Shown piece after piece: positions 1 to 64,000 of a stretch of 64,000 nucleotides of DNA (position 1 is the first letter of the stretch; the number at the start of each line of letters is the position of its first letter). This DNA is from Geothrix paludis (lineage in GTDB: Bacteria > Acidobacteriota > Holophagae > Holophagales > Holophagaceae). The notes below the pieces were generated by a model. That model worked only from the letters and a program-made list of their open reading frames with translations. It ran no database searches and was not told the origin of the DNA. The position numbers and the translations under genes are program-made. The stretch spans positions 396,536 through 460,535 of the forward strand of contig NZ_JAKZLC010000004.1 of the NCBI RefSeq assembly GCF_022808815.1, written 5' to 3'.

Positions 1-208
1 CCGCCTCGCCCGCGGGCGTGAGGAGCACGCGGCGGTGGTCCCGCTCGAAGAGACGCAGGCCCAGGGTGGCCTCGATCTGCTGGATCTGGGCGCTGAGGGA
101 GGGCTGGGAGACGTGGACCCGCTCGGCGGCCCGGTGGAAGCCCAGGGTGTCCGCCAGGGCCACCAGGTACTCCAGCTGCCGGAGGGAAAGGTCCGAAGGC
201 CGCGCCAT
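1..208 (-). CDS. oxyR: OxyR-type LysR family regulator (N-terminal part, cut by window edge)
   Basis: Only the first 69 residues are in the window, starting at the ATG at 208. They form the winged helix-turn-helix of a LysR regulator: an LEYLVALA helix, then VSQPSLSAQIQQIE as recognition region and RVLLTPAGEA at the end. These segments follow E. coli OxyR closely. OxyR senses hydrogen peroxide through cysteines in its C-terminal domain, which lies outside the window and cannot be checked. The gene diverges from the rubrerythrin operon and shares with it an intergenic region carrying an OxyR-like operator (264-300), so it probably controls that operon and itself. Confidence 0.8.
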   Translation of the reverse strand, partial: MARPSDLSLRQLEYLVALADTLGFHRAAERVHVSQPSLSAQIQQIEATLGLRLFERDHRRVLLTPAGEA

Positions 209-263
209 GGGCGCCGAGCATGGCAGCGCCGATCGAAAAAGCCAAGACTTCACCCCGGGCCCG

Positions 264-300
264 ATAGCCATTCCCTATCAGTCCGATTCGCAAGAAGTAT
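264..300. promoter_or_regulatory. OxyR-like operator, four tetranucleotides at 7-nt spacing
   Basis: ATAG (264-267), CTAT (275-278), ATTC (286-289) and GTAT (297-300) are separated by exactly seven bases each. This is the layout of the classical OxyR site ATAG-N7-CTAT-N7-ATAG-N7-CTAT. Half-sites one and two are perfect, three and four partly match. The site lies 53 bp upstream of the rubrerythrin start and 56 bp upstream of the divergent regulator start. Confidence 0.65.
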
Positions 301-352
301 CGGCCCACGGGCGTCCCAGAACCTATGTTGGTGACCCGATCCCGGAGGAGCC

Positions 353-772
353 ATGACCAAGCTGAAAGGCACCCGCACGCACCAGAACCTGAAGGACGCC
401 TTCGCGGGCGAATCCCAGGCCAACCGCCGCTACCTCTACTTCGCCAAGGTGGCCGACATCGAGGGCTACCCGGAGGTGGCCGGCAACTTCAAGGAAACCG
501 CCGATGGCGAGACCGGCCACGCCCATGGGCACCTGGACTACCTGAAGGCCGTCGGCGACCCCGCCACGGACCTGCCCATCGGCGACACCACCCTGAACCT
601 CAAGGCCGCCATCGCCGGCGAGACCCACGAGTACACGGACATGTACCCGGGCATGGCCAAGACCGCCCGCGAGGAGGGCTTCGCCGAGATCGCCGACTGG
701 TTCGAGACCCTGGCCAAGGCCGAGAAGAGCCACGCCGGCCGCTTCCAGAAGATGCTCGAGTCCATCAGCTGA
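353..772 (+). CDS. rbr: Rubrerythrin, short form without rubredoxin domain
   Basis: Diiron-carboxylate protein of 139 residues that reduces hydrogen peroxide in the cytoplasm. The ferritin-like four-helix ligands are visible: E20, E53-x-x-H56, E90/E93 and E124-x-x-H127. Classical rubrerythrins of about 190 residues end in a rubredoxin domain with two CxxC motifs. This protein stops after the diiron domain, so electrons must come from another protein. The Fe-S protein encoded next is a candidate donor (inference). A good GGAGG Shine-Dalgarno precedes the ATG. It is first in a probable operon with the Fe-S and DUF3501 genes, behind an OxyR-like operator. Confidence 0.93.
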
Positions 773-776
773 AGGA

Positions 777-862
777 GGAACGCGAAGGGCGCGAATAGGG
801 CGAAGAACCGCGAATAGAAAGCCTTGCTTGGCGTCCTTCGCCACCTTCGCTCTTCGCGTTCC
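777..862. repeat. Imperfect inverted repeat between rbr and the Fe-S gene
   Basis: The left arm (777-805) and right arm (836-862) are imperfect reverse complements built from GCGAAG-type words. They would form a long hairpin in the transcript between rbr and the next gene. A related inverted repeat with the same AACCGCGA wording lies at 13870-13921. It may attenuate or stabilise the message, or be a dispersed REP-like element. Confidence 0.55.
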
Positions 863-884
863 AAAGGTCTTTTGAGGCAGAGCC

Positions 885-2279
885 ATGGCCGAACGCTACG
901 AGATGGGCGACCAGGCGCGCCCGCACACCACGCCGGGAGAGCGCATCAGCTACGTGGCCGGGAAGGGCACCACCTACGACGCCGCGGATCCCCGCTACTG
1001 GGACGAGGCCTTGCTGAAGGAGGAGGTGGAGCGGGCCTTCGAGATCTGCCATGGCTGCCGCATGTGCTTCAAGTACTGCGACACCTTCCCAGGCCTCTTC
1101 GCCCTGCTGGACGAGAGGCACCACGGCGATGTGCGTGCCCTCACGAAGGCCGAGCGCGACGGCGTCATGGACGACTGCTTCCAGTGCAAGCTCTGCGAGG
1201 TGCAGTGCCCCTACACGCCCCGGGAGGGCCACGCCTTCGCCCTGGACTTCCCCAAGCTTGTCCACCGCTACCAGGCCCAGCGCCGGAAGCGCGAGGGCGG
1301 CACCCTCCGCAATCGGCTCCTGGGCGACCCGGACCTCTCCGCGAAGCTGGCGCGGGCTTCCTTTGGCCTGGCCAACACCATGAACCGGGTGGCGATCCAC
1401 CGCTGGTTCATGGAGAAGGCGCTGGGCATCCACCGGGAGGCCCACCTGCCGGACTTCGCCTCGGCCACCTTCGAGGCCTGGGCCGAGAAGAGCGGGCGCA
1501 TCCAGGCGCAGCCCGGCGCCGAGGCCGTGCTCTTCCAGACCTGCATCGTGCAGAACAACGAGCCCCAGCTCGGCAAGGACACCCTGGAGGTGCTGGAGAA
1601 GAACGGCTGCCGGGCGGGCTGCGTGAAAGGGCTCCAGTGCTGCGGCATGCCGGCCTGGGAGCACGGCGACCTGGACAGCCTCCGGAAGCAGGCCCACGCC
1701 AACCTGGATGCCCTCATGCCCCACGTGGAGGCGGGTTCGCTGGTGCTGGCCATCAACCCCACCTGCGCCATGATGCTGCGCCAGGAGTACCCGGAGCTGT
1801 TGGAGGGCGAGGACCGCGAGCGCGCGAAGAAGCTCGCCGCCGCCGTGCGCGACCCGGCGGAGTTCCTCTGGTCCATCCGGAACGAGCCCCGGGCCAACTG
1901 GAGCTTCGAATCCAGCCCGGGCCCCATCGCCTACCACGCCCCCTGCCACCTCCGCGCCCAGCGGGTGGGCTTCAAGGGCCGCGACCTGCTGAAGAAGATC
2001 CCTGGCGTCTCCATCGCCTCTGTGATGGAGTGCTGCGGCCACGACGGCACCTACGCCATGCGCGCCGAGACCTACGAGGCCAGCCGGCGCGTGGGCCAGA
2101 AGGCCTTCGCGGGCATGCAGGCCGCGGAAGAGGCGGCGGTCTGGGCCACGGAGTGCCCCCTGGCGGGCATGCAGTTCGAGCAGCACGCCGGGCGGCGGGC
2201 CCTGCATCCCATGACTATCCTCGCCCGGGCCTACCGCAAGGACGGCTTCCCGAACCCCATCGCCCCGGAGACACCATGA
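885..2279 (+). CDS. Heterodisulfide reductase/GlpC-like Fe-S protein with two CCG domains
   Basis: A 464-residue soluble protein. The N-terminal part carries two [4Fe-4S] motifs, C55-x2-C58-x2-C61-x3-C65 and C98-x2-C101-x2-C104-x3-C108. The C-terminal half has two cysteine-rich CCG motifs ([10 protein letters not shown] and [10 protein letters not shown]), as in HdrB, GlpC and LutA relatives. No transmembrane segment is evident. The arrangement rubrerythrin, this protein, DUF3501 recurs in many bacteria, so I read it as the electron-transfer partner of rubrerythrin in peroxide reduction. Subunit C of anaerobic glycerol-3-phosphate dehydrogenase is the main alternative name, but no glpA/glpB lies nearby. 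Its TGA overlaps the ATG of the next gene (ATGA), indicating translational coupling. Confidence 0.82.
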
Positions 2280-2848
2280 CGGCGAGGGTCGAGCGCGCCG
2301 AGATCCTGGACTTCCTCACCTACACCGATCGGCGGGACGCCATCCGGGCCTCGGCCATGGCCGCCAAGGACCTGCGGCGGGTCCACCTGGGCGAGCACCT
2401 CACCCTGCTCTTCGAGAACCGGGAGACCATCCGCTACCAGATCCAGGAGATGGTGCGGGCCGAGCAGATGGTGCGCGAATCGGACATCCAGCATGAGCTG
2501 GACACCTACAACGCCCTCCTCGGCGGCGAGGGGGAACTGGGTTGCACCCTGCTCATCGAGATCCCCGACGCGGCCCTGCGTCCCGCGCTCCTCCGCCGCT
2601 GGCGGGGCCTTCCGGGCCACCTGCACCTGACCTTCACGGACGGCAGCCGCGAGGCGGCCCGCTTCGATGCGACCCAGATGGACGAGGCCCGCCTCTCCTC
2701 CGTGCAGTTCCTCATCTTCCCCGTGGGCGACCGCGTCCCCTCGGGCCTGGAGGTAGACCTGCCGGAGCTCGCGGCCGGCACCTCGCTCGGCCCCGCCACC
2801 CAGCGGGCCCTGCTGGAGGACCTGGGGCGGCTTCCTCTGGAGGCATAA
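2276..2848 (+). CDS. DUF3501 family protein
   Basis: A 190-residue soluble protein recognised as DUF3501 by its opening (helix after RAEIL, then RRVHLGEHLTLLFENRET) and its co-occurrence with rubrerythrin and a CCG-domain Fe-S protein. The ATG at 2276 overlaps the preceding stop. No metal-binding cysteines or catalytic motif are evident. Its biochemical role is unknown; context suggests a part in peroxide or oxidative-stress defence. It ends 8 bp before the yceH start, so yceH may belong to the same transcript. Confidence 0.8.
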   Translation: MTARVERAEILDFLTYTDRRDAIRASAMAAKDLRRVHLGEHLTLLFENRETIRYQIQEMVRAEQMVRESDIQHELDTYNALLGGEGELGCTLLIEIPDAALRPALLRRWRGLPGHLHLTFTDGSREAARFDATQMDEARLSSVQFLIFPVGDRVPSGLEVDLPELAAGTSLGPATQRALLEDLGRLPLEA

Positions 2849-2855
2849 TGCGTCC

Positions 2856-3488
2856 ATGCCCGATCTCGACCTCGCCCCCCTGGAGTGCCGCATCCTCGGC
2901 TGCCTGCTGGAGAAGCAGCTCAGCACGCCGGACGTCTACCCGCTCTCGCTGAACGCCCTGGTGAACGCCTGCAACCAGTCCAGCAACCGGGAACCCGTGC
3001 TGGCGGTGCCGGAGGCCGAAGTCCAGGCGGCGGCGGATGCGCTCATGGCGCGGGGCCTGGTGGAGACCTGGCCGGGCCGGGTGACGAAGTTCGCCCACAC
3101 GGCCAAACCCACCTGGAACCTCTCCGTGCAGGAAGCGGCCCTGCTGGCGGAGCTGCTGCTGCGGGGCCCCCAGACGCCCGGCGAGCTGCGCACGAACACG
3201 AAGCGCATGTACGCCTTCCCCGATCTGGCGGAGCTGGAGGGCTGCCTGGCGGCCCTGATGGAAGCCGAGCCCCCCCTGGCCCTGCGCCTGACCCGCGCTC
3301 CGGGCGCCCGGGAGGCGCGGGTGGCGCACCTGCTCGCGGGCCCGGTGGCGGCCGAGGCCGCTCCCGCCAGGCCCACCGTTCCGGCCGCACCCGGCCGGGT
3401 GGAGCAGCTGGAAGCCGAGATCGCTTCGCTGCGCGAGGAGCTGGCGGACCTCCGCCAGGCCTTCGAGGCCTTCAAGGCCCAGTTTTAG
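2856..3488 (+). CDS. yceH: YceH family protein (UPF0502/DUF480)
   Basis: A 210-residue protein with the opening of the YceH family (LECRILGCLLEKQLSTPDVYPL, split here as a pattern: ECRIxGCLxEK then YPLSLNALVNACNQSSNR). Structures in the family show two winged-helix domains, so DNA binding is likely, but the function is not established. The C-terminal 40 residues form a short coiled coil (VEQLEAEIASLREELADL) that is typical of the family. It converges on the barstar-like gene, and the two stop codons overlap at 3485-3488. Confidence 0.9.
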   Translation: MPDLDLAPLECRILGCLLEKQLSTPDVYPLSLNALVNACNQSSNREPVLAVPEAEVQAAADALMARGLVETWPGRVTKFAHTAKPTWNLSVQEAALLAELLLRGPQTPGELRTNTKRMYAFPDLAELEGCLAALMEAEPPLALRLTRAPGAREARVAHLLAGPVAAEAAPARPTVPAAPGRVEQLEAEIASLREELADLRQAFEAFKAQF

Positions 3489-3940
3489 AGATCTCCGTAG
3501 GCCACATTCAGGGCCCGGAGGCCGGCCACCAGGTCCCCCCGGCGAGCGGGGTCCACCTGGAACACCAGGTGAAAGGGCTGGGGGGCGAGATCCTCGGCAG
3601 CATCAGCCAGGACAGCCATCAGCGTGACCCCATCCTCCGGCGGCGCGTCCTGAAGGAGCTGGTCCGCCTCCAGCACCAGGAAGGCGCCGCCCTCGGGCAG
3701 GTCCGAGAGGCAGTCCCGCAGGCTGTCCCAGGTGCCGCCGAAGTGGGGCGGAAACTGCGCCGCGGCCGCCCATTCGTCCAGGAGGCCCTGGCGGGTCCGC
3801 ATGCGGTCGCCCCGCAGCCAGCGGAGCATCCGGCCCGTCTCCACGGGCGCGGCATCCACCAGAGCGGAGGCAGACCCGGACCACACATGCACGCGGGGCC
3901 GCTGGGTCGAGGCCAGGAAGGACCAGTCCACGCCGGCCAT
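3485..3940 (-). CDS. Barstar-like ribonuclease inhibitor
   Basis: A 151-residue cytoplasmic protein. The barstar signature lies around residues 53-81: a LLDEWAAAAQFPPHFGG helix and loop followed by TWDSLRDCLSDL, matching the FGxNWDALxDCL core of barstar. It is longer than Bacillus barstar (90 residues), with an N-terminal extension. The ATG at 3940 overlaps the stop of the secreted RNase gene upstream (TGATG), so toxin and immunity protein are translationally coupled. Role: protects the producer from the RNase before export, by covering its active site. Confidence 0.85.
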   Translation of the reverse strand: MAGVDWSFLASTQRPRVHVWSGSASALVDAAPVETGRMLRWLRGDRMRTRQGLLDEWAAAAQFPPHFGGTWDSLRDCLSDLPEGGAFLVLEADQLLQDAPPEDGVTLMAVLADAAEDLAPQPFHLVFQVDPARRGDLVAGLRALNVAYGDL

Positions 3941-4365
3941 CACTTCACCTCGGTGAAGGTGCGGTAGTGGTCCGCCGTGTACCAGGCCCGGCCGTCGCTG
4001 CCCGTCACCAGGCGTTCGGCGCCGCGGTTGCGCCCCTCGGCCTTGGGGTGCACGTCCCACTCCCGGTACTCGAGGCGCTTGCGGCGGGCGTCGTAGCGGG
4101 GCAGCACCCCTTCGTAGTTCCCGAAGACGCGCCCTCCGATGTACCCCGGCGGGGCGTAGCCGTGCTGACGGACATAGGCCAGGGTCTCCCGGGCCGGCGC
4201 GGGAATCGGGTCGTTCGGCGGGGCCTGCCGCACCTGGGCCGGCGGCTGGGCCGATGGCTGGGTTGGAGACGCCGCCTCGGGGCCGCAGGCCAGCGGGGCC
4301 ACCAGGGCGGCCAGGAGCGCCAAGCCACCGGCCAGGTGCGCGAGGGTCCTCCGCCAGCAGGTCAT
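3940..4365 (-). CDS. Secreted barnase-like guanyl-specific ribonuclease (N1/T1 family)
   Basis: A 141-residue protein. Residues 5-27 form a signal peptide ending in a lipobox (LVAPLAC, C27), so it is probably exported as a lipoprotein. A Pro/Gln-rich linker follows (31-58), then the microbial ribonuclease domain. Aligning with barnase places the catalytic base at E102 (in YREWDV), the phosphate-binding arginines at R114 and R118, and the catalytic acid at H133 (in ADHYRTF). All key residues are present, so the enzyme should be active. It forms an overlapping pair with the barstar-like inhibitor. It may serve competition with neighbours or RNA scavenging; the sequence does not say which. Confidence 0.88.
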
Positions 4366-4431
4366 GGGCGCTCCGGAATGGGCCTCCAGTCTATCCGGGC
4401 TCTCCCGGGGGTGGCAGGCCTTGCGGGGTGA

Positions 4432-5751
4432 TCAGGCCTTGGAGGACCCGGCTTCCAGGACGCCGCCATGCCGCTTGTCCGCCCGCAGCAGGAGGAAGGC
4501 GAAGACGAGTCCCGCCAGGCCCAGCCCCGCGAACATGATCTGGGTGGAGGTGTAGGTGCCCGTCACGTCCCGCAGCTTGCCGTTGAGGTAGGGGAACAGC
4601 GCCAGGCCCAGGTTCTGGATGGCGGTCATCAGGCCGAAGGCCGTGCCCACCCGGTTCTCCTCCACCACTAGGGGCACCGAAGGCCACATGGCGGCGGGCA
4701 CCAGTACGAAGGCCGCGCCCAGCATTACCATCATCGGGATGGGATTCCAGTGGGTGATGCCCATCAGGAGGTGGGCCGGGATCATCAGCAGGGAGCCCAC
4801 CACCATCAGGGAGGCGCGCCGGCCCAGGCGATCCACCAGATCCCCCGCGAAGGGCGCGAAGAACATCGAGGCGGCGATGGCGATGCTCGTGATTCCCGGC
4901 GCGGTGCTGAACATGTGGGTGAAGTTGTAGAACACCCGGGCCAGGAAGCCCCCGTTCGTGGCGTTCACGAGGGGGAGGCCCCACTTGTCGTGGAACATGT
5001 CCGTGGAGAGGGCGGTGAACGGGAAGATGGCGCTGTAGAAGGTCACGCAGAGCAGCACCACGAACCAGTAGGACGAGGTGAACTTCTTGACGTCGGCGAA
5101 GACGATCTTGTCGCCGGCGCCGGCTTTCGGCAGGGACAGTTCGCGCTCGCCGTGCCGGTCCATGGCGATGAAGACCAGGTTGCAGACCACGGAGAAGAGG
5201 CAGAGGAGCGCCGCCGCCCAAAGGGCCGTGCGGAAGCTGTGGAAGTGGTCTGCGATGAGCTCCTCGGTGTTGAAGGAGAACAGCGTGCCCACGCGGCTGA
5301 GGGTCAGCGCGATCCCGAAGGCCATGGCCATCTCCTTGCCCTTGAACCAGCGGCTGATGATGGCGCTCTGGACCACGATGAGGGATTCGGAGCCGGCGCC
5401 GAAGATCAGCCGTCCGAAGATGAGCATCCACTTGCCCTTCGCCACCGCCACGATGACCGCGCCCAGGAAGACGAGGGTGCTGAACAGCAGGCTGGCTTTG
5501 CGGGGCCCCAGCTTGTCATAGAGCATGCCGCCGAAGAACACGATGGCGATGGCGGCCACGGAATAGGCCGTATAGAGGTTGCCGATGGTGCTCCGGTCGA
5601 GGTTCAGTTCCCGCATCAGCGTGGTTTCGAGGGCCCCGATGCTGTCGTAGGCGAAGTAACTCCCCAGCACCAGCAGGCTGATGAAGATCAGGATCGTGAA
5701 CCGGTAGAGCCGGGAACTCGGATGGAAGGCGCCGGGAATCGCGGGGGTCAT
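4432..5751 (-). CDS. Major facilitator superfamily transporter, MFSD1-like
   Basis: A 439-residue inner-membrane protein with twelve predicted helices in two halves. Motif A-like sequence GGMLYDKLGPRKASLL follows helix 2, and GDLVDRLGRRASLM is its repeat in the second half. The YDSIGALE segment early in helix 1 resembles MFSD1-type carriers, which move dipeptides in animals; the bacterial substrate is unknown. It stands alone, with a 66-bp gap to the RNase gene downstream, and is divergent from the M4 protease. A role in taking up peptides released by that protease is conceivable but rests only on proximity. Confidence 0.8.
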   Translation of the reverse strand: MTPAIPGAFHPSSRLYRFTILIFISLLVLGSYFAYDSIGALETTLMRELNLDRSTIGNLYTAYSVAAIAIVFFGGMLYDKLGPRKASLLFSTLVFLGAVIVAVAKGKWMLIFGRLIFGAGSESLIVVQSAIISRWFKGKEMAMAFGIALTLSRVGTLFSFNTEELIADHFHSFRTALWAAALLCLFSVVCNLVFIAMDRHGERELSLPKAGAGDKIVFADVKKFTSSYWFVVLLCVTFYSAIFPFTALSTDMFHDKWGLPLVNATNGGFLARVFYNFTHMFSTAPGITSIAIAASMFFAPFAGDLVDRLGRRASLMVVGSLLMIPAHLLMGITHWNPIPMMVMLGAAFVLVPAAMWPSVPLVVEENRVGTAFGLMTAIQNLGLALFPYLNGKLRDVTGTYTSTQIMFAGLGLAGLVFAFLLLRADKRHGGVLEAGSSKA

Positions 5752-5850
5752 CGTGGGGTCCTCAGGTGGGCCAGGGCGACAGCGGAAACAAGGGGGAAAG
5801 CCGGGACGGTTCGGTTCCCCGATGGTGACAGGGGCCTCCCCAAACCTCGC

Positions 5851-5880
5851 AAATAGAATTGATTCTCATAAAAATTCATA
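5851..5880. promoter_or_regulatory. AT-rich tract in the divergent MFS / M4 protease promoter region
   Basis: The 237-bp intergenic region 5752-5988 is otherwise GC-rich but holds this AT-rich stretch (AATTGATTCTCATAAAAATT). It probably contains the promoter of one or both divergent genes. The GATTCTCAT core is loosely Fur-box-like, but no complete palindrome is present, so I do not assign a regulator. Confidence 0.25.
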
Positions 5881-5988
5881 ACTCTTAACAGGGGTGATTT
5901 GCCTTCTGCCGCCTAGGATTCATCCACGCACCCCAGTCCTTGTCATCCCCATCCACCCATCCGGAGCTCAGACTCCCTGGAGGTCACC

Positions 5989-7656
5989 ATGCCATCCCGT
6001 CTCACCCTTCGCCTCGCCGCCGCCGCGCTCCTGGTGGTCCCGGCCTTCGCCGCCCGTCCCGTGGACAGCCCTCTCGCCAACGAGGCGGCCCGCCACCTGG
6101 ACGCCCGCGTCTTCCAGCTGGGCCTGGACCGGAACGCCGGCTTCGCCACCAAGAACATCCTGGAAGAGGCCACCGGCGACGCCCACGTCCGCATGAACCA
6201 GTTCTACAAGGGCGTGCGTGTGTTCGAGGGCGAGACCATCGTCCACATGCGGGGTGGCATTGTCACCGGCCGCACGGACGCCCTGGTCCGCGGCCTCAAC
6301 CTGAATGTGACCCCCACCCTCGGCGCCTCCGAGGCCCTGGCCGTGGCCCACCAGTCCCTGGCCCCCAAGGGCGCCTACGCCCACACGCCCACCTCCGAGC
6401 TCGTGGTGGTGACCGTCGGCCAGCCCACCCTGGCCTACCACGTCCACACGGAGCTGGAGAACGGCGCCGAGGAGACCCGCCACACCGACTTCCTCGTGGA
6501 CGCCCACAGCGGCGCCATCCTGGAGCAGTGGAGCACCCTGCACACCACCGCCGCCAACGGCACCGGCAACAGCCAGTACTCCGGCGTGGTGACGCTGAAC
6601 ACCAACAGCCTGGCCAGCGGCTACGAGCTGCGGGACACGGTCCGCGGCATGAACTTCGACACCCGCGACCTGAACCACGCCACCAGCGGCAACGGCACCA
6701 CCTACACCGATGCCGACAACACTTGGGGCGACGGGCTCAACTACAACGGCGGGGCCACCACCTCCGCCAACGGCCAGACCGCGGCCGTGGACGCCCACTA
6801 CGGCGTGGGCCTCACCTACGACTACTACAAGAACATCTTCGGCCGCAACGGCATCGACGGGAACGGCACGGCCACCTACAGCCGCGTGCACTACAGCAGC
6901 GCCTACGACAACGCCTTCTGGTCCGACAGCTGCTTCTGCATGACCTACGGCGACGGCTCCTCCTTCAAGTCCCTCGAGTCCATCGACGTGGCCGGCCACG
7001 AGATGAGCCATGGCGTCTGCGCCCGCACCGCCAACCTCACCTACCGCGGCGAGTCCGGCGGCCTGAACGAAGCCAACTCCGACATCATGGGCACCATGGT
7101 CGAGTTCATGGCCCACGGCGGCGGCACCACCACCGTGCCCAACTACACCAACATCACCTCGACCATCAACGTCTACTGGACGGGCGCCACCACCCCCACG
7201 CCCTCCACCAGCAAGGCCGTCCCCGCCGCGAACTACCTGATCGGCGAGCAGCTGGCCACCAGCAAGTACACCAGGCCCCTGCGCTTCATGTACAAGCCCA
7301 GCCTGGACGGCTCCAGCCCCGACGCCTGGTCCAAGACCCTCGGCCGCCTGGATGTCCACTACAGCTCCGGCGTGGCCAACCACTTCTACTTCCTGCTCTC
7401 CCACGGCAGCCAGATCGACAGCTTCTCCGACGGCGTCCAGTCCCCCATGGCCAACGGCGTCACCAGCGTCGCCGGCGTGGGCAACGACAAGGCCGCCCGC
7501 ATCTGGTTCCGCGCCCTCACGGTCTACATGACCAGCAGCACGAACTACGCCGGCGCCCGCACCGCCACCCTCAGCGCCGCCACGGACCTCTACGGGGCCG
7601 GGTCCGCCGAATACAGCTCCGTCAACACCGCCTGGCTCGCGGTGAACGTGAAGTAG
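5989..7656 (+). CDS. Secreted M4 (thermolysin-like) zinc metalloprotease
   Basis: A 555-residue preproenzyme. The signal peptide spans residues 1-21 (ending AFA). A propeptide with an FTP-type segment (VRMNQFYKGVRVFEGE) and a PepSY-like part follow, and the catalytic domain runs from about 190 to the end. Zinc ligands are H337 and H341 in HEMSH plus E361 in GLNEANSD. The C-terminal DVHYSSGVANHFYFLL segment carries the M4 catalytic histidine region. All catalytic elements are present. It should be secreted and self-activating, degrading external protein. No C-terminal PPC or sorting domain follows. A GC hairpin terminates the gene. Confidence 0.93.
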   Translation: MPSRLTLRLAAAALLVVPAFAARPVDSPLANEAARHLDARVFQLGLDRNAGFATKNILEEATGDAHVRMNQFYKGVRVFEGETIVHMRGGIVTGRTDALVRGLNLNVTPTLGASEALAVAHQSLAPKGAYAHTPTSELVVVTVGQPTLAYHVHTELENGAEETRHTDFLVDAHSGAILEQWSTLHTTAANGTGNSQYSGVVTLNTNSLASGYELRDTVRGMNFDTRDLNHATSGNGTTYTDADNTWGDGLNYNGGATTSANGQTAAVDAHYGVGLTYDYYKNIFGRNGIDGNGTATYSRVHYSSAYDNAFWSDSCFCMTYGDGSSFKSLESIDVAGHEMSHGVCARTANLTYRGESGGLNEANSDIMGTMVEFMAHGGGTTTVPNYTNITSTINVYWTGATTPTPSTSKAVPAANYLIGEQLATSKYTRPLRFMYKPSLDGSSPDAWSKTLGRLDVHYSSGVANHFYFLLSHGSQIDSFSDGVQSPMANGVTSVAGVGNDKAARIWFRALTVYMTSSTNYAGARTATLSAATDLYGAGSAEYSSVNTAWLAVNVK

Positions 7657-7674
7657 CTCCTCCGCTCCGCCTGC

Positions 7675-7700
7675 AGCGCCCCGGCCCCGGCCGGGGCGCT
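7675..7700 (+). terminator. Hairpin after the M4 protease gene
   Basis: A perfect 10-bp stem (AGCGCCCCGG paired with CCGGGGCGCT) with a 6-nt loop, 18 bp after the stop codon. There is no long U tract, so termination by this hairpin alone is probable rather than certain. Confidence 0.6.
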
Positions 7701-7753
7701 CTCGTATGGGCCGCCCTTCCCCCGAAACCGCCCCTGGCCGATAGTGGTGCATG

Positions 7754-8473
7754 ATGACCGCCTCCACCCGGCGCACCTGCCCCAGCTGCCAGACCCGCCT
7801 CTCCCCCCTCGCGGCGGAGTGTCCGGAGTGCGGCCTGGCCCTGGCGCCGCCGCGGCAGGGGCGTCCCATGCTCTTCCAGGCCTCGGCCCTGGCCCAGGTG
7901 CCCCTCGAGGCCTCCCCCCGGGCCCTGACCGCCCCCGCCCTGGGCCGGGTGCCGGAGGTGGCGGTGGAGGTGGCCCCCGAGGAGCTGCAGCGCTCCGACG
8001 CCGGCGATCCCCTCCCCGCCCCCGGGTTCCACCCCCAGGCCACCCTCGGGATCCAGGACCCCAGCTCCAGCTTCTGGCCCCTGGTGAAGGTGGAGGCCAC
8101 CGAGGCGCTCCTGCTCATCCTCGTCCAGGGCCTGGCCCTGGTCCTCCCGGCCTGGGCCCTGGGCATCTCCCCCCTGCGGCTTCTCGCCGGGGCCTGGCCC
8201 TTCGTGGTGCCCTACCTGTTCGCGACGTCCTGGATCCTCTTCATGGCGCCGCTGGTGCTCACGGGCCAGTCTCCCCTCATGGCGCCCTTCGGGGTGACCC
8301 TACCGGAGAACGCGCCCGAGCGGCGCATCACCTTCTCGCTCGTGCACCTCATCTCCGTGGCCTGCTTCCCCCTCAGCTTCCTCTGCATGGTGCTGAGCCC
8401 CAGGCACCAGACCCTGGGGGAGCTGCTCAGCGGCCAGGAGCTGCTGACGCGCCCCACGGGCCGGATGCGCTGA
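7754..8473 (+). CDS. RDD-family membrane protein with N-terminal zinc ribbon
   Basis: About 239 residues; two adjacent ATGs (7751 and 7754) are possible starts. The N-terminus has a zinc ribbon, CPSCQ then CPECG. A low-complexity linker of about 70 residues follows, then an RDD-like domain with three hydrophobic helices. The last part (LSPRHQTLGELLSGQELL) resembles the RDD ending, where R and D residues are conserved. Function unknown. It converges with the KimA-like genes. Confidence 0.65.
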   Translation: MTASTRRTCPSCQTRLSPLAAECPECGLALAPPRQGRPMLFQASALAQVPLEASPRALTAPALGRVPEVAVEVAPEELQRSDAGDPLPAPGFHPQATLGIQDPSSSFWPLVKVEATEALLLILVQGLALVLPAWALGISPLRLLAGAWPFVVPYLFATSWILFMAPLVLTGQSPLMAPFGVTLPENAPERRITFSLVHLISVACFPLSFLCMVLSPRHQTLGELLSGQELLTRPTGRMR

Positions 8474-8506
8474 GGGACGCGTCTCCCTGCTCGGATCTAC
8501 TGAGGC

Positions 8507-10438
8507 TTACTGGGGCAGGTGCATGGGCACGGACGTGACGATCACGCCGGGCTTCACGAGCAGGGCCGCCTTGATGCGCAGGGCGCTCTGGTTGTGCAGG
8601 AACTGCTGCCACCACTTGGGGGCGATGAACTCCGGCAGGATGACCGTGAGGACCAGCTCGGGCTCCGCAAGCCGGATGCGGTCCACCTCCGCCAGGATCG
8701 GCTCCACGACCTTGCGGTAGGGGCTTGGGATGCAGCGCAGGGGCACGCCCATGCCGTAGATGGTCCAATCCGCCCGCAGCTTCTCCATGGCCCTGCTCTC
8801 CCGGACGCCGTCGGAGCCCAGGTCCACCGTGAGGGCCTCCACGCGATCCCCGGCGACGTGGCGGCCGTAGAGCAGGGACTGCACCACGCCCCGGTGGATG
8901 CTGTTCACCAGCACCAGGGCGTGGTGCTTGGTGGGCAGGGTGGCGTCCGTCCGGCTGGCGGCCAGCTTGCCCTTCACGCCGACATAGTGGCGGCGGATGT
9001 TGAAGTGCACCACCACCAGGGCCGGCACCAGCAGGATCACGATCCAGGCCCCGTGGATGAACTTGGTGACGGCGATGTCCAGCAGCACCACGAAGGCGGT
9101 GATGGCCCCCAGGCCATTGATGGCCGCCTTCAGGTGCCAGTGGCGGCCCCGGACCTTCCGCCAGTGGGCCACCATGCCCGTCTGGCTGATGGTGAAGCCC
9201 ATGAACACGCCCGCGGCGTAGAGGGGCAGCAGGATGTCCGTGTTGGCATGGAAGAGCCAGACCAGCACCCCCGAGAAGAAGAAGAGGATGAGGATGCCGT
9301 TGGAGAACACCAGGCGGTCGCCCTGGCTCGCGAACTGGCGGGGCAGGAACCCGTCCCGGGCCTGGAGTGCCGCCAGCCGGGGGAAATCCGCGAAGGCCGT
9401 GTTGGCCGCCACCACCAGGATGGCGAAGGTGAAGCCCTGGACCACGTAGTAGACCAGCTTGGGGAACCCGTGGCTGATATCCCCCAGGATGGCCTTGTTC
9501 AGCTTGGACAGCAGCGTCTCGGCCACCACCGCGGGATCCGCGCTGTGCTGGTAGGTCACGCCGAACCGGTGGGCCAGGAGCGTGATCCCCAGGAACATGA
9601 CCGCCAGCAGCCCCACCATCCACAGCATGGTCTTGGCGGCATTGGGGCCGGCGGGGTCCCGGAAGGCCGTGGTGCCATTGCTGATGGCCTCCACGCCGGT
9701 CAGGGCGGTACATCCGGCGCTGTAGGCCCGCATGAAAACCCAGGCCATGGTGAGGCCCGCCAGGTGCGTGCCCTGCTCCACAGCCGCCTGAGCCTGGACC
9801 GGCGAAGGCCCGCCCGCGATCACCAGCCTCAGCGTCCCGTAGCCGAGCACCACGAGGATGCTGATGACGAAGCCGTAGGTGGGGATGGCGAACAGGCCGC
9901 CGCTCTCCTTGACCCCACGGAGGTTCATGAGGGCGATGAAGCCGATGGCCGCCAGGGTCAGGGCGACGTTGTGGCCCTCCAGGGCCGGCAGGGCCGCCGT
10001 GATGGCCGCCACGCCCGAGGAGACGGACACGGCCACCGTCAGGATGTAGTCCAGGAGCAGCGATGCGCCGGCGGTCAGGGCGGCGAGGTCGCCCAGGTTC
10101 TCCATGGCGACGATGTAGGCGCCGCCGCCGCCGGGATAGGCGAGGATCGTCTGCCGGTAGCTGACGGCCAGGATGGCCAGCAGCGCCACGATGCCCAGGG
10201 CCACCGGGATGGACCAGCCGAACATGGCGTAGCCAGCGGCTCCGGCCAGGGCCCCGGCCCCGAGGGCGTGGCCCATCGTGCTGGACAGGGACGCCATGAT
10301 CTCCTGGGTGGCATAGGCCACGGAGGACAGGGCGTCGGAGCTGAATACCGCCAGGGCGACGGGATTGCTGATCTTGGTGTGCTGCGTCTCTTCGCTGGAG
10401 AGCCGACGTCCCAGCAGGATCCGCCTCAAGCTCTGCAT
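8507..10438 (-). CDS. KimA-like APC-superfamily potassium permease (copy 1)
   Basis: A 643-residue inner-membrane protein. The amino end (RRILLGRRLSSEE, then LAVFSSDALSSVAYATQEI) and the SYRQTILAYPGGGGAYIV segment match Bacillus subtilis KimA (YdaO), a proton-coupled potassium importer of the APC superfamily. About twelve helices are followed by a cytoplasmic C-terminal domain of about 180 residues, the region that binds c-di-AMP in Firmicutes. Whether this organism uses c-di-AMP cannot be seen here. It lies 21 bp downstream of a paralogue with the same layout, so the pair is probably co-transcribed. An amino-acid substrate is the alternative. Confidence 0.8.
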   Translation of the reverse strand: MQSLRRILLGRRLSSEETQHTKISNPVALAVFSSDALSSVAYATQEIMASLSSTMGHALGAGALAGAAGYAMFGWSIPVALGIVALLAILAVSYRQTILAYPGGGGAYIVAMENLGDLAALTAGASLLLDYILTVAVSVSSGVAAITAALPALEGHNVALTLAAIGFIALMNLRGVKESGGLFAIPTYGFVISILVVLGYGTLRLVIAGGPSPVQAQAAVEQGTHLAGLTMAWVFMRAYSAGCTALTGVEAISNGTTAFRDPAGPNAAKTMLWMVGLLAVMFLGITLLAHRFGVTYQHSADPAVVAETLLSKLNKAILGDISHGFPKLVYYVVQGFTFAILVVAANTAFADFPRLAALQARDGFLPRQFASQGDRLVFSNGILILFFFSGVLVWLFHANTDILLPLYAAGVFMGFTISQTGMVAHWRKVRGRHWHLKAAINGLGAITAFVVLLDIAVTKFIHGAWIVILLVPALVVVHFNIRRHYVGVKGKLAASRTDATLPTKHHALVLVNSIHRGVVQSLLYGRHVAGDRVEALTVDLGSDGVRESRAMEKLRADWTIYGMGVPLRCIPSPYRKVVEPILAEVDRIRLAEPELVLTVILPEFIAPKWWQQFLHNQSALRIKAALLVKPGVIVTSVPMHLPQ

Positions 10439-10459
10439 CCGTGTCTCCCGGACAGAACG

Positions 10460-12349
10460 CTACTCCAGTATGGGCTCCAGGTGGTAGGGGATCGAGATCA
10501 CCACGGTCTTGGGCTTCATGAGCAGGGTGCCCTTGATGCGCCAGGCGGTCTGGTTGTGCAGGAGGTTGGCCCACCAGTGGCCCGTGACGAATTCCGGCAG
10601 GATCACCGTGATGGTGTACTCCGGCTCCACGCGGCGCATGCGGTCCAGCTCCTCCACGATGGGCTCCACGATCTTGCGGTAGGGGCTGCGGATGGACCGC
10701 AGGGGGATGCCCTCGCAGTACCGCGGCCAGTCGGACCGCAGCTTCTCCAGGGCCGCGCTGTCGCGGCCGTGCTCGTCCGGGAAATCCACGGTGAGGGCCT
10801 CCACCTCGCCGTGATCCGCGATGACCTTGGCGTAGTTCAGGGACTGCACCACGCCGGAGTGGATGCCGGAGACCAGCACCACCACGCGGTTCTTGCGGGG
10901 CGTGATGAAATCCGCCCGGCTGCCGGCCAGGATGGACTTCACGCGGATGTAGTGCCGGTGGATGTTGAAGAAGGTCATCACCATGAGGGGCAGAACCAGC
11001 ACCACCACCCAGGCCCCGTGGGTGAACTTCGTCAGGATGATCACCGTCATGACGACCAGGGTGGTGAGGCCCCCGGCGCCGTTGATGAGCGATTTGAAGA
11101 CCCACCGGCGGCCGCGGAGCTTCAGCCAGTGCCGGACCATGCCCATCTGGGACAGCGTGAAGCCCAGGAAGACGCCCACGGCGTAGAGCGGCAGCAGGTG
11201 ATGCTCACGGGCGTTGAAGATCCACAGGAGGACGCCCGAGAGGAAGGACAGGATGAAGATGCCGTTGGAGAACACCAGGCGATCGCCCTGGCTGGAGAAC
11301 TGGCGGGGCAGGAAGCCGTCGCGGGCCATCATGGCCGCCAGGCGCGGGAAGTCCGCGTAGGCCGTGTTGGCCGCCAGGCAGAGGATCAGCATGGTGAAGG
11401 CCTGCATGAGCAGGTAGGTGATGTGGGGAAGCCCCGGGCCGTTCCCGAGGATCCGGTGCTCCAGCATGGACAGCAGAGATTCGCCCTCGCCGGTGTACAT
11501 GATGCCGAAGTGGTTGGACAGCCAGGTGATGCCCAGGAACATGGCGCCGAGCATCAGCACCATGGCGATCATGGTCTTGCCCGCGTTCCGCGCCGTGGGC
11601 TCTCGGAAAGCCGAGACGCCGTTGGAGATGGCCTCCACGCCCGTGAGGGCCGTGCAGCCGGCCGCATAGGCCTTCATGAACACCCAGATGGCGATCCAGC
11701 CCGGCAGGGGCGGCGCCACCACCGCGTGATGTTCTCCCGCCGCCACGCCTCCCGCGAAGTAGCGCCAGAACCCGAGCGCGATGATCGCGAACATGGAGAT
11801 CACGAACCCGTAGGTCGGAACGGAGAACACCGCCCCGCTCTCCTTCACTCCCCGCAGGTTGATCAGCCCAATGAAGGCCACCACCGCCAGGGCGAGGGCC
11901 ACCCGGTGGGCGTCCGCCCCGGGAAAGGCGCTGGTGATGGCGGTGACGCCGGCGGAGACGCTCACAGCCACCGTCAGCACGTAGTCCACCAGCAGGGAGG
12001 CGCCCGCCACCTGGGCCGGCACCTCGCCCAGGTTCTCCTTGGCCACGATGTAGGCGCCGCCCCCGCTGGGATACGCGAAGATGGTCTGCCGGTAGCTGAT
12101 GGTGAGGATGGTCAGCAGCAGCACGATGCCCACGGCCACGGGCCAGGACCAGGACAGCACCGCCGGCCCGAAGGCGGCCATGGCCATGTAGGGCCCCAGG
12201 GCGGCCATGATTTCGCCGGTGGCGTAGGCCACGGAGGAGAGGGCGTCGGAGCTGAACACCGCCAGGGCGACGGGGTTGCTGATGCGGGCCTCGTGGCTTT
12301 CCTCGCTGGCGAGGCGGCGGCCCAGCAGGAGGCGTCGGACATTGGCCAT
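10460..12349 (-). CDS. KimA-like APC-superfamily potassium permease (copy 2)
   Basis: A 629-residue paralogue of the next gene, with the same opening (RRLLLGRRLASEE), the same SSDALSSVAYATGEI segment and SYRQTIFAYPSGGGAYIV. I chose the ATG at 12349; a TTG two codons earlier is possible. Both copies keep the full membrane domain and the C-terminal cytoplasmic domain with its PYRKIVEPIV segment, so both look functional. It may differ from copy 1 in affinity or regulation. The EamA-like gene upstream is 16 bp away on the same strand. Confidence 0.8.
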   Translation of the reverse strand: MANVRRLLLGRRLASEESHEARISNPVALAVFSSDALSSVAYATGEIMAALGPYMAMAAFGPAVLSWSWPVAVGIVLLLTILTISYRQTIFAYPSGGGAYIVAKENLGEVPAQVAGASLLVDYVLTVAVSVSAGVTAITSAFPGADAHRVALALAVVAFIGLINLRGVKESGAVFSVPTYGFVISMFAIIALGFWRYFAGGVAAGEHHAVVAPPLPGWIAIWVFMKAYAAGCTALTGVEAISNGVSAFREPTARNAGKTMIAMVLMLGAMFLGITWLSNHFGIMYTGEGESLLSMLEHRILGNGPGLPHITYLLMQAFTMLILCLAANTAYADFPRLAAMMARDGFLPRQFSSQGDRLVFSNGIFILSFLSGVLLWIFNAREHHLLPLYAVGVFLGFTLSQMGMVRHWLKLRGRRWVFKSLINGAGGLTTLVVMTVIILTKFTHGAWVVVLVLPLMVMTFFNIHRHYIRVKSILAGSRADFITPRKNRVVVLVSGIHSGVVQSLNYAKVIADHGEVEALTVDFPDEHGRDSAALEKLRSDWPRYCEGIPLRSIRSPYRKIVEPIVEELDRMRRVEPEYTITVILPEFVTGHWWANLLHNQTAWRIKGTLLMKPKTVVISIPYHLEPILE

Positions 12350-12365
12350 GTTCAAGGCTCCTGGT

Positions 12366-12785
12366 TCAGCGGGCCATCAGCCAGAGGCCGGAGAGGGTGG
12401 CCACGAGTCCCACCAGCTTGGAGGGCTGGAGCTGCTCGCGGAAGAGGAGGAAGGCCATCAGGGCCACGAGGATGAAGTTCGCATTCATGATGCCCACGCC
12501 CACGGCGGCCTTGGCGCCCCGAAAGAAGCTTTCGTTCACGGCGATCAGGGCCGCCGCGGTGGCGATCCCGGCCACCAGGGCCCAGACCGTGGCTCCGGCG
12601 GGCGCGCCGGGGCGCCCGCGCCACAGCCAGTAGGCCAGCGCCAGGGGCACCTCGCCGGCCACCACCCAGAAGAGGACCGCCGCGGGCGGCAACCCGTGGT
12701 GACCCGCGGCCTTCATGCCCAGGTTGCCCAGGCCCATGAGGACCATCGCCGCCATTGCCCAACCCAACCACGCCATACCCGGCAC
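12366..12785 (-). CDS. EamA/DMT-type half-size membrane protein
   Basis: A protein of 136-139 residues (GTG at 12785 or ATG at 12776) with four or five hydrophobic helices. It ends in the typical EamA pattern: NANFILVALMAFLLFREQL, then KLVGLVATLSGLWLM. Full EamA carriers have ten helices from two repeats. This is a single repeat, as in small multidrug-resistance-like or YnfA-size proteins, and probably works as a dimer. The substrate is unknown. It is the first gene of the leftward run into the two KimA-like permeases. Confidence 0.7.
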   Translation of the reverse strand: MPGMAWLGWAMAAMVLMGLGNLGMKAAGHHGLPPAAVLFWVVAGEVPLALAYWLWRGRPGAPAGATVWALVAGIATAAALIAVNESFFRGAKAAVGVGIMNANFILVALMAFLLFREQLQPSKLVGLVATLSGLWLMAR

Positions 12786-12932
12786 ACCCCAAAGGAACCC
12801 ATTATGGGGGCAGGCGCAGGCTGTGGCGACAAGGGTTGACGGACGCCACAGGCGCTGGGGCCCATCCGCCGGGGAGGACGGGTTGGAGATTCCGGTCGGC
12901 TACGGGAAACTGGAGGTTCGCAAGGAGGGCGG

Positions 12933-13859
12933 ATGCCCCGATTCTCGAAGCGCGTGGGCCGCGAAGTGCTCGAAGGACATCCCCGCCTCCCCGAGTGGAT
13001 CACCAAGGAGCGGGTGAAGCTCGGAGACCTCCACGGCATGAAGGCGGGCCTCCGGGATTCGCACCTGCACACGGTCTGCGAGGAGGCCCGCTGCCCCAAC
13101 CGCACCCACTGCTTCACCCATGGCACGGCCACCTTCCTCCTCATGGGCGAGGTCTGCACCCGGGCCTGCGGCTTCTGCAGCATCCAGAGCGGCAAGCCGA
13201 GGGCCCTGGATCCCCACGAGCCCACGGAGACGGCTGAGCGCGTGGCTGCGCTGGGCCTGCGCTTCGCCGTGCTGACCTCCGTGAACCGCGATGACCTGCC
13301 GGACGGCGGCGCCGCCCACTTCGCCGAGACCATCCTCGCCATCCGCCGCCGCAACCCCGGCGTGGGCGTGGAGGTGCTGGTGCCCGACTTCCTGGGTGAC
13401 CTAGACGCCGTGGCCCGGGTGGTGGCCGCGGGCCCCGCCGTGTTCAACCACAACACCGAGACCGTGCCCAGCCTCTACCCCGAGGTACGGCCTGCGGGCA
13501 GGTTTGAGCGCAGCCTTCGCGTGCTGGCGCACGCGAAGGAAATGGGGAAAGCGCTCTATGGCGACGCCTTCCGCACCAAGAGCGGCCTCATGCTCGGGCT
13601 CGGTGAAACCGAAGCCGAGCTGATGACCACCTTCGAGGCCCTGGCGATCCATGGCGTCAACATCCTCACCCTGGGCCAGTACCTGCGCCCCACCCGCCAT
13701 CAGCTGCCCGTGAAGCGCTATGTGCATCCGGACGAGTTCGCGGTCCTGGGCACCAAGGCCAAGGCCTTCGGCTTCCAGACCGTCTACGCTGGGCCCCTCG
13801 TGCGCTCCAGCTTCAACGCCCACGAGGTGGCAGGCATGGAAGGCATCAGCATCGCCTAG
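12933..13859 (+). CDS. lipA: Lipoyl synthase
   Basis: Radical SAM enzyme of 308 residues that inserts two sulfurs into protein-bound octanoyl groups. The auxiliary cluster motif CEEARCPNRTHC (C-x4-C-x5-C) precedes the radical SAM motif CTRACGFC (C-x3-C-x2-C). The RSS motif near the C-terminus (PLVRSSFNAHE) provides the conserved serine ligand. GLMLGLGETEAE and the length agree with the family. No lipB is adjacent. The 147-bp gap to the divergent EamA-like gene should hold its promoter. Confidence 0.97.
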   Translation: MPRFSKRVGREVLEGHPRLPEWITKERVKLGDLHGMKAGLRDSHLHTVCEEARCPNRTHCFTHGTATFLLMGEVCTRACGFCSIQSGKPRALDPHEPTETAERVAALGLRFAVLTSVNRDDLPDGGAAHFAETILAIRRRNPGVGVEVLVPDFLGDLDAVARVVAAGPAVFNHNTETVPSLYPEVRPAGRFERSLRVLAHAKEMGKALYGDAFRTKSGLMLGLGETEAELMTTFEALAIHGVNILTLGQYLRPTRHQLPVKRYVHPDEFAVLGTKAKAFGFQTVYAGPLVRSSFNAHEVAGMEGISIA

Positions 13860-13860
13860 A

Positions 13861-13921
13861 AGCACTCGGGAACCGCGAGCTTTTCGCGCGCCCGCAGGGC
13901 TTTCGCGCCTTTCGCGGTTTC
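13861..13921. terminator. Inverted repeat between convergent lipA and Fe-S gene
   Basis: The 60 bp between the two converging genes contain imperfect complementary arms built from AACCGCGA and TTTCGCGGTTT words. A hairpin would form in both transcripts, so it probably acts as a bidirectional terminator. It resembles the repeat at 777-862. Confidence 0.45.
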
Positions 13922-14567
13922 AGTCCCGCCGCGGGTCCACCACGATGGCCACGGGCTCCGCCGGGCAGGCGAAGACGCAGAGGCCGCAGCCCGTGCAGAC
14001 ATCCGCCTCCACCACCGGATGGCCCACGGTCTCCCCCTCGCGGGGTTCCGCGATGCGGATGGCCTCCTCCGGGTAGGGGCAGCGGTCCACGCAGACGCGG
14101 CAGGCGCGGGGCTCCCGGTCCAGGTCGCCCCAGGTGGCGCAGAGGCCCGGCTTCACGCGGGCCGTGCCCATGCGCACGGCCTTCGGCCCCTCGAGCACGG
14201 TGCCATCCTTCCGGATGAGCCGGGGCCAGACCAGGGCCTCGTCGTCGCATTCGGCCACGCAGGGCAGCGTGGTGCAGAGGAAGCAGGGGATGCTGCGCGG
14301 GTCGAGGTAGGGCGTCTTCAGGCCCAGGCCTGCGTTGGGGCCCGCCTTGAGGATGGCGTTCTCGGGACAGGCCCGCATGCACTTGTCACAGCGGGTGCAC
14401 TTGGTGAGGAACTCCAGCTCGTCCAGCGCACCGGGGGGCCGCAGCAGCTTGGGCCCCAGGTTCGTCACCGCCTCCTCGACCCTATTGGCCACGAAGCCGG
14501 CGAACAAGGTACCGAGGGACTTGAAGAAGTCGCCTCGTTCCTGGGGTTCGTCGAGCTTCTTGGTCAT
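13920..14567 (-). CDS. Ferredoxin-type protein with multiple 4Fe-4S motifs (NapG/NapF-like)
   Basis: A 215-residue protein. Three clear cluster motifs are present: CTRCDKCMRACP near residue 57, CRVCVDRCP near 156, and CTGCGLCVFACP near 191. An additional cysteine pair occurs in CFLCTTLPCVAEC. The spacing resembles the NapG/NapF and MauM families of electron carriers, but there is no twin-arginine signal and no napA or napH nearby. I therefore call it only a cytoplasmic polyferredoxin. It starts 7 bp after the Asd-like gene, which follows purB, so the three appear to form an operon. Confidence 0.8.
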   Translation of the reverse strand: MTKKLDEPQERGDFFKSLGTLFAGFVANRVEEAVTNLGPKLLRPPGALDELEFLTKCTRCDKCMRACPENAILKAGPNAGLGLKTPYLDPRSIPCFLCTTLPCVAECDDEALVWPRLIRKDGTVLEGPKAVRMGTARVKPGLCATWGDLDREPRACRVCVDRCPYPEEAIRIAEPREGETVGHPVVEADVCTGCGLCVFACPAEPVAIVVDPRRD

Positions 14568-14574
14568 GGTGCCT

Positions 14575-15405
14575 TCAGTCCATCAGGCCCAGCACCCGCA
14601 TGGTGGGCCGCAGGGTCCCCCAGAGCACGGGGTCGAAGCCCAGGGTGAGGACGGCGGCCTTCCCGTCTCCCGTGAGGTCCAAGTGGGCCAGGAGATCCGC
14701 GCTCACCGCCACGTCCCGGGAGCTGGGCGCCGCCTCCACCCAGGCCACGCCGGCCGGAGCCGCCTTCTTCGCCAGGGAGCGCCCCTCCGCGGCGCGGATC
14801 TGGAGGATCAGCAGGTCCCCGTGGAACGAGGGCACGCGGATCTCCATGAGCCTGCCCTTGCCCGCCGCAGGCGGGACCGGCACCACCTCGAAGGCCTGGC
14901 GGTAGCCCAGCTTGGCGAGATCGGGATCCTCGCCGTTGAGGACGGCCAGGGTCTGCTCCACGAGGCCATCCAGGCCCCGGTCGCCCATCCAGGCCACGGA
15001 CCGCAGGTGGGTGCCACCCACGTCGCCGATGCCCTCCAGCAGGGAGGGCAGGAGCGCCAGCACCTGCTCCAGGGCCGGGCGCCCCCTCAGGGACTTCGCG
15101 CCCTTGGGCCACCCGCCCGCCAGGGGCATGGGGTCCACCCGGGCCTCGGGCTCGGCCCGCAGGTCCAGGATGCGCCCCGGGAATCCCTCCAGGAAGGAGG
15201 GCTCGGGCGAGTCGGCGAGGATCACCGCGTCCAGGCCCTCCAGCAGCGCCGGATCCGGGGCGAAGACCACCAGATCGCCCTCCTCCTCAGCCACGGTGAG
15301 CGGGCCGATGGACAGGGGCACCACCGAGGCATCCTGCGCCTCCAGCGCGTTCACGAGTTCGCGACCCAGCAGCGTCTGGGCGCCGATGACGGCGAGCTTT
15401 AGCAT
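14575..15405 (-). CDS. USG-1-like relative of aspartate-semialdehyde dehydrogenase
   Basis: A 276-residue protein. The N-terminal KLAVIGAQTLLGRELVNAL is a Rossmann start like that of aspartate-semialdehyde dehydrogenase. The second domain ends with a THAR-like region, but the catalytic cysteine motif (NCS/T) of true Asd is not visible. No cysteine is found where it should be. The protein is also shorter than Asd (330-370 residues). It therefore resembles the non-catalytic USG-1 type. Function unknown. It lies 22 bp after purB and 7 bp before the ferredoxin gene. Confidence 0.6.
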   Translation of the reverse strand: MLKLAVIGAQTLLGRELVNALEAQDASVVPLSIGPLTVAEEEGDLVVFAPDPALLEGLDAVILADSPEPSFLEGFPGRILDLRAEPEARVDPMPLAGGWPKGAKSLRGRPALEQVLALLPSLLEGIGDVGGTHLRSVAWMGDRGLDGLVEQTLAVLNGEDPDLAKLGYRQAFEVVPVPPAAGKGRLMEIRVPSFHGDLLILQIRAAEGRSLAKKAAPAGVAWVEAAPSSRDVAVSADLLAHLDLTGDGKAAVLTLGFDPVLWGTLRPTMRVLGLMD

Positions 15406-15427
15406 GTCGAACCTTTCGATGTCAGTG

Positions 15428-16879
15428 TCAGACGCGGACGGCGGCCTCGTCGGCCGGAGCGTGATCCTTCAGGGCGGCGGCCACGGGGCCCGCCAGGAAG
15501 GTCCGCACCTGGTCGCCGGCCCGGCCCGTGAAGCGGCCGGCGTCCAGCAGGGCGGCCAGCTCGGCCTCGGTCATGGCCCAGGCGGGATCCGCCGCCAGGA
15601 GCTTCAGCAGCTCGTTGGGACGGCCCTCGGCCTTGATGCGGCGTCCGGCCTCCAGGGCGGCCACGCGGAACCGCTCGTGCAGGTCCTGGCGGTCGCCGCC
15701 CCGCTTCACGGCCTCCATGAGCAGCACCTCGGCGGCCATGAAGGGCAGCTCCTGGGCCAGGCGCGCCTCGATCATCTTCGGGTAGACCACGAGGCCCGAG
15801 GCCACGTTGCGGAAGAGCACCAGGATGGCGTCCGCCGCCAGCAGGCCCTGGCTGATGGTGAGGCGCCGGTGGGCGCTGTCGTCCAGGGTGCGCTCCATCC
15901 ACTGGCTGGCGCTGGTCTGGTAGCTGGACGGCATGAGGCCCAGCACGAAGCGGGCGAGGCTGTTGATGCGTTCGGACCGCATGGGGTTGCGCTTGTACGG
16001 CATGGCGGAAGATCCGATCTGCTTCGTCTCGAAGGGCTCCTCCACCTCCTTGAGGTGCTGGAGCAGGCGCAGGTCGCAGGCGAACTTCGAGGCCGAGGCC
16101 GCGATCCCGCAGAGCACCTGCCCGATGCGGTCCTCCAGCTTGCGCGTGGCAGTCTGCCCGCTGACGGGAATGGCCGGGAAGCCCACCTTCTCGCAGAAGC
16201 GCCGCTCCAGGGCTTCGACCTTGTCGCCGTCGCCCTCGAAGAGCTCGAGGAAGCTGGCCTGGGTCCCCGTCGTGCCCTTCACACCGCGCACGGGCGTGGT
16301 GCGGATGAGGTGGTCCAGGTCCTCCAGGTCCAGCAGCAGGTCCTGGATCCAGAGGCTGGCGCGCTTGCCCACGGTGGTGGGCTGGGCGGGCTGGAAGTGG
16401 GTGAAGCCCAGCGTCGGCTGGTCCTTCCACTGGTTGGCGAAAGCGGCCAGGGCGGCGATCACGTCCTGGAGACGGCGACGCAGCAGGACCAGGGCCTCCT
16501 GCACGATCAGCAGGTCCCCGTTGTCGGTGACGAAGCAGCTGGTGGCGCCCAGGTGGATGATGGGCCGGGCACCAGGCGCCTGCTCGCCCCAGGCGTGGAT
16601 GGCGGCCATGACGTCGTGGCGCAGGGCGGACTCGTGCTTCGCGATGGCGTCCAGGTCCACGGCATCCTGGGTGGCCTTCAGCTCGGCGAGCTGCGCCTTC
16701 GTCACCGGCAGACCCAGCTCAGACTCGGCCTCCGCCAGGGCGATCCAGAGGCGGCGCCAGACCCGCTGGCGATAGAGGGGTGAGAGCAGGCGCACCATCG
16801 CCTTACTCGCGTAGCGGCTGGCCAGGGGATGCTCGAAACGCTCCAGGTCGGATCCGTCGTGGGGCGGGAGGAAAGGCAT
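15428..16879 (-). CDS. purB: Adenylosuccinate lyase
   Basis: A 483-residue enzyme cleaving SAICAR and adenylosuccinate in purine synthesis. The fumarase/aspartase superfamily signature [15 protein letters not shown] is intact. The [10 protein letters not shown] segment and the [16 protein letters not shown] loop are typical of the longer, eukaryote-like ADSL branch. I chose the ATG at 16879, which gives the usual family N-terminus; the reading frame stays open much further upstream, opposite glyA, without coding meaning. It is the first gene of the purB, Asd-like, ferredoxin run and divergent from glyA. Confidence 0.96.
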
Positions 16880-16996
16880 GGGAACTCCGGCCTTCCAGTG
16901 TCTCACAGGCTCCGACCTGTGATTCCGCTCACGAAGAGGCTTCCATGCCGTCCGCGAAGCGCGGCTAGGATAGGGCATCACCCTGGAGCCTCCGCC

Positions 16997-18235
16997 ATGT
17001 ACGAAGTGATCCGAACCTCCGATCCCGCTGTGTTCCAGGCCCTGGAGCTGGAGGTGCAGCGCCAGCGGCATCACCTGGAGCTCATCGCCTCGGAGAACTA
17101 CGCGTCCCGCGCGGTCATGCAGACCATGGGATCGCACTTCACCAACAAGTACGCGGAGGGCTACCCGGGCAAGCGCTACTACGGCGGCTGCAGCCAGGTG
17201 GACATCGTGGAGAACCTGGCCCGCGACCGCGCCAAGCAGATCTTCGGCGCCGAGCACGCCAACGTGCAGCCCCACAGCGGCGCCCAGGCCAACATGGCGG
17301 TCTACCTGGCCGCCCTCAAGCCCGGCGATACGGTGATGGGCCTGGACCTGGCCCACGGCGGCCACCTTACCCACGGGCATCCGCTGAACAGCTCCGGCAT
17401 CCTCTACAAGTTCGTGCCCTACCACGTGCGCCAGGAGGACGAGCGCGTGGACATGGACGAGGTGCGCGCCCTGGCCAAGCAGCACAACCCCAAGATGATC
17501 GTGGTGGGGGCCTCGGCCTACAGCCGCACCTGGAACTTCCCCCTCTTCCGGGAGATCTGCGACGAGGTGGGCGCCATGCTCATGGTGGACATGGCCCATA
17601 TCGCCGGACTGGTGGCCACGGGGCATCACCCCAATCCCGTGCCCCACGCGGACTTCGTCACCACCACCACCCACAAGACCCTGCGGGGCCCCCGCGGCGG
17701 CATGATTCTCTGCAAATCCCAATATGCCAAGGATTTGGATCGTGCCGTCTTCCCGGGTGTCCAGGGCGGTCCCCTCATGCACGTCATCGCCGCCAAGGCC
17801 GTGGCCTTGCACGAGATCATGCAGCCTGAGTTCAAGGCCTACAGCGGCCAGGTGATTCGCAACGCCCACGCCCTGGCCAAGGGCCTGCAGGAGCGCGGCT
17901 GGCGCATCGTCAGCGGCGGCACGGACAACCACCTCTTCCTGGTGGACCTGCGGGACCACGACCTCCTGGGCCACGAAGCCGAATCCTGCCTCCACCGGGC
18001 GGGCATGACCACGAACAAGAACGGCATCCCCTTCGACCCCAACCCGCCCCTCAAGCCCTCCGGCGTGCGCCTGGGCAGCCCCGCCCTCACCACCCGCGGC
18101 ATGAAGGAGGAGGAAATGGACCAGATCGCCCGCTTCTTCGATGTCACCCTGCGCCATCGGGCGGATGAATGCACCTTCGCCCGCGTCCGCCAGGAGGTCT
18201 TCCACCTCACGGACCAGTTCCCGATCCCTGAGTAG
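16997..18235 (+). CDS. glyA: Serine hydroxymethyltransferase
   Basis: A 412-residue PLP enzyme that interconverts serine and glycine and supplies one-carbon units. The family opening [14 protein letters not shown] and the lysine motif [16 protein letters not shown] (Schiff-base lysine) are intact. The ATG at 16997 fits the family start; the frame is open upstream but enters the divergent purB promoter. Pairing with purB fits the formyl-THF demand of purine synthesis. A strong hairpin follows the stop. Confidence 0.97.
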
Positions 18236-18252
18236 TCCACGCCTTTTACGTA

Positions 18253-18298
18253 AGAGAATCATGCCCCAGACGCCAAAGCGCCTGGGGCATGATTCTCT
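18253..18298 (+). terminator. Long perfect hairpin after glyA
   Basis: A 17-bp perfect stem (AGAGAATCATGCCCCAG with its complement at 18282-18298) and a short loop lie 17 bp after the glyA stop. No U tract follows. It sits only 18 bp before the next start, so it separates the two genes or acts as a 5-prime structure for the second. Confidence 0.6.
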
Positions 18299-18316
18299 TC
18301 GGGAGAAAAGATCAGA

Positions 18317-18745
18317 ATGGTGGCCGATGGACTGTTCGTATACGGATCCCTGCGGGAAGGCGGGTCGAACCACGCCTGGCTGATGCGGACCCATCCCGAG
18401 GGGCACACCCGGGCCTGGGTGGCAGGGCGCCTCTTCCACCTGCCGGCGGGCTACCCCGCCCTGGTTCCGGGACCCGATCCCGGAGAGCCGCCACCGGGCC
18501 CCGGCTGGGTGCGGGGCGATTTTGTCGGCTACGAAGACGAGGGAGATCTCGATTCCGCCCTGGCCGACCTGGACCCGCTGGAGGGTGTGGAGGAGGACCT
18601 CTTTACCCGCGAGATCCGCCCCGTGATCCTCGAAGGAGGCCACCACTACCGCGCCTGGATCTATGTGTTCCATGTGGAACGCCTGCCCCGGCTGGAGCGG
18701 GAGGCCATGGAGCTTCCTAGCGGGGACTGGGCGTCTTACCTCTGA
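18317..18745 (+). CDS. Gamma-glutamylcyclotransferase / AIG2-like protein
   Basis: A 142-residue protein with the family substrate loop FVYGSLREGG at residues 7-16 and a conserved glutamate region in LDPLEGVEEDLFTRE. The family converts gamma-glutamyl dipeptides to 5-oxoproline or works on gamma-glutamylamines; the exact substrate is not predictable. A near-perfect parS site lies inside the gene (18667-18680). A bidirectional terminator follows immediately, shared with gyrA coming from the right. Confidence 0.85.
   Translation: MVADGLFVYGSLREGGSNHAWLMRTHPEGHTRAWVAGRLFHLPAGYPALVPGPDPGEPPPGPGWVRGDFVGYEDEGDLDSALADLDPLEGVEEDLFTREIRPVILEGGHHYRAWIYVFHVERLPRLEREAMELPSGDWASYL
18667..18680. other. 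parS-like site (13/14)
   Basis: GTTCCATGTGGAAC differs at one central base from the palindrome GTTCCACGTGGAAC, the ParB-binding parS form of several GC-rich bacteria such as myxobacteria. It is inside a coding gene, about 7 kb from dnaA. Confidence 0.55.
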
Positions 18746-18776
18746 CGAAAAACGGCGCGAACCGCGCCGTTTTTCG
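18746..18776. terminator. Bidirectional Rho-independent terminator
   Basis: CGAAAAACGGCGCG and its complement CGCGCCGTTTTTCG form a 14-bp stem around a 3-nt loop. The A run on one side and T run on the other serve both the cyclotransferase gene and convergent gyrA. Confidence 0.88.
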
Positions 18777-18796
18777 CATGTCTAAAGCCAGGGCAA

Positions 18797-21403
18797 CTAC
18801 AACCCCAGCTTCGGCTGTTCGCCGCCCTCGTCGGGGCCGGGATGGGCGGCCTCGCTTTCGATCAGCTCCTCCTCCTCGTCCAGGGCCATGGCGCTGGCAT
18901 CGATCTTGGCCAGGCCCACCACGCGGTCCTCAGCACTGGCCAGCTTGAGGAGGCTGACGCCCTGGGCGTTGCGGCCGGTCTTGCGGACCTCGTCGATGAG
19001 GAAGCGGATGACCATGCCCTCCTGGCTGATAAGGAGGCACCCTTCCCCGGGCTTGACCAGCTTGAAGCCCACCACCTGGCCGTTGCGGACGCCGGCGCGG
19101 ATGTTGATGACGCCGGTGCCGCCCCGGCCCTGGAGCCGGTAGTCCTGGAGGAGGCTGCGCTTACCGTAGCCCTTCTCGCAGACCGTGAGCAGCATGCCGT
19201 GGTCCTCGGTGCTCTCGTCGGGCTCCACACCCTCCGGCAGGTCCGGCAGGGGGTCGGCCACCTCCATGTCCACGATGTGGTCGCCCTTGGCCAGCTTCAT
19301 GCCGCGTACGCCCGTGGTGGCGCGACCCGTGGCCCGGACATCCTCCTCCGGGAAGCGGATGGCCTTGCCCTGGGCCGTGGCCAGGACGATCTGCTGCTGG
19401 CCCGTGGACCGCCGCACGGCCACCAGCGTGTTGCCATCGTCGATGTTGAGGGCGATGAGGCCGTTGGACCGGATGTTGGCGTAGGCCGCCAGGCTCGACT
19501 TCTTGACGGTGCCGTCGCTGGTGACGAAGACCAGGTTCTCGCCCTCGGGGAAGTCCCGCAGGGCCATGAGGGTCACCACGTTCTCCCCGTCCTTGAGGGA
19601 GATGAGGTTCCGGATGTGCTTGCCTCGGGTGGAGGCGGCGGCCTCGGGCAGGTCGTAGACCTTCAAGGCGTACACAATGCCCTTGTCCGTGAAGGCCATG
19701 AGCGTGTCGTGGGCCTTGGTCATGAAGAGCTGCTCGACGAAGTCCTCGTCCTTGGTCTTCATGCCCACCTTGCCCTTTCCGCCCCGGCGCTGGCGGCGGT
19801 AGGCGGTGAGGTCCGTGCGCTTGATGTAGCCGGCCTTGGACATGGTGACGACCATGGGGTCGTCGGGCACCACGTCCTCCATGCGGATCTCGCCGGAGTA
19901 GCCCGTGATCTCGGTGCGCCGGTCGTTGCCGAACTGCTCGGCCACCTGCTGGAACTCCTCCTTGATGACCTTCAGGAGCAGCTTCTCGTCCGCCAGGATG
20001 GCCTTGAGCTTGGCGATGAGCTTCTCCAGCTCGGCCAGCTCGTCGAGGATCTTCTCCCGCTCCAGACCCGTGAGGCGCTGGAGGCGCATGTCCAGGATGG
20101 CCTGGGCCTGCACGGCGGACAGGCAGAGGCTCGGATCCTTCTTGAGGGCCGCGGCGCTGGCGAAGGCGCCCGCCATGAGGCCGGCCTTGGCCTCCTCGGG
20201 GGTCTTGGCGGCCCGGATGAGCTTGATGACCGCATCCAGGTGGTCCAGGGCGATCTTGAGGCCCAGCAGGACGTGGTGCCGCTCCTCCGCCTTCCGCAGC
20301 TGGAAGAGGGTGCGGCGGGTGACCACCTCACGGCGGAAGCCGATGAACTCCTGTAGCACCTCCCGGAGGGTGCAGATGCGGGGCTGGCCGTTGACGATGG
20401 CCAGCATGGTGATGGGGAAGCTGTTCTGGAGCTGGGTCAGCTGGTAGAGCTGGTTCAGCACGATGTCGCTGGGCTCGTTCTTCTTCAGCTCCACCACCAG
20501 GCGGATGCCCTCGCGGTCGCTCTCGTCCCGCAGGTCGCTGATGCCGTCGATCTTCTTCTCGCGGACCAGATCGGCGATCTTCTCGATGAGCGTGGCCTTG
20601 TTCACCTGGTAGGGCAGCTCAGTGAAGACGATCTGCTCCCGGTCCCCGGCCCGGCGGATCTGCTCCACGTGGGACTTGGCCCGCACCACGCACCGGCCGC
20701 GGCCCGTGCGGTAGGCGTCCACCACGCCCTCGGTGCCCAGCATGAGGCCGCCCCCGGGGAAGTCCGGCCCCTTGATGTGGGCCATGAGGCCATCCAGGCC
20801 CGTCGCGGGGTGGTCGATGAGGGTCACCAGGGCCGAGCAGCACTCCCGCAGGTTGTGGGGGGGGATGCTGGTGGCCATGCCCACGGCGATGCCCTGGGAT
20901 CCGTTCACCAGCAGGTTGGGGAAGCGGGTGGGCAGGACGAGGGGCTCCTGCATGCTGCCGTCGTAGTTGGGGCCGAAATCCACCGTGTCCTGGTCGATGT
21001 CGCCCATCATCTCGTTGGCCAGCCGGGACAGGCGGGCCTCGGTGTAGCGCATGGCCGCGGCCGAGTCGCCGTCGATGGACCCGAAGTTGCCCTGGCCGTC
21101 CACCAGCACGTGGCGCATGGAGAAGGGCTGGGCCATGCGGACGAGGGTGTCGTAGATGGCCGAATCGCCATGGGGATGGTACTTACCCATCACGTCGCCC
21201 ACGGTGCGGGCGGACTTCTTGTAGGCCCGGTTCCAGTCGTTCCCCGCCTCCCCCATGGCGAACAGCACGCGGCGGTGCACGGGCTTGAGGCCGTCCCGCA
21301 CATCGGGCAGGGCCCGGCCCACGATGACGCTCATGGCGTAGTCCAGGTAGGACTTCCGCATTTCCTTTTCGATTTCCAGGGGCTCGATGCGATTCAGGTT
21401 CAT
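18797..21403 (-). CDS. gyrA: DNA gyrase subunit A
   Basis: An 868-residue type II topoisomerase subunit. The catalytic tyrosine lies in [12 protein letters not shown]. The C-terminal GyrA box QRRGGKG marks gyrase rather than topoisomerase IV. The quinolone-determining region reads [19 protein letters not shown] with serine and aspartate at the E. coli 83 and 87 positions, the quinolone-sensitive form. It lies 54 bp after gyrB on the same strand, with a parS-like site between them, in the dnaA-dnaN-gyrB-gyrA order common near origins. Confidence 0.98.
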
Positions 21404-21415
21404 GTGTTTCCCGGT

Positions 21416-21429
21416 GTTCTACGTGGAAC
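21416..21429. other. parS-like site (13/14) between gyrB and gyrA
   Basis: GTTCTACGTGGAAC matches the palindrome GTTCCACGTGGAAC except for one base. It lies in the short gyrB-gyrA gap, just upstream of the gyrA start. Confidence 0.6.
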
Positions 21430-21457
21430 GCAGCTCGACATCCTGCAAAAACAGGAC

Positions 21458-24028
<2,571 letters not shown>

Positions 24029-24071
24029 TCACTTGGTTGGGTACGGTGGAATGCGGTGGTGCGGGCGCCGT

Positions 24072-25205
24072 TCAGGCGGTGGCGCTGGTGGCGAAGCGGA
24101 CGGGCATGAGGACGTAGCGGAAGCTGAAGTCCTCCAGGCTGGGCGACATGAAGACGCCCTGGCCCACCTCGTCCTTGAACTGGTAGACCACCTCTTCGCC
24201 GGGGAGCCGCTCCAGCAGCTCCGTGAGGTAGTCGATGTTGAAGGCCAGCTCGAAGGGCTGTTCCTCGCCCGTGAAAGGCAGCGTGGCCTGGTTCACGCCC
24301 TCGTCGGGGTGCTGGAAGACCGTGCGCAGGTTGGGGAACTCGTAGAACAGACGCACGTTCTTGTTGTAGTCGTCCTTCTTCAGGCCCACGAAGCGCAACG
24401 TGCGGAGGAAGACCTCGCGGTCCATGATCACGCGCTTGGGCAGCTCGGCGGGCAGGACCTTCTCGTAGGCGGGGTAGTTGCCCGTGACGAGGCGGGTGCT
24501 GAACTTTAGGCCGGGCTGGTCCAGGAAGAGTGTGGTGCCGTCCCAGCAGAGCTCCACCTCGCCCTCGTCGCCCAGCAGCGTGGGGATGAGGTCCAGGGCT
24601 CGCTTGGGCACGATGAGGCGGACCTCATCCTTGAGCTTCGTGTCGCAGGGCACCTCCGCCACGGCCAGCCGGAAGCCATCCGTGGAGACCACGCGCACGT
24701 GGTGCTTGGAGAGGTGCACCAGCACCGCCGAGAGGGTGGGCTTGGTGGCGTCCTTGCTTACGGCGATGGAGCCCAGCTGAATGGCCCGCTTGAAGCGCAG
24801 CACGGGGATCTTCACCACGGGCAGCTGGTTGCCGGGCCCGGGAAGCTCCGGGAAGCCCTCGCCGGGCTGGATGTTGTGCTCGGAGTTCATGCCCTTGGCC
24901 CGCAGCCACAGGCGGCCGCCGGCATCGGGGCATTCCAGGCTCAGGAGCCCCTCCGGAAACACCCGCACGGTCTCGATGAACTTCTTGCCGGGCACGGCCA
25001 TGGTCCACTCGCCCTGCCCCTCGCCGGGCACGGTGGCCTCGAAGGCCAGCTCCATGTCCGTGGCCTTCAGCACGACCTCCTTGGGCCGCACGTCCACCAG
25101 GATGTGCTGGAGGATGGGCAACGTGACCCGACGGTCCAAGGCGTGCTTCAGAATCCCCAGGGTGCGATCCAGACGATCCTTGGAAACCTGTAACTGAAGA
25201 CTCAT
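24072..25205 (-). CDS. dnaN: DNA polymerase III beta subunit (sliding clamp)
   Basis: A 377-residue clamp with three repeated domains. It starts MSLQLQVSKDRLDRTLGIL and ends with the family pattern YVLMPVR. It forms the ring dimer that tethers polymerase III to DNA. It follows dnaA with a 214-bp AT-containing gap that is a candidate origin region. Confidence 0.97.
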   Translation of the reverse strand: MSLQLQVSKDRLDRTLGILKHALDRRVTLPILQHILVDVRPKEVVLKATDMELAFEATVPGEGQGEWTMAVPGKKFIETVRVFPEGLLSLECPDAGGRLWLRAKGMNSEHNIQPGEGFPELPGPGNQLPVVKIPVLRFKRAIQLGSIAVSKDATKPTLSAVLVHLSKHHVRVVSTDGFRLAVAEVPCDTKLKDEVRLIVPKRALDLIPTLLGDEGEVELCWDGTTLFLDQPGLKFSTRLVTGNYPAYEKVLPAELPKRVIMDREVFLRTLRFVGLKKDDYNKNVRLFYEFPNLRTVFQHPDEGVNQATLPFTGEEQPFELAFNIDYLTELLERLPGEEVVYQFKDEVGQGVFMSPSLEDFSFRYVLMPVRFATSATA

Positions 25206-25419
25206 GTATCACCCTTGATGATGCTGAAGCCCAGGACAACCTGTGGAATGACGTCTCAAAGCCCTATCCTACCGGAGTTTCCCCGCTCGGGACAGGCTGT
25301 GGAGAGCCTCCGGGGAGGTGCGGAATCCAGGGGTCGGGACCCCTCCGCGCAGCCTGGTCGGCCGGTTTGCGGATTCCCCGGGCTGACTTCCTGTTGAAAA
25401 CAAAACAACCACAATCAAA
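25206..25419. other. dnaA-dnaN intergenic region, candidate oriC
   Basis: A 214-bp gap in a region with almost no other spacers. It contains degenerate DnaA-box-like words at 25242-25250 (6/9), 25298-25306 (7/9) and 25392-25400 (7/9 to TGTGGATAA), plus an AT-rich stretch at 25392-25425 that could unwind. No perfect DnaA box is present. The divergent gene layout places the origin in this neighbourhood, but the 26821-27053 gap is the alternative. Confidence 0.35.
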
Positions 25420-26820
25420 TCAATGAATGCTATTCAGGAGGGCCTGGACCATCCTGTGGAATTCCGGATCGCGCTTCATGCGCTCCCGCACCGAGTCGAT
25501 GGCGTTCATGACGGTGGAGTGGTGCATGCTGAAGGAGCGCCCGATGTCGGTGAAGGGCGCGGACGCGATCTCCCGGGCCAGGTACATGGCCACCTGCCGC
25601 GGCACGAGGATCACCTGCTGGCGGGAGCGCTTCTTCATGAGGTCCACGAAGGAGACGTTGAAGGTCTCGGCGGTCATGCGGTAGATCCGCTCGGGCGGCA
25701 CGCCGGCGGTGGGCTCCTCCCCGCTCTGGCCCTGGAAGGCCGCGTGGGCCACTTCCAGGGTGGGGGGGACGCCGATGAGGCTGGCCTGGAAGATGACGCG
25801 GGTGAGGAAGCCCTCCAGGTCGCGGACGCTGCCCTTGGCTTTGTGGGCGATGAAGGTGAGCACGTCCTCGGGGATGGGGGGCACGTTCTTGAAGTCCGCG
25901 TCCTCCAGCTTCTTCTTCAGGATGGCGATGCGGGTCTCGAAATCCGGGGGCTGGATGTCGGCCGTGAGGCCCCACTTGAAGCGGGTGATGAGCCGCTCGT
26001 GGCAGCCCTCCAGCCGCTGGGGCGGCTTGTCCGAGGTGAGGACGATCTGCTTTCCGTGCTGGAGCAGGTATTCCAGGATGTAGAAGATCTCCTCCTGCGT
26101 CCGCTCCATCTTCCCCAGCGTCTGCACGTCATCCAGCAGCAGCACGTCGTTCTGCTGGTACTTCTTCCGCATGGGCTCCGTGTTCTTGGCCTTGATGGCG
26201 ACCGTGAGCTCGTTGAAGAAGTTGTCCACCTTGAGGTAGGCCACGCGGAGCTTCGGATTGCGCGCCAGCAGGCCCTTCCCGATGCCCACCATGAGGTGGG
26301 TCTTGCCGAGCCCCGCGCCGCCGTAAATGAACAGGGGATTCATGCTGAGGGGCGTGGCGGCCTTGCCGTAGCTGTCCACCACGGCCTTGGCCGCGGCGAA
26401 GGCCAGCTGGCTGCCCGGACCCACCACGAAGCGGTCCAGGGTGTAGCGGTTGAAGAGGTAGGGGAAGGAGGTGGGAGCTTCGGCGGCGGAATGGGAGCCA
26501 GAATGCGAGCCGGAATGGGAGCTGGACTCGCTCTTTCTGGGCGCGGTCGCGGGTTCCATGGTCGGGGCGCCCGTCACCTGGAACACCAGGTGGAGGTCCG
26601 CCAGGCCGCCCTGGGCCAGCGCGTCGTTGAACTCCTCGGGCAGCTGCTGCTCGATCCAGAGCTTGGCGGCGGCGCTGGGGACCTGGATCCATAGGGTCCC
26701 ATCCTCGACCTTCAGGGGGGCACAAGGCGCGATCCACTCCTTGAAACTGGCTTCGGGGAGCTGTTTGGACAGGCCCAGTCGAATGGTGTCCCAGAGGGCG
26801 GTGGGATCGGTGGAGCGCAT
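25420..26820 (-). CDS. dnaA: Chromosomal replication initiator DnaA
   Basis: A 466-residue AAA+ initiator. Domain I starts after the ATG at 26820 (TALWDTIRLGL, then FKEWI). The Walker A motif is GGAGLGKTHLM, Walker B is VLLLDDVQTL, and the DNA-binding domain ends with HHSTVMNAIDSV, which reads DnaA boxes. A Ser/His-rich linker (SSHSGSHSGSHS) forms domain II. The frame is open further upstream, but family length and domain I favour this start. It diverges from rpmH, the usual arrangement at origins. Confidence 0.97.
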   Translation of the reverse strand: MRSTDPTALWDTIRLGLSKQLPEASFKEWIAPCAPLKVEDGTLWIQVPSAAAKLWIEQQLPEEFNDALAQGGLADLHLVFQVTGAPTMEPATAPRKSESSSHSGSHSGSHSAAEAPTSFPYLFNRYTLDRFVVGPGSQLAFAAAKAVVDSYGKAATPLSMNPLFIYGGAGLGKTHLMVGIGKGLLARNPKLRVAYLKVDNFFNELTVAIKAKNTEPMRKKYQQNDVLLLDDVQTLGKMERTQEEIFYILEYLLQHGKQIVLTSDKPPQRLEGCHERLITRFKWGLTADIQPPDFETRIAILKKKLEDADFKNVPPIPEDVLTFIAHKAKGSVRDLEGFLTRVIFQASLIGVPPTLEVAHAAFQGQSGEEPTAGVPPERIYRMTAETFNVSFVDLMKKRSRQQVILVPRQVAMYLAREIASAPFTDIGRSFSMHHSTVMNAIDSVRERMKRDPEFHRMVQALLNSIH

Positions 26821-27053
26821 GAGTTCACCGGGGCGGTGGGTGGGGCGGCTGGCGTGGCGGAAGCGCGTGGGCACGCAACCTCGGGGGCGGGCTTCGCACG
26901 CCACCCGGCCACGGAAGACTCGCGGGGAGGATCCCAAATCTAGCACCCCGGAGGGCTCCTGGGAGGATGGAAATGGCCTTGAGTGGCGCGCCCACCGCTG
27001 ATACCCTCGAAGGTTCGTCCTCCTCCCCGGGAGGGGACCCCCGAGGTGGAACC
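26821..27053. promoter_or_regulatory. Divergent dnaA / rpmH promoter region
   Basis: A 233-bp GC-rich spacer between divergent dnaA and rpmH. It must hold the promoters of both. I find no DnaA boxes or AT-rich unwinding element in it, which is unusual because in many bacteria the origin sits here. A GGAGG-like element precedes rpmH. Confidence 0.4.
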
Positions 27054-27188
27054 ATGAAGCGCACCTTCCAGCCCAACAACCGCCGCCGCGCGAAGACCCA
27101 CGGCTTCCTGAGCCGCATGAAGACCAAGAATGGCCGCCTGGTGCTCAAGCGCCGCCGCGCGAAGGGCCGCCACGTCCTGGCGGTCTGA
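27054..27188 (+). CDS. rpmH: Ribosomal protein L34
   Basis: A 44-residue basic protein, the standard L34 length, opening [19 protein letters not shown] and rich in Arg and Lys. It is a structural protein of the large ribosomal subunit. It leads the rpmH-rnpA-yidC-jag-mnmE run. Confidence 0.98.
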
Positions 27189-27198
27189 CGCCGCTCCC

Positions 27199-27567
27199 GT
27201 GATCTTCAAGGGCCGCTTCCGCACGGTCCGCCAGCGGGACCACGCTGTGCCCACGCCCCTGCCCCGGCCGCTGCTGGGGCATGAGGCGTATCTGGACATC
27301 CGCGCCTGGCGGCGGCCCAGCGGCTCCCTGCCGCTCCTGCTCGTGACCTCCCCCCGGAAGACCGGCCCCGCCGTCCGGCGGAACCGCTTCCGCCGGCAGG
27401 TCCGCATGGCCTTTCTGTCGCTCTCCGGGCGTCTCGCCGGCCAGCCCTGGGTCGTCTGGGTGCGCCCCGCCCGGAGCGCGCCCCCCCTTGATCGGCTCAC
27501 CTTCCGGGATATCGAGGTTCAGCTCGGGCTGGCCCTGCGCCGTCTCCTCCCCATGGACACGCCATGA
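27199..27567 (+). CDS. rnpA: Ribonuclease P protein component
   Basis: A 122-residue basic protein that assists the RNase P RNA in tRNA 5-prime maturation. The family RNR signature is visible in AVRRNRFRRQVR. I chose the GTG at 27199, 10 bp after rpmH, because translation from it gives the usual FKGRFRTVRQ opening. Its end overlaps the yidC start (ATGA). Confidence 0.95.
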   Translation: MIFKGRFRTVRQRDHAVPTPLPRPLLGHEAYLDIRAWRRPSGSLPLLLVTSPRKTGPAVRRNRFRRQVRMAFLSLSGRLAGQPWVVWVRPARSAPPLDRLTFRDIEVQLGLALRRLLPMDTP

Positions 27568-29144
27568 AAAACCGCAATGTCCTCTACTTCGTCATCGGCA
27601 GCATGATCCTGCTGGGGGCCCAGTTCTGGCTCAGTTCCCGGTACGCCAAGCCGGTCCCGCCAGCCCAGGTCCAGGCGCCCGCTCCGGAAGGCGCCAAGTC
27701 CCAGCCGACCGCCGCCGCACCCGCCCAGGCCCCCGCGGCCTCCCCTGCGGCCTCCGTGGCCCAGGTTGCCGCGGCGACGGCGCCCACGGGCGTGAAGGCC
27801 GCGGATCCCGCCGCCACCCACACCCTGGTCACGGCGGACTACCGCCTGACCTGGCAGGTGGCCACCGGCGCCCTGAAGCAGGCCATCTGGCTCCAGGACG
27901 GCACCTCCTTCTTCCCCGACGCCTTCCCGGGCCTGGGCGCCCTGCAGGGGCCGGGCTTCGAGACGGTGCGCGAGGAGAAGGCCGCGACGGGCATCACCAC
28001 CGTCACCTTCGAGAACGCCGCGGGCGATCGCCTGAGCTACCTGGTGCCCCAGAAGGGCCTCGAGATCCGCCTCGAAGGCCTCTCGCCCCGAAACGCCGCC
28101 CTCCAGCTGGTCGCCAACCCCACCGGCGACGACCCCGTGAAGCACCTGGGCCGCGTGTTCACCCTGTCTGAGAAATCCATCCAGGCCGTGACCTGGACCG
28201 AGATGCTGCACGACCCCTTCTTCAGCTTCCTGGGCGCCAAGCGCAAGGAGCTGCCGCCCTCCTCGAGCCGCCTGGGCCTGGACGCGGGCGTGGAGAAGGA
28301 CGCCAAGAGCCAGCGCAACCACTACTTCGCCGCCCTGTGGAAGCTGCCCCGCCCCGCGGGCCGGGATGCCTCGGGTTACCAGCTGCTACCGGAAAACGGC
28401 CGCCTGGAGGCCTCCCTCTACCTGGGCCCCAAGCAGGCCGAGCCGCTCCTGGCCTTCGAGAAGCCCTTCACCCGGGTCATCGACTACGGCTTCTTCGGCG
28501 CCGTGGCCCAGCTGCTCTTCTGGATGCTGCGCATGGTCTACCGCGTGGTGGGCAACTGGGGCTGGGCCATCGTGCTCTTCACGGTGATCATCCGCCTGGC
28601 CACCTGGCACCTGAACACCAAGCAGACGATTTCCATGCTGCGCATGAAGGACTTCGAGCCGCACCAGAAGGCCATCCAGGCCAAGTACGAGAAGTTCGGC
28701 GGCGACATGACCAAGAAGGCTGAGATGCAGAAGGAGCTCATGGAGCTCTACAAGAAGAACGGCCACAACCCCATGGGCGGCTGCCTGCCCATGCTGCTCC
28801 AGATGCCCATCTTCCTGGCCCTCTGGTCCATGCTGAACGCCGTCTTCGAGCTGCGCCACGCCCCCTTCTTCGGCTGGATCGTCGACCTCTCCGCCAAGGA
28901 TCCCTACTTCATCTACCCCGTGCTGATGGGCGCCTCCATGTTCGCCCAGCAGTACATGACCCCCGCCGTGGGCGATCCCGCCCAGCGCAAGATGATGCTG
29001 GTGCTCATGCCGGCGATGATGACCTTCTTCTTCGCCCAGAGCCCGGCCGGGCTCGTGATCTACTACTTCGTCTTCAATCTCATCGGCATCGCCCAGACCT
29101 GGTGGATCATGAAGTCCTACCAGCCCCAGCCCATCAAGGTCTAG
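27564..29144 (+). CDS. yidC: Membrane protein insertase YidC
   Basis: A 526-residue Gram-negative-type YidC. It has an N-terminal membrane anchor, a long Ala/Pro-rich linker (residues 35-80), a large periplasmic beta domain (about 85-300), then the five-helix insertase core with VGNWGWAIVLFTVIIRL and GCLPMLLQMPIFLALW. The large periplasmic domain supports a diderm host. It inserts membrane proteins alone or with SecYEG. Overlap with rnpA indicates coupling. Confidence 0.97.
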   Translation: MKNRNVLYFVIGSMILLGAQFWLSSRYAKPVPPAQVQAPAPEGAKSQPTAAAPAQAPAASPAASVAQVAAATAPTGVKAADPAATHTLVTADYRLTWQVATGALKQAIWLQDGTSFFPDAFPGLGALQGPGFETVREEKAATGITTVTFENAAGDRLSYLVPQKGLEIRLEGLSPRNAALQLVANPTGDDPVKHLGRVFTLSEKSIQAVTWTEMLHDPFFSFLGAKRKELPPSSSRLGLDAGVEKDAKSQRNHYFAALWKLPRPAGRDASGYQLLPENGRLEASLYLGPKQAEPLLAFEKPFTRVIDYGFFGAVAQLLFWMLRMVYRVVGNWGWAIVLFTVIIRLATWHLNTKQTISMLRMKDFEPHQKAIQAKYEKFGGDMTKKAEMQKELMELYKKNGHNPMGGCLPMLLQMPIFLALWSMLNAVFELRHAPFFGWIVDLSAKDPYFIYPVLMGASMFAQQYMTPAVGDPAQRKMMLVLMPAMMTFFFAQSPAGLVIYYFVFNLIGIAQTWWIMKSYQPQPIKV

Positions 29145-29153
29145 GAGACAGCC

Positions 29154-29618
29154 ATGCGTAAGAGCGGCGCCAGCCTGGAGTCCGTCCCTGAGCTCATCAC
29201 CCGGTGGATGAGCCACCTGGGCCTGTCCGTGGAGGCGAAGTCCGCCCCCTCGGGAGACGAGGAGGCCTTCCCCAATCGCCTGTCCGTGTCCGGACCCGAC
29301 GCGGGCTGGCTGGCGGCCAATCGGGGCGCGGGCCTGGACGCCCTCCAGTTCCTGGTCCACGAGGCCCAGGGCGAGCGCGAGGACGCCAAGCTGGCCTATC
29401 TGGACGCGAAGGGCGCCCGGCTCTTCCGCATGCAGGAGGTCATGGCCATGGGCCGCTTCGCGGCCGAGCGGGCCCGGGAGCTGGGCAGCCACACCCTCGG
29501 GGCCCTGAGCCCCCGCGAGCGCCGCTGGGTGCACCTGGTGGTGAGCCGCGAGGAGGGCCTGGGCACCGAGAGCGAAGGCACGGGCACCTTCAAGCCCGTG
29601 AAGGTGTTCCGGAAGTAG
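29154..29618 (+). CDS. jag: Jag/KhpB-type RNA-binding protein (KH + R3H)
   Basis: A 154-residue protein starting 9 bp after yidC. The first half contains a KH-like domain with GAGLDALQFLVH. The second half contains the R3H segment with RERRWVHLVV. It lacks the N-terminal Jag domain of the Firmicutes protein, so it is a short form. The family binds RNA and affects envelope growth in Gram-positives; its role in diderms is less clear. Confidence 0.9.
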   Translation: MRKSGASLESVPELITRWMSHLGLSVEAKSAPSGDEEAFPNRLSVSGPDAGWLAANRGAGLDALQFLVHEAQGEREDAKLAYLDAKGARLFRMQEVMAMGRFAAERARELGSHTLGALSPRERRWVHLVVSREEGLGTESEGTGTFKPVKVFRK

Positions 29619-29627
29619 ACTGGCCCG

Positions 29628-30929
29628 GTGACCCCGGATCCGATCTGCGCCCCCGCCACGCCGCTGCTGCCCTCGGCGGTGGCGGTGGTGCGCGTCTCGG
29701 GGACGGGCCTGCCGACCGTCCTCGCGCCCCTGCTGGCGCTGCCGGAACCTCGGGTGGCGTCGCTGCGCACGTTGCGCTGGGGCGGCTTTGCCGAGCGGGC
29801 CCTCGTGCTCTTCTTTCCAGCTCCGTCCAGCTACACGGGGGAGGACCTGGTGGAGCTCCAGGTCCACGGCAACCCGCTGCTGGTGCGCCGGCTCCTGGAG
29901 CACCTGGGCACCCTGGGTGTCCGCCTGGCGGAGCCGGGCGAGTTCACCCGCCGGGCCCTTCTGAATGGCAAGCAGGGTCTGCTGGAGGCCGAGGCCCTGC
30001 GGGACCTGGTGGCCGCGGAGACCGATACGCAGATCCGGCTGGCCCAGGCGCGGGCAGGGGCGCTTCCCCCCTGGATTCTGGCCGCCCGGGAGGCCCTGGC
30101 GCCCTGGGTGGCGCGGGCCGAGGCGGCCGTGGACTACGGGGACGAAGAAGATATCTTGTTGGATTTGTTGATCTTGAACCGAGCGTTGGAGCCCCTTCGA
30201 CAACGGTTCCACGTGGAACAGGCGCGTTGTCGGGCCGCCCGGCACCTCCAGGATGGCCTCCGCCTGGCCCTGGCGGGCCGTCCCAATGCCGGGAAGAGCA
30301 CCCTGTTCAACGCCCTTGCCGGCGAGGACCGGGCCATCGTCACCGACATCCCCGGCACCACCCGCGATGTGCTGGAGGTCCGCTGCGAGTGGCGGGGGCT
30401 GCCCCTCCGCCTCTACGACACCGCGGGTCTGCGGGACACGGAGGATCCGGTGGAGCGGCTCGGCGTGGCCCGCGTCGCCCCCGTCCTGGAGGGGGCCGAC
30501 CTGGTCCTGCACCTCTGGCCGGCCCCGGACGCGGCGCCCGATCCGGCCCTTCAGGCGGCCCTGGCCCCCTTCGCCGGCAAGGTCCTGGAGGTCCGCACCT
30601 TCGGGGACCAGGCCGAGGTGCCCGGCGTGGCCATCGCCGCCCACCGCGGCGAGCTGGATGCCCTGGAGGGCGCCCTCAAGGACCGCGTCCTGGGAGGGCT
30701 GGCTCCGGACGCCTGCCTGGGGGCCCTGGCCACCCAGCGGCAGGCCGACCTCCTGGACGACCTCGCCCGCCAGCTGGACCTGCTGGCCAGCCTGGAACCC
30801 GGCTGCCCGCCCGAGCTGCCGGCCTCGCTCCTCCAAGGGGCCTGGGGCCTGCTGGCCCAGCTCACGGGGGAGGACCGCGCGGAGCGCACCCTGGACGAAC
30901 TCTTCAGCGGCTTCTGCCTCGGGAAATAG
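29628..30929 (+). CDS. mnmE: tRNA modification GTPase MnmE
   Basis: A 433-residue GTPase that, with MnmG, modifies U34 of certain tRNAs. The G1 loop GRPNAGKSTLFNAL, the DTAGLRDTEDPVE switch region and the C-terminal FCLGK cysteine motif are present. The start is probably the GTG at 29628. A perfect parS palindrome lies within the coding sequence (30206-30219). mnmG, which usually follows in other genomes, is absent here and gatB takes its place. Confidence 0.95.
   Translation: MTPDPICAPATPLLPSAVAVVRVSGTGLPTVLAPLLALPEPRVASLRTLRWGGFAERALVLFFPAPSSYTGEDLVELQVHGNPLLVRRLLEHLGTLGVRLAEPGEFTRRALLNGKQGLLEAEALRDLVAAETDTQIRLAQARAGALPPWILAAREALAPWVARAEAAVDYGDEEDILLDLLILNRALEPLRQRFHVEQARCRAARHLQDGLRLALAGRPNAGKSTLFNALAGEDRAIVTDIPGTTRDVLEVRCEWRGLPLRLYDTAGLRDTEDPVERLGVARVAPVLEGADLVLHLWPAPDAAPDPALQAALAPFAGKVLEVRTFGDQAEVPGVAIAAHRGELDALEGALKDRVLGGLAPDACLGALATQRQADLLDDLARQLDLLASLEPGCPPELPASLLQGAWGLLAQLTGEDRAERTLDELFSGFCLGK
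30206..30219. other. parS site (perfect palindrome) inside mnmE
   Basis: GTTCCACGTGGAAC, a 14-bp perfect palindrome identical to the ParB-binding parS form known from myxobacteria and relatives. It lies about 3.4 kb to the right of dnaA, within the usual parS zone. Confidence 0.8.
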
Positions 30930-30962
30930 GCCCGGCGAAGTAGACTGGCCCCAGGAGGGCGC

Positions 30963-32447
30963 GTGAAGCCTGGATTTGAAGCCATCATCGGTCTCGAGGT
31001 CCACGTCCAGCTGCGGACCCGGTCCAAGCTCTTCTGCGCCTGCCGCAACGCCTATGGCGCCCCCCCCAACACCCAGACCTGCCCCGTCTGCCTTGGCCTG
31101 CCCGGGGCCCTCCCCGTGCTCAACGGCGAGGCCGTGCGCCTGGGGCTCCGCCTGGGTCTGGCCCTGGGCGCCCGCATCCACGAGCGCAGCACCTTCTACC
31201 GGAAGCAGTACTTCTACCCGGATCTCCCCAAGGGCTACCAGATCACCCAGGGGCCCGTGGCGCTGGTGGAGGGCGGGTCCCTGGAGATCCCCGGCGACCC
31301 TGCCGTGCGCGGGGAGGATGGCCCCGTGCGCATCCGCCTCGAGCGGGCCCACCTGGAGGAGGATGCCGGCAAGAGCCTCCACGACCAGCGGCCCGACGCC
31401 ACCCTGGTGGACCTCAACCGGGCCGGGGTGCCATTACTTGAAGTGGTGGGAATGCATGACTTGAGAAGTCCGCAAGAGGCCTCGGACTACCTCAAGGCCC
31501 TGCACCGCCTGGTGGTCTTCCTGGGCATCGGCGACGGGAATCTGGAGGAGGGCGGCTTCCGCTGCGACGCCAACGTGAGCCTCCGGCCAAGGGGAACCCA
31601 GATCTTCGGGACCCGGGTGGAGGTGAAGAACCTCAACTCCTTCCGGTTCGTCAAGCAGGCCCTGGCCCACGAGGTGGCGCGGCAGGCGGCCCTGCTGGAG
31701 GCGGGCGGCGCTGTGGTCCAGGAGACCCGCGGCTGGGACGCGGAGGCCGGCGAGACCCGGGCCCAGCGGACCAAGGAGGCCGCCATGGACTACCGCTACT
31801 TCCCCGAGCCGGACCTGCCGGCCCTGGAGGTATCCGGGGCCGAGATCGCCGCGATGCGGGCCTCCCTGCCCGAGCTTCCGGAGGCCCGGGCGCAGCGCTG
31901 GCGGACCGCCTTCGGCCTCGGTGAGGAGGAGGCCCTCACCCTGCTCCAGGAGCCGGCCTTCGCGGACTACTTCGAGGCGCTGGCCGCCGCGTCGGGCCAG
32001 GGCAAGGCCGCGGCCACCTGGATGCTGGGCGAGGTGAGCCGCACCCTCAATGAGCGCGGGGGCGGCATCGCGGCCTTCCCCGTCTCGCCGGAGGGCCTGG
32101 CGGAGCTGGTGGGCCTCGTCGGGGAGCGCCGGATCAGCTTCGGCACGGCCAAGGAGCAGGTGTACCCGGCCCTGCTGGCGGGCGAAGGCCGGGCCGGCGA
32201 CATCGTGGCGCGCAAGGGGCTGGCCCAGGTCAGCGACCGGGGCGCCATCGAGGCGCTGGTGGCCCGGGTGCTGGCGGACCACCCGGGGCCGGTGGCCCAG
32301 TTCCACGCGGGGAAGACGAACCTCCGGGGCTTCCTGGTGGGCCAGGTGCTGAAGGCCGGAGGCGGCCGGCTGGATCCCGGCGTGGTGAACGAAGTGTTGG
32401 CCGAAGGGCTGGCCAAGGGCGGATCCGCACCGCATGCTGGGCCATGA
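30963..32447 (+). CDS. gatB: Aspartyl/glutamyl-tRNA amidotransferase subunit B
   Basis: A 494-residue subunit of GatCAB, which converts Glu-tRNA(Gln) and Asp-tRNA(Asn) to the amides. The family opening GFEAIIGLEVHVQLRTRSKLFC, given here only as a pattern (IGLEVHVQL then SKLFC), the zinc cysteines CxC...CPVC and the NRAGVPLLEVV segment are present. The C-terminal YqeY-like tail domain is complete. gatA and gatC are not adjacent. It overlaps the next gene by 4 bp. Confidence 0.96.
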   Translation: MKPGFEAIIGLEVHVQLRTRSKLFCACRNAYGAPPNTQTCPVCLGLPGALPVLNGEAVRLGLRLGLALGARIHERSTFYRKQYFYPDLPKGYQITQGPVALVEGGSLEIPGDPAVRGEDGPVRIRLERAHLEEDAGKSLHDQRPDATLVDLNRAGVPLLEVVGMHDLRSPQEASDYLKALHRLVVFLGIGDGNLEEGGFRCDANVSLRPRGTQIFGTRVEVKNLNSFRFVKQALAHEVARQAALLEAGGAVVQETRGWDAEAGETRAQRTKEAAMDYRYFPEPDLPALEVSGAEIAAMRASLPELPEARAQRWRTAFGLGEEEALTLLQEPAFADYFEALAAASGQGKAAATWMLGEVSRTLNERGGGIAAFPVSPEGLAELVGLVGERRISFGTAKEQVYPALLAGEGRAGDIVARKGLAQVSDRGAIEALVARVLADHPGPVAQFHAGKTNLRGFLVGQVLKAGGGRLDPGVVNEVLAEGLAKGGSAPHAGP

Positions 32448-32734
32448 GCAACGAGATCCCCCCTTCCCTCTCGGCCTACCTTCCTGGCGTGGGCCATGTG
32501 TGCCAGGGCTGCGGGCGGGTGATCGTGGACGCGGTGGAGACGCCGGGCGAGCCCTTCCTCTGTCTGGATTGCCAGGCCCCCGCGCCGCCCTCGGACATGG
32601 ACGAGCTGACCCGAGCGGCCCTGACGGACCAGGAGCCCAGCGGGCGCCCGACGGGCCGGGCTTCGGTCTGGCGCCTGGTGGCGGTGATCGGCCTGGCGGT
32701 GGTGGCTCTCGCCCTCATCTTCTGGAAGTGGTAG
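32444..32734 (+). CDS. Small zinc-ribbon membrane protein, unknown function
   Basis: A 96-residue protein. CQGCG at residue 20 and CLDC at about 39 form a zinc ribbon. A charged linker and one C-terminal transmembrane helix (VAVIGLAVVALALIF) follow. The ATG overlaps the gatB stop, implying translational coupling. I do not recognise a family. The topology suggests a cytoplasmic zinc ribbon tethered to the inner membrane. Confidence 0.7.
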   Translation: MSNEIPPSLSAYLPGVGHVCQGCGRVIVDAVETPGEPFLCLDCQAPAPPSDMDELTRAALTDQEPSGRPTGRASVWRLVAVIGLAVVALALIFWKW

Positions 32735-32806
32735 GCCGGAGCGGGCTTCCGCGCCTATGCTGGGAACCAGGAGCCAAGGCGCTCCCGCGCACCTGACGAG
32801 GCCGAC

Positions 32807-34000
32807 ATGCCCACGCCCTGGGGTCCCACCACCACCGCCATCCACGCCGGGAAGCACCACAACCCGACCCGGGCCGTGACCACGCCGATCTTCCAGACCT
32901 CCGTGTTCGAGCTGCTGGAGAATCGCGAGGGCGCGGAGTTCGCGGCGGCCGTCGAACCCCCGGCCTTCTACACCCGCTGGGGCAATCCCAACGCCAGCGA
33001 GGTCGAGTCGGTGCTGGCGGCCCTGGAGGGCGCCGAACGCGCCCTGGTGGCCGCCTCGGGCATGGCGGCCTTCGCCCTGGTCTTCGAGGCCTTCCTGAAA
33101 ACGGGGGACCACCTGGTGGCGCCCGCCGCCATCTACCTGGGGACCGAGCAGCTCATCCGCCGCTGGGAGGCGGAGCGGGGGCTCAAGGTCACCTGGATCC
33201 AGAACACGCTGGACGGCGCGGAGTGGGAGGCGGCCATCCGCCCGGAGACCCGGATGCTCTGGGTGGAGACGCCCTCCAACCCCACCCTGGCCGTGACGGA
33301 TCTGGCCGTCGTGGCCGCCCTGGGGAAGAAGCACGGTATCCGCACCGTGGCCGACAACACCTTCCCCAGCCCCTTCCACACCAAGCCCCTGCGGTTCGGC
33401 ATCGACCTCAGCGTGGCCTCGGCCACCAAGTACCTGGCAGGCCATTCCGATGTGGTGGCGGGCGTCATCGCCGGCTCGGACGCGGATGTGGTGGCCTGCT
33501 GGCACCTCACCAAGGTCATGGGGCCGACGCTGGATCCCATGGCCGCCTGGCTGCTGCACCGCGGCCTCAAGACCCTGCCCCTGCGCGTGCACCGCGCGTC
33601 GGACAACGCCCAGGCCCTGGCCCAGTGGCTGCTGTGGCAACCGTCCGTGGCCCGGGTGGACTACCCGGGCCTGCCCACCCACGCGGGCCACGAAGTCGCG
33701 GCCCGGCAGATGGACAAGGGCTTCGGCGCCATGATCAGCTTCGAGCTGCGGGCGGGCCTGCTGGCGGGCCAGCGCTTCTGCGAGGCCCTGGAGGTCATCA
33801 CTCGGGGCGTGAGCCTGGGCGGCGTGGAGAGCCTCATCCAGCACCCCGCCAGCATGAGCCACCTGAGGACGCCGCCGGACGTGAAGGCTCGCCTCGGCAT
33901 CACCGACGGCCTCCTGCGTTTCTCTGTGGGCATCGAGGATCAGCCGGATCTCATCGCCGATCTGGAAAAGGGCTTCCAGGCGGCAGCGGTGGCCCGATGA
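32807..34000 (+). CDS. Cys/Met metabolism PLP-dependent enzyme (cystathionine gamma-synthase family)
   Basis: A 397-residue fold-type I PLP enzyme. The Schiff-base lysine lies in SVASATKYLAGHSD, the ring-stacking tyrosine in FYTRWGNPN, and the family pattern WVETPSNPTL is intact. Members include cystathionine synthase and lyase, methionine gamma-lyase and O-acylhomoserine sulfhydrylase, and sequence alone does not decide. Its stop overlaps the start of a ThiS-like sulfur-carrier gene. That favours a sulfhydrylase fed by a protein thiocarboxylate, as in the Wolinella HcyS/MetY route (inference). Confidence 0.85.
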   Translation: MPTPWGPTTTAIHAGKHHNPTRAVTTPIFQTSVFELLENREGAEFAAAVEPPAFYTRWGNPNASEVESVLAALEGAERALVAASGMAAFALVFEAFLKTGDHLVAPAAIYLGTEQLIRRWEAERGLKVTWIQNTLDGAEWEAAIRPETRMLWVETPSNPTLAVTDLAVVAALGKKHGIRTVADNTFPSPFHTKPLRFGIDLSVASATKYLAGHSDVVAGVIAGSDADVVACWHLTKVMGPTLDPMAAWLLHRGLKTLPLRVHRASDNAQALAQWLLWQPSVARVDYPGLPTHAGHEVAARQMDKGFGAMISFELRAGLLAGQRFCEALEVITRGVSLGGVESLIQHPASMSHLRTPPDVKARLGITDGLLRFSVGIEDQPDLIADLEKGFQAAAVAR

Positions 34001-34197
34001 GGCTGCGCATCAACGGGGAGACCCGCGACACCCCGGCCCTGGCCACGGTGGCGGACCTGGCCGCCTGGCTGGACCTGCCGGCCTTCGGCAGCGCCGTGGA
34101 GCTGAACGGCGAGGTCATCCGCCGGGCCGACCACCCGGCCACCCCCCTGAAGGAGGGCGACCGGCTGGAGGTGGTGCGGCTGGTGGGCGGCGGCTGA
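33997..34197 (+). CDS. ThiS/MoaD-like sulfur carrier protein
   Basis: A 66-residue beta-grasp protein opening MRLRINGETRD and ending in a GGG tail, ready for adenylation and thiocarboxylation. It is the length of ThiS and shows the family pattern VELNGEVIRR. The ATG overlaps the preceding stop (ATGA). No thiG, thiF or thiC is nearby, so a role in homocysteine or cysteine synthesis with its PLP neighbour is as plausible as thiamine synthesis. Confidence 0.85.
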   Translation: MRLRINGETRDTPALATVADLAAWLDLPAFGSAVELNGEVIRRADHPATPLKEGDRLEVVRLVGGG

Positions 34198-34198
34198 C

Positions 34199-35875
34199 TC
34201 AGTTCACGCTGATCGAGTAGGTGTTCGTCCCCGTGGCTGTGGTGGCGCCGGCCCGTACGCGGGCGACATAGGTGCCCGCGGCCAGGTTGGTGAACGTCAG
34301 GGTTCGGGTGGTGCCGGGATTGCTGTAGCTCCCCGCCACCCAGCCGCCGGGGCCGATCAGCTCGAGGTAGAAGTCCTGGCCGCTGGTGGGCGTCATGGTG
34401 ATGGTGCGGGCGCCTCCGATGTGGACGAACCGCCAGGCTTGGCTCTGGTTGCGGTCGTAGTAGTAGCCGAGGCTGGGGACGTAGGTCTGGAGGCTCCCGG
34501 AATCCGCGAAGGGGAGGCTCCGGGTCAGCCAGAGGGCCGTGCCGGCGAAGTAGGTGGCGTCCGGGCTCGGCACCGACTCCAGGGCCAGTTCGTTGAGGGC
34601 CGATTGCCAGGTGGTGGCGGTGGTGCGGCTGGCGATGCCCTGGAGGTAGGTGGGGTAGCAGCCCAGGGTGGCCTGCTCGTACTCACCCGTGCCGTTCGGG
34701 TAGGCGGCGGTGGAGCGCACGGCAGCCCAGAGGGTGTTCAGGCCCGTGGAGCCGCCCCCCAGCACGTTCTTCCAGAGGCCCCAGAGGCTCACGGCCACGG
34801 AGCCCCGGGCGAACTCGCCCTTGGCGGCCGCGGGCACGTAGGCGTGGTCCGTGAGGTCGAAGACGTCCACCCGGGCCACGCCCGCGCCGTCCACATAGCT
34901 GTCGAGGATCTGGCTGTTGTTTCGCACGGCCCCGGCGAGGAAATCGGAATAGCCCGCCACGAAGGCCGCGGTGGATTCGCTCTGCACCCCCCGGTCCACC
35001 CAGACATTGTCGTTGTCCCGGCGGAGAAGGGAGAGGCTGCTGCTGCCATCGGGCTTGAAGCTGTAGTCCGCGAAGAGGAGGCGGGCGAAGGTCTCCTGGA
35101 GCACGCCATCGTCCCATTCATCCGTTTCCGTGTTGGGGGCGCCGCTCCCCTGGCCATAGATCTGGTGGCCGAAGAGGGCCCGGCTCTGGCCGGAGACCAG
35201 GATGGTGGACCCGGAGCCCGTCAGGACGGCCGGATAGGTGCGCTGCTGATCGGCGGCATTGGTGCTGGTGGTCCAGAAGGTGTGGAGGTCCGGCAGCCGC
35301 AGGGTGGTGGAGCCGTCCATGTCCCGCACGGCGGCCCCGAAGGTCACGGCCTGATCGGCGATGTTGAAGGCCCCGGCGATGCGGTTGGAGGCCAGGGCCG
35401 TCACGGACAGGGTGCCGTCCCGGTCCGCCAGGAAGGTATTGCTGGTGACGCTCCATTCCGGGAAGGCGTCGAAGGTGGATTTGGATAGCGGCAGGGCCGG
35501 CAGGGGCGCGTTCCTCACGCTGCCCCGCATGAAGAAGCTGGTGGGATCGGCGCAGGGCACCTGGTAGTCCGCGAAGACCTGCACGTAGACCTGGAGGCCC
35601 TTGGGCACCGTGGTGCGACCGGTGCCGTCACTTCCCAGGTAGCCGGAGGCCAGGAGGCTGCCGGAGGAGGCGTCCCGCACCTCGGCCCAGCAGTAGCGCG
35701 CGGGGCGCAGGGTCGTGGCGCCGAGGCCCGCGGGGGTGAGGGTCGGCTTCTCATACTGGGCCTGGAGGGTGATCACCGCGTCGGGGCTGACGTAGGAATC
35801 CGATCCTCCGCCGCACGCGGCGAAGGGCAGGAGAAGCAGGAGGCCGAGGAGGAATCGCCAGGATCGGGGAGGCAT
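34199..35875 (-). CDS. Large secreted lipoprotein, unknown function
   Basis: A 558-residue protein from the ATG at 35875. The signal peptide ends in the lipobox LPFAAC followed by GGGSDS, so it should be acylated and exported. The N-terminal 100 residues look like a beta-sandwich. The C-terminal 100 residues resemble a bacterial pre-peptidase (PPC) beta domain, ending with LTFTNLAAGTYVARVRAG and TNTYSISV. No catalytic motif is visible between them. It converges on the ThiS-like gene with a 1-bp gap. Confidence 0.75.
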   Translation of the reverse strand: MPPRSWRFLLGLLLLLPFAACGGGSDSYVSPDAVITLQAQYEKPTLTPAGLGATTLRPARYCWAEVRDASSGSLLASGYLGSDGTGRTTVPKGLQVYVQVFADYQVPCADPTSFFMRGSVRNAPLPALPLSKSTFDAFPEWSVTSNTFLADRDGTLSVTALASNRIAGAFNIADQAVTFGAAVRDMDGSTTLRLPDLHTFWTTSTNAADQQRTYPAVLTGSGSTILVSGQSRALFGHQIYGQGSGAPNTETDEWDDGVLQETFARLLFADYSFKPDGSSSLSLLRRDNDNVWVDRGVQSESTAAFVAGYSDFLAGAVRNNSQILDSYVDGAGVARVDVFDLTDHAYVPAAAKGEFARGSVAVSLWGLWKNVLGGGSTGLNTLWAAVRSTAAYPNGTGEYEQATLGCYPTYLQGIASRTTATTWQSALNELALESVPSPDATYFAGTALWLTRSLPFADSGSLQTYVPSLGYYYDRNQSQAWRFVHIGGARTITMTPTSGQDFYLELIGPGGWVAGSYSNPGTTRTLTFTNLAAGTYVARVRAGATTATGTNTYSISVN

Positions 35876-35944
35876 GGGAACTCCTGAGGTGGTGGGGTCG
35901 AGCGGGCTTCTCAAAGGTCGTGCCAGGAAACGGCAGAGGCCAGT

Positions 35945-37072
35945 CTAGCGCCAGACCTCCCAGCGCCCCCCCGGCCAGCGGCCGGCGGCGCGGAGGGCCC
36001 AGGTCGGCGGAAGGGCCAGCGGGAGCGGGGTTCCGCCGGCCGGCCGATCGCTTTGGAAGCGGTGGAATTCATCCACGAGGTCCTGCTCGAGGAAGGCCTG
36101 GGCCAGCGTGCCGCCGCCCTCCACCAGCACCCGGCCCACGTTCCGGGCGGCGAGCTCGTGCAACAGGTGGCGCAAACTGCATCCCCGGGGGCCCGGGGGA
36201 AGATGGAGGTCCTCCACGCCCCGCAGGGGCTCGGGATCCCCGGTGACGGCCCGCAGGGCGGGCTGACCGGCTACCGGCAGCCAGACGCGGGCCCCGGCGG
36301 GCACCTGGCCGGCGTTGTCCATGACCACCCGGTGGAAGATCCGGTGGGGCGCCGTGGGGGCGTGCCAGCGGTCCGTGAGCTGGGGATCGTCCACCTCGGC
36401 CGTGTGGCGGCCCACGATGATGGCCTCTGCCGCTCGCCGCAGGGCATGGCCCAGGCGCTGGACCTCTGGGGGCGTGATGGGGGTGGTCCGCCCGGCGGGG
36501 CCCAGGGCGCCATCGGAGCCCAGGGCCAGCTTGAGGCTCACCCAGGGCAGACCCGTGCGGATGAACTTGAAGAAGGGGGCGTGGAAGCGAGCGCAGGCTT
36601 CGCCCAGCACGCCCTCCTCCACCGCCACGCCCTGGGCCCGCAGGATGGCCAGGCCGCCGCCGTCCACCCGGGGGTTGGGATCGCGCACGCCCACCACCAC
36701 CCGGGCCACGCCGGCCTGGAGGAGGGCCAGGGTGCAGGGGCCCGTGCGTCCCTGGTGGCAGCAGGGCTCCAGGGTCACGTAGGCCGTGGCGCCTCGCACA
36801 TCCTCGTCCCGGGCCTCGGCGTCCCGCAGGGCCATGATCTCGCCGTGGGGATCGCCGGCCCGGGTGTGGACGCCGGCGCCAATCACCCGATCTCCCTTCA
36901 CCAGCACGCAGCCCACGGGCGGGTTGGGGCTCGATAGGCCCACACCCTTCAGGCCCTCCGCAAGGGCCAGGGCCATGAAGCGGGCATCTCCCGACAGGGA
37001 TTCCGGGTCCGGCCAGGGGCCTCCCGTGGCCAGGGCCCAGGCCAGCCCTGGGGTCAGGTCCGGCTCAGGCAT
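35945..37072 (-). CDS. ribD: Bifunctional riboflavin deaminase-reductase RibD
   Basis: A 375-residue enzyme for the second and third steps of riboflavin synthesis. The deaminase domain has the zinc-binding PCCHQGRTGPC motif (family PCxxxGRTxPC) and NPPVGCVLV. Its HxE motif reads HGE where most homologues have HAE. The reductase domain (from about residue 170) carries VEGGGTLAQAFL but is divergent towards the C-terminus. The ATG at 37072 overlaps ftsY by 8 bp. No other rib genes are adjacent. Confidence 0.92.
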   Translation of the reverse strand: MPEPDLTPGLAWALATGGPWPDPESLSGDARFMALALAEGLKGVGLSSPNPPVGCVLVKGDRVIGAGVHTRAGDPHGEIMALRDAEARDEDVRGATAYVTLEPCCHQGRTGPCTLALLQAGVARVVVGVRDPNPRVDGGGLAILRAQGVAVEEGVLGEACARFHAPFFKFIRTGLPWVSLKLALGSDGALGPAGRTTPITPPEVQRLGHALRRAAEAIIVGRHTAEVDDPQLTDRWHAPTAPHRIFHRVVMDNAGQVPAGARVWLPVAGQPALRAVTGDPEPLRGVEDLHLPPGPRGCSLRHLLHELAARNVGRVLVEGGGTLAQAFLEQDLVDEFHRFQSDRPAGGTPLPLALPPTWALRAAGRWPGGRWEVWR

Positions 37073-37982
37073 CCAGCAGCCCGTCGACAAAGGCCTCGGC
37101 GTCGAAGGGGATGAGGTCGTCCACGCCCTCGCCCACGCCCACGAAGGCGATGGGGAGCTTCAGGCGGTCCAGGATGGGCACCACCACGCCGCCCTTGGCG
37201 CTGCCGTCCAGCTTGGTGAGCACCAGGTCCGTGACGCCGGCGGTGCGTGCGAAGACCTCCGCCTGCTGCAGGCCGTTCTGGCCCGTGGTGGCATCCAGCA
37301 CCAGGAGCACGCGATGGGGCGCCTCGGGGATGACCTTCTGGAGGCTTCGGCGGATCTTGTCCAGCTCCTTCATGAGGTGGTCCTTGGTGTGGAGCCGCCC
37401 CGCCGTGTCGATGAGCACCCAGGGCGTGCCCTTGGCGCGCGCGCTGGTGGCCCCGTCGAAGGCGATGGCCGCCGGATCGCCGCCCATCTGATTGCGGATC
37501 ACCGGCACCCCGGCCCGCTCGCCCCAGCGCTCCAGCTGGTCGATGGCCGCGGCGCGGAAAGTGTCGCCGGCCACCACCAGGACCTCCTCGCCCCGGGTCT
37601 TGAGGTGGGCGGCCAGCTTGCCCAGGGTGGTGGTCTTGCCCACGCCGTTGACGCCCACGAGCAGCACGACCTGGGTGGCTTCAGCCGTGAAGGGCCGGGC
37701 GGGGCGCTGCCGAAGCAGCTTCAGCAGCTCGTCCTTCAGCACGGCCTTGGGGTCGATCTCGGAGCCGCCCCTCAGCTCGAAGCGGAGCCGGGCCATGAGC
37801 TGGTCCACGGCCCGCACGCCCAGGTCCGCCTGGAGCAGCAGGTCCTCCAGCTCCTCCAACTGGTCCTCGTCCAGGCGCCGGAGGCCCAGGAGGCGGCCCA
37901 TGGGCGCCAGCACCAGATCCTGGGTGCGCTTCAGCCCTTGCTTGAACTTGTCGAACAGACCGCCCAGAAGCCCCACGCCCAC
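37065..37982 (-). CDS. ftsY: Signal recognition particle receptor FtsY
   Basis: A 305-residue SRP GTPase of the short type, lacking the long acidic N-terminus of E. coli FtsY. GTPase motifs are GVNGVGKTTTLGKLA, DTAGRL and TKLDGSAKGG. The N domain precedes them. It targets ribosomes to the inner membrane. It is upstream of and overlapping ribD. A perfect parS lies 53 bp upstream of its start. Confidence 0.96.
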   Translation of the reverse strand: MGVGLLGGLFDKFKQGLKRTQDLVLAPMGRLLGLRRLDEDQLEELEDLLLQADLGVRAVDQLMARLRFELRGGSEIDPKAVLKDELLKLLRQRPARPFTAEATQVVLLVGVNGVGKTTTLGKLAAHLKTRGEEVLVVAGDTFRAAAIDQLERWGERAGVPVIRNQMGGDPAAIAFDGATSARAKGTPWVLIDTAGRLHTKDHLMKELDKIRRSLQKVIPEAPHRVLLVLDATTGQNGLQQAEVFARTAGVTDLVLTKLDGSAKGGVVVPILDRLKLPIAFVGVGEGVDDLIPFDAEAFVDGLLDA

Positions 37983-38034
37983 CTCGCGGATCCAGTCTAC
38001 CGAAGGGCCCCGGTTTCCGGCCCTCTTTAACGGC

Positions 38035-38048
38035 GTTCCACGTGGAAC
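38035..38048. other. parS site (perfect palindrome) upstream of ftsY
   Basis: GTTCCACGTGGAAC, identical to the copy in mnmE. It lies in the short gap between ftsY and the next gene, about 11 kb from dnaA. Confidence 0.8.
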
Positions 38049-38055
38049 AACTGGA

Positions 38056-38433
38056 CTAGAACCCAGGCTTTGCCCACGAACCCGGCGGGACGTAAGGCGT
38101 CATCGGCGGGGCGGCGAAGAGGGGGTTCCGATCCGGCCAGGGCCGGAAGTCCACGGTGCCGCCCGTGCTCGAGGCCCAGCCCGCCAGGGCGAAGAGCAAC
38201 AGGATGTCCGCCAGGGGGTTCACGAGGTGGGCGGGCTCCCGGAGGCGCAGGTCGCGGGGGTCCACGGAGAGCCGCACGGACCGGAGGGGCCGGGGCGAAG
38301 GCGGGGACCAGGGCCGGCCCAGGTCCCCGACTGGACAGGTCAGTTCCCACGGCGGCCGGAAGGCCGCGGGGGCCGGTGGACTGAAGGCCAGGGGGGGAAG
38401 CTGGAGGACGAGGGCGAAGGCTTCGGCAAGCAT
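38056..38433 (-). CDS. Hypothetical Pro-rich protein
   Basis: A 125-residue reading frame on the coding strand of its neighbours, Pro- and Leu-rich, with a hydrophobic stretch around NPLADILLLFALAGWASS. It ends just before the parS site. No family is recognised. An overlapping frame of 137 residues (38027-38440) is less protein-like, being mostly Pro/Arg/Gly. I prefer this one because its third-position GC and hydrophobic pattern look coding, but it may be spurious. Confidence 0.45.
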   Translation of the reverse strand: MLAEAFALVLQLPPLAFSPPAPAAFRPPWELTCPVGDLGRPWSPPSPRPLRSVRLSVDPRDLRLREPAHLVNPLADILLLFALAGWASSTGGTVDFRPWPDRNPLFAAPPMTPYVPPGSWAKPGF

Positions 38434-38482
38434 AGGTCACCCCGCGACAGCATGGGCTTCGGAGCCGGCGTCGGCAAGAAGC

Positions 38483-39334
38483 TCAGGGTTGCGGGTAGGC
38501 GGCGGCCATCTTCTCCGCCTGCCGCAGGTTCTCCTGCAGCACCGGGTCGCCCGGCCGCAGGGCCAGGGCGGCCTTGAAGTCGTCCCGGCTGGCGGCGTAC
38601 TGCTTCAGGTTGAACCGGGCGATCCCGCGGTTGAACAGGGCCTCCATTTGCCCCGGCTCCAGCTTCAGGGCCCGGTCGAAGGCGGCCTGGGCGTCGGCCC
38701 AGGCTTTGTGCTGCAGGGCGGCGCGCCCCAGATTGTTCCAGGCGGAGGCGGCCTTGGGGTTGGCCTGGACCGCCTGCTTGAGTACCGCGGTCGCCTCGTC
38801 GAAGCGCCCCAGGTGGGAGAGAGCCTCGCCCTTCGAGCCCAGGGCCTCGGGATCGGTGGGCTTCCGGGCCAGGATGGCCCCGGAGTAGGCCAGGAGGGCC
38901 TTCCAATCCCCGGCCAGCCGGGCTTCCACACAGGCGTTGGCGTAGCCCTCGGGCTGGCCCAGCCGGCCGTTCTCCGCGTGGGCCGCCATGGCCTCCTTGT
39001 GGCGCCCGAGCTGGCTGAGGGCCTGGGCCCGGTAGAGCCGGTACGTGCCCAGGCGGGGCTTCCCGCGGCCCTCGATCTGGGGCGTGAGGGCCTTGCAGGC
39101 GTCCGCCAGGCGGGCCCAGCGCTGGCTCCGGTTCAGGGCCTGGAGCCAGTACTCGTAGTACTGCCGCCGGACCTTGGGCGAGGCCTTCTCGAACCAGTCC
39201 GCGACTCCCGGCCAGTCGTCGGCCTGGATCAACGCCTCCAGGGCGGGTGGAAGTCCCTGGGTGCCCACCTCGAGGACCTGGGCCTGGACAGCCGGGGGCT
39301 TGGGCGGGGGGACCGCGGCGACGGGCATCAGCAT
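38483..39334 (-). CDS. TPR repeat protein
   Basis: A 283-residue protein with at least three tetratricopeptide repeats in the C-terminal half, for example the ASAWNNLGRAALQHKAWADA and EALFNRGIARFNLKQYAASR units. The N-terminus has a Pro/Ala-rich stretch after MLMPV that could be a weak membrane or export segment. It begins 7 bp after the lon stop, so it is probably co-transcribed with lon. The partner protein is unknown. Confidence 0.8.
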   Translation of the reverse strand: MLMPVAAVPPPKPPAVQAQVLEVGTQGLPPALEALIQADDWPGVADWFEKASPKVRRQYYEYWLQALNRSQRWARLADACKALTPQIEGRGKPRLGTYRLYRAQALSQLGRHKEAMAAHAENGRLGQPEGYANACVEARLAGDWKALLAYSGAILARKPTDPEALGSKGEALSHLGRFDEATAVLKQAVQANPKAASAWNNLGRAALQHKAWADAQAAFDRALKLEPGQMEALFNRGIARFNLKQYAASRDDFKAALALRPGDPVLQENLRQAEKMAAAYPQP

Positions 39335-39341
39335 GGGGACC

Positions 39342-41765
39342 TCAGCGGGAGGGGCGGGCCTTGGCGGCGGGCTTGGATTTTGATACCACAGCCTCCGGTC
39401 TTTTCCAACCCACCAGGGCCTGCTCGAAGACCTCTTCCACGTGCATCACGGGGTGGAAGTGCAGCTGGCCCCGCAGCTCGGGATCGATCTCCTCCAGATC
39501 CTTCTGGTTCGCGTGGGGGATGAGGATGTCCTTGATGCCCAGCCGGAGGGCCGCCAGGGCCTTCTCCTTGAGGCCGCCGATGGCCAGGGCCTCGCCGCGC
39601 AGGTCGATCTCGCCGGTCATGGCCAGGGTGTTCTTCACGGGGATGTCCTTGAGCACGGACAGCAGCACGGTGGCGATGGCCAGGCCCGCGCTGGGGCCGT
39701 CCTTGGGGATGGCGCCCTCGGGGAAGTGGATGTGGAGATCCTGCTTCTGGAAGACCTCGGGGTCGATCTGGAACGCCTCGCCCCGGCTGCGGATGTAGCT
39801 CAGGGCTGCCTGGGCGCTCTCCTTCATCACGTCGCCCAGCTGGCCCGTGAGCGTGAGCAGGCCCTTGCCCGGCATCTTCAGGGCCTCGACGAACAGCACG
39901 TCGCCGCCCACGGAGGTCCAGGCCAGGCCGGTCACGACGCCCACCCGGGGCGCCTTCAGCCGCTCGTCCTGGAGGAGCTTCACGGGGCCCAGCAGCTCGT
40001 GGATGGCGTCGTCCGTGAGCACGAGCTTCTTCTTCAGCGCGTTCTCGGCCACCCGGCGCGCTACTTTGCGGCAGACGGCGCCGATCTCGCGCTCCAGCTG
40101 GCGCAGCCCCGCCTCACGGGTGTAGCCCGTGATGATGGCCTTCAGGGCCTTCTTCGAGATGGAGAGCTGCTGGCGCGTGATCCCGTGCTTCTCCAGCTGC
40201 TTGGGGATCAGGTGCCGCTCGGCGATGCCCAGCTTCTCCTCCAGCGTGTAGCTGTTGAGGTAGATGATCTCCATGCGGTCCTTGAAGGCCGGGTGGATGG
40301 GCTCCAGCTCGTTGGCGTTGGCCAGGAAGAGCACCTGGCTCAGGTCGAGCGGCACGTTCAGGTAGTGGTCGCGGAAGGTGTGGTTCTGCTCGGGGTCCAG
40401 CACCTCCAGCAGGGCCGCGCTGGGGTCGCCGCGCATGTCGCGGCCGATCTTGTCCACCTCGTCGAGCATGATCACGGGGTTCATGCTCTTCACCTGGTGC
40501 AGGGCCTGCACGATGCGCCCGGGCATGGCGCCCACGTAGGTGCGGCGGTGGCCCCGGATCTCGCTCTCGTCGTGCACGCCGCCCAGGGAGATGCGCGAGT
40601 ACTTGCGCCCCAGGGCCCGGGCGATGGACTTGCCAAGCGAGGTCTTGCCCACGCCCGGGGGGCCCACGAAGCAGAGGATGGTGCCGCGGAGGTCGGGCTT
40701 GAGCTTGCGGACGGCCAGGAATTCCAGGATGCGGTCCTTGATCTTGGCCAGGCCGAAGTGGTCCTCGTCCAGCACCGTCTGGGCCTGCGCGAGGTCCAGG
40801 TTGTCCTCCGTGAAGGAGCCCCAGGGCAGCTCGGTCATCCACTCCAGGTAGGTCCGCGTCACGGCGGTCTCGCTGGAGTCGGGATGCATGCGCTCCAGCT
40901 TCTTGAGGTTGCGCTCGATCTCCGTGAGCGGGTCCTCGGGCACGGTCATCTTGGCCAGCTTGTCGCGGAAGGCCTGGATCTCCTCGGCCAGCTCGGAGCC
41001 TTCGCCCAGCTCCTGCTGGATGGCCTTGAGCTGCTGGCGGAGGTAGTACTCCCGCTGGCTCTTGTCCATCTCGCCACGGGCCTCCATCGTGATCTTCTGC
41101 TGGACCTCCAGCAGCTGGATCTCCCGCTGGAGCAGCTCGTTCACGCGCTTGAGGCGCAGGCCCGGGTGGGCGATCTCGAGGACCTCCTGGGTCTGCTGCA
41201 GCTTGAGGTCCAGGTTGGAGGCCACCAGGTCCGCCAGACGGCCCGGGTTGTCCAGGTTGCCCGCGATGACCAGCACCTCCTGGGGCAGGGTCTTGCCCAG
41301 GGCGACGGCCTTCTCCAGCGTCTGCTTCACGCTGCGCAGGAGGGCGTCCTGCTCCAGGTCCGGCACCTTCAGCTCGGGCTCGGCCAGGGGCTCCACCCGG
41401 GCCTTGAAGAGGGCCTCGGTCTCGGTGAAATACTCCACGCGGACCCGCTGGAGGCCCTGCACCAGGGCCCGGATGCGGCCGTCCGGCAGCTTGAGCACCC
41501 GCATGATGAGGGCCGCCGTGCCCACCTGGTACAGGTCCTCGGGCTTGGGGTTGTCCATCTCCACCTGCTTCTGGGAGAGCAGGAGGATCATGCGGTTCTC
41601 CACCAGGGCCGTGTCCACGGCGCGGATGGACTTCTCGCGGCTGACGCTGAGGGGCAGGATCACGTAGGGATAGACCACCACGTCCCGAAGGGGCAGCACC
41701 GGCAGCTCTTCCGGCAGCTTGGGCTGTTCGTCGGGAGGGGGGGGCAGGAGAACGTCGTCGGCCAC
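39342..41765 (-). CDS. lon: ATP-dependent Lon protease
   Basis: An 807-residue cytoplasmic AAA+ protease that degrades misfolded and regulatory proteins. The N-terminal substrate domain is complete, Walker A is GPPGVGKTSLGK, and the catalytic serine lies in PKDGPSAGLA. The catalytic lysine lies in LRGEALAIGGLKEK. The start is a GTG at 41765. The C-terminus has a short Lys/Ala extension. It is followed by a TPR gene 7 bp away and preceded by nrdR at 27 bp. Confidence 0.97.
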   Translation of the reverse strand: MADDVLLPPPPDEQPKLPEELPVLPLRDVVVYPYVILPLSVSREKSIRAVDTALVENRMILLLSQKQVEMDNPKPEDLYQVGTAALIMRVLKLPDGRIRALVQGLQRVRVEYFTETEALFKARVEPLAEPELKVPDLEQDALLRSVKQTLEKAVALGKTLPQEVLVIAGNLDNPGRLADLVASNLDLKLQQTQEVLEIAHPGLRLKRVNELLQREIQLLEVQQKITMEARGEMDKSQREYYLRQQLKAIQQELGEGSELAEEIQAFRDKLAKMTVPEDPLTEIERNLKKLERMHPDSSETAVTRTYLEWMTELPWGSFTEDNLDLAQAQTVLDEDHFGLAKIKDRILEFLAVRKLKPDLRGTILCFVGPPGVGKTSLGKSIARALGRKYSRISLGGVHDESEIRGHRRTYVGAMPGRIVQALHQVKSMNPVIMLDEVDKIGRDMRGDPSAALLEVLDPEQNHTFRDHYLNVPLDLSQVLFLANANELEPIHPAFKDRMEIIYLNSYTLEEKLGIAERHLIPKQLEKHGITRQQLSISKKALKAIITGYTREAGLRQLEREIGAVCRKVARRVAENALKKKLVLTDDAIHELLGPVKLLQDERLKAPRVGVVTGLAWTSVGGDVLFVEALKMPGKGLLTLTGQLGDVMKESAQAALSYIRSRGEAFQIDPEVFQKQDLHIHFPEGAIPKDGPSAGLAIATVLLSVLKDIPVKNTLAMTGEIDLRGEALAIGGLKEKALAALRLGIKDILIPHANQKDLEEIDPELRGQLHFHPVMHVEEVFEQALVGWKRPEAVVSKSKPAAKARPSR

Positions 41766-41792
41766 GGAAAAACCTCGACCCTCAGGATACCC

Positions 41793-42404
41793 CTACTTTT
41801 TCCGGACCTTCGGGGGCGGAGGCGCAGCTTCGCCGGGGAAGAGGGCCTGGGGCATGGGCTTGGGTTCTGCCGTGGGAGGCTGGGGGGCGCTGGATGAGGA
41901 GGTCGGCTTGACCGGTGTGACCGGGCCGCCCCCGTTCCGTCCGGTGGCCGCCTCCTTGTGCATGAGTCCCTCCAGGGCCTTCACGAAGTCCGGCAGGTCC
42001 TTGAAGTCGCGGTACACGCTGGCGAAGCGCACGTAGGCCACCTGGTCCAGGCCCTTCAGCTCGTCCATGACCAGCTCGCCCAGCTCCCGGCTGCGGATCT
42101 CGCGGTCCGGCCGCTCCATGAGCCGGGCGTGGATGTCGGCCACCAGCTCCTCGATGCGGGCCAGGGACACGGGCCGCTTCTGGCAAGCCAGCAGCAGGCC
42201 CTTCATGAGCTTCTGCCGGTCGAAGGGCTCCCGCCGGCCGTCCTTCTTGAGGATCACCAGGGGCACCTCCTCCACCCGCTCGTAGCTGGTGAAGCGGCGG
42301 GCGCAGGACAGGCATTCCCGGCGCCGGCGGATGGAATCGCCCTCGCGGGACTCGCGGGAGTCCACCACCTTGTCCTCGAGGTGCCCGCAGAAGGGACAGC
42401 GCAC
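41793..42404 (-). CDS. nrdR: Transcriptional repressor NrdR with extended C-terminus
   Basis: A 203-residue protein. The first 150 residues are standard NrdR: zinc ribbon (CPFCGH and CLSCARRF), then an ATP-cone starting VILKKDGRREPFDRQKL. NrdR represses ribonucleotide reductase genes according to ATP/dATP. The remaining 50 residues form a Pro/Ser/Thr-rich tail not found in E. coli NrdR (149 residues). The start is a GTG at 42404. No nrd genes lie in the window. Confidence 0.93.
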   Translation of the reverse strand: MRCPFCGHLEDKVVDSRESREGDSIRRRRECLSCARRFTSYERVEEVPLVILKKDGRREPFDRQKLMKGLLLACQKRPVSLARIEELVADIHARLMERPDREIRSRELGELVMDELKGLDQVAYVRFASVYRDFKDLPDFVKALEGLMHKEAATGRNGGGPVTPVKPTSSSSAPQPPTAEPKPMPQALFPGEAAPPPPKVRKK

Positions 42405-42423
42405 GGATGCTCCGGATCAGCGT

Positions 42424-42870
42424 CTAGACTTCGACCACCCGCGGTTCCATCACCACCTCGCAGGTCACGGAATTGGCCACGAAGCAGTACTTGTGCGCCT
42501 TCTCGAAGAGCTCCACCACCTTGGCCATGCTGGTGCCCCGGGGCACGCGGAGGGTCGGGCGCAGGTGCACCTGGGTGATGCGCGTGACCTTGTCGATGGT
42601 GTCGAGCACGGCTTCGGCGTGGTCCTCGTAGCCCACCACCTCCACCTTGGCCTTCGAACAGAGCGCCAGGAAGGTGAGCATGTGGCAGGTGGCGAGGGCC
42701 GAGCCCAGCAGATCCTCGGGGTTCCAGCGGCCGGCGTCGCCCGCGTACTCCGGGGCGCTGCTCACGGCCAGGGGATGCTTGCCGGCGGTGGTGACCGTGG
42801 CGTTGCGGGAGTAGGTGGCGTCGTGGGTGCTGCCGGTCCAGGAGAGGGTGAGGGGATAGCGGTGGGCCAT
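42424..42870 (-). CDS. OsmC/Ohr family protein
   Basis: A 148-residue protein of the OsmC fold. It shows the family pattern NPEDLLGSALATCHMLTFLALC, given here as NPEDLLGSALATCHM then FLALC. The first cysteine of the redox pair is in ATCHM and a second is further on in KYCFVANS. The spacing fits the OsmC branch that reduces organic hydroperoxides, although the second cysteine is displaced. The ATG at 42870 gives the family start. It sits 19 bp after nrdR and diverges from the CsgG-like gene. Confidence 0.85.
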   Translation of the reverse strand: MAHRYPLTLSWTGSTHDATYSRNATVTTAGKHPLAVSSAPEYAGDAGRWNPEDLLGSALATCHMLTFLALCSKAKVEVVGYEDHAEAVLDTIDKVTRITQVHLRPTLRVPRGTSMAKVVELFEKAHKYCFVANSVTCEVVMEPRVVEV

Positions 42871-42947
42871 GGGGTTCTCCTCGGAAAGCCTGCGCCCAGG
42901 ATGCCACACACCCTCCTGCTAACCTGGAACGACGTTCCGGAGCCCCC

Positions 42948-44147
42948 ATGCGCCTGCTGATCCCCGCGACCCTGGTCGCGCTGTCGCTGCCCGCCCAGGC
43001 CCAGTTCTGGAGCGAGATCGCCAACCCCAAGGTGGAGGTCACCCTGGTCCATCCGCCGGGCCTGGGCCTCAAGGTGGAGCGCCTGGCCTTCGCCCCGGCC
43101 CGGGACCTCAACTCCCGGGAGCTGGCGGACGCCCTCACGGCCGACCTGGTGCAGAGCCGCCAGGTGGAGGTGGTGGACCGGGCCCACCTGGATGCGGTGC
43201 TGAAGGAGCAGGAGCTGGGCGCCAGCGGCTACGTGGAGCCCGCCACCATCGCCAAGCTCGGCAAGCTCCTCGGCCCCAGCGTGCTGGTCATCGTGAACGT
43301 GAACCGCTCGGACCTCAGCCGCACCCAGTCCGCCAAGGAGGAGCGCAGCACCGACTACAAGACGAAGAAGGAGCTCGTCCGCCTCAAGCGCACCGCCACC
43401 GCCAGCCTGGATTTCAGCGCCACCGTGCAGGTCGTCGATCTGAGCACCGGCCGCGTCTTCGGCGCCCAGCGCCTGGAGGATGCGCCCAGCCTCAGCAACA
43501 CCTCGTACGAAGGCCTCCCCGCCTACCCCCGGGACTCCGACGTGCGCCGCATGGCCTTCGAGGCCGCCAAGGTGAAGGTGCAGCGTCTGCTCCTGGCCTG
43601 GAGCGAGGTGCGCAAGCTCACCTTCTTCGATGACGATGTCTTCGGCATGGGCCGGGCCCACGAGCGCCTCAAGGCCCAGGACGTCCGGGGCGCCCTGGAC
43701 CTGGCCCTCGGCGGGCTGGACCAGTCCCGCGAGGACAAGGGCCAGAAGCCCAAGTACTACCCCCGCGCCGAGTACAACGTGGGCATCATCCGCTTCATCC
43801 TGGGCCAGTACGACGACGCCCTGTCCCACCTGCGCGCGGCCCTGGACATGCAGCCGGACGCCAGCATCTTCCAGACGGCACTGAAGGAATGCCAGGAGGC
43901 CATCGCGCTCCAGGAGGCCCTGCGCCGGTCCGAGCGCCGGTCCGAAACCCGGAGCGAAGAGGCCGCGCGCCCCGACCGCCCGGCCCCGCGAAACGAGCCG
44001 CAGCCTGGGTCGCAGCCGGGACCCGAGGGTCCTGCCAAAGCGAGCCCCGAGGCCCGCCTCCAGAAGCTCCAGGAGCTCTACCGCAAGGGCCTGCTGGACA
44101 AGAAGGACTACGAGGCCAAGAAGGCCGAGATCCTGAAGGAGCTGTAA
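42948..44147 (+). CDS. Secreted CsgG-like protein with TPR and SHOCT-type C-terminus
   Basis: A 399-residue exported protein with a signal peptide of about 18 residues (ending AQA). Residues 35-190 look like the CsgG/GNA1162-type fold: LVQSRQVEVVDRAHLDAVLKEQ is the typical helix region and LGPSVLVIVNVNRSD a following strand. A TPR-like pair follows (AEYNVGIIRFILGQYDDALSH). An Arg/Pro-rich linker leads to a C-terminal SHOCT-like helix pair (LQELYRKGLLDKKDYEAKK). It probably sits in the periplasm or at the outer membrane. No curli genes are nearby. Confidence 0.65.
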   Translation: MRLLIPATLVALSLPAQAQFWSEIANPKVEVTLVHPPGLGLKVERLAFAPARDLNSRELADALTADLVQSRQVEVVDRAHLDAVLKEQELGASGYVEPATIAKLGKLLGPSVLVIVNVNRSDLSRTQSAKEERSTDYKTKKELVRLKRTATASLDFSATVQVVDLSTGRVFGAQRLEDAPSLSNTSYEGLPAYPRDSDVRRMAFEAAKVKVQRLLLAWSEVRKLTFFDDDVFGMGRAHERLKAQDVRGALDLALGGLDQSREDKGQKPKYYPRAEYNVGIIRFILGQYDDALSHLRAALDMQPDASIFQTALKECQEAIALQEALRRSERRSETRSEEAARPDRPAPRNEPQPGSQPGPEGPAKASPEARLQKLQELYRKGLLDKKDYEAKKAEILKEL

Positions 44148-44182
44148 CGGGGGATAATCGGGGTTCTGTCCTTCGGAGCCCC

Positions 44183-45469
44183 ATGCCCACGCCCGCCCGT
44201 CTCCACGTCGCCCACGCCCTCCACGAAGTCTTCGGGGAGAAGGGCCGGGTGCCGGACATCTGGGACCGGGACCTGGGCGAGGACGCGCACCTGGCCCAGG
44301 CCCTGCTCGGCCTCTGCCTGCGCCGCTGGGGCCGCCTCCAGGCCTGGGTGAAGCCCCAGCTGAAGGAGCCCGCCCGGGGCGTGCCCCTGGGCACCCAGGT
44401 GGCCCTGGCCATGGGCCTCGCGCAGCTGGCCTGGCTGCCCGGCGTCAGCGATCACGCGGCGGTGAACGAATCCGTGGCGTTGGCGGGGGACCGTGACCTG
44501 GGCTTCCATCCCCACAAGGGCCTGGTGAACGCCCTGCTGCGCCGGGCGGCGAAGGACCGTGCCGCCCTGGCCGCGGCGCTGGACGCCCTGCCCTCCTCCC
44601 TGGACCGGCCTCCCGCCGCGGAGCGCGCCCTGAGGGCCGCCCTGGCGCCCCACGGGGCCCTGGACCAAGTCGAGGCCCTGTGGTCCCGTCTCCAGCAGCC
44701 CCCCCGCCCCGCCTTCCGCCTCGTGCGGGGCGAGGTTCCCGAAGGCCTGGCGCCAGACCCGGAATGGCCGGGCTGCCTGCGGCTGGAAGAGGGGGCCCCC
44801 TTCCCGCGGCCCTGGCTGGAATCCGGGGCGGGCATGGTGCAGGACCGCAGCTCCCAGGCCCTGCTGGCCTACGGCTGGGATCGCCCCGTGACGCGGATCC
44901 TGGACGCCTGCGCCGCCCCGGGCGGCAAGACCACCACCCTGGCCCTGCGCCACCCCGGGGCCGCGCTCACGGCCCTGGAAGTGCACCCCCGGCGCGCGGC
45001 CCGGCTGCGGCAGACCCTCCAGCAGCGGGGCGTGACGGCCCAGGTGATCCAGGCGGACGCGGCGGAGTGGCTGGAGGCCAGCGACGCCACCTTCGACCTC
45101 ATCCTGCTCGATGCCCCCTGCTCGGGCAGTGGCACCCTCCAGAAGCACCCCGAGTGGCCCTGGCTGGCCCATGACGACCTGCCCCGCCTCACCGGGATCC
45201 AGCGCCGCCTCCTGGCCGCCGCCGCCGGGCGTCTGGCCCCGGGCGGGCTGCTGATCCATGCGGTCTGCTCCTGGCTGCCCGAGGAGGGCGTCGCCCACCG
45301 GGACTGGCTGGCGGAGGCCCGCTCCGACCTTCGCCCGGCAGAGGTCTGGCCGGCGGCCCTGGGCGTGGCCGATGGATCGGGGCGCGAGGTCACGGACCTG
45401 TTCCGCCCCCACCCCCTCCGCTGGGAGGGCGAGGGTTTCCAGGCCTTCGCCGTCCAGCGCTCGAGCTAG
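44183..45469 (+). CDS. rsmB: 16S rRNA m5C967 methyltransferase RsmB
   Basis: A 428-residue enzyme. An N-terminal NusB-like domain (to about residue 140) precedes the SAM-binding core with DACAAPGGKTT. Motif IV LLDAPCSGSGT supplies one catalytic cysteine and HAVCSWLPEEG the other. Both cysteines are present, as needed for m5C transfer. The ATG at 44183 gives the family start; the longer upstream frame is not used. It is usually linked to fmt and def, which are absent here. Confidence 0.92.
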   Translation: MPTPARLHVAHALHEVFGEKGRVPDIWDRDLGEDAHLAQALLGLCLRRWGRLQAWVKPQLKEPARGVPLGTQVALAMGLAQLAWLPGVSDHAAVNESVALAGDRDLGFHPHKGLVNALLRRAAKDRAALAAALDALPSSLDRPPAAERALRAALAPHGALDQVEALWSRLQQPPRPAFRLVRGEVPEGLAPDPEWPGCLRLEEGAPFPRPWLESGAGMVQDRSSQALLAYGWDRPVTRILDACAAPGGKTTTLALRHPGAALTALEVHPRRAARLRQTLQQRGVTAQVIQADAAEWLEASDATFDLILLDAPCSGSGTLQKHPEWPWLAHDDLPRLTGIQRRLLAAAAGRLAPGGLLIHAVCSWLPEEGVAHRDWLAEARSDLRPAEVWPAALGVADGSGREVTDLFRPHPLRWEGEGFQAFAVQRSS

Positions 45470-45497
45470 GCAGGCGGCTTCCGCGACCGGAGACCGT

Positions 45498-45713
45498 CTA
45501 CTGGCGGGCTTTCGAGACCAGCGACCGCAGCACCCAGCCGAGGTACGAGAACACATTCCCCCGGCGACGGTCCCGCCGTCTGGGATCGGGCGGGAGGACC
45601 GGGAGGTCCTCCAGGCGTCGCTCGGAGCGCCGCCGCTCCTCTTTCTGGACCAAGTGGATCGCGAGGGCGAAGAAGAGAACCACGGCGACGGCGGTGTAGG
45701 CGAAGACCTTCAT
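45498..45713 (-). CDS. Small membrane-anchored basic protein
   Basis: A 71-residue protein with an N-terminal transmembrane helix (FAYTAVAVVLFFALAIHLV) and an Arg-rich cytoplasmic tail (RRRSERR, RRRDRRR). A GGGGGAA Shine-Dalgarno-like stretch precedes the ATG. No family is recognised. It converges with rsmB and is the last backbone-like gene before the integron region. Confidence 0.55.
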   Translation of the reverse strand: MKVFAYTAVAVVLFFALAIHLVQKEERRRSERRLEDLPVLPPDPRRRDRRRGNVFSYLGWVLRSLVSKARQ

Positions 45714-45969
45714 GGGTTCCCCCGGGGGAGGTCGGGTGGCGAGGGCAGGCCAGGCCGAATGGGGTCAGGACAGGGCCCGACGGGGAGGCGGCGCCCCCGG
45801 CGCAGGGTCCAGAATCGGAGCGCGGGGACGGCGGCCTTCGGGCCGAATCCCACGCCCAAGGCCAGGGGAACCGCCGGATGGGAGAGGAGGGTCGGCATCC
45901 GAAGGATCTAGCGACACGGGCCGCCGGACCCCGGAGCGGGCCAGGGGGAACAGGGGGCTGGGCCGGACC
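45714..45969. other. GC-rich spacer at the distal end of the integron region
   Basis: This 256-bp stretch between the small membrane gene and the repeat-protein gene has no convincing reading frame. It may contain the remains of an attC site (a GAATGGGGTCAGGAC word near 45756 weakly resembles the attC left arm), but the match is too poor to call. Confidence 0.3.
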
Positions 45970-46248
45970 TCACCTGATGGCATACCAGGGGGAGGTCCCG
46001 GCGCCATCCGGGTTGCCCTGGTCGGGGTACAGCTTGCCCTTCTCGATCCTGAACCAGGGTGCGGTTCCGGCCCCATCGGGGTGGCCAACATCGGGGTACA
46101 CCTTGTCGCCGCGAACGGAGAACCAGGGCCTCGTTCCCACGCCCTCGGGATGGCCGACATCGGGGTAGAGCTTCCCGTCCCGCAGGGAGAAATAGGGCGA
46201 GGGGTTCATCCCGTAGGGATGCCCCTGGTCAGGGAACAACCTTTCCAT
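45970..46248 (-). CDS. Protein of four 23-residue tandem repeats (probable distal cassette)
   Basis: A 92-residue protein made almost wholly of four repeats. The unit pattern is [LV][FY]PDxG[HN]PxGxxxxP[WY][FY]x[LVI]R, for example LYPDVGHPEGVGTRPWFSVR. The regular aromatic/Pro/Gly content suggests a small all-beta fold. There is no signal peptide and no cysteine. It starts 21 bp from a decayed attC site (46270) in the same way as genes of intact cassettes, so it is probably the most distal gene of the array. Its own attC is no longer recognisable. Confidence 0.65.
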   Translation of the reverse strand: MERLFPDQGHPYGMNPSPYFSLRDGKLYPDVGHPEGVGTRPWFSVRGDKVYPDVGHPDGAGTAPWFRIEKGKLYPDQGNPDGAGTSPWYAIR

Positions 46249-46269
46249 GTCGAGCCTCCAGATGCTGTG

Positions 46270-46456
46270 GCCCTACGATGGGAGGTAATCGGACCGTCCG
46301 CAACCACTTGGTGGGTGGAACGGAGCCTCAAGCCGCATCAGGCGACCTGAACATCGGTTTGATGGGGCCACGGAGGGTGGCAAGCCGGGAGGACGGAACG
46401 GCGCCGGAGGGCGCGGGCCGGCGCGGCCGGAGCCCAGGTTGAGCGGAGGGTCAGGT
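46270..46456 (-). repeat. Decayed attC (cupin cassette)
   Basis: The left end GCCCTAC (46270-46276) and the following 30 bases align with the intact attC left arm. The right end reads TTGAGCGGAGGGTCAGGT (core GTCAGGT at 46450-46456). The interior is enlarged and altered, giving 187 bp, so it is probably inactive. Confidence 0.65.
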
Positions 46457-46795
46457 CTGCCGGACGATATCGACCGAGATCTCCACCGCCTGGATCGTTC
46501 CCCTGTTCTCCAGCCAGTGGGTCGTGTTCCGATCCTCCGGCCAGCCCACGCCCGGCCCATAGTCCGTGGCGACGCCGTTCCGATGGTCGGTGATCGTTCC
46601 CTGCAGGATGTAGACGGTGCCGGGTCGGTCCTTGTGATCGTGGATCGGCCCGAAGACCCCTCCGGGCTCGAGGGTCACCATGCGCATTCGAAGCTGGCGC
46701 CCCGCCATGCCCTCGATCTCGGGGCCGAGGTCGACCGAGGCGAGGTGTTTCACCGTGACGCCCTTCGTTTCGGGAGCCGTCTGTTCGTGATCCAT
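46451..46795 (-). CDS. Cupin-domain protein (cassette gene)
   Basis: A 114-residue single-domain cupin. The first cupin motif is recognisable around PGGVFGPIHDHKDRPGTVYILQG, cited here as its core HDHKDRPGTVYILQG. The second motif around GWPEDRNTTHWLENRG retains one histidine. Metal-dependent activity is possible; the substrate is unknown. The stop TGA lies in the core of the decayed attC at exactly the place where intact sites give TAA, a one-base change. It starts 26 bp from the next decayed attC, so it is an old cassette. Confidence 0.75.
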   Translation of the reverse strand: MDHEQTAPETKGVTVKHLASVDLGPEIEGMAGRQLRMRMVTLEPGGVFGPIHDHKDRPGTVYILQGTITDHRNGVATDYGPGVGWPEDRNTTHWLENRGTIQAVEISVDIVRQT

Positions 46796-46821
46796 CGTGT
46801 CCCCCTTTCTGTCATGACAGG

Positions 46822-46917
46822 ATCTGACGGATGAAGGTAACCGGACACGCTTGCATGGGGGCGACGAGCGGAAGCTTCGGCCGGCTGGATGGATGTTCCG
46901 TGCTTTTCCACCTAGGC
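46822..46917 (-). repeat. Decayed attC (GNAT cassette)
   Basis: Core ATCTGAC and the next 45 bases follow the intact attC left arm (for example GATGAAGGTAACCGGACACG). The right arm is lost except for CCTAGGC at 46911-46917. At 96 bp it is shorter than intact sites and probably inactive. Confidence 0.65.
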
Positions 46918-46926
46918 AGCGCGTGG

Positions 46927-47388
46927 CTATAGCAGCTTTCGATAGACGATAAAACCGGACCTCTCGGCCAGGCTGTCATAGAGCTTCATCGCCGCGGTGT
47001 TGGTTTCCTGGGTCTGCCAATACACGCGCTTGATTCCCGCACCCCGGGCAAATTCGTACACAGCCTGGATGAGCGCACGGCCCACGCCTTTGCCTCGTGA
47101 GGCTTCGACGGTAAACAGGTCTTGAAGGTAGCAGTTTGGAACAATCTGAATGGTGCTTCGATGAAGGAGGAAATGAACCAGGCCAAGCAATTCGCCAGAG
47201 TGTTCTGCGACCAATGCATGCATGGGTTCATAGGGGTCGAAGAACCGCGACCAGGTCATCCGGGTAATGTCTGGCGGTAACGCCGTGTGCCCTGCTCGGC
47301 CATAGAAGGCGTTGTATCCATCCCAGAGTGCCAACCAGGCATCGAAATCACCCTTCTCAACAGCTCTCACCCGAATGGGATCGGTCAA
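46927..47388 (-). CDS. GNAT family N-acetyltransferase (cassette gene)
   Basis: A 153-residue acetyltransferase. The acetyl-CoA loop lies in EASRGKGVGRALIQAVYEFA (Q/RxxGxG/A motif RGKGVG). The C-terminal YWQTQETNTAAMKLYDSLAE pattern is typical of the family. The substrate is unknown; amino acids, polyamines or small amines are usual. The start is a TTG at 47388 (TTG ACC GAT). Flanking decayed attC sites show that it is one of the oldest cassettes. GNAT genes are frequent integron cargo. Confidence 0.85.
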   Translation of the reverse strand: MTDPIRVRAVEKGDFDAWLALWDGYNAFYGRAGHTALPPDITRMTWSRFFDPYEPMHALVAEHSGELLGLVHFLLHRSTIQIVPNCYLQDLFTVEASRGKGVGRALIQAVYEFARGAGIKRVYWQTQETNTAAMKLYDSLAERSGFIVYRKLL

Positions 47389-47441
47389 CGGCGCTCCCGT
47401 GATTCAGGAATGCGGCACGCATTCCTACCCATCATGCAGCG

Positions 47442-47538
47442 GCCCTACAAAAGAAGCCAACTAGAGCAGAGAGAGCAAGAAGTTGAGAGAGAGCGGAGGG
47501 CTATGCAGGCGGGGTCCGAGTTGAGCTAGGGGTTAGGC
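47442..47538 (-). repeat. Partly decayed attC (YCII cassette)
   Basis: The right half is intact up to GTTAGGC at 47532-47538. The left arm is shortened by about 27 bp and its core reads GCCCTAC instead of GCCTAAC. At 97 bp it is the first damaged site met when moving leftwards along the array. Confidence 0.85.
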
Positions 47539-47558
47539 CGATATGGGCCCGTGCGCCT

Positions 47559-47900
47559 TTAGGACTGCGGGTCGAACCCGAAGACGCGTAGCTCTTGGTC
47601 ACAGCGGCAAGCCTTGGCGATCCGTGTAGCCCACGCGATGGCCTCTTCGCGCGAGGGTAGCTCGAGCACGGTGAATCCGCCATCGAGCGTGGGCGCCCAC
47701 GGGTAACCGCCCATAGAGATCGTGCCATCGGACGAAACGAGCACTGGCGGCACATCTTCGTCGATGCCACCGCCGAAGATGTAAACGCCAGCGGCCTTCG
47801 CCTCTTCAATCACGGCGTGCGCAGCGCGGCCCACTGCCTCTAGCTCGCCGCTGGGAACGACCATCGCAGCACTGGGGAAGGAGATCAGGTATTTGGCCAT
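47559..47900 (-). CDS. YCII-related (YciI-like) protein (cassette gene)
   Basis: A 113-residue dimeric alpha-beta-barrel-type protein recognised by the KYLISF start, the SDGTISMGGYPWAPTLDGGFTVLEL region (core DGGFTVLEL) and EEAIAWATRIAKA. YCII proteins are related to muconolactone isomerase. The conserved His/Asp pair of YciI is only partly retained. It lies 21 bp from its attC stop side and 45 bp from the next attC. Confidence 0.75.
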   Translation of the reverse strand: MAKYLISFPSAAMVVPSGELEAVGRAAHAVIEEAKAAGVYIFGGGIDEDVPPVLVSSDGTISMGGYPWAPTLDGGFTVLELPSREEAIAWATRIAKACRCDQELRVFGFDPQS

Positions 47901-47945
47901 GGTGCTCCGTGCCTGGATCGATGATGGCTTTGAAGATTGTGAGAG

Positions 47946-48069
47946 GTCTAACGAATGAAGCTAACCGGCCACGCCTGCACCGAGGCGCTGAGCGGAGCCG
48001 AGGAAGCGGGATGACGAGAAAGAGCGGAGGGCAATGCAGGCGCGGTGCGAGTTGAGCGGTGGGTTAGGC
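47946..48069 (-). repeat. attC site
   Basis: 124 bp, cores GTCTAAC and GTTAGGC. The arm reads GCGCGGTGCGAG where most sites have GCGGGGTCCGAG, so the long stem has mismatches. Confidence 0.92.
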
Positions 48070-48243
48070 CTTGGCCACGACCTGTCTTTCTTTAGCCCGG
48101 TAATACAGCCAGAAAACGGGTAATGAGAGGAGCACGATGAAAGCCACCCGACTCCATTTGGCCTGGTGAAGCCCATGAACAACAAGCTCGTAGAGGAGTG
48201 TGCCAATGCCAACGCTGAGTGCTGATTGGATGAATTTCGGCAT
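48064..48243 (-). CDS. Small two-helix membrane protein (cassette gene)
   Basis: A 59-residue protein opening MPKFIQSALSVGIGTLLYEL, with hydrophobic segments at about 5-24 and 32-49 and a basic C-terminus (YYRAKERQVVAKA). An AAGGAG Shine-Dalgarno stands before the ATG. Its TAA stop is contributed by the attC core, so the gene ends inside attC. No family is recognised. Confidence 0.7.
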   Translation of the reverse strand: MPKFIQSALSVGIGTLLYELVVHGLHQAKWSRVAFIVLLSLPVFWLYYRAKERQVVAKA

Positions 48244-48264
48244 GTGACGCTCCTTGAGGTGGAG

Positions 48265-48388
48265 GCCTAACGAATGTGGCTAACCGGCACCGCCTGCACC
48301 GAGGCGCTGAGCGGAGCCGAGGAAGCGAGACGTTGAGAGAGAGCGGAAGACAATGCAGGCGGGGTCCGAGTTGAGCTAAGGGTTAGGC
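48265..48388 (-). repeat. attC site
   Basis: 124 bp, cores GCCTAAC and GTTAGGC. It provides the TAA stop of the TspO gene. Confidence 0.94.
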
Positions 48389-48880
48389 GAGGATGTGGGG
48401 ATTGCTTTTCCATACTGCCCAGGTGAGAACGGAAGCGAATGACACCCAGGCTAAATAGGGGATAAGCAAAGCACCCGCAAAACGATTTCGGTGCCAGAAC
48501 ATAAATGCGGTGGCGATGATCAACAGCCACAAAAATAGGATCTCGGCGAAGGCCAGGGCGCCGAGATGGCAAACAAAGAACAACCAAGTCCACAGGGCAT
48601 TTACGGCTAGTTGGAAAACGAATAGAGCGAGCTCGGGACCGGCCTTTCGAAGGCCGTATTCTCGCCATACAAGCCAGGCTGAAATGGCCATCAAGATGTA
48701 GAGAACAGTCCAAACCGGACCGAAGAGCCATCCGGGTGGTGCCCATAGTGGGCGAATGAGCACCTTGTAGAAAGATCCAGCTTGTGCGGAGGCGAGGGCG
48801 CCAAGTGCTGCGGCTGCGAAGCAAATAGAGAGCCATCCAAAGAAGCCTAGAATTTGCTTCGGCATTGGATATTTGGTCAT
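48383..48880 (-). CDS. tspO: TspO/MBR family protein (cassette gene)
   Basis: A 165-residue membrane protein with five predicted helices. Family patterns WAPPGWLFGPVWTVLYILM and ALWTWLFFVCHLG are intact. TspO proteins bind tetrapyrroles such as protoporphyrin and cholesterol-like ligands, and act in stress and porphyrin handling. Its TAA stop lies inside the adjacent attC. It is one of the few well-known families in the array. Confidence 0.9.
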   Translation of the reverse strand: MTKYPMPKQILGFFGWLSICFAAAALGALASAQAGSFYKVLIRPLWAPPGWLFGPVWTVLYILMAISAWLVWREYGLRKAGPELALFVFQLAVNALWTWLFFVCHLGALAFAEILFLWLLIIATAFMFWHRNRFAGALLIPYLAWVSFASVLTWAVWKSNPHILA

Positions 48881-48898
48881 TAAAGCCCCGAGAGAACG

Positions 48899-49021
48899 CC
48901 TAACGAATGAAGCTAACCGGACCCGCCTGCACCGAGGCGCTGAACGAAGCCGAGGAAGCGAAACGATGAGAGAGAACGGAAGACAATGCAGGCGGGGTCC
49001 GAGTTGAGCTAAAGGTTAGGC
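48899..49021 (-). repeat. attC site
   Basis: 123 bp, cores GCCTAAC and GTTAGGC, with perfectly paired GGACCCGCCTGCA arm apart from one bulge. Confidence 0.94.
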
Positions 49022-49037
49022 ACATCGGGAATCCTGA

Positions 49038-49235
49038 TTAGTTTTTGCCTTCGGATTCACAGTTCATCAATACGGCCTTGCCATCCACCTTGCCAATCAG
49101 ACTGATGCATTTGTGAGTTTCGCCGCCATCGAGGGAAATCCGAACCTCTAGATCCTGGTTCTCAAAGCTGGCCAGCTCCTTGATGAGGGCACGAACGGTC
49201 TTGCCGCGAATAATCCATTCCGGGGTTGGGTTCAT
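49038..49235 (-). CDS. Small hypothetical protein (cassette gene)
   Basis: A 65-residue soluble protein with the pattern TVRALIKELASFENQDLEV followed by RISLDGGETHKCISLIGK. Similar short proteins (xLIxELxxFxxxxxVxxSxDGG) are frequent among cassettes and plasmids; no function is known. The start is 6 bp from attC, whose AGG would act as Shine-Dalgarno. Confidence 0.7.
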   Translation of the reverse strand: MNPTPEWIIRGKTVRALIKELASFENQDLEVRISLDGGETHKCISLIGKVDGKAVLMNCESEGKN

Positions 49236-49241
49236 GGATGC

Positions 49242-49366
49242 GCCTAACGAAGGAAGCTAACCGGGCCCCGCCTGCACCGAGGCACTGAGCGGAGCCGAGG
49301 AAGCGAGAAGCTGAGAGAGAGCGGAAGGCAATGCAGGCGGGGTCCGAGTTGAGCGGAGGGTTAGGC
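49242..49366 (-). repeat. attC site
   Basis: 125 bp, cores GCCTAAC and GTTAGGC; left arm GGAAGCTAACCGGGCCCCGCC has one extra base. Confidence 0.94.
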
Positions 49367-49376
49367 GCGAGAATAA

Positions 49377-49856
49377 TTATAGGATTTCATAAGGGGTCAT
49401 CCACGGGAGGAGTGTGTTTGTTTTTCTTGTGAATAATTGAAACATGTCCACTTTGCGCTCACTTGTGCTGTTCGATCGTGGGAAAGTTTCGATCGGAATC
49501 TTTTCTCTTGGAACAAGGAATAACCTTACGTCCTCAGGATAGACAGCGATAAAACATATATGTGTATATGGATCACTCGGACGAATTGCCATCCAGGCAA
49601 AAATTTTTTTATCATTCGTAATTGATAGAGTTGCCATTTTCACTTCAATTTTTTTATCTTCAAACTCCAGATCGTAACCAAACCTTGAGTTGGGCAGCAG
49701 TTTGCCACCGATGACTTTTTGAGCGAGTTGTTCGCCCACTTTCCCAGCGCCAGCCCTTGGTAATTTTCGCAGCCATTCGTTGGGCTTTCCTGCCCAAAGA
49801 TCGTCCGAATTCTTAATAAATAAAGCTGAAAGCAAGTTCTGAGCTCGAGTAGACAT
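49377..49856 (-). CDS. PD-(D/E)XK-type nuclease-like protein (cassette gene)
   Basis: A 159-residue protein from the ATG at 49856 (a TTG at 49868 is possible). The segment around residues 38-74 has the restriction-endonuclease-like core: GKVGEQLA with E42, then GYDLEF with D62, then KIEVK with E71 and K73. The strand-hairpin-strand spacing agrees with type II restriction and Mrr-like enzymes. No methyltransferase accompanies it, so it may act on modified or foreign DNA, or be inactive. Codon use is clearly AT-richer than the backbone. Confidence 0.6.
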   Translation of the reverse strand: MSTRAQNLLSALFIKNSDDLWAGKPNEWLRKLPRAGAGKVGEQLAQKVIGGKLLPNSRFGYDLEFEDKKIEVKMATLSITNDKKIFAWMAIRPSDPYTHICFIAVYPEDVRLFLVPREKIPIETFPRSNSTSERKVDMFQLFTRKTNTLLPWMTPYEIL

Positions 49857-49906
49857 TTGTTTTCTCAAAATGAAAGAAGGTGGCTTTTACTCTTGGCTGA
49901 GGTAGC

Positions 49907-50030
49907 GCCTAACGAATGAAGCTAACCGGACCCGCCTGCACCGAGGCGCTGAGCGGAGTCGAGGAAGCGAGATGTTGAGAGAGAGCGGCGGGCAATGCAG
50001 GCGGGGTCCGAGTTGAGCGGAGGGTTAGGT
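49907..50030 (-). repeat. attC site
   Basis: 124 bp, cores GCCTAAC and GTTAGGT (T as final pyrimidine). Confidence 0.94.
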
Positions 50031-50041
50031 TGCCCTCGATT

Positions 50042-50590
50042 TTAGAGCGCCTTTTCATACGCCTTGATGGCGAAATCGAGAATTTGTCTCTTGTCTGGGT
50101 CAGAAAAATGTCTTTTCCGTCCGTTCTGACCAGATTGATCTAAATAGCCCATCTTGATGAGCATATTGCAAAGCTCTTCGTTATGCCTGCCAGCGCTCCA
50201 CTTCTTGAGGAAAGGGTAATCCTGTGATGTGATCCCGGGCCCGCTCAAGAACAAACGCATTGTGTTCTCCCAATTTGGATAGGATCGCATTTGCTCCCAG
50301 ACAAAAGGGCCTTTCTCGGTCATTGATAGGGTTAATTCAAGGACGATTCTGAATTTATCTTGGTCAGACAATTCAGAGTCTTTTGCGGCCTGCCACGCCA
50401 ACTTGATTCTTTCTGCATCCGAACTTAACTGATCGCGCCTAGCATATACGCCGTTGACCACTCCACTTCGAGGCTGCGTGGTTGTTGATCCCCAAAATGT
50501 GGTGAGTGGAAAAGTGAACATCAGGCAGAACCTTGCAAACCTTCGGGGAGCCCGGGTTTGCTTGAATCTTGGTGGGATGGATGATGGCAC
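50042..50590 (-). CDS. Hypothetical protein (cassette gene)
   Basis: A 182-residue protein from the GTG at 50590, which leaves the same 5-bp gap to attC as many neighbours. The N-terminus has a basic stretch and a hydrophobic segment (FCLMFTFPLTTFWG) that could be a membrane anchor. The rest is soluble and helical, with SDAERIKLAWQAAKDSE and a C-terminal half rich in charged residues. No family is recognised. Confidence 0.6.
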   Translation of the reverse strand: MPSSIPPRFKQTRAPRRFARFCLMFTFPLTTFWGSTTTQPRSGVVNGVYARRDQLSSDAERIKLAWQAAKDSELSDQDKFRIVLELTLSMTEKGPFVWEQMRSYPNWENTMRLFLSGPGITSQDYPFLKKWSAGRHNEELCNMLIKMGYLDQSGQNGRKRHFSDPDKRQILDFAIKAYEKAL

Positions 50591-50595
50591 GAGCA

Positions 50596-50719
50596 ACCTA
50601 ACGGATGGAGCTAACCGGCCCCGCCTGCACCGAGGCGCTGAGCGAAGCCGAGAAAGCGAGATGAAGAGAAGGAGCGGAAGACAATGCAGGCGGGGTCCGA
50701 GTTGAGCTGAAGGTTAGGC
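50596..50719 (-). repeat. attC site
   Basis: 124 bp, cores ACCTAAC and GTTAGGC. Confidence 0.94.
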
Positions 50720-50735
50720 CGACCGAGATTAATTA

Positions 50736-51092
50736 CTAAGTGAGGGACAAAATTATACAGAAGATTGTAATAAAGACCGGAAGTTGAAGAAGAAATGAGA
50801 TTCTAAGCTTCTTTTGAAGCGCAATTCCTTCTGGGATTCGATGAAGCCAAGTTGGCGTGGTGAAAACGAGCTTAAGTCCGAATACCGTATACGCGATGTT
50901 ACCCCCGAGGGATTTGCCTTCAGGTGGCTCCCAGAGAAATGCAACGTGGGGCTTGCCTTCATTGGACCAGAGATCCTTGTCGATAGCATAAAGCGCTGGA
51001 ATTAGTTTCCCGAGAGCGCGATATGTTGGCATCCCTACGACCACCCATATAGGAATGAGCAGCAAGAGTGCGATGATTTGCACAATTTTCAT
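50736..51092 (-). CDS. Hypothetical membrane protein (cassette gene)
   Basis: A 118-residue protein with an N-terminal helix (IVQIIALLLLIPIWVVVG), a central extramembrane part (residues 25-85) and a C-terminal helix (ISFLLQLPVFITIFCIIL). Both ends are therefore in the membrane. Its start is 5 bp from attC. No family is recognised. Confidence 0.65.
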   Translation of the reverse strand: MKIVQIIALLLLIPIWVVVGMPTYRALGKLIPALYAIDKDLWSNEGKPHVAFLWEPPEGKSLGGNIAYTVFGLKLVFTTPTWLHRIPEGIALQKKLRISFLLQLPVFITIFCIILSLT

Positions 51093-51097
51093 CGGCG

Positions 51098-51221
51098 GCC
51101 TAACGAATGAAGCTAACCGGACCCGCCTGCACCGAGGCGCTGAACGGAGCCGAGGAAGCGAGACGAAGAGAAAGAGAGGAAGGCAATGCAGGCGGGGTCC
51201 GAGTTGAGCGCAAGGTTAGGC
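51098..51221 (-). repeat. attC site
   Basis: 124 bp, cores GCCTAAC and GTTAGGC. Confidence 0.94.
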
Positions 51222-51278
51222 CGCAGCATGGGTATAATTTGTTGATATAGGAAACGGATTGGAGATGATTGCTTATTT

Positions 51279-51665
51279 TTACTGTTTATCTGTAAATGCA
51301 ATAAGTGTGGCTCGATAATCATTTCCCTGGTCGGGATTTCCCTTTAAGTCATGGTCGTTAACGATCCGGGTATCTAGCACAATTAGACCATCTGCGCCTG
51401 CGCGAGCAGCGGCAATTCGAAATTTACCGAAAATCGTTCCCTCATCTGGGCGGTAGCTCCAATCAAGGTACTGGACCATCCCGATCTCTTTGTACGGTCT
51501 AGTTGGTTTTCTGCTGATGTAGATTTCGACTTCATCGGGGTTTTTCTGCATTAGATTCGCCTGGCCAAACATGGAAGTTCTGACGCCTCTTGTCTGGTCT
51601 GCTTCGGGGCTAGAGCAACCAATCGCTACAAAAAAGAGGAGAGTGATAAGAAGTAAAAATTTCAT
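51279..51665 (-). CDS. Lipoprotein (second gene of a two-gene cassette)
   Basis: A 128-residue protein from the ATG at 51665, with a GGGAG Shine-Dalgarno. The signal peptide MKFLLLITLLFFVAIGC ends in lipobox AIGC at residue 17. The mature part has RPYKEIGMVQYLDWSYRPDEG and AAARAGADGLIVLDTRI, a pattern seen in YbjQ/DUF4156-like small lipoproteins (KEIG...A...GADGL). The frame is open upstream as far as 51797, but the lipobox fixes this start. No attC separates it from the gene at 51794. Confidence 0.75.
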   Translation of the reverse strand: MKFLLLITLLFFVAIGCSSPEADQTRGVRTSMFGQANLMQKNPDEVEIYISRKPTRPYKEIGMVQYLDWSYRPDEGTIFGKFRIAAARAGADGLIVLDTRIVNDHDLKGNPDQGNDYRATLIAFTDKQ

Positions 51666-51793
51666 GATGCTCCCTTTATTTGATTTGAGGTTGATATAGT
51701 AAAGGTGCTTTCTAGCAAGTGTGTCAGTAGAATAAGAAAGAGTGTATGGAATAATGGCTGTCTGGCCATGGTTTGGCTTAGGGTTATGGGTTG

Positions 51794-52006
51794 TCAAAAG
51801 GCATTGGGACCGATCAAGTGTTTACAAATGCCGGGTACCCATTGCCAGGGATCTCCTGGGCACCGGTCCCAAGTCAGGCGCGGATTGTCCGTCTTTGCCT
51901 TCATGAACCAAAAGAAGAGTTTATTGTTATCCCAGGTGCGCCGTTCCGCAATTGGAACGCGCATTAATTCTGTTCTTACAGCCTGTTCGAATTCCGATTT
52001 GTTCAT
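51794..52006 (-). CDS. Small hypothetical protein (first gene of a two-gene cassette)
   Basis: A 70-residue soluble protein, opening MNKSEFEQAVRTELMRVPIAE, with several tryptophans in the second half (RLTWDRCPGDPWQW). Its start is 15 bp from attC. A 128-bp non-coding gap separates it from the downstream lipoprotein gene. It was perhaps a cassette of its own whose attC has been deleted. Confidence 0.6.
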   Translation of the reverse strand: MNKSEFEQAVRTELMRVPIAERRTWDNNKLFFWFMKAKTDNPRLTWDRCPGDPWQWVPGICKHLIGPNAF

Positions 52007-52021
52007 GGGACGTCTCCGAAG

Positions 52022-52145
52022 GCCTAACGAATGAAGCTAACCGGCCCCGCCTGCACCGAGGCGCTGAACGAAGCCGAGGAAGCGAAATGCTGAGAGAGAG
52101 CGGAAGGCAATGCAGGCGGGGTCCGGGTTGAGCGGAGGGTTAGGC
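52022..52145 (-). repeat. attC site
   Basis: 124 bp, cores GCCTAAC and GTTAGGC; right arm reads GTCCGGGTTGAGC. Confidence 0.94.
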
Positions 52146-52159
52146 GCCCTGGTGGAGGC

Positions 52160-52684
52160 CTACTTGGCTTTAGGTATGGCGATGATTTTTGCCTTCGGTT
52201 GCCCATCTATTTCAGTGCCAACGAGAATGTTTGGTTTGCCGTCCTGGGTAAGCCCGTTCTGTCGGGCGTACAACACAATTCGACCGTCATCGAAGGTGGT
52301 TGTCAGAGCGTGAAATCTCACAGAGCTGGAACGAACCACCTGATTCGCCGAATCGTAAATGGTGTAAGTAGCTGGAAGGCCGAGGAGGACGCGAAGGCCT
52401 GGAGCCTCTAGTGGAGCGGCTTTAAGCGGAATATCGAGGGTAAGCCCCTCCGACTGGCCCGAAAGCAGAACGACCTCATGGGTACTGACAGACTCACCAA
52501 GAATCCGTTCTTTCAGGTCATCCGATTTGCCCATCTTTTCGGGAATGCCCAGGACAGTGGCTCCGATCTTGAATTCAATCCGATACCCGGGAGGCAGCCC
52601 CTGGTCCTTGACCTTAATGCGAACAGCCTGAGCCGCGAGAGAACTCGAAACGGCAAGAAGGACGACCGGGATGAGTATGTGCAT
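52160..52684 (-). CDS. Secreted hypothetical protein (cassette gene)
   Basis: A 174-residue protein with a signal peptide of about 19 residues (ending SLAAQA). The mature part is predicted beta-rich, with alternating hydrophobics such as VRIKVKDQGLPPGYRIEFKI. No cysteines and no catalytic motif are seen. It starts 62 bp from attC, the longest leader in the array, and has an AAGGGG Shine-Dalgarno. Confidence 0.65.
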   Translation of the reverse strand: MHILIPVVLLAVSSSLAAQAVRIKVKDQGLPPGYRIEFKIGATVLGIPEKMGKSDDLKERILGESVSTHEVVLLSGQSEGLTLDIPLKAAPLEAPGLRVLLGLPATYTIYDSANQVVRSSSVRFHALTTTFDDGRIVLYARQNGLTQDGKPNILVGTEIDGQPKAKIIAIPKAK

Positions 52685-52746
52685 TACAGTGCCCCTTTCT
52701 GGTCGGTTTTGATGAATGTTGGCTGCTGCGATTCCTAGTCGATGAC

Positions 52747-52870
52747 GCCTAACGAATGAAGCTAACCGGACCCGCCTGCACCGAGGCGCTGGACGGAGCC
52801 GAGGAAGCGAGAAGCTGAGAGAGAGCGGAAAGCAATGCAGGCGGGGTCCGAGTTGAGCTAAGGGTTAGGC
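52747..52870 (-). repeat. attC site
   Basis: 124 bp, cores GCCTAAC and GTTAGGC. Confidence 0.94.
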
Positions 52871-52876
52871 CGATCA

Positions 52877-53107
52877 CTAGCCTTGCTGGTGTTGGAGAAC
52901 CAACCTTAATGCCGCCAAGTAGTCCTGGGAGGCAGCGGGATCTGTAGTAGACCCATTTGGACTCGAACCAGCGTAGGTGTGAAGGAAATCAGAAACGGGG
53001 CTATCGCCGCGAGAGAGGTATGACTGAACAAACAATTCCATGATTCGGTAGGAATCGCGGAGCGAAACCACCTGGTCGAATTCTGGGGATTGAAGTGAGG
53101 TGTTCAC
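52877..53107 (-). CDS. Small hypothetical protein (cassette gene)
   Basis: A 76-residue soluble protein starting at GTG (53107), 5 bp from attC. A helical first half (VVSLRDSYRIMELFVQSYL) and a Ser/Pro/Gly-rich middle lead to a helical end (SQDYLAALRLVLQHQQ). No family is recognised. Confidence 0.6.
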   Translation of the reverse strand: MNTSLQSPEFDQVVSLRDSYRIMELFVQSYLSRGDSPVSDFLHTYAGSSPNGSTTDPAASQDYLAALRLVLQHQQG

Positions 53108-53112
53108 GAGAG

Positions 53113-53236
53113 GCCTAACGAATGAAGCTAACCGGACCCGCCTGCACCGAGGCGCTGAGCGGAGCCGAGAAAGCGAGAAGCTGAAAGAGAGGGGAAGGCA
53201 ATGCAGGCGGGGTCCGAGTTGAGCGGAGGGTTAGGC
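53113..53236 (-). repeat. attC site
   Basis: 124 bp, cores GCCTAAC and GTTAGGC. Confidence 0.94.
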
Positions 53237-53282
53237 TGACGGGGCGGGTTCTTGAATGATGGACGCCTTAAGTTAATACCCC

Positions 53283-53756
53283 CTACGTGAAATCACACCA
53301 CAACTCTATTGAATTGACCTTGCCGTTCTCGACATGAAAGACAAGGGCGGTTTCAGACGTGAGGCTGCGGTAGATCAATTCGGTCTGGTTGTCTTTGCTA
53401 AGAATTTCGGGATGGCCGTAGAGTGCGATCACCTGGCTGGATTTCATACCTACCCGAGCCCCGGCCGGAGTTGCGTATTTTCGGATGGTACAAACGAGAT
53501 TCACCAAACTTTTATCGCAAAAGTAAGTTCTGATTCCTTTGTACTTCAGCTCGATTTCGGAGTTGCAGAACATTGGATCTGCGGTTGAATTTTTTCGAAT
53601 TGGCCGACCAAACCGATGAGTTACCTCTTTCTGGGATGAACCAATCTGAACTGAGGCCAGACGGATTTGACTGTCCGCCAGGCGTACGGGCTCGGTTTGT
53701 TGGGCCATGGCAGGCGCCATGAGTAGGATTGCCAACAATGCACTCAGGCTGTTCAC
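53283..53756 (-). CDS. Secreted protein with two BamE/SmpA-like repeats (cassette gene)
   Basis: A 157-residue protein starting at GTG (53756), with a signal peptide ending PAMAQ. Two related units follow: VQIGSSQKEVTHRFGRPIRK at about residue 36 and ARVGMKSSQVIALYGHPEIL at about 100. Both match the helix-turn of the SmpA/OmlA (BamE) fold, GMsxxeVxxxlGxP. The second unit ends with VFHVENGKVNSIELW. Probably periplasmic; no lipobox is present. Confidence 0.65.
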   Translation of the reverse strand: MNSLSALLAILLMAPAMAQQTEPVRLADSQIRLASVQIGSSQKEVTHRFGRPIRKNSTADPMFCNSEIELKYKGIRTYFCDKSLVNLVCTIRKYATPAGARVGMKSSQVIALYGHPEILSKDNQTELIYRSLTSETALVFHVENGKVNSIELWCDFT

Positions 53757-53762
53757 GAGGAA

Positions 53763-53886
53763 GCCTAACGAATGAAGCTAACCGGACCCGCCTGCGCCGA
53801 GGCGCTGAGCGGAGCCGAGGAAGCGGGAAGTTGAGAGAGAGCGGAAGGCAATGCAGGCGGGGTCCGAGTTGAGCTGAAGGTTAGGC
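53763..53886 (-). repeat. attC site
   Basis: 124 bp, cores GCCTAAC and GTTAGGC; it gives the TAA of the next gene. Confidence 0.94.
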
Positions 53887-54063
53887 CGAAACGTTGGCTT
53901 GTTTCTTTTGCTTTAGCGAGAATATGGCCCAGGATAAAAGAAAAGCGATGAAGCCGACAAAGCAAGCTCGGAGCCAATCGATCCGATGGGGCGAATGAGC
54001 AGCGAAGGTGTAAATGGCCGTTCCAATGAATACGCCGAACCCTGTGCCGAGAGCGGATTTCAT
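53881..54063 (-). CDS. Small two-helix membrane protein (cassette gene)
   Basis: A 60-residue protein with helices at about 5-22 (LGTGFGVFIGTAIYTFAA) and 30-49 (WLRACFVGFIAFLLSWAIF) and a basic end (KQKKQ). The stop lies inside attC. Size and topology resemble the 59-residue product at 48064, but sequence similarity is not obvious. Confidence 0.65.
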   Translation of the reverse strand: MKSALGTGFGVFIGTAIYTFAAHSPHRIDWLRACFVGFIAFLLSWAIFSLKQKKQANVSA

Positions 54064-54079
54064 AGCGTTCTCCTACGAG

Positions 54080-54203
54080 GCCTAACGGATGGAGCTAACC
54101 GGCCCCGCCTGCACCGAGGCGCTGAGCGGAGCCGAGGAAGCGGAACGATGAGAGAGAGCGGAAGGCAATGCAGGCGGGGTCCGAGTTGAGCTAAGGGTTA
54201 GGC
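54080..54203 (-). repeat. attC site
   Basis: 124 bp, cores GCCTAAC and GTTAGGC; it gives the TAA of the 101-residue gene. Confidence 0.94.
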
Positions 54204-54503
54204 CTTGAGGTGCCTACAGTTGATCACATTCTCTTCTTTAAATTGAACGTTATGTTGATTGGGTGTCAGCCCATTGAATGCAATGCAGACGGGGTCGAAC
54301 CCGATAATCGTTCCCTCAAAAGTGGCGGTGTCGATAATGTTTTCGACTCGAATTTGAATCCAAGTGGAATTACAACGAAGATCGACTTGGTCACCAATAA
54401 CAATGCGTCTTTCTGGGGAAGTCTTAGCTAAGAAATTGATAGGAAGACCTGGTGGACGGAGATCGAATGAGTAGACGATTGAATCTTTACTTTCTCGAAG
54501 CAT
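54198..54503 (-). CDS. Hypothetical protein (second gene of a two-gene cassette)
   Basis: A 101-residue soluble protein with alternating hydrophobics (RRIVIGDQVDLRC, TWIQIRVENI), probably beta-rich. It begins 29 bp after the membrane-anchored gene at 54533 with no attC between them, so both travel as one cassette and may work together. Its stop is inside attC. Base composition is AT-rich. Confidence 0.65.
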   Translation of the reverse strand: MLRESKDSIVYSFDLRPPGLPINFLAKTSPERRIVIGDQVDLRCNSTWIQIRVENIIDTATFEGTIIGFDPVCIAFNGLTPNQHNVQFKEENVINCRHLKA

Positions 54504-54532
54504 CGGAACTCCTAATAAATAATGGCAATAGC

Positions 54533-54997
54533 TTAAATCGAATCCTCGGGTGAAATCGAAATCACCGCGATGGGAATGCCATTCTTTGATTCATAGTTAT
54601 AATTTAGTTTCACCTTATTTTCTTTGAAGAATTTCATCTGAGGTGAATTTTGATAGGCGTTGATCAATTTGGGGCGATATTCATTCACGAAACCATTGTT
54701 ATCAATTTGTTTCGAATCAAAATTAATAACAATATTATATACAAATATGTCGTTTGGGCCTACTTCAGTCGAAACCAATTTAAACGCAGGGTCATCGCCA
54801 ACTATCGGGCATTTTCTATTGGTATCGAGACTCGCTTTTTGAAGCATCTCATGTAGGGATGCTTTAGAAGTCTCAGTATGAGGCGACTTGGGTAATACGA
54901 ATTCCTTGAAGAACGCACTCAGTCCGACAACAATTGCGGCAAAAAATATCCATGCGTAATTCTTCTTGTTTGATTGTGAAGGATTTTCCAGCGCCAT
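54533..54997 (-). CDS. Membrane-anchored hypothetical protein (first gene of a two-gene cassette)
   Basis: A 154-residue protein from the ATG at 54997 (AAGGAG Shine-Dalgarno). One N-terminal transmembrane helix (AWIFFAAIVVGLSAFF) is followed by a soluble domain of about 110 residues with no known motif. The frame is open back through the whole upstream attC to 55159, but that part is attC sequence and not a gene. The low GC contrasts with the backbone. Confidence 0.65.
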   Translation of the reverse strand: MALENPSQSNKKNYAWIFFAAIVVGLSAFFKEFVLPKSPHTETSKASLHEMLQKASLDTNRKCPIVGDDPAFKLVSTEVGPNDIFVYNIVINFDSKQIDNNGFVNEYRPKLINAYQNSPQMKFFKENKVKLNYNYESKNGIPIAVISISPEDSI

Positions 54998-55017
54998 GTG
55001 GGTTCTCCTTAAGTGAG

Positions 55018-55142
55018 GCCTAACGAAGAAAGCTAACCGGGCCCCGCTTGCGCCGAGGCGCTGAGCGGAGCCGAGATAGCGAAATGCTGAGAGAGAGCGG
55101 AAGGCAATGCAGGCGGGGTCCGAGTTGAGCGCAGGGTTAGGC
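55018..55142 (-). repeat. attC site
   Basis: 125 bp, cores GCCTAAC and GTTAGGC; the left arm has GGGCCCCGCTTGCG, which weakens the long stem. Confidence 0.93.
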
Positions 55143-55778
55143 CTTGTCTCGCTTTTCAATCGCGTTTCTTTGGCCCTCAGGTATGACTGAGCTATACATG
55201 GCTTCGATCTGCTTGGGTTGAGATATCAATGCATCGGTGATGATGTTGACGAGCCCAAACAGTTGAGTTGCAGTGGTGACATCGTCTTTCAAGTCCAACT
55301 GGCCAGGATGCACCGCGTTGTTGCCAACCACACGGACTATATCAAGAGCCTGTTGAATCTTGATCGGTAATCCAAGTTGGACGAGTGTGGCAATGTCGTC
55401 ATTGATGTTCTTACCCGGCTGTTTCAGATGTACACAAAGCTTTTGAATGCACAGGCGAAGTAGAGCGGAGGCTCCTCTTGGAGAGTTTTGCAAAATGGCA
55501 CGAGCTTCTTCAAAGTCGGCGGCGATCTCTTCGGGAAGATCGACATTTGGTGTTGGTGCGAGGTTGGCCTGTGGGAATTTGAGCTCCCCTTCTACCCAAA
55601 ACGACCACTTTCCACACCTATTGCATCGACACATCCAATACAAATCTGATGGACCATACTGATTTTGACCGGCAACGAGATAGGGCTTTCCCCAATGTTG
55701 AGTTGAGAACGCATGGCAGAACGGGCAATTAAACCCATCAAGGAGATACGTCGGAGGTGTGTATGGCACTTGGTGCAT
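55137..55778 (-). CDS. DUF4145-like protein with zinc ribbon (cassette gene)
   Basis: A 213-residue protein. CPFC (residues 18-21) and CRCNRC (50-55) form an N-terminal zinc ribbon. The C-terminal helical region (from ADFEEARAILQNSPRGASAL) with VRVVGNNAVHPG matches DUF4145, a family often found in restriction or defence contexts. No nuclease domain is attached, so the function is open. Stop inside attC. Confidence 0.75.
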   Translation of the reverse strand: MHQVPYTPPTYLLDGFNCPFCHAFSTQHWGKPYLVAGQNQYGPSDLYWMCRCNRCGKWSFWVEGELKFPQANLAPTPNVDLPEEIAADFEEARAILQNSPRGASALLRLCIQKLCVHLKQPGKNINDDIATLVQLGLPIKIQQALDIVRVVGNNAVHPGQLDLKDDVTTATQLFGLVNIITDALISQPKQIEAMYSSVIPEGQRNAIEKRDKA

Positions 55779-55792
55779 GTGGTACCTCGGAG

Positions 55793-55916
55793 GCCTAACG
55801 AATGAAGCTAACCGGACCCGCCTGCACCGAGGCGCTGAACGAAGCCGAGGAAGCGAAATGCTGAGAGAGAGCGGAAGGCAATGCAGGCGGGGTCCGAGTT
55901 GAGCGGAGGGTTAGGC
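55793..55916 (-). repeat. attC site
   Basis: 124 bp, cores GCCTAAC and GTTAGGC. Confidence 0.94.
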
Positions 55917-55932
55917 AACTTGGGCCACAATG

Positions 55933-56265
55933 CTATTTCATTTGAATACCGCGAAGCCGGTCGGCACGAGCCACCAATTTCCCTGATGGAGAGCGGAATT
56001 CTAAACTTCGAGCTTGGCCTGTTACGCAGGCATCAGCGTTTGCATACGTGGTGACGATCCCTTCCGTTTGCCGGTCGGACCAGGAGAAGTAGTCCTGTCC
56101 AAGGGTGACTACTACCCACCCGTCTTCTACTGCGACACTGGCGACGATATACGGGCGCATTTTGGCCAAGGCCTTTTTCGCAGCAGTCTTATCGCAAGCG
56201 TGAGCTTGGGTGGCCGTGAAAGTGGCGAGAACAACAACAAGAAGAAATCTGGTCAATCGCGCCAT
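55933..56265 (-). CDS. Secreted hypothetical protein (cassette gene)
   Basis: A 110-residue protein with a signal peptide ending THAHA-like (TQAHA, cleavage before C24). The mature part has two cysteines (ACDKTA and DACVTG) that could form a disulfide. The pattern VEDGWVVVTLGQDYFSWSD suggests a small alpha/beta fold. No family is recognised. Confidence 0.6.
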   Translation of the reverse strand: MARLTRFLLVVVLATFTATQAHACDKTAAKKALAKMRPYIVASVAVEDGWVVVTLGQDYFSWSDRQTEGIVTTYANADACVTGQARSLEFRSPSGKLVARADRLRGIQMK

Positions 56266-56292
56266 GACTACTCCTGTTTGGTTGATGAAGTT

Positions 56293-56416
56293 GCCTAACG
56301 AATGAAGCTAAGCGGCCGCGCCTGCACCGAGACGATGAGCGGAGCCGAGATAGCGAAATGTTGAGAGAGAGCGGGAGGCAATGCAGGCGGGGTCCGACTT
56401 GAGCGGAGGGTTAGGC
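56293..56416 (-). repeat. attC site
   Basis: 124 bp, cores GCCTAAC and GTTAGGC; GCTAAGCGG replaces GCTAACCGG and GACTTGAGC replaces GAGTTGAGC. Confidence 0.93.
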
Positions 56417-56815
56417 CCTACCGAGCAGGGCCAAGAGATTTGGTGGGTTGAATTGACGATGATTATTGTAAGGCTCAAGGCCGCCACTGCGCGCTGAATG
56501 GGCCTGGATTGCTGCGGAATCTCCGCCGGCCAGTGTTGGGCCAAGTCGATTTATTTCGCCTTGATGCCAATCGTGAAGGATATCGCCCATGTCGCGCTGG
56601 AACAGTTCTACGAAATCACTTTCGAAGAACGGCCACCGAACTGTGTAAGGAAAGGAGGCATAGGGTTCATGAGCGGCTACTACCCAGAGTTGGGAGCAAG
56701 TCTGGCAAATATCTAAACCGATAAAATTGCCACCCAACCCGGTTGAAGCGAATTTTGGCCCTCTGCCTGGTGGCCAAAGCTCGCGATTGGGTGCTTGGCA
56801 GATCTGACAGCTCAT
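56411..56815 (-). CDS. Hypothetical zinc-ribbon protein (cassette gene)
   Basis: A 134-residue protein with C3-x2-C6 and C37-x2-C40, a rubredoxin-type zinc site. The rest is soluble, with a Trp/Phe-rich stretch (FPYTVRWPFFESDFVELF). No family is recognised. Start 6 bp from one attC, stop inside the other, so it fills its cassette completely. Confidence 0.65.
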   Translation of the reverse strand: MSCQICQAPNRELWPPGRGPKFASTGLGGNFIGLDICQTCSQLWVVAAHEPYASFPYTVRWPFFESDFVELFQRDMGDILHDWHQGEINRLGPTLAGGDSAAIQAHSARSGGLEPYNNHRQFNPPNLLALLGRA

Positions 56816-56821
56816 GGGTGG

Positions 56822-56945
56822 GCCTAACGAATGAAGCTAACCGGACCCGCCTGCACCGAGGCGACGAGCGGAGCCGAGAAAGCGAGGAGTTGAGAGAGAG
56901 CGCAAGACAATGCAGGCGGGGTCCGAGTTGAGCGGAGGGTTAGGC
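56822..56945 (-). repeat. attC site
   Basis: 124 bp, cores GCCTAAC and GTTAGGC. Confidence 0.94.
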
Positions 56946-57206
56946 GTGTGACGAAAAGATGAAATGCTTGAGTAAATAGATTATTGCCGGGAGCCATAGG
57001 AAGAGGGAGATAAGGCAAAAGCCCAAACCCGCATAAATAGCTTCACTTCCACGATGGGTTACTAGTGGTGCACCTCTGCTAGGCCTTAGACGGATCTCTC
57101 GTTTGATAATTGCCTTCATACCGACTGCGAACAAAGTGATTCCAACCGCGCAACCGAGAAGCGCAAAACCGGGTGTAGGTGGGCTGGTGCTTGGAGTGTA
57201 GAGCAT
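56940..57206 (-). CDS. Hypothetical two-helix membrane protein (cassette gene)
   Basis: An 88-residue protein with helices around residues 13-32 (FALLGCAVGITLFAVGM) and 60-82 (LGFCLISLFLWLPAIIYLL), joined by a basic loop. Start 3 bp from attC and stop inside the next attC, so the entire cassette is coding plus attC. Confidence 0.65.
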   Translation of the reverse strand: MLYTPSTSPPTPGFALLGCAVGITLFAVGMKAIIKREIRLRPSRGAPLVTHRGSEAIYAGLGFCLISLFLWLPAIIYLLKHFIFSSHA

Positions 57207-57209
57207 GAC

Positions 57210-57333
57210 GCCTAACGAATGAAGCTAAGCGGCCCCGCCTGCACCGAGGCGATGAGCGGAGCCGAGATAGCGAAATGCTGAGAGAGAGCGGAAGGCAATG
57301 CGGGCGGGGTCCGGGTTGAGCGGAAGGTTAGGC
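57210..57333 (-). repeat. attC site
   Basis: 124 bp, cores GCCTAAC and GTTAGGC; GCTAAGCGG left box variant. Confidence 0.93.
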
Positions 57334-57364
57334 AGGCCACAGGACCCCGATGGGAGTAGAAGGG

Positions 57365-57601
57365 TTAATGAGCAAAGTTGACAAGTAAAGCTAAGGCATA
57401 CCCAGCAAAGTAAAGAGAGGCCGGTGTTCGATAACAGCTATCCCAACCAGCCCGGTACCAGATATAGAGACCGAGCAATGGAAATGGAACAAGGAGAAGG
57501 AGGAGAGCCCATAGGAGATCTTCTCTCTGCCAAATTTCGTAGGCATACCAGAGACCGCCGATGACGACGAGAATGACTGCGATGATGGCAACGATGTTCA
57601 T
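57365..57601 (-). CDS. Hypothetical membrane protein (cassette gene)
   Basis: A 78-residue protein with three hydrophobic stretches: 3-20 (IVAIIAVILVVIGGLWYA), 29-48 (LLWALLLLLVPFPLLGLYIW) and 62-76. Start 5 bp from attC. No family is recognised. Confidence 0.65.
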   Translation of the reverse strand: MNIVAIIAVILVVIGGLWYAYEIWQREDLLWALLLLLVPFPLLGLYIWYRAGWDSCYRTPASLYFAGYALALLVNFAH

Positions 57602-57606
57602 TGGCT

Positions 57607-57730
57607 GCCTAACGAATGAAGCTAACCGGACCCGCCTGCGCCGAGGCGCTGAGCGAAGCCGAGGAAGCGAGAAGCTGAGAGAGAGCGGAAGACAATGCAG
57701 GCGGGGTCCGAGTTGAGCTAAGGGTTAGGC
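57607..57730 (-). repeat. attC site
   Basis: 124 bp, cores GCCTAAC and GTTAGGC. Confidence 0.94.
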
Positions 57731-57742
57731 CGCCTGTTGGAA

Positions 57743-57922
57743 TCACAAGTTTCCTTGGTAACGAGCCGCTTCACGCCAACTGGCGAGAGCCTGGCTTTCG
57801 CTGCGCCCTTTGGTTTCGATGCGACGCCCATCGTAGTCGCCGATGGCAATCCAGACTGTTTTTGACTTCTGATGAACAGATACTTCGTAGGAGTGATCCC
57901 AAACTCGGACTGTGTGCTGCAT
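57743..57922 (-). CDS. Small soluble protein (cassette gene)
   Basis: A 59-residue protein with a perfect AGGAGG Shine-Dalgarno 6 bp before the ATG. It opens MQHTVRVWDHSYEVSVHQKS, continues with a VWIAIGDYDGRRIETKGRS hairpin and ends in a helix (SQALASWREAARYQG). It looks like a compact beta-beta-alpha fold. It is the only gene of its cassette. No family is recognised. Confidence 0.7.
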   Translation of the reverse strand: MQHTVRVWDHSYEVSVHQKSKTVWIAIGDYDGRRIETKGRSESQALASWREAARYQGNL

Positions 57923-57938
57923 GGATCCTCCTTGGGCG

Positions 57939-58062
57939 ACCTAACGAATGAAGCTAACCGGCCCCGCCTGCACCGAGGCGACGAGCGAAGCCGAGGAAGC
58001 GAGAGGATGAGAGAGAGTGAAAGGCAATGCAGGCGGGGTCCGAGTTGAGCGGAGGGTTAGGT
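57939..58062 (-). repeat. attC site
   Basis: 124 bp, cores ACCTAAC and GTTAGGT; it gives the TAA of the 256-residue gene. Confidence 0.94.
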
Positions 58063-58827
58063 TGCTGGGGCTTGCTGACCGAGAATACGGACATGCTCTT
58101 GGACGAGATCCCAATACGCCAAGAACCCTGAAATCATCTTAGGTGTTTGTTTCGCCAAGGCTTGTATTGCCTCTTTGGACGATAAGGGTGGCTCAAACCC
58201 AACAGTGATGGTTGTTCGGCCAGGTGCTGAAGGCACTCTATAAATGGAGTTTAAAATTCCAATATCAAGATGAGGAGAAATGGCGTGATTTTTTCTGTGG
58301 CGAAAGTTGCGCGTGCTCTTAAGGAAAGTGCTGTCGTTGATATTCTGGAGCGAGTCGAGAAGTGGAGTGATGGCCGGAAATAACGGTGATAAGGATTCTA
58401 GTGTTCTGTAATTGATGCGAGAATCATGTGGAATCTTTGAATTGGGAATGATTCCCATTGCAGAACCGGCGTGAAGCGATAGTTTCGTCGATGAAAAAAC
58501 CAACCTGTTTCGAAAAGAGTAAGGAAGTTGTAGCGCGGACATTAGAAGAGGCCATGTGAATTCATACCGAATGGCTATCCGCTCTTCTTCGTTGCGGCTT
58601 TGCAAGATTGGTTCCCAGACACTCAAACGTAATAAAGATCGAGAGAGATGGTTGCACTCATTGATCAGCTCTAGGGTGAATTCATTCACCATCATTTGAT
58701 AGATAAGTTCCGAGGCTTCAATAGCATAATTGTGTTGCAAGAATGGCTGTTCTGATGAGGGTTTGAGCCCCTGAATTCTTTCGCAATATTCAGAGTAGGC
58801 ATGCTTCACAGTAGCCGTGTAGTCCAT
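58057..58827 (-). CDS. Hypothetical protein (cassette gene)
   Basis: A 256-residue soluble, mostly helical protein from the ATG at 58827 (a TTG two codons earlier would overlap attC). The middle has SKIPHDSRINYRTLESLSPLF and a C-terminal part TPKMISGFLAYWDLVQEHV. The content is AT-rich. No family is recognised. Stop inside attC. Confidence 0.65.
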   Translation of the reverse strand: MDYTATVKHAYSEYCERIQGLKPSSEQPFLQHNYAIEASELIYQMMVNEFTLELINECNHLSRSLLRLSVWEPILQSRNEEERIAIRYEFTWPLLMSALQLPYSFRNRLVFSSTKLSLHAGSAMGIIPNSKIPHDSRINYRTLESLSPLFPAITPLLDSLQNINDSTFLKSTRNFRHRKNHAISPHLDIGILNSIYRVPSAPGRTTITVGFEPPLSSKEAIQALAKQTPKMISGFLAYWDLVQEHVRILGQQAPAT

Positions 58828-58832
58828 GAGCA

Positions 58833-58956
58833 ACCTAACGGATGAAGCTAACCGGCCCCGCCTGCACCGAGGCGCTGAGCGGAGCCGAGGTAGCGAGATG
58901 TTGAGAGAGAACGGAAGGCAATGCAGGCGGGGTCCGAGTTGAGCGGAGGGTTAGAC
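58833..58956 (-). repeat. attC site
   Basis: 124 bp, cores ACCTAAC and GTTAGAC (still GTTRRRY). Confidence 0.93.
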
Positions 58957-58977
58957 ATTCGTGAACCACGTTTACGG

Positions 58978-59793
58978 TCATTTCAGGACATCTTCGGTGC
59001 GACCTAAATAAGTAAGCTTAGTACCATCAAAGGAGAACATGCCCTTTCTAGTGGTGAAGAAATGAGGAGTACCACCAGGGTAGAGTTTCAGAACAGCCAG
59101 ATCGGTTTCGGGAGGAAGGTCTTCCTGCAGGGTATGGGTGTGATACCCACCTGCCGCATTTTTCTGGAGGGGGAGTTGGAGGAAGGATTTATGAAGAACC
59201 ACAGAATTTAGAATCTTCTTTCCATCTGAACTAATGGTGAGCCGGTAGTCGGAGCCGATCGGAATTATTTTCGCATCGCTGTTCGCAGGGAGTAGGTAAG
59301 CCGTGATTGTTCCATCGGTTTCTCGGAACACGCTGTAGTTCCAAGCACGATTGATCGGTGAAGGATATTTCTGTGCCAATGCCGCAGCATCAGCCAAATC
59401 GGGGAGTTTCATTAACTCTTCACTGATCGAAGGTATTTCATTTTGGAGGTTCATCTCATGAACCTCATCGGGTTTCCCAAGCGGAGCCCAGAACCCATAA
59501 GTAACTGCGAATCCTTCCGGTTGCTTTTCCGAGTCCCCGTCCTTTTTGAACCGACCGAAGAAAATGTACCGTCGTTCCTTGATTGGCATTTCGACCCAAA
59601 GACCTAGACGGGAAAGATCAGGTTTCTTTTCCATGAGAAGGTCTGTGGCTACCCATGCAAGCCGCTCATATTCAAAAATTTCTTGCCCGCGCTTCATATG
59701 TCGAGAGAGTTGTGCCTCAAGTTCAGGTGACACCTTTACCTGCGGTGCCTGAGCCTGAAGGGCAATCGATAGGAGAAGGATTAAGAATTTCAT
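58978..59793 (-). CDS. Secreted hypothetical protein with HxH motif (cassette gene)
   Basis: A 271-residue protein, the longest cassette product in the window. The signal peptide ends around residue 16 (SIALQAQA). Around residue 213 the sequence YHTHTLQEDLPPETD vaguely resembles a JAMM-type metal motif (HxH ... D), but the conserved serine is replaced by threonine and no partner glutamate is evident. The C-terminus repeats short strands (GMFSFDGTKLTYLGR). Function unknown. Confidence 0.6.
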   Translation of the reverse strand: MKFLILLLSIALQAQAPQVKVSPELEAQLSRHMKRGQEIFEYERLAWVATDLLMEKKPDLSRLGLWVEMPIKERRYIFFGRFKKDGDSEKQPEGFAVTYGFWAPLGKPDEVHEMNLQNEIPSISEELMKLPDLADAAALAQKYPSPINRAWNYSVFRETDGTITAYLLPANSDAKIIPIGSDYRLTISSDGKKILNSVVLHKSFLQLPLQKNAAGGYHTHTLQEDLPPETDLAVLKLYPGGTPHFFTTRKGMFSFDGTKLTYLGRTEDVLK

Positions 59794-59809
59794 GTGCGCA
59801 CCATGGAAT

Positions 59810-59933
59810 GTCTAACGAATGAAGCTAACCGGCCCCGCCTGCACCGAGGCGCTGAACGGAGCCGAGGAAGCGAGATGTTGAGAGAGAGCGAAAGGCAATG
59901 CAGGCGGGGTCCGAGTTGAGCGGAGGGTTAGGT
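59810..59933 (-). repeat. attC site
   Basis: 124 bp, cores GTCTAAC and GTTAGGT; it gives the TAA of the SnoaL-like gene. Confidence 0.94.
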
Positions 59934-60425
59934 TGCGGATCGTTGCTGTATGGGTGTGATTTGGGAATTACAAATCAACCACTTTTCGCCCGAACGGATG
60001 AATGTGTGGATGAAACGGTAGTGGAGGGTGAAGGCAACGCCAGCAGTGATCCCAGTCATTTTGACCTTCCCACTCACCAAGGCTGAATCACCGTACAGCC
60101 GGATGCTTTGATCTTCCACTGTGTATGGGTCAGTAGTCAGGTCGGCTGACTTGAATCCCTGGAGAAATGTTTCTTTGTTGTCCACTTCTCCACTGCTTCG
60201 AATGAGCCTGAAGTCATCAGTCAAAGCCGCCTCGATTGCCGATATGTCTTTATGGATGATGGCTTTTTCAAATTCACTAGCCTGCGATGCAAGCCCCGCG
60301 ATGACTTGTGCTTGAGATTCATGAGTTTGTTTCTGAACAGCGCCACAAGCTGTCAGGAATATAATCCCAGCGGACACAACGGACCGCCTTACGACTGAAT
60401 CTGGATGAAATTTCAACTGCAACAT
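59928..60425 (-). CDS. SnoaL-like (DUF4440) lipoprotein (cassette gene)
   Basis: A 165-residue protein from the ATG at 60425. The signal segment RSVVSAGIIFLTAC ends in a lipobox (C26). The mature domain is NTF2/SnoaL-like: AIIHKDISAIEAALTDDFRLI, then strands ending YRFIHTFIRSGEKWLICNSQ. Such domains bind or convert small ligands, but none can be named. The stop is inside attC. The longer frame upstream is attC sequence. Confidence 0.75.
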   Translation of the reverse strand: MLQLKFHPDSVVRRSVVSAGIIFLTACGAVQKQTHESQAQVIAGLASQASEFEKAIIHKDISAIEAALTDDFRLIRSSGEVDNKETFLQGFKSADLTTDPYTVEDQSIRLYGDSALVSGKVKMTGITAGVAFTLHYRFIHTFIRSGEKWLICNSQITPIQQRSAT

Positions 60426-60472
60426 ATTGATAACCTCCGAGTGCTGGAGTGCTAGTTCTGTGGGGGAAAGCA

Positions 60473-60596
60473 ACCTAACGAATGAAGCTAACCGGCCCAA
60501 CCGCAGCCGGACGTTGAGAGGGGAGAGGAAATCCCAACCAAGACGGGAGAGCGGAAGGCAAGGGCGGTTGGGTCCGAGTTGAGCTGAAGGTTAGGC
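60473..60596 (-). repeat. attC site, divergent arm with compensatory changes
   Basis: 124 bp, cores ACCTAAC and GTTAGGC. The left arm GGCCCAACCGC and right arm GCGGTTGGGTCC differ from all other sites yet still pair with each other, so folding rather than sequence is conserved. The loop region is unrelated to that of other sites. Confidence 0.9.
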
Positions 60597-60683
60597 CGAG
60601 ACGCTCGTTCTGACGTGACATGAACCGAGGCGACGGGAAAACCGAGCGGAGGTTGGAAAGAGCGAGGAAGGGCTTGCCACCAT
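60591..60683 (-). CDS. Possible 30-residue micro-ORF in an otherwise geneless cassette
   Basis: The cassette body between attC sites (60597-60773, 177 bp) has no frame longer than this that begins outside attC. The micro-ORF starts at ATG 60683, is Ser/Arg-rich (MVASPSSLFPTSARFSRRLG) and ends at the TAA in the attC core, like real cassette genes. No good Shine-Dalgarno is seen. It may be spurious; the cassette could carry a promoter or small RNA. Confidence 0.25.
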   Translation of the reverse strand: MVASPSSLFPTSARFSRRLGSCHVRTSVSA

Positions 60684-60773
60684 GAACGCACGCCCGCCAG
60701 GAAACTCAAAGCAGAACGGCCGAACAGGCGAATTGGCCGGCTGAACGGAATGCAGCCAGGTCTGCCATTCGAG

Positions 60774-60897
60774 GCCTAACGAAAGAAGCTAACCGGACCC
60801 GCCTGTGCCGAGGCGACGAACGGAGCCGAGGAAGCAGGAAGATGAGAGAGAGCGAAAGGCAATGCAGGCGGGGTCCGAGTTGAGCTAAGGGTTAGGC
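60774..60897 (-). repeat. attC site
   Basis: 124 bp, cores GCCTAAC and GTTAGGC; it gives the TAA of the next gene. Confidence 0.94.
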
Positions 60898-61239
60898 CGC
60901 TACGAGTGACCAAAGATGCACCGCAATCAAGAAACCTGAAATTGCGAGTGGTGGAAGGATTACCAAGATTAGCGCGGTCCAGAATTGAGCAGGTTGACCT
61001 ACTCGATTGATTGCAGACCCTCGAAGGTAGATGACGCCCGAGCGGAGTACAAACCAGGTGATGAAGATCGAGAAGGGGAACAAGGCGTAGCAAGCGATCA
61101 GGATTTGTGTGTGCTCTTGGCTATTGGCGGCAAAGGCGAGCAAGGCAAAGCCGACTAGGAAGCTGAGGATAATCCACCATGGATTAAGGTGGCTTTCTGG
61201 TTTGGCTTGGCGCGGTTTGTTTTTCCTTGCGCGTGGCAT
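60892..61239 (-). CDS. Hypothetical three-helix membrane protein (cassette gene)
   Basis: A 115-residue protein with a very basic N-terminus (PRARKNKPRQAK) and three hydrophobic segments: around 21-38, 46-66 and 87-113. Start 4 bp from attC and stop inside the next attC. No family is recognised. Confidence 0.65.
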   Translation of the reverse strand: MPRARKNKPRQAKPESHLNPWWIILSFLVGFALLAFAANSQEHTQILIACYALFPFSIFITWFVLRSGVIYLRGSAINRVGQPAQFWTALILVILPPLAISGFLIAVHLWSLVAA

Positions 61240-61243
61240 AGCG

Positions 61244-61367
61244 GCCTAACGAATGAAGCTAACCGGCCCCGCCTGCACCGAGGCGCTGAGCGGAGCCGAG
61301 GAAGCGAGAAGTTGAGAGAGAGCGGAAGGCAATGCAGGCGGGGTCCGAGTTGAGCGGAGGGTTAGGC
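61244..61367 (-). repeat. attC site
   Basis: 124 bp, cores GCCTAAC and GTTAGGC. Confidence 0.94.
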
Positions 61368-61396
61368 CGATCATAAACCAATCGTTGCTGAAGGCA

Positions 61397-61897
61397 TTAA
61401 AGCTGTGTTGTTTTTTCTGAATCAATAATATTTTCTACTTTAGAAATGATTTCCTGAATCTTCTCATCAAGATCAATTGCTATTGATTCTATGGATTTTA
61501 GGTCAATATCGGAATCACGCATTATATATAAAGTCTTTGTGTTATTAAATTTTTGGATATTAATATTTTCTAATATTTTTATCAATTTATCCAATTTATC
61601 AGTAGCGATGTTCTGTATTTTTACGACCACTTCTAAGGTTTCATTAGAAGATGATTTTATATTTTCGTTTCGTAAATGGCGGAGTAATAATTTGATTGTT
61701 TTGAGATGAAGTGAATATGCTTTGATTTGTTTTTTTAATGAAAAAGCTCGCCCCAATAGATTTGAAATTGATTGGGTGATTTCCCCATGGCGCCGTTCTT
61801 TCAGATTCTTGAGATGAACTACAAAAACTGCCAAGGCGCATATAGCTGAAACACTCGCAATCCCAATTGCAATCCATGTTGAGGCGGTCTGTGGCAT
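61397..61897 (-). CDS. Membrane-anchored coiled-coil protein (cassette gene)
   Basis: A 166-residue protein. One N-terminal transmembrane helix (WIAIGIASVSAICALAVFVV) is followed by about 130 residues of Lys/Ile/Asn-rich helix, probably coiled coil (KIQNIATDKLDKLIKILENI). The gene is strikingly AT-rich compared with every backbone gene and with other cassettes, suggesting recent arrival from a low-GC source. No family is recognised. Confidence 0.65.
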   Translation of the reverse strand: MPQTASTWIAIGIASVSAICALAVFVVHLKNLKERRHGEITQSISNLLGRAFSLKKQIKAYSLHLKTIKLLLRHLRNENIKSSSNETLEVVVKIQNIATDKLDKLIKILENINIQKFNNTKTLYIMRDSDIDLKSIESIAIDLDEKIQEIISKVENIIDSEKTTQL

Positions 61898-61920
61898 TTA
61901 CATTTCTCCTATGGACTGCA

Positions 61921-62046
61921 GCCTAACGAATGAAGCTAACCGGACCCGCCTGCACCGAGGCGATGAGCGGAGCCGAGGAAGCAAGAAGTTGAGAGAGAGA
62001 GCGGAAGGCAATGCAGGCGGGGTCCGAGTTGAGCTAGGGGTTAGGC
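61921..62046 (-). repeat. attC site
   Basis: 126 bp, cores GCCTAAC and GTTAGGC; a GAGAGAGAGA slippage in the loop adds 2 bp. Confidence 0.94.
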
Positions 62047-62556
62047 TTCACGGGGTCTATTGCGTAGGTGGAGGACAGTACCCTTTACGGCCCCCCAAAG
62101 AACGATCGCAATCGCAATGAACTGATCCCGCGGAGATAGATTTTTGAATGTTGGATATGGCATTGTTGAATTATGATCAACCCATAGATTTCGGCTGATT
62201 TCCTGAACCTTGTCTTTGTGGCGCGGGACGAGCGCTGCGTAAAGAGCTGAAATCGAATTGCCATCAAGCTTGGTTTCTAAATCATGAGCAAAACTATTTC
62301 GAAGCGTACCAATTGCTTTCAGGGATGGACCGTATTCCGTATTAATTCCTACGGCGATCGCAAGAATGACTGTGTTGAAGTAGTCTAAGTTTAATTTACT
62401 TCGATAGGAAGGTTCTCTCAATAAGGCATCAACAACCTCACAAAGGGCGCTTTCAATTCGAATATGGGCCCTTATGACCACGCCAAGGTCGTCCTCACGA
62501 AGTAGGTCAGCTACTAGGGCTGAAACTTCAGCTTCGTCAATTTCCGGGGTATCCAT
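62041..62556 (-). CDS. MltR/HEPN-like helical protein (cassette gene)
   Basis: A 171-residue all-helical protein. IRAHIRIESALCEVVDALL is followed by AIGTLRNSFAHD, which contains an R-x4-H motif like that of HEPN RNases and the MltR family. HEPN proteins often act in toxin or defence systems, but no nucleotidyltransferase partner is present. A C-terminal hydrophobic stretch (FIAIAIVLWGAVKGTVL) may be buried or membrane-bound. Stop inside attC. Confidence 0.6.
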   Translation of the reverse strand: MDTPEIDEAEVSALVADLLREDDLGVVIRAHIRIESALCEVVDALLREPSYRSKLNLDYFNTVILAIAVGINTEYGPSLKAIGTLRNSFAHDLETKLDGNSISALYAALVPRHKDKVQEISRNLWVDHNSTMPYPTFKNLSPRDQFIAIAIVLWGAVKGTVLHLRNRPREA

Positions 62557-62562
62557 GGTGAA

Positions 62563-62686
62563 GCCTAACGAATGAAGCTAACCGGACCCGCCTGCACCGA
62601 GGCGACGAGCGAGGCCGAGGAAGCGGAACGAAGAGAAAGAGCGGGAGGCAATGCAGGCGGGGTCCGAGTTGAGCGGAGGGTTAGGC
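62563..62686 (-). repeat. attC site
   Basis: 124 bp, cores GCCTAAC and GTTAGGC; loop reads AACGAAGAGAAAGAGC. Confidence 0.94.
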
Positions 62687-62687
62687 G

Positions 62688-63260
62688 TTAGCTGGACCAT
62701 AGTTTAATTCGTTCTTGAAGCTGACGTTGTTTTTCAGCCACTTCATAGCTGTTCCAGAGGTCGCGGTATACCTTGTTCAAAGTGCTGTGCGAGGCTGGCT
62801 CACCCCAGAGCGATACGAGCCATTTGGTATCGGCCTTGGTGAGGAGAGGAAGTTGGTTGTACCCGAGTCGATCATAGGTGAAGGGAAGCGACTTCATGAC
62901 AGCGCCTGGGACTGATTGAAATACATTGAAGCCAGGTTGCTGAAGGTAGTCGGAGTATGGAACACCGAACGACTCGATGGCGGCGAGCCAATACAAAAGA
63001 GCTAACTCCCCGGAGAAGGGTGATGACGATTTTCTGCGCGCCCGAATGAGTGCTCTAGTCGCAATTGCTGCTTCACGGAATGCCCCTGGGAGGGGGAGAT
63101 TTTCAATTGCGAGCTTCAGTCGTTCAATTGGCTGATCTCGCATTTGTTTGATTCGGTCTGCCCAAAAAGTGTCCTCATGAATGCTTTCGCGTAGGCTACT
63201 CCAGAACTCGACTTGTCGGACTGCCGCATCGGAGACATTGGTGGTGTCGAGCCAGAGCAT
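62688..63260 (-). CDS. Hypothetical protein (cassette gene)
   Basis: A 190-residue soluble protein, mainly helical and rich in Trp and aromatic residues (ELALLYWLAAIESFGVPYSDY, then SLPFTYDRLGYNQLPLL). The stop immediately follows attC and the start is 7 bp from the next one, so the cassette is compact. No family is recognised. Confidence 0.65.
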   Translation of the reverse strand: MLWLDTTNVSDAAVRQVEFWSSLRESIHEDTFWADRIKQMRDQPIERLKLAIENLPLPGAFREAAIATRALIRARRKSSSPFSGELALLYWLAAIESFGVPYSDYLQQPGFNVFQSVPGAVMKSLPFTYDRLGYNQLPLLTKADTKWLVSLWGEPASHSTLNKVYRDLWNSYEVAEKQRQLQERIKLWSS

Positions 63261-63267
63261 ATCTGAC

Positions 63268-63391
63268 GCCTAACGAATGAAGCTAACCGGCCCTGCCTGC
63301 ACCGAGGCGACAAGCGGAGTCGAGATAGCGAAATGATGAGAGAGAACGAAAGGCAATGCAGGCGGGGTCCGAGTTGAGCGGAGGGTTAGGC
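63268..63391 (-). repeat. attC site
   Basis: 124 bp, cores GCCTAAC and GTTAGGC; left arm GGCCCTGCCTGC. Confidence 0.94.
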
Positions 63392-63853
63392 TCAGGCTGT
63401 AATGCTGAGGTATTTTTTGAAGAGAGCTTTTGCGGCCGCTGGTTGCTCTGTGAACCAGGTGAGGTTTTCATGCATGGTATCCACGACCTGCCTGTGATTG
63501 TAGTTTGGAGGTGGCTCCATGGTGTAGTCACAGTACTGAAGGTTGGCGGTGTGTAGATGATTTGCATGTGAAAATGCAGCATCAAGATATTGTCTGACTT
63601 CATCAGGAAACAGGAAATCAGCCTCTGCGGTAGCTGCATAAAAGCCGAACATTTCATTAATGTCTGGCTTCGCCGTTTGAATGACTGATGAAATAAATCT
63701 GTGTGTGGCCTGATAAATTGCTAATCTGCGCTCATACCGATCCATGTTGATTTTGAGTTCTGCTGCGCGCCATTGCTGCCAAGCGATGTAGGTAGTTATG
63801 AGTGCGATCAATGGGGTGAGTAGGCCTTGTAGAACTTGCAGCCAGTAGGGCAT
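63392..63853 (-). CDS. Hypothetical protein with N-terminal membrane helix (cassette gene)
   Basis: A 153-residue protein. One transmembrane helix (LQGLLTPLIALITTYIAW) is followed directly by QQWRAAELKINMDRYERRLAIY, a pattern common in short hypothetical proteins where a helix hairpin follows the anchor. The rest is soluble and helical with several histidines. The stop abuts attC. Function unknown. Confidence 0.7.
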   Translation of the reverse strand: MPYWLQVLQGLLTPLIALITTYIAWQQWRAAELKINMDRYERRLAIYQATHRFISSVIQTAKPDINEMFGFYAATAEADFLFPDEVRQYLDAAFSHANHLHTANLQYCDYTMEPPPNYNHRQVVDTMHENLTWFTEQPAAAKALFKKYLSITA

Positions 63854-63873
63854 GTTTCAAGCCTCCAAGTAGA

Positions 63874-63997
63874 GCCTAACGAATGAAGCTAACCGGCCCC
63901 GCCTGCACCGAGGCGTTGAGCGGAGCCGAGGAAGCGAGAAGTTGAGATAGAGCGGAAGACAATGCAGGCTGGGTCCGAGTTGAGCGGAGGGTTAGGG
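63874..63997 (-). repeat. attC site at the window edge
   Basis: 124 bp, core GCCTAAC on the left. The right core reads GTTAGGG, so the last base departs from the GTTRRRY consensus. The next cassette begins at 63998 and is cut by the window end. Confidence 0.9.
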
Positions 63998-64000
63998 GCC

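What the first reader, a model, noticed from the sequence alone, without database searches (positions are those of the whole stretch)
45970..47538. Fossil distal end of the array with graded attC decay
Moving left from 47.9 kb, sites become steadily poorer. The site at 47442 has lost part of its left arm and has core GCCCTAC. The site at 46822 keeps only its left arm. The site at 46270 is enlarged with core GTCAGGT. The cupin gene even retains its stop at the ancestral position, but as TGA instead of TAA. Since new cassettes enter at attI on the right, this is the age gradient expected for an old distal end. Decay may lock the last cassettes in place.
Basis: partly seen in the sequence, partly recalled or inferred. 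Interest (0 to 1): 0.65.

Follow-up and report, generated by a model that had tools for sequence, protein, structure and literature searches.

The report
Decayed old end of an integron array
This is the worn-out far end of a gene-collecting (integron) array in a Geothrix bacterium: new genes enter at the other end, at an entry site that has no recombinase gene beside it, and the oldest genes at this end have lost the sites that let them move.

Summary
The three poor attC sites at 45.97-47.54 kb are real. Their arms match attC where 91.6 kb of flanking DNA gives none. Scores fall 121, 44, 13.5, 9.7 bits (intact sites 139-155), and none folds the attC outer stem. Genus: Geothrix.

The same distal decay occurs in nine of nine long arrays tested, at the distal end only. 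The distal cassettes (cupin; GNAT in one sister) are conserved in sister species while nearly all others differ. Base composition also drifts towards the chromosome's.

Three corrections:
(1) The right-hand attI is not part of a classical integron. The array most likely continues onto contig C6 and ends at an attI-like site next to a peptidase gene, with no integrase. The genome's only intI heads another array (C2+C7).
(2) The 47442 site is a recent break, not slow decay. A 98.8%-identical copy of the same cassette in the intI array has an intact attC.
(3) Here the pattern is an old relic block joined abruptly to a young array; smoother gradients occur in sisters.

Verdict: a genuine fossil distal end, largely expected from integron biology. 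The more interesting point is its setting, several attI-headed arrays per chromosome and one integrase.

The parts
48265..63997 (-). Array body: 27 attC sites of 99-155 bits; the window and contig end inside the array
   Evidence: attC covariance model; contig C4 ends at 460535
47946..48069 (-). attC, 121 bits, first weakened site (no outer stem in the predicted fold)
47559..47900 (-). YCII-related-domain cassette gene (weak, sub-threshold Pfam match)
   Evidence: its cassette is 98.8% identical over 407 bp to a copy in the intI array of the same genome
47423..47538 (-). Chimeric, truncated attC: right part from the YCII cassette attC, left part an old decayed attC arm of the GNAT side (core GCCCTAC at 47442)
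46927..47388 (-). GNAT acetyltransferase gene, shared with sister SG200 at the same place
   Evidence: Pfam PF00583
46822..46926 (-). Relic attC, left arm only; G. terrae has a 90-bit site at the corresponding place
46451..46795 (-). Cupin_2 gene, TGA stop at the ancestral attC stop position; dN/dS 0.04-0.11
46270..46455 (-). Relic, enlarged attC (left core GCCCTAC, right core GTCAGGT), shared with G. terrae
45970..46248 (-). 92-aa four-repeat gene (YPDxGHPxG), between the last attC relic and the chromosome; no attC of its own recognised; conserved in both closest sisters
45710..45898 (-). Remnant of a ydjM-type gene (PF04307), intact in both sisters, with about 410-435 bp missing here; distal chromosomal flank
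44183..45469 (+). rsmB 16S rRNA methyltransferase, distal chromosomal flank; rsmB and the M28 peptidase lie close together in most sister genomes examined

Best explanation
The segment is the oldest, distal end of a cassette array that lies between rsmB and an M28 peptidase gene in Geothrix. The array has no integrase of its own. It is headed, beyond the contig break, by a site homologous to the integrase's attI, and is presumably served in trans by the single intI on contig C2. Cassettes enter at that end and are pushed towards rsmB. At the far end, attC hairpins lose their cores and arms by mutation and small deletions once they no longer recombine, and the genes that remain are kept by purifying selection. 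In this strain a deletion whose breakpoint falls inside attC sequence then joined the old block (92-aa gene, cupin, GNAT) directly to a young cassette (YCII), which produced the broken 47442 site. Shown: decay, polarity, conservation of the distal genes, the attI-like head, and a second intact copy of the YCII cassette. Inferred: trans action of IntI, the C4-C6 join, and age as the cause of decay.
For: Distal-only decay in 9/9 long arrays, with intI or orphan head. Pooled medians by rank from the distal end are 32, 68, 73, 121, 137, 144 and 143 bits over 13 arrays (one undetected SG200 site was entered as 15 bits by hand, and the 46270 site as 9.7 from a partial match). The same cassette can carry an intact attC elsewhere: YCII 152.1 bits in the intI array and 146.5 in G. 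terrae against 43.9 here; cupin 138-140 bits in two G. limicola arrays. SG200 keeps the 92-aa gene, cupin and GNAT but none of the other window cassettes in its rsmB array. GC3 is 0.83 and 0.85 for the 92-aa gene and cupin, about 0.3-0.6 for the array body and 0.93 for rsmB. The orphan attI on C6 aligns to the intI attI with score 81, against a background maximum of 38 in 4000 trials. Synteny pairs C4 with C6 and C2 with C7. Cassettes in this integrase-less array are 97-98% identical to ones in other species whose rsmB proteins are 84-86% identical, so it gained cassettes recently.
Against: The decline in the window is step-like rather than smooth, and one of the three sites is a recent break. 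The array-wide rank correlation for this array alone is weak (rho -0.20, p 0.25), because only the last four sites depart. GC3 is not a clean clock, since some gene families may simply be GC-rich. The C4-C6 join is inferred from sisters. No recombination at the orphan attI has been tested.
Confidence: 0.78

Rival explanations
1. The distal sites are not decayed copies of the array's attC family but divergent attC types captured with their cassettes from other integrons.
For: Several genuine variant attC types occur in these arrays: the 66-nt sites and the 98.8-bit site at 60473.
Against: The distal sites keep array-specific arm sequence (AGGTTGAGCGGAGGGTCAGG, ATCTGACGGATGAAGGTAACCGG), have mutated cores and fold no better than shuffles. 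The YCII cassette shows an intact and a broken version of one site in one genome.
Confidence: 0.08
2. A classical integron: the window array is the distal part of the intI array on C2, split by the assembly at an attC repeat.
For: Both contigs end inside arrays with compatible orientation, and the integrase is real (462 bits).
Against: In the sister genomes with both genes on one contig, rsmB lies near the M28 peptidase found on C6. The distal flank of C7 matches the distal flanks of intI arrays in G002, G007, G015 and G042. In G002 intI is about 570 kb from the rsmB array.
Confidence: 0.07
3. A dead CALIN: integrase lost, and the whole array decaying, with the rsmB end merely further along.
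For: No intI next to the array; CALINs have been proposed to be degraded integrons (PMC9024848).
Against: 28 of 31 sites in the window score 99-155 bits, the far end on C6 is undecayed (142-148 bits), and some cassettes are 97-98% identical to other species'.
Confidence: 0.07

Closest known systems
Sedentary chromosomal integron (e.g. Vibrio superintegron)
   Same: Long array of mostly promoterless cassettes with homogeneous, family-specific attC sites and entry at an attI end
   Different: No integrase beside this array; several attI-like heads per chromosome; a measurable distal attC decay gradient
CALIN (cluster of attC sites lacking an integron-integrase; IntegronFinder, PMC9024848; conserved CALIN loci in Xanthomonas, PMC12444791)
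   Same: attC cluster without adjacent intI at a conserved chromosomal locus
   Different: Headed by an attI-like site with its leader, up to about 36 sites if the C4-C6 join is right, and recent cassette gain; IntegronFinder does not detect attI outside class 1, so such heads would be missed
Delta-attI-type gene cassettes of class 1/2 integrons (PMC12901181)
   Same: A cassette whose 3' site is an attI rather than an attC, like the roughly 214-bp attI-ended segment seen in these arrays
   Different: Here the segment has no evident ORF, is shared by many Geothrix arrays and resembles the leader of some orphan array heads

Membership tests
Integron cassette array | Head-to-tail ORF + attC units in one orientation | tested here: met
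   31 sites on the minus strand with minus-strand ORFs
Integron cassette array | attC bottom strand folds into a stem with paired outer cores | tested here: met
   Met for the intact sites (26 of 27 form outer pairs, mean z -3.4); not met for the sites at 47946, 47423, 46822 and 46268
Complete integron | intI adjacent to attI and the array | tested here: not met
   The only above-cutoff intI in the genome is on C2, heading the C2-C7 array
CALIN | At least two attC sites with no intI nearby | tested here: met
   Window and C6 hold no intI; rests on the C4-C6 join inferred from synteny
attI-headed array | Site homologous to the intI attI at the proximal end, same orientation as the attCs | tested here: met
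   C6:3624-3643; score 81 against background maximum 38
attI-headed array | attI is a substrate for IntI | not testable with these tools
   Needs a recombination assay

The most novel reading that the evidence does not exclude
In Geothrix one chromosomal integrase serves several dispersed, integrase-less arrays, each headed by its own attI. Some of these heads were founded by a mobile ORF-less cassette that carries a promoter and an attI, so the integron multiplies its entry sites in trans. The window's fossil end would be the old end of one such satellite array.
Probability: 0.35. Interest if true: 0.75.

Novelty: new variant of a known kind. Interest (0 to 1): 0.5.

Why it matters
Distal attC decay, reproduced in many arrays and in both array types, gives a relative clock for cassette age and a way to see which captured genes become permanent. 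The same cassette with an intact site in one array and a broken one in another is a natural test of fixation. The orphan attI heads suggest that some CALINs are live satellites of one integrase rather than dead integrons, which could be tested directly.

Tried and rejected
Rfam scan of the window: nothing. A first own-genome search with an unrelated Rfam accession (SAM-I-IV) was a wrong choice and uninformative. I first joined C4 to the intI contig C2 because both end in arrays, and rejected this after the synteny of rsmB with the M28 peptidase and of C7 with intI-array flanks. I considered that the distal sites were variant attC families, and rejected it on the within-genome YCII pair. Smooth-gradient reading of the 47442 site rejected for the same reason. 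No sigma-70-like promoter was found at the C6 head, and one was found in the C2 attI-ended segment, so promoter function is only a suggestion. In the pooled ranking one SG200 site that the model did not detect was entered by hand at 15 bits. Literature searches in the open library found no report of Geothrix integrons or of distal attC decay gradients; subscription papers were not searchable.

Full report
The window is the right end of contig C4 of a draft genome (G000:C4:396536-460535). Its relatives are Geothrix, Holophagaceae, Acidobacteriota: matching contig lengths identify G006 as Geothrix sp. SG200, G018 as G. terrae, G041 as G. campi, G007 as G. oryzisoli, G042 as G. fuzhouensis, G008 as G. 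fermentans, G043 as G. limicola and G001 as G. rubra.

Observation. I aligned 33 attC sites of this genome and built a covariance model. In the window 28 sites score 99-155 bits. Moving left the next ones score 121 (47946-48069, included in the 28), 43.9 (47423-47538), 13.5 (46826-46902) and 9.7 (46270-46316, part of an enlarged site). The last two are at the level of chance for the model, so I tested the arms directly. Left arms at 46270, 46822 and 47442, and right arms at 46436 and 47518, reach thresholds that give no hit in 91.6 kb of flanking strand. Folding of the bottom strand gives -25.1 +/- 2.3 kcal/mol and mean z -3.4 for intact sites. The last four sites give z between +1.1 and -1.2 with no outer stem. 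The TGA of the cupin gene lies exactly where attC supplies TAA.

Is position related to decay? I scored arrays in sister genomes. In nine arrays of 19 or more sites, the three distal sites are lower than the rest (permutation p 0.0002 to 0.036), and the three proximal sites are not (p > 0.36). Pooled over 13 arrays and 245 sites, median bits by rank from the distal end are 32, 68, 73, 121 (ranks 4-5), 137 (6-8), 144 (9-12) and 143. One SG200 value in that table was entered by hand because the model missed the site, and the model was trained on G000, so scores elsewhere run slightly lower. Cassette GC tends to rise towards the distal end (negative rho in 10 of 11 arrays, p < 0.05 in four). In the window GC3 is 0.83 and 0.85 for the 92-aa gene and cupin, 0.64 for GNAT, 0.74 for YCII, about 0.3-0.6 beyond, and 0.93 for rsmB.

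Sister comparison. SG200 is collinear with the window from 45833 to 47444, which covers the 92-aa gene, the 46270 site, cupin, the 46822 site and GNAT. None of the window's other cassettes is in its rsmB array. G. terrae keeps the 92-aa gene, the enlarged 46270 site and cupin, but lacks GNAT and has about 370 bp between the site and cupin. It has a 90-bit site upstream of cupin and keeps a few cassettes in other positions. The distal genes are under purifying selection (dN/dS 0.04-0.21). The cupin gene occurs elsewhere in the genus with an attC of 138-140 bits (two G. limicola arrays) and near the decayed distal ends of arrays in G007, G015, G001 and G045. It is therefore a true cassette.

The 47442 site is different. 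The YCII cassette it belongs to has a copy in the intI array of the same genome, 98.8% identical over 407 bp, with an attC of 152.1 bits. The broken site therefore lost its left half recently. Its left part aligns better with the old decayed arm next to GNAT in SG200, where SnoaL and other cassettes lie between. I read it as a deletion whose breakpoint is inside attC sequence, joining an old block to a young array. An integrase-type excision, which cuts at the core, would have left the YCII attC whole (inference from known integron chemistry).

Which way do cassettes enter? The only above-cutoff intI of the genome is on C2, and its array runs to the end of C2. The array on C7 continues it: C7 decays at its far end, and its distal flank matches the distal flanks of intI arrays in G002, G007, G015 and G042. 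The window array instead pairs with C6. In most sister genomes where both lie in the fetched stretch, rsmB is followed by the M28 peptidase gene that on C6 flanks an array of the right orientation. Between that peptidase and the first cassette lies CGTCCAATTTAAAGTTAGGC, inside about 70 bp homologous to the intI attI (score 81, background maximum 38 of 4000). The same 20-mer with up to two mismatches occurs 47 times in 24 of 47 genomes, against none for the reversed control. All 23 attI-like sites that I inspected are followed by attC in the same orientation, and only six of these have intI beside them. So polarity is explained by an orphan attI-like head, not by a neighbouring integrase. That the integrase acts on it in trans is inferred. 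It fits the cassettes that are 97-98% identical between this array and arrays of other species, and the YCII and TspO cassettes shared at 95-99% between the two arrays of this genome.

Known context. CALINs, sedentary integrons and attI-ended cassettes are described (PMC9024848, PMC12444791, PMC12901181). I found no open-access report of a distal attC decay gradient, nor of attI-headed integrase-less arrays in one genus; absence in this library is weak evidence. The finding itself is what integron biology predicts for an old end. Its value is that it is quantified and replicated here, and that it led to the array's unusual head.

Noticed in passing
L093:3624-3643 (contig C6, minus strand): Orphan attI-like site with leader at the head of the rsmB array, next to an M28 peptidase gene, no integrase; 17 of 23 inspected attI-like array heads in the genus have no intI beside them.
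   Followed up: yes
L023:577-796; also L093:2320-2539: ORF-less segment of about 214 bp ending in a second attI-like site, with a weak promoter-like match; it recurs inside arrays of several Geothrix species and its last 124 bp resemble the leaders of orphan array heads in G002 and G045.
   Followed up: partly
window 45710-45898: Remnant of a ydjM-type gene (PF04307) that is intact in SG200; about 410-435 bp are missing here compared with both sisters.
   Followed up: partly
L148, L149, L184, L190: A short attC type of about 66 nt (44-55 bits with the 124-nt model) recurs many times among ordinary sites in several arrays.
   Followed up: no
window 45970-46248: 92-aa protein of four YPDxGHPxG repeats, no Pfam family, found in 6 of 47 Geothrix genomes; in G046 it lies beyond a row of decayed attC sites.
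   Followed up: partly

Follow-up and report, generated by a model that had tools for sequence, protein, structure and literature searches.

An old question is why a restriction enzyme that could kill its host can be maintained when no protective methyltransferase accompanies it, and it is raised anew by a small gene in an integron of the acidobacterium Geothrix paludis. The gene is located in a 64,000-nucleotide stretch of DNA, to which we refer as the window. A preliminary description had labelled it a solitary PD-(D/E)XK nuclease-like cassette, and the label is borne out by family homology, a preserved catalytic tetrad, the modelled fold and the failure to find a partner methyltransferase. 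Because its Type II kin are paired with a methyltransferase, the loss of modification, or independence from it, is the main point in this case.

Open reading frame and catalytic residues

The gene consists of a 159-residue open reading frame with an ATG start and without internal stop, for which an in-frame TTG four codons further upstream offers an alternative start (Table 1). In the encoded protein we find GYDLEFEDKKIEVK with the arrangement D62-X8-E71-V-K73, thus confirming the D...ExK core that had been read from the sequence, including the numbering of its lysine. As this motif alone is weak evidence, we base the reality of the frame on the match of its product to the PADLOC profile PDLC03515, on family matches in BLASTP, hhalign and phmmer comparisons and on the low probability of a chance-open frame of this length at the composition of the cassette (p ~3e-4). 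Glu 42, Asp 62, Glu 71 and Lys 73 align with the E/D/E/K residues of 33 methyltransferase-paired enzymes. The catalytic aspartate is preceded by a tyrosine, at a position that is described to vary among known enzymes (PMC11347163). Among 57 columns that are conserved in at least 90% of the paired rows, the cassette protein retains 18 including all four catalytic ones, for which the hypergeometric probability is 0.008 with columns that are not independent, whereas the other 39 differ and the family signatures outside of the active site, FQQxRDQ (in full FQQ(I/L)RDQ), TLW, QH and DTxW (QH...DT.WL), are altered. The preservation of the tetrad amid drifted signature columns argues for a protein that would still work as a nuclease, and the drift outside of the active site for one that may recognize another target.

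Table 1. Coordinates of the nuclease gene, its catalytic codons and related features. Positions without prefix refer to the window; L and G numbers denote extracted loci and genomes, C numbers contigs.
Feature	Position	Strand	Remark
ORF, solitary restriction-endonuclease homologue	49377..49856	-	alternative TTG start 49868
Codon E42, helix glutamate of GxxGE motif	49731..49733	-	E in 33/33 methyltransferase-paired rows
Codon D62, aspartate of PD position (here YD)	49671..49673	-	D in 33/33 rows
Codon E71, E of ExK	49644..49646	-	E in 33/33 rows
Codon K73, K of ExK	49638..49640	-	K in 32/33 rows, R in one
Integron gene cassette, 665 bp	49248..49912	-	bounded by two G|TTAGGC core sites
attC of nuclease cassette	49242..49366	-	repeat families D1/D2; long hairpin
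attC of neighbouring cassette, 5' side of gene	49907..50030	-	repeat families and core sites
Cyanophage family genes	L063:3088-3429, L064:2932-3429, L065:3001-3537		T4-GC 685 in 2/3 records
attC arrays elsewhere in genome	L068 (G000:C6:1-3447), L069 (G000:C7:1-14132), L057 (G000:C2 end)

Relationship to a family of Type II restriction endonucleases

In hmmscan searches, residues 3-119 of the cassette protein are matched by the PADLOC REase_II profile PDLC03515 (E 9.2e-9), and no significant match was found in Pfam, NCBIfam or PHROGs. Comparison by hhalign with 28 proteins of the family, from which the protein itself was excluded, yields a probability of 97.3% (E 2.6e-11) over 139 columns, at an identity of 18-25% to the other 34 rows of the family alignment. 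A first alignment had been made of one phage-contig relative and two others that belong to the same phylum, and two cut-off or broken enzymes (L034 and L045) were excluded from the family alignment and from the tree. In a 44-protein set, phmmer finds 34 locus proteins and a protein of the phage S-BM3 at E <1e-5; not reported from the same set were the family protein P0003, the relatives from S-RIM14 and P-SSM7, two neighbours of the S-RIM14 gene and four BisI-type proteins. P0003 matches the cassette protein in a pairwise BLASTP comparison (E 5e-5). Family members such as the enzymes of Meiothermus hypogaeus (L042) and M. rufus (L016) align over most of the length of the cassette protein and share with it the GxxGE helix, the D-X8-ExK core and the residues Trp 21, Pro 25, Arg 92 and Pro 107, whereas the cassette protein differs in its altered signatures, in being shorter at both ends, in having no adjoining methyltransferase and in being integron-borne. 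Judged by these matches, it is a remote relative of the PDLC03515 family of Type II restriction endonucleases. In the tree it is found on the family side of the split from BisI-type enzymes (support 100/98), where it forms the longest branch and is otherwise unplaced within the family.

Close relatives are rare in the collections searched. With the cassette protein as query, the 93 genomes of its class contain a single match, which is the protein itself, and the 396 genomes of its phylum contain two, itself and one at E 8.3e-4. Neither set contains a homologue that is close enough to test for selection. Neither plasmids, phages nor IMG/VR contain a match to the protein, and in plasmids the same applies to P0002, P0003 and the phage-contig enzyme. 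Searches of PDB sequences with the cassette protein (P0001), P0002, P0003 and the family alignment returned no credible relative, and the protein is not named in any of the titles and beginnings of abstracts that were listed in literature searches. Searched with PDLC03515, seven of the 396 phylum genomes are matched, with the G. paludis gene itself, L003 (which is the same gene as L002), L004, L006, whose enzyme is located at a contig edge with a methyltransferase frame beside it, and L007-L009, which are short matches of 65-68 positions that were not counted as family members.

At 159 residues, the cassette protein is smaller than the full-length bacterial relatives, which comprise 171-197 residues with the starts placed here. 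It lacks about 20 C-terminal residues, corresponding to the GGxL region, and some N-terminal residues of the paired enzymes. These shortened ends may reflect damage rather than streamlining. The length fits a trend described in a review for Type II and Type IV restriction genes, whose size is reduced when they are integron-borne (Darracq et al. 2025 via PMC12409362), although a phage relative of 165 residues is nearly as short, so that short forms are also found outside of integrons.

In one protein of the family, which was recovered twice (L046:603-1193 and L002:1315-1908 on the minus strand) and is paired with a methyltransferase, VEIR takes the place of VEIK; with an arginine in place of the catalytic lysine, this enzyme is possibly inactive.

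Predicted structure and comparison with BisI-type enzymes

A model obtained from the 35-row alignment has a mean pLDDT of 66.6 and a pTM of 0.64, with values of 70-87 for most of the core, whereas a model calculated without alignment (pLDDT 43) was useless. It consists of a helix (residues 34-52) followed by strands at 62-65, 68-80, 83-88, 99-105 and 110-116. When candidates supplied by Foldseek are ranked by VIA-align 2, the highest score is obtained for NhoI (Z 8.3, rmsd 4.7, 117 residues aligned), followed by the DNA complexes of NhoI (Z 7.9; 3.1, 109) and Eco15I (Z 7.9; 3.2, 111), MepB (7.3), Eco15I in its apo form (6.7) and PvuII (6.5), I-Ssp6803I (6.3) and DpnI (6.2), with the latter three listed between 6.5 and 6.1. 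According to the note that accompanies the tool, a Z of about 8 is modest. With the exception of MepB in row 4, the first 18 rows all represent restriction or homing endonucleases. Foldseek itself finds no match in the PDB at E <= 0.001; an unrelated monooxygenase ranks first, and the rows thereafter, none of which is significant, include MepB, NhoI, I-Ssp6803I and SSO0001, which we take to be a Cas4-type nuclease. A search of BFVD returned three significant rows, headed by a protein of the cyanophage S-RIM14 (E 6.9e-6) that comprises 165 residues and thus equals in length the family member at L064. We accept a restriction-endonuclease fold since the many restriction enzymes in the ranking agree with the sequence evidence; its absence from a predicted structure had been named as the observation that would speak against a nuclease, and within the limits of a model of pLDDT 67 the fold is present.

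The fold ranking raised the question of whether the protein belongs to the BisI family of 5-methylcytosine-dependent restriction enzymes (Gm5CNGC), as the best structural rows are the BisI-type enzymes NhoI and Eco15I, the protein size is similar and PADLOC mREase_II profiles give weak hits (E 0.0068 and 0.066). We consider such membership highly improbable and reject it on motif and profile. The active site of BisI enzymes is described as D-X(10-12)-QxK (PMC4926085), with QVK or QIK in NhoI and Eco15I (PMC11347163), compared to D-X8-EVK in the cassette protein. An hhalign comparison with four BisI-type proteins reaches 27.8% (E 6e-4, 59 columns), in an uneven contest of four rows against the 28 of the family alignment, and the tree separates the BisI rows with the support given above. 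The same BisI-type profile detects Eco15I at 9.1e-37 and NhoI at 1.2e-26. According to PMC11347163, BisI enzymes are modification-dependent, carry an (H/R)(V/I/T/M) methyl-sensing motif near their C-terminus and have no methyltransferase, with a single domain that both senses and cuts. The cassette protein thus shares with them its small size, a similar fold and the lack of a partner methyltransferase, but differs in its ExK motif, the spacing of eight residues and the poor profile match. A BisI-type enzyme is found in another genome of the genus (G076, L062:822-1295 on the plus strand; PDLC03209, 175.7 bits), close to a methyltransferase on the minus strand that matches PD-Lambda-5_B (L062:1743-2627, 357.7 bits).

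Methyltransferase partners in the family and in the host

A scan of the genome collection, in which 243 stretches matched the search patterns and 34 were confirmed, identified 34 family loci from many phyla. In all 34, a methyltransferase gene is located upstream on the same strand, a count in which more diverged solitary copies would be missed as the patterns were derived from three rows. These methyltransferases are 57-94% identical to that of the phage contig L012, and in 33 loci the matching region stops no more than about 300 bases away from the start assigned here to the restriction gene, compared to about 750 bases in L038. Pairing extends to L002 and to two phage contigs, L011 and L012, as well as to L004, where the methyltransferase comes from another subfamily. 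The partner in L012 is assigned to the PADLOC family MTase_II PDLC03300 and that in L002 to both PDLC03300 and Pfam N6_N4_Mtase. The PDLC03515 family is of the Type II restriction-modification kind; next to its members in the genomes sampled, a DNA methyltransferase of the N6/N4 type is encoded.

The cassette gene departs from this arrangement, as our searches found no cognate methyltransferase of a Type II system for it. No such gene adjoins the reading frame, and the early remark that the motif occurs without any methyltransferase is thus true for the cassette. In the window between 46.9 and 63.9 kb, none was detected among 12 ORFs, ten of which were compared with Pfam, ten with PADLOC and eight with both; these ORFs instead gave TspO, DUF4145/PD-T7-4 and a GNAT acetyltransferase. 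The search was extended to the genome (3.4 Mb in nine contigs, 96.65% complete) with PF01555, PF02086 and PF00145. With respect to the host's METHYLTRANSFERASES, PF01555 finds one gene genome-wide (C5:187006-188226), PF02086 finds none and PF00145 finds one on contig C1. The gene on C5 belongs to PDLC03325 and not to the partner family PDLC03300, and is matched in 39 of 47 genomes of the genus, its own included, a few of these matches being partial or weak. None of the host methyltransferases found looks like a partner acquired together with the nuclease, which is present in one of 93 class genomes.

For restriction endonucleases that are solitary, Ershova et al. 2012 (PMC3488263) explain the tolerance of the host by a distant methyltransferase, by a lack of expression or activity or by a lack of sites in the host. 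The cassette gene shares with these cases the missing methyltransferase and relatives in which it is located just upstream, but it is integron-borne and far more diverged from its paired kin. A separated restriction-modification system, in which a methyltransferase encoded elsewhere protects the sites of the host, was predicted for 57 of 272 solitary genes (PMC3488263), and the PF01555 and PF00145 genes would be candidates in G. paludis. Based on the searches with PF01555, PF02086 and PF00145, we nevertheless judge this explanation unlikely, in view of the subfamily of the C5 gene and of its occurrence throughout much of the genus compared to the single genome that contains the nuclease.

Relatives on cyanophages

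The phage-contig enzyme has relatives in 24 phage records, one of which is from a marine virus and the others from cyanophages. In the three records whose neighbourhoods were examined (S-BM3, S-RIM14 and P-SSM7), the relatives all match PDLC03515. Within about 3 kb of the genes in S-BM3 and S-RIM14, we found no match to three family methyltransferases, and in P-SSM7 two Dam-annotated genes are located next door. Lone copies of the family, as relatives without METHYLTRANSFERASE, thus seem to occur also elsewhere, on phages. The annotated start of the S-BM3 gene omits an N-terminal part of the open frame.

Integron context

The nuclease gene is part of an integron cassette array, with its own attC, core sites on either side and an integrase in the same genome. 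At the beginning of the array the G+C content falls from about 70% to about 50%, and the ORFs taken as cassette genes are located on the minus strand. The DNA fold of the attC of the nuclease cassette is better on the plus strand, which is the bottom strand of the cassette (z -4.05), than on the minus strand (-3.30). A 23-base attC pattern with up to three mismatches gives 64 hits in the genome, compared to none in a backwards control; of the 64, all but four are located at the end of contig C2 and on C4, C6 and C7 (60 hits). A profile built from 26 attC copies of the window detects 30 sites there, a circular count in which two of the first sites are partial, as well as 21 within 20 kb from the start of C7, five in the corresponding part of C6 and ten at the end of C2. 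The integrase, a 340-residue protein, is encoded on C2 (TIGR02249, 462.1 bits at a cut-off of 265). As the array in the window ends with contig C4, its physical link to the integrase is broken by contig ends. Array edges on C4 and C7 are distal, that on C2 is the integrase edge and that on C6 is proximal; in the first 20 kb of C6, tblastn with the C2 integrase found nothing. This orientation probably reflects at least two arrays, one of them apparently without its own integrase.

Counted from the distal edge of its array, the nuclease cassette is in about fifth place and might therefore be silent. Between 49200 and 50600 we find no sigma-70-like promoter on the strand of the gene; three hits are all on the plus strand, compared to 1.0 +- 1.0 in shuffled sequences. 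Rfam finds nothing in the entire window. The distal location and the lack of a detected promoter are compatible with a relic, a restriction gene that was captured without its methyltransferase and survives unexpressed or inactive while decaying. The shortened ends, the 39 changed signature columns and the lack of a close relative in the collections searched point in the same direction, and according to Ershova et al. (PMC3488263), 99 of the 272 solitary genes are likely fragments and lacking expression or activity is offered as an explanation. Against a relic stand the intact frame, the retention of the four catalytic residues beyond the general drift and a report that the superintegron of V. 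cholerae is mostly not silent (PMC11014356). We regard this account as possible, though doubtful.

A probable stand-alone nuclease in phage defence

The reading that we favour, with moderate confidence, is that the protein serves in phage defence as a restriction nuclease acting on its own. The cassette would encode a compact PD-(D/E)XK endonuclease related to methyltransferase-paired Type II kin, which presumably acts as a dimer that cleaves double-stranded DNA in the presence of Mg2+ and may be kept as a single-gene defence cassette. With no partner methyltransferase found, the DNA of the host must be spared otherwise. The specificity of the nuclease might have drifted from that of the paired enzymes, as most signature residues outside of the active site have changed, so that cleavage would depend on base modification or on sites missing from the host DNA, and low expression from a distal cassette would perhaps help the host to survive. 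We prefer stand-alone defence over a relic, a separated system or BisI membership on account of a PD-T7-4 homologue in the same array, the reduced size and the preserved tetrad. The lack of a detected promoter on the gene strand, the distal position, the shortened ends, the insignificant Foldseek matches and the unplaced position in the tree count against it. Phages whose DNA is modified are presumed to have driven the evolution of orphan modification-dependent enzymes (PMC11347163). As a more speculative and rather improbable extension, capture by the integron may have freed a Type II enzyme that then became a single-gene defence of unreported specificity, modification-dependent and Type IIM/IV-like, in a lineage distinct from BisI, GlaI, DpnI and Mrr, with the methyltransferase-less kin in cyanophages as parallel escapes.

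As a solitary restriction enzyme that has diverged from its kin and is carried by an integron cassette, the nuclease is an ordinary but well-supported find of a kind already known. At least 16 of 179 cassettes of V. cholerae are stated in a review to act against phages (PMC12409362), and the anti-phage cassettes of Darracq et al. 2025, cited therein, resemble the present one as single small genes in a large chromosomal array; they include size-reduced Type II and Type IV restriction genes, and the present cassette differs from them in its Acidobacteriota host. Restriction-modification is also found among integron cassettes of Xanthomonas (PMC12444791), and a survey of integrons in metagenomes, which does not use the word 'restriction', names COG0863 methylases as well as endonucleases, the latter assigned to other Pfam families, as frequent genes of cassettes (PMC7370490). 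The present case adds an example outside of Vibrio, from Acidobacteriota, to chromosomal integrons as stores of small anti-phage genes, and the 34 genomic loci that keep a methyltransferase can be set in a testable comparison against copies without one, namely the diverged gene of this cassette and some genes of cyanophages. That integron cassettes carry anti-phage genes had been suggested as a theme for this locus, and it fits with the PD-T7-4 homologue, a 213-residue cassette ORF on the minus strand at 55137-55778 (PADLOC PDLC04109, 274.5 bits, E 1.2e-82) that also matches Pfam DUF4145. Another cassette, at 48383-48880 on the minus strand, encodes a membrane protein of the TspO/MBR family (PF03073, E 2.5e-42).
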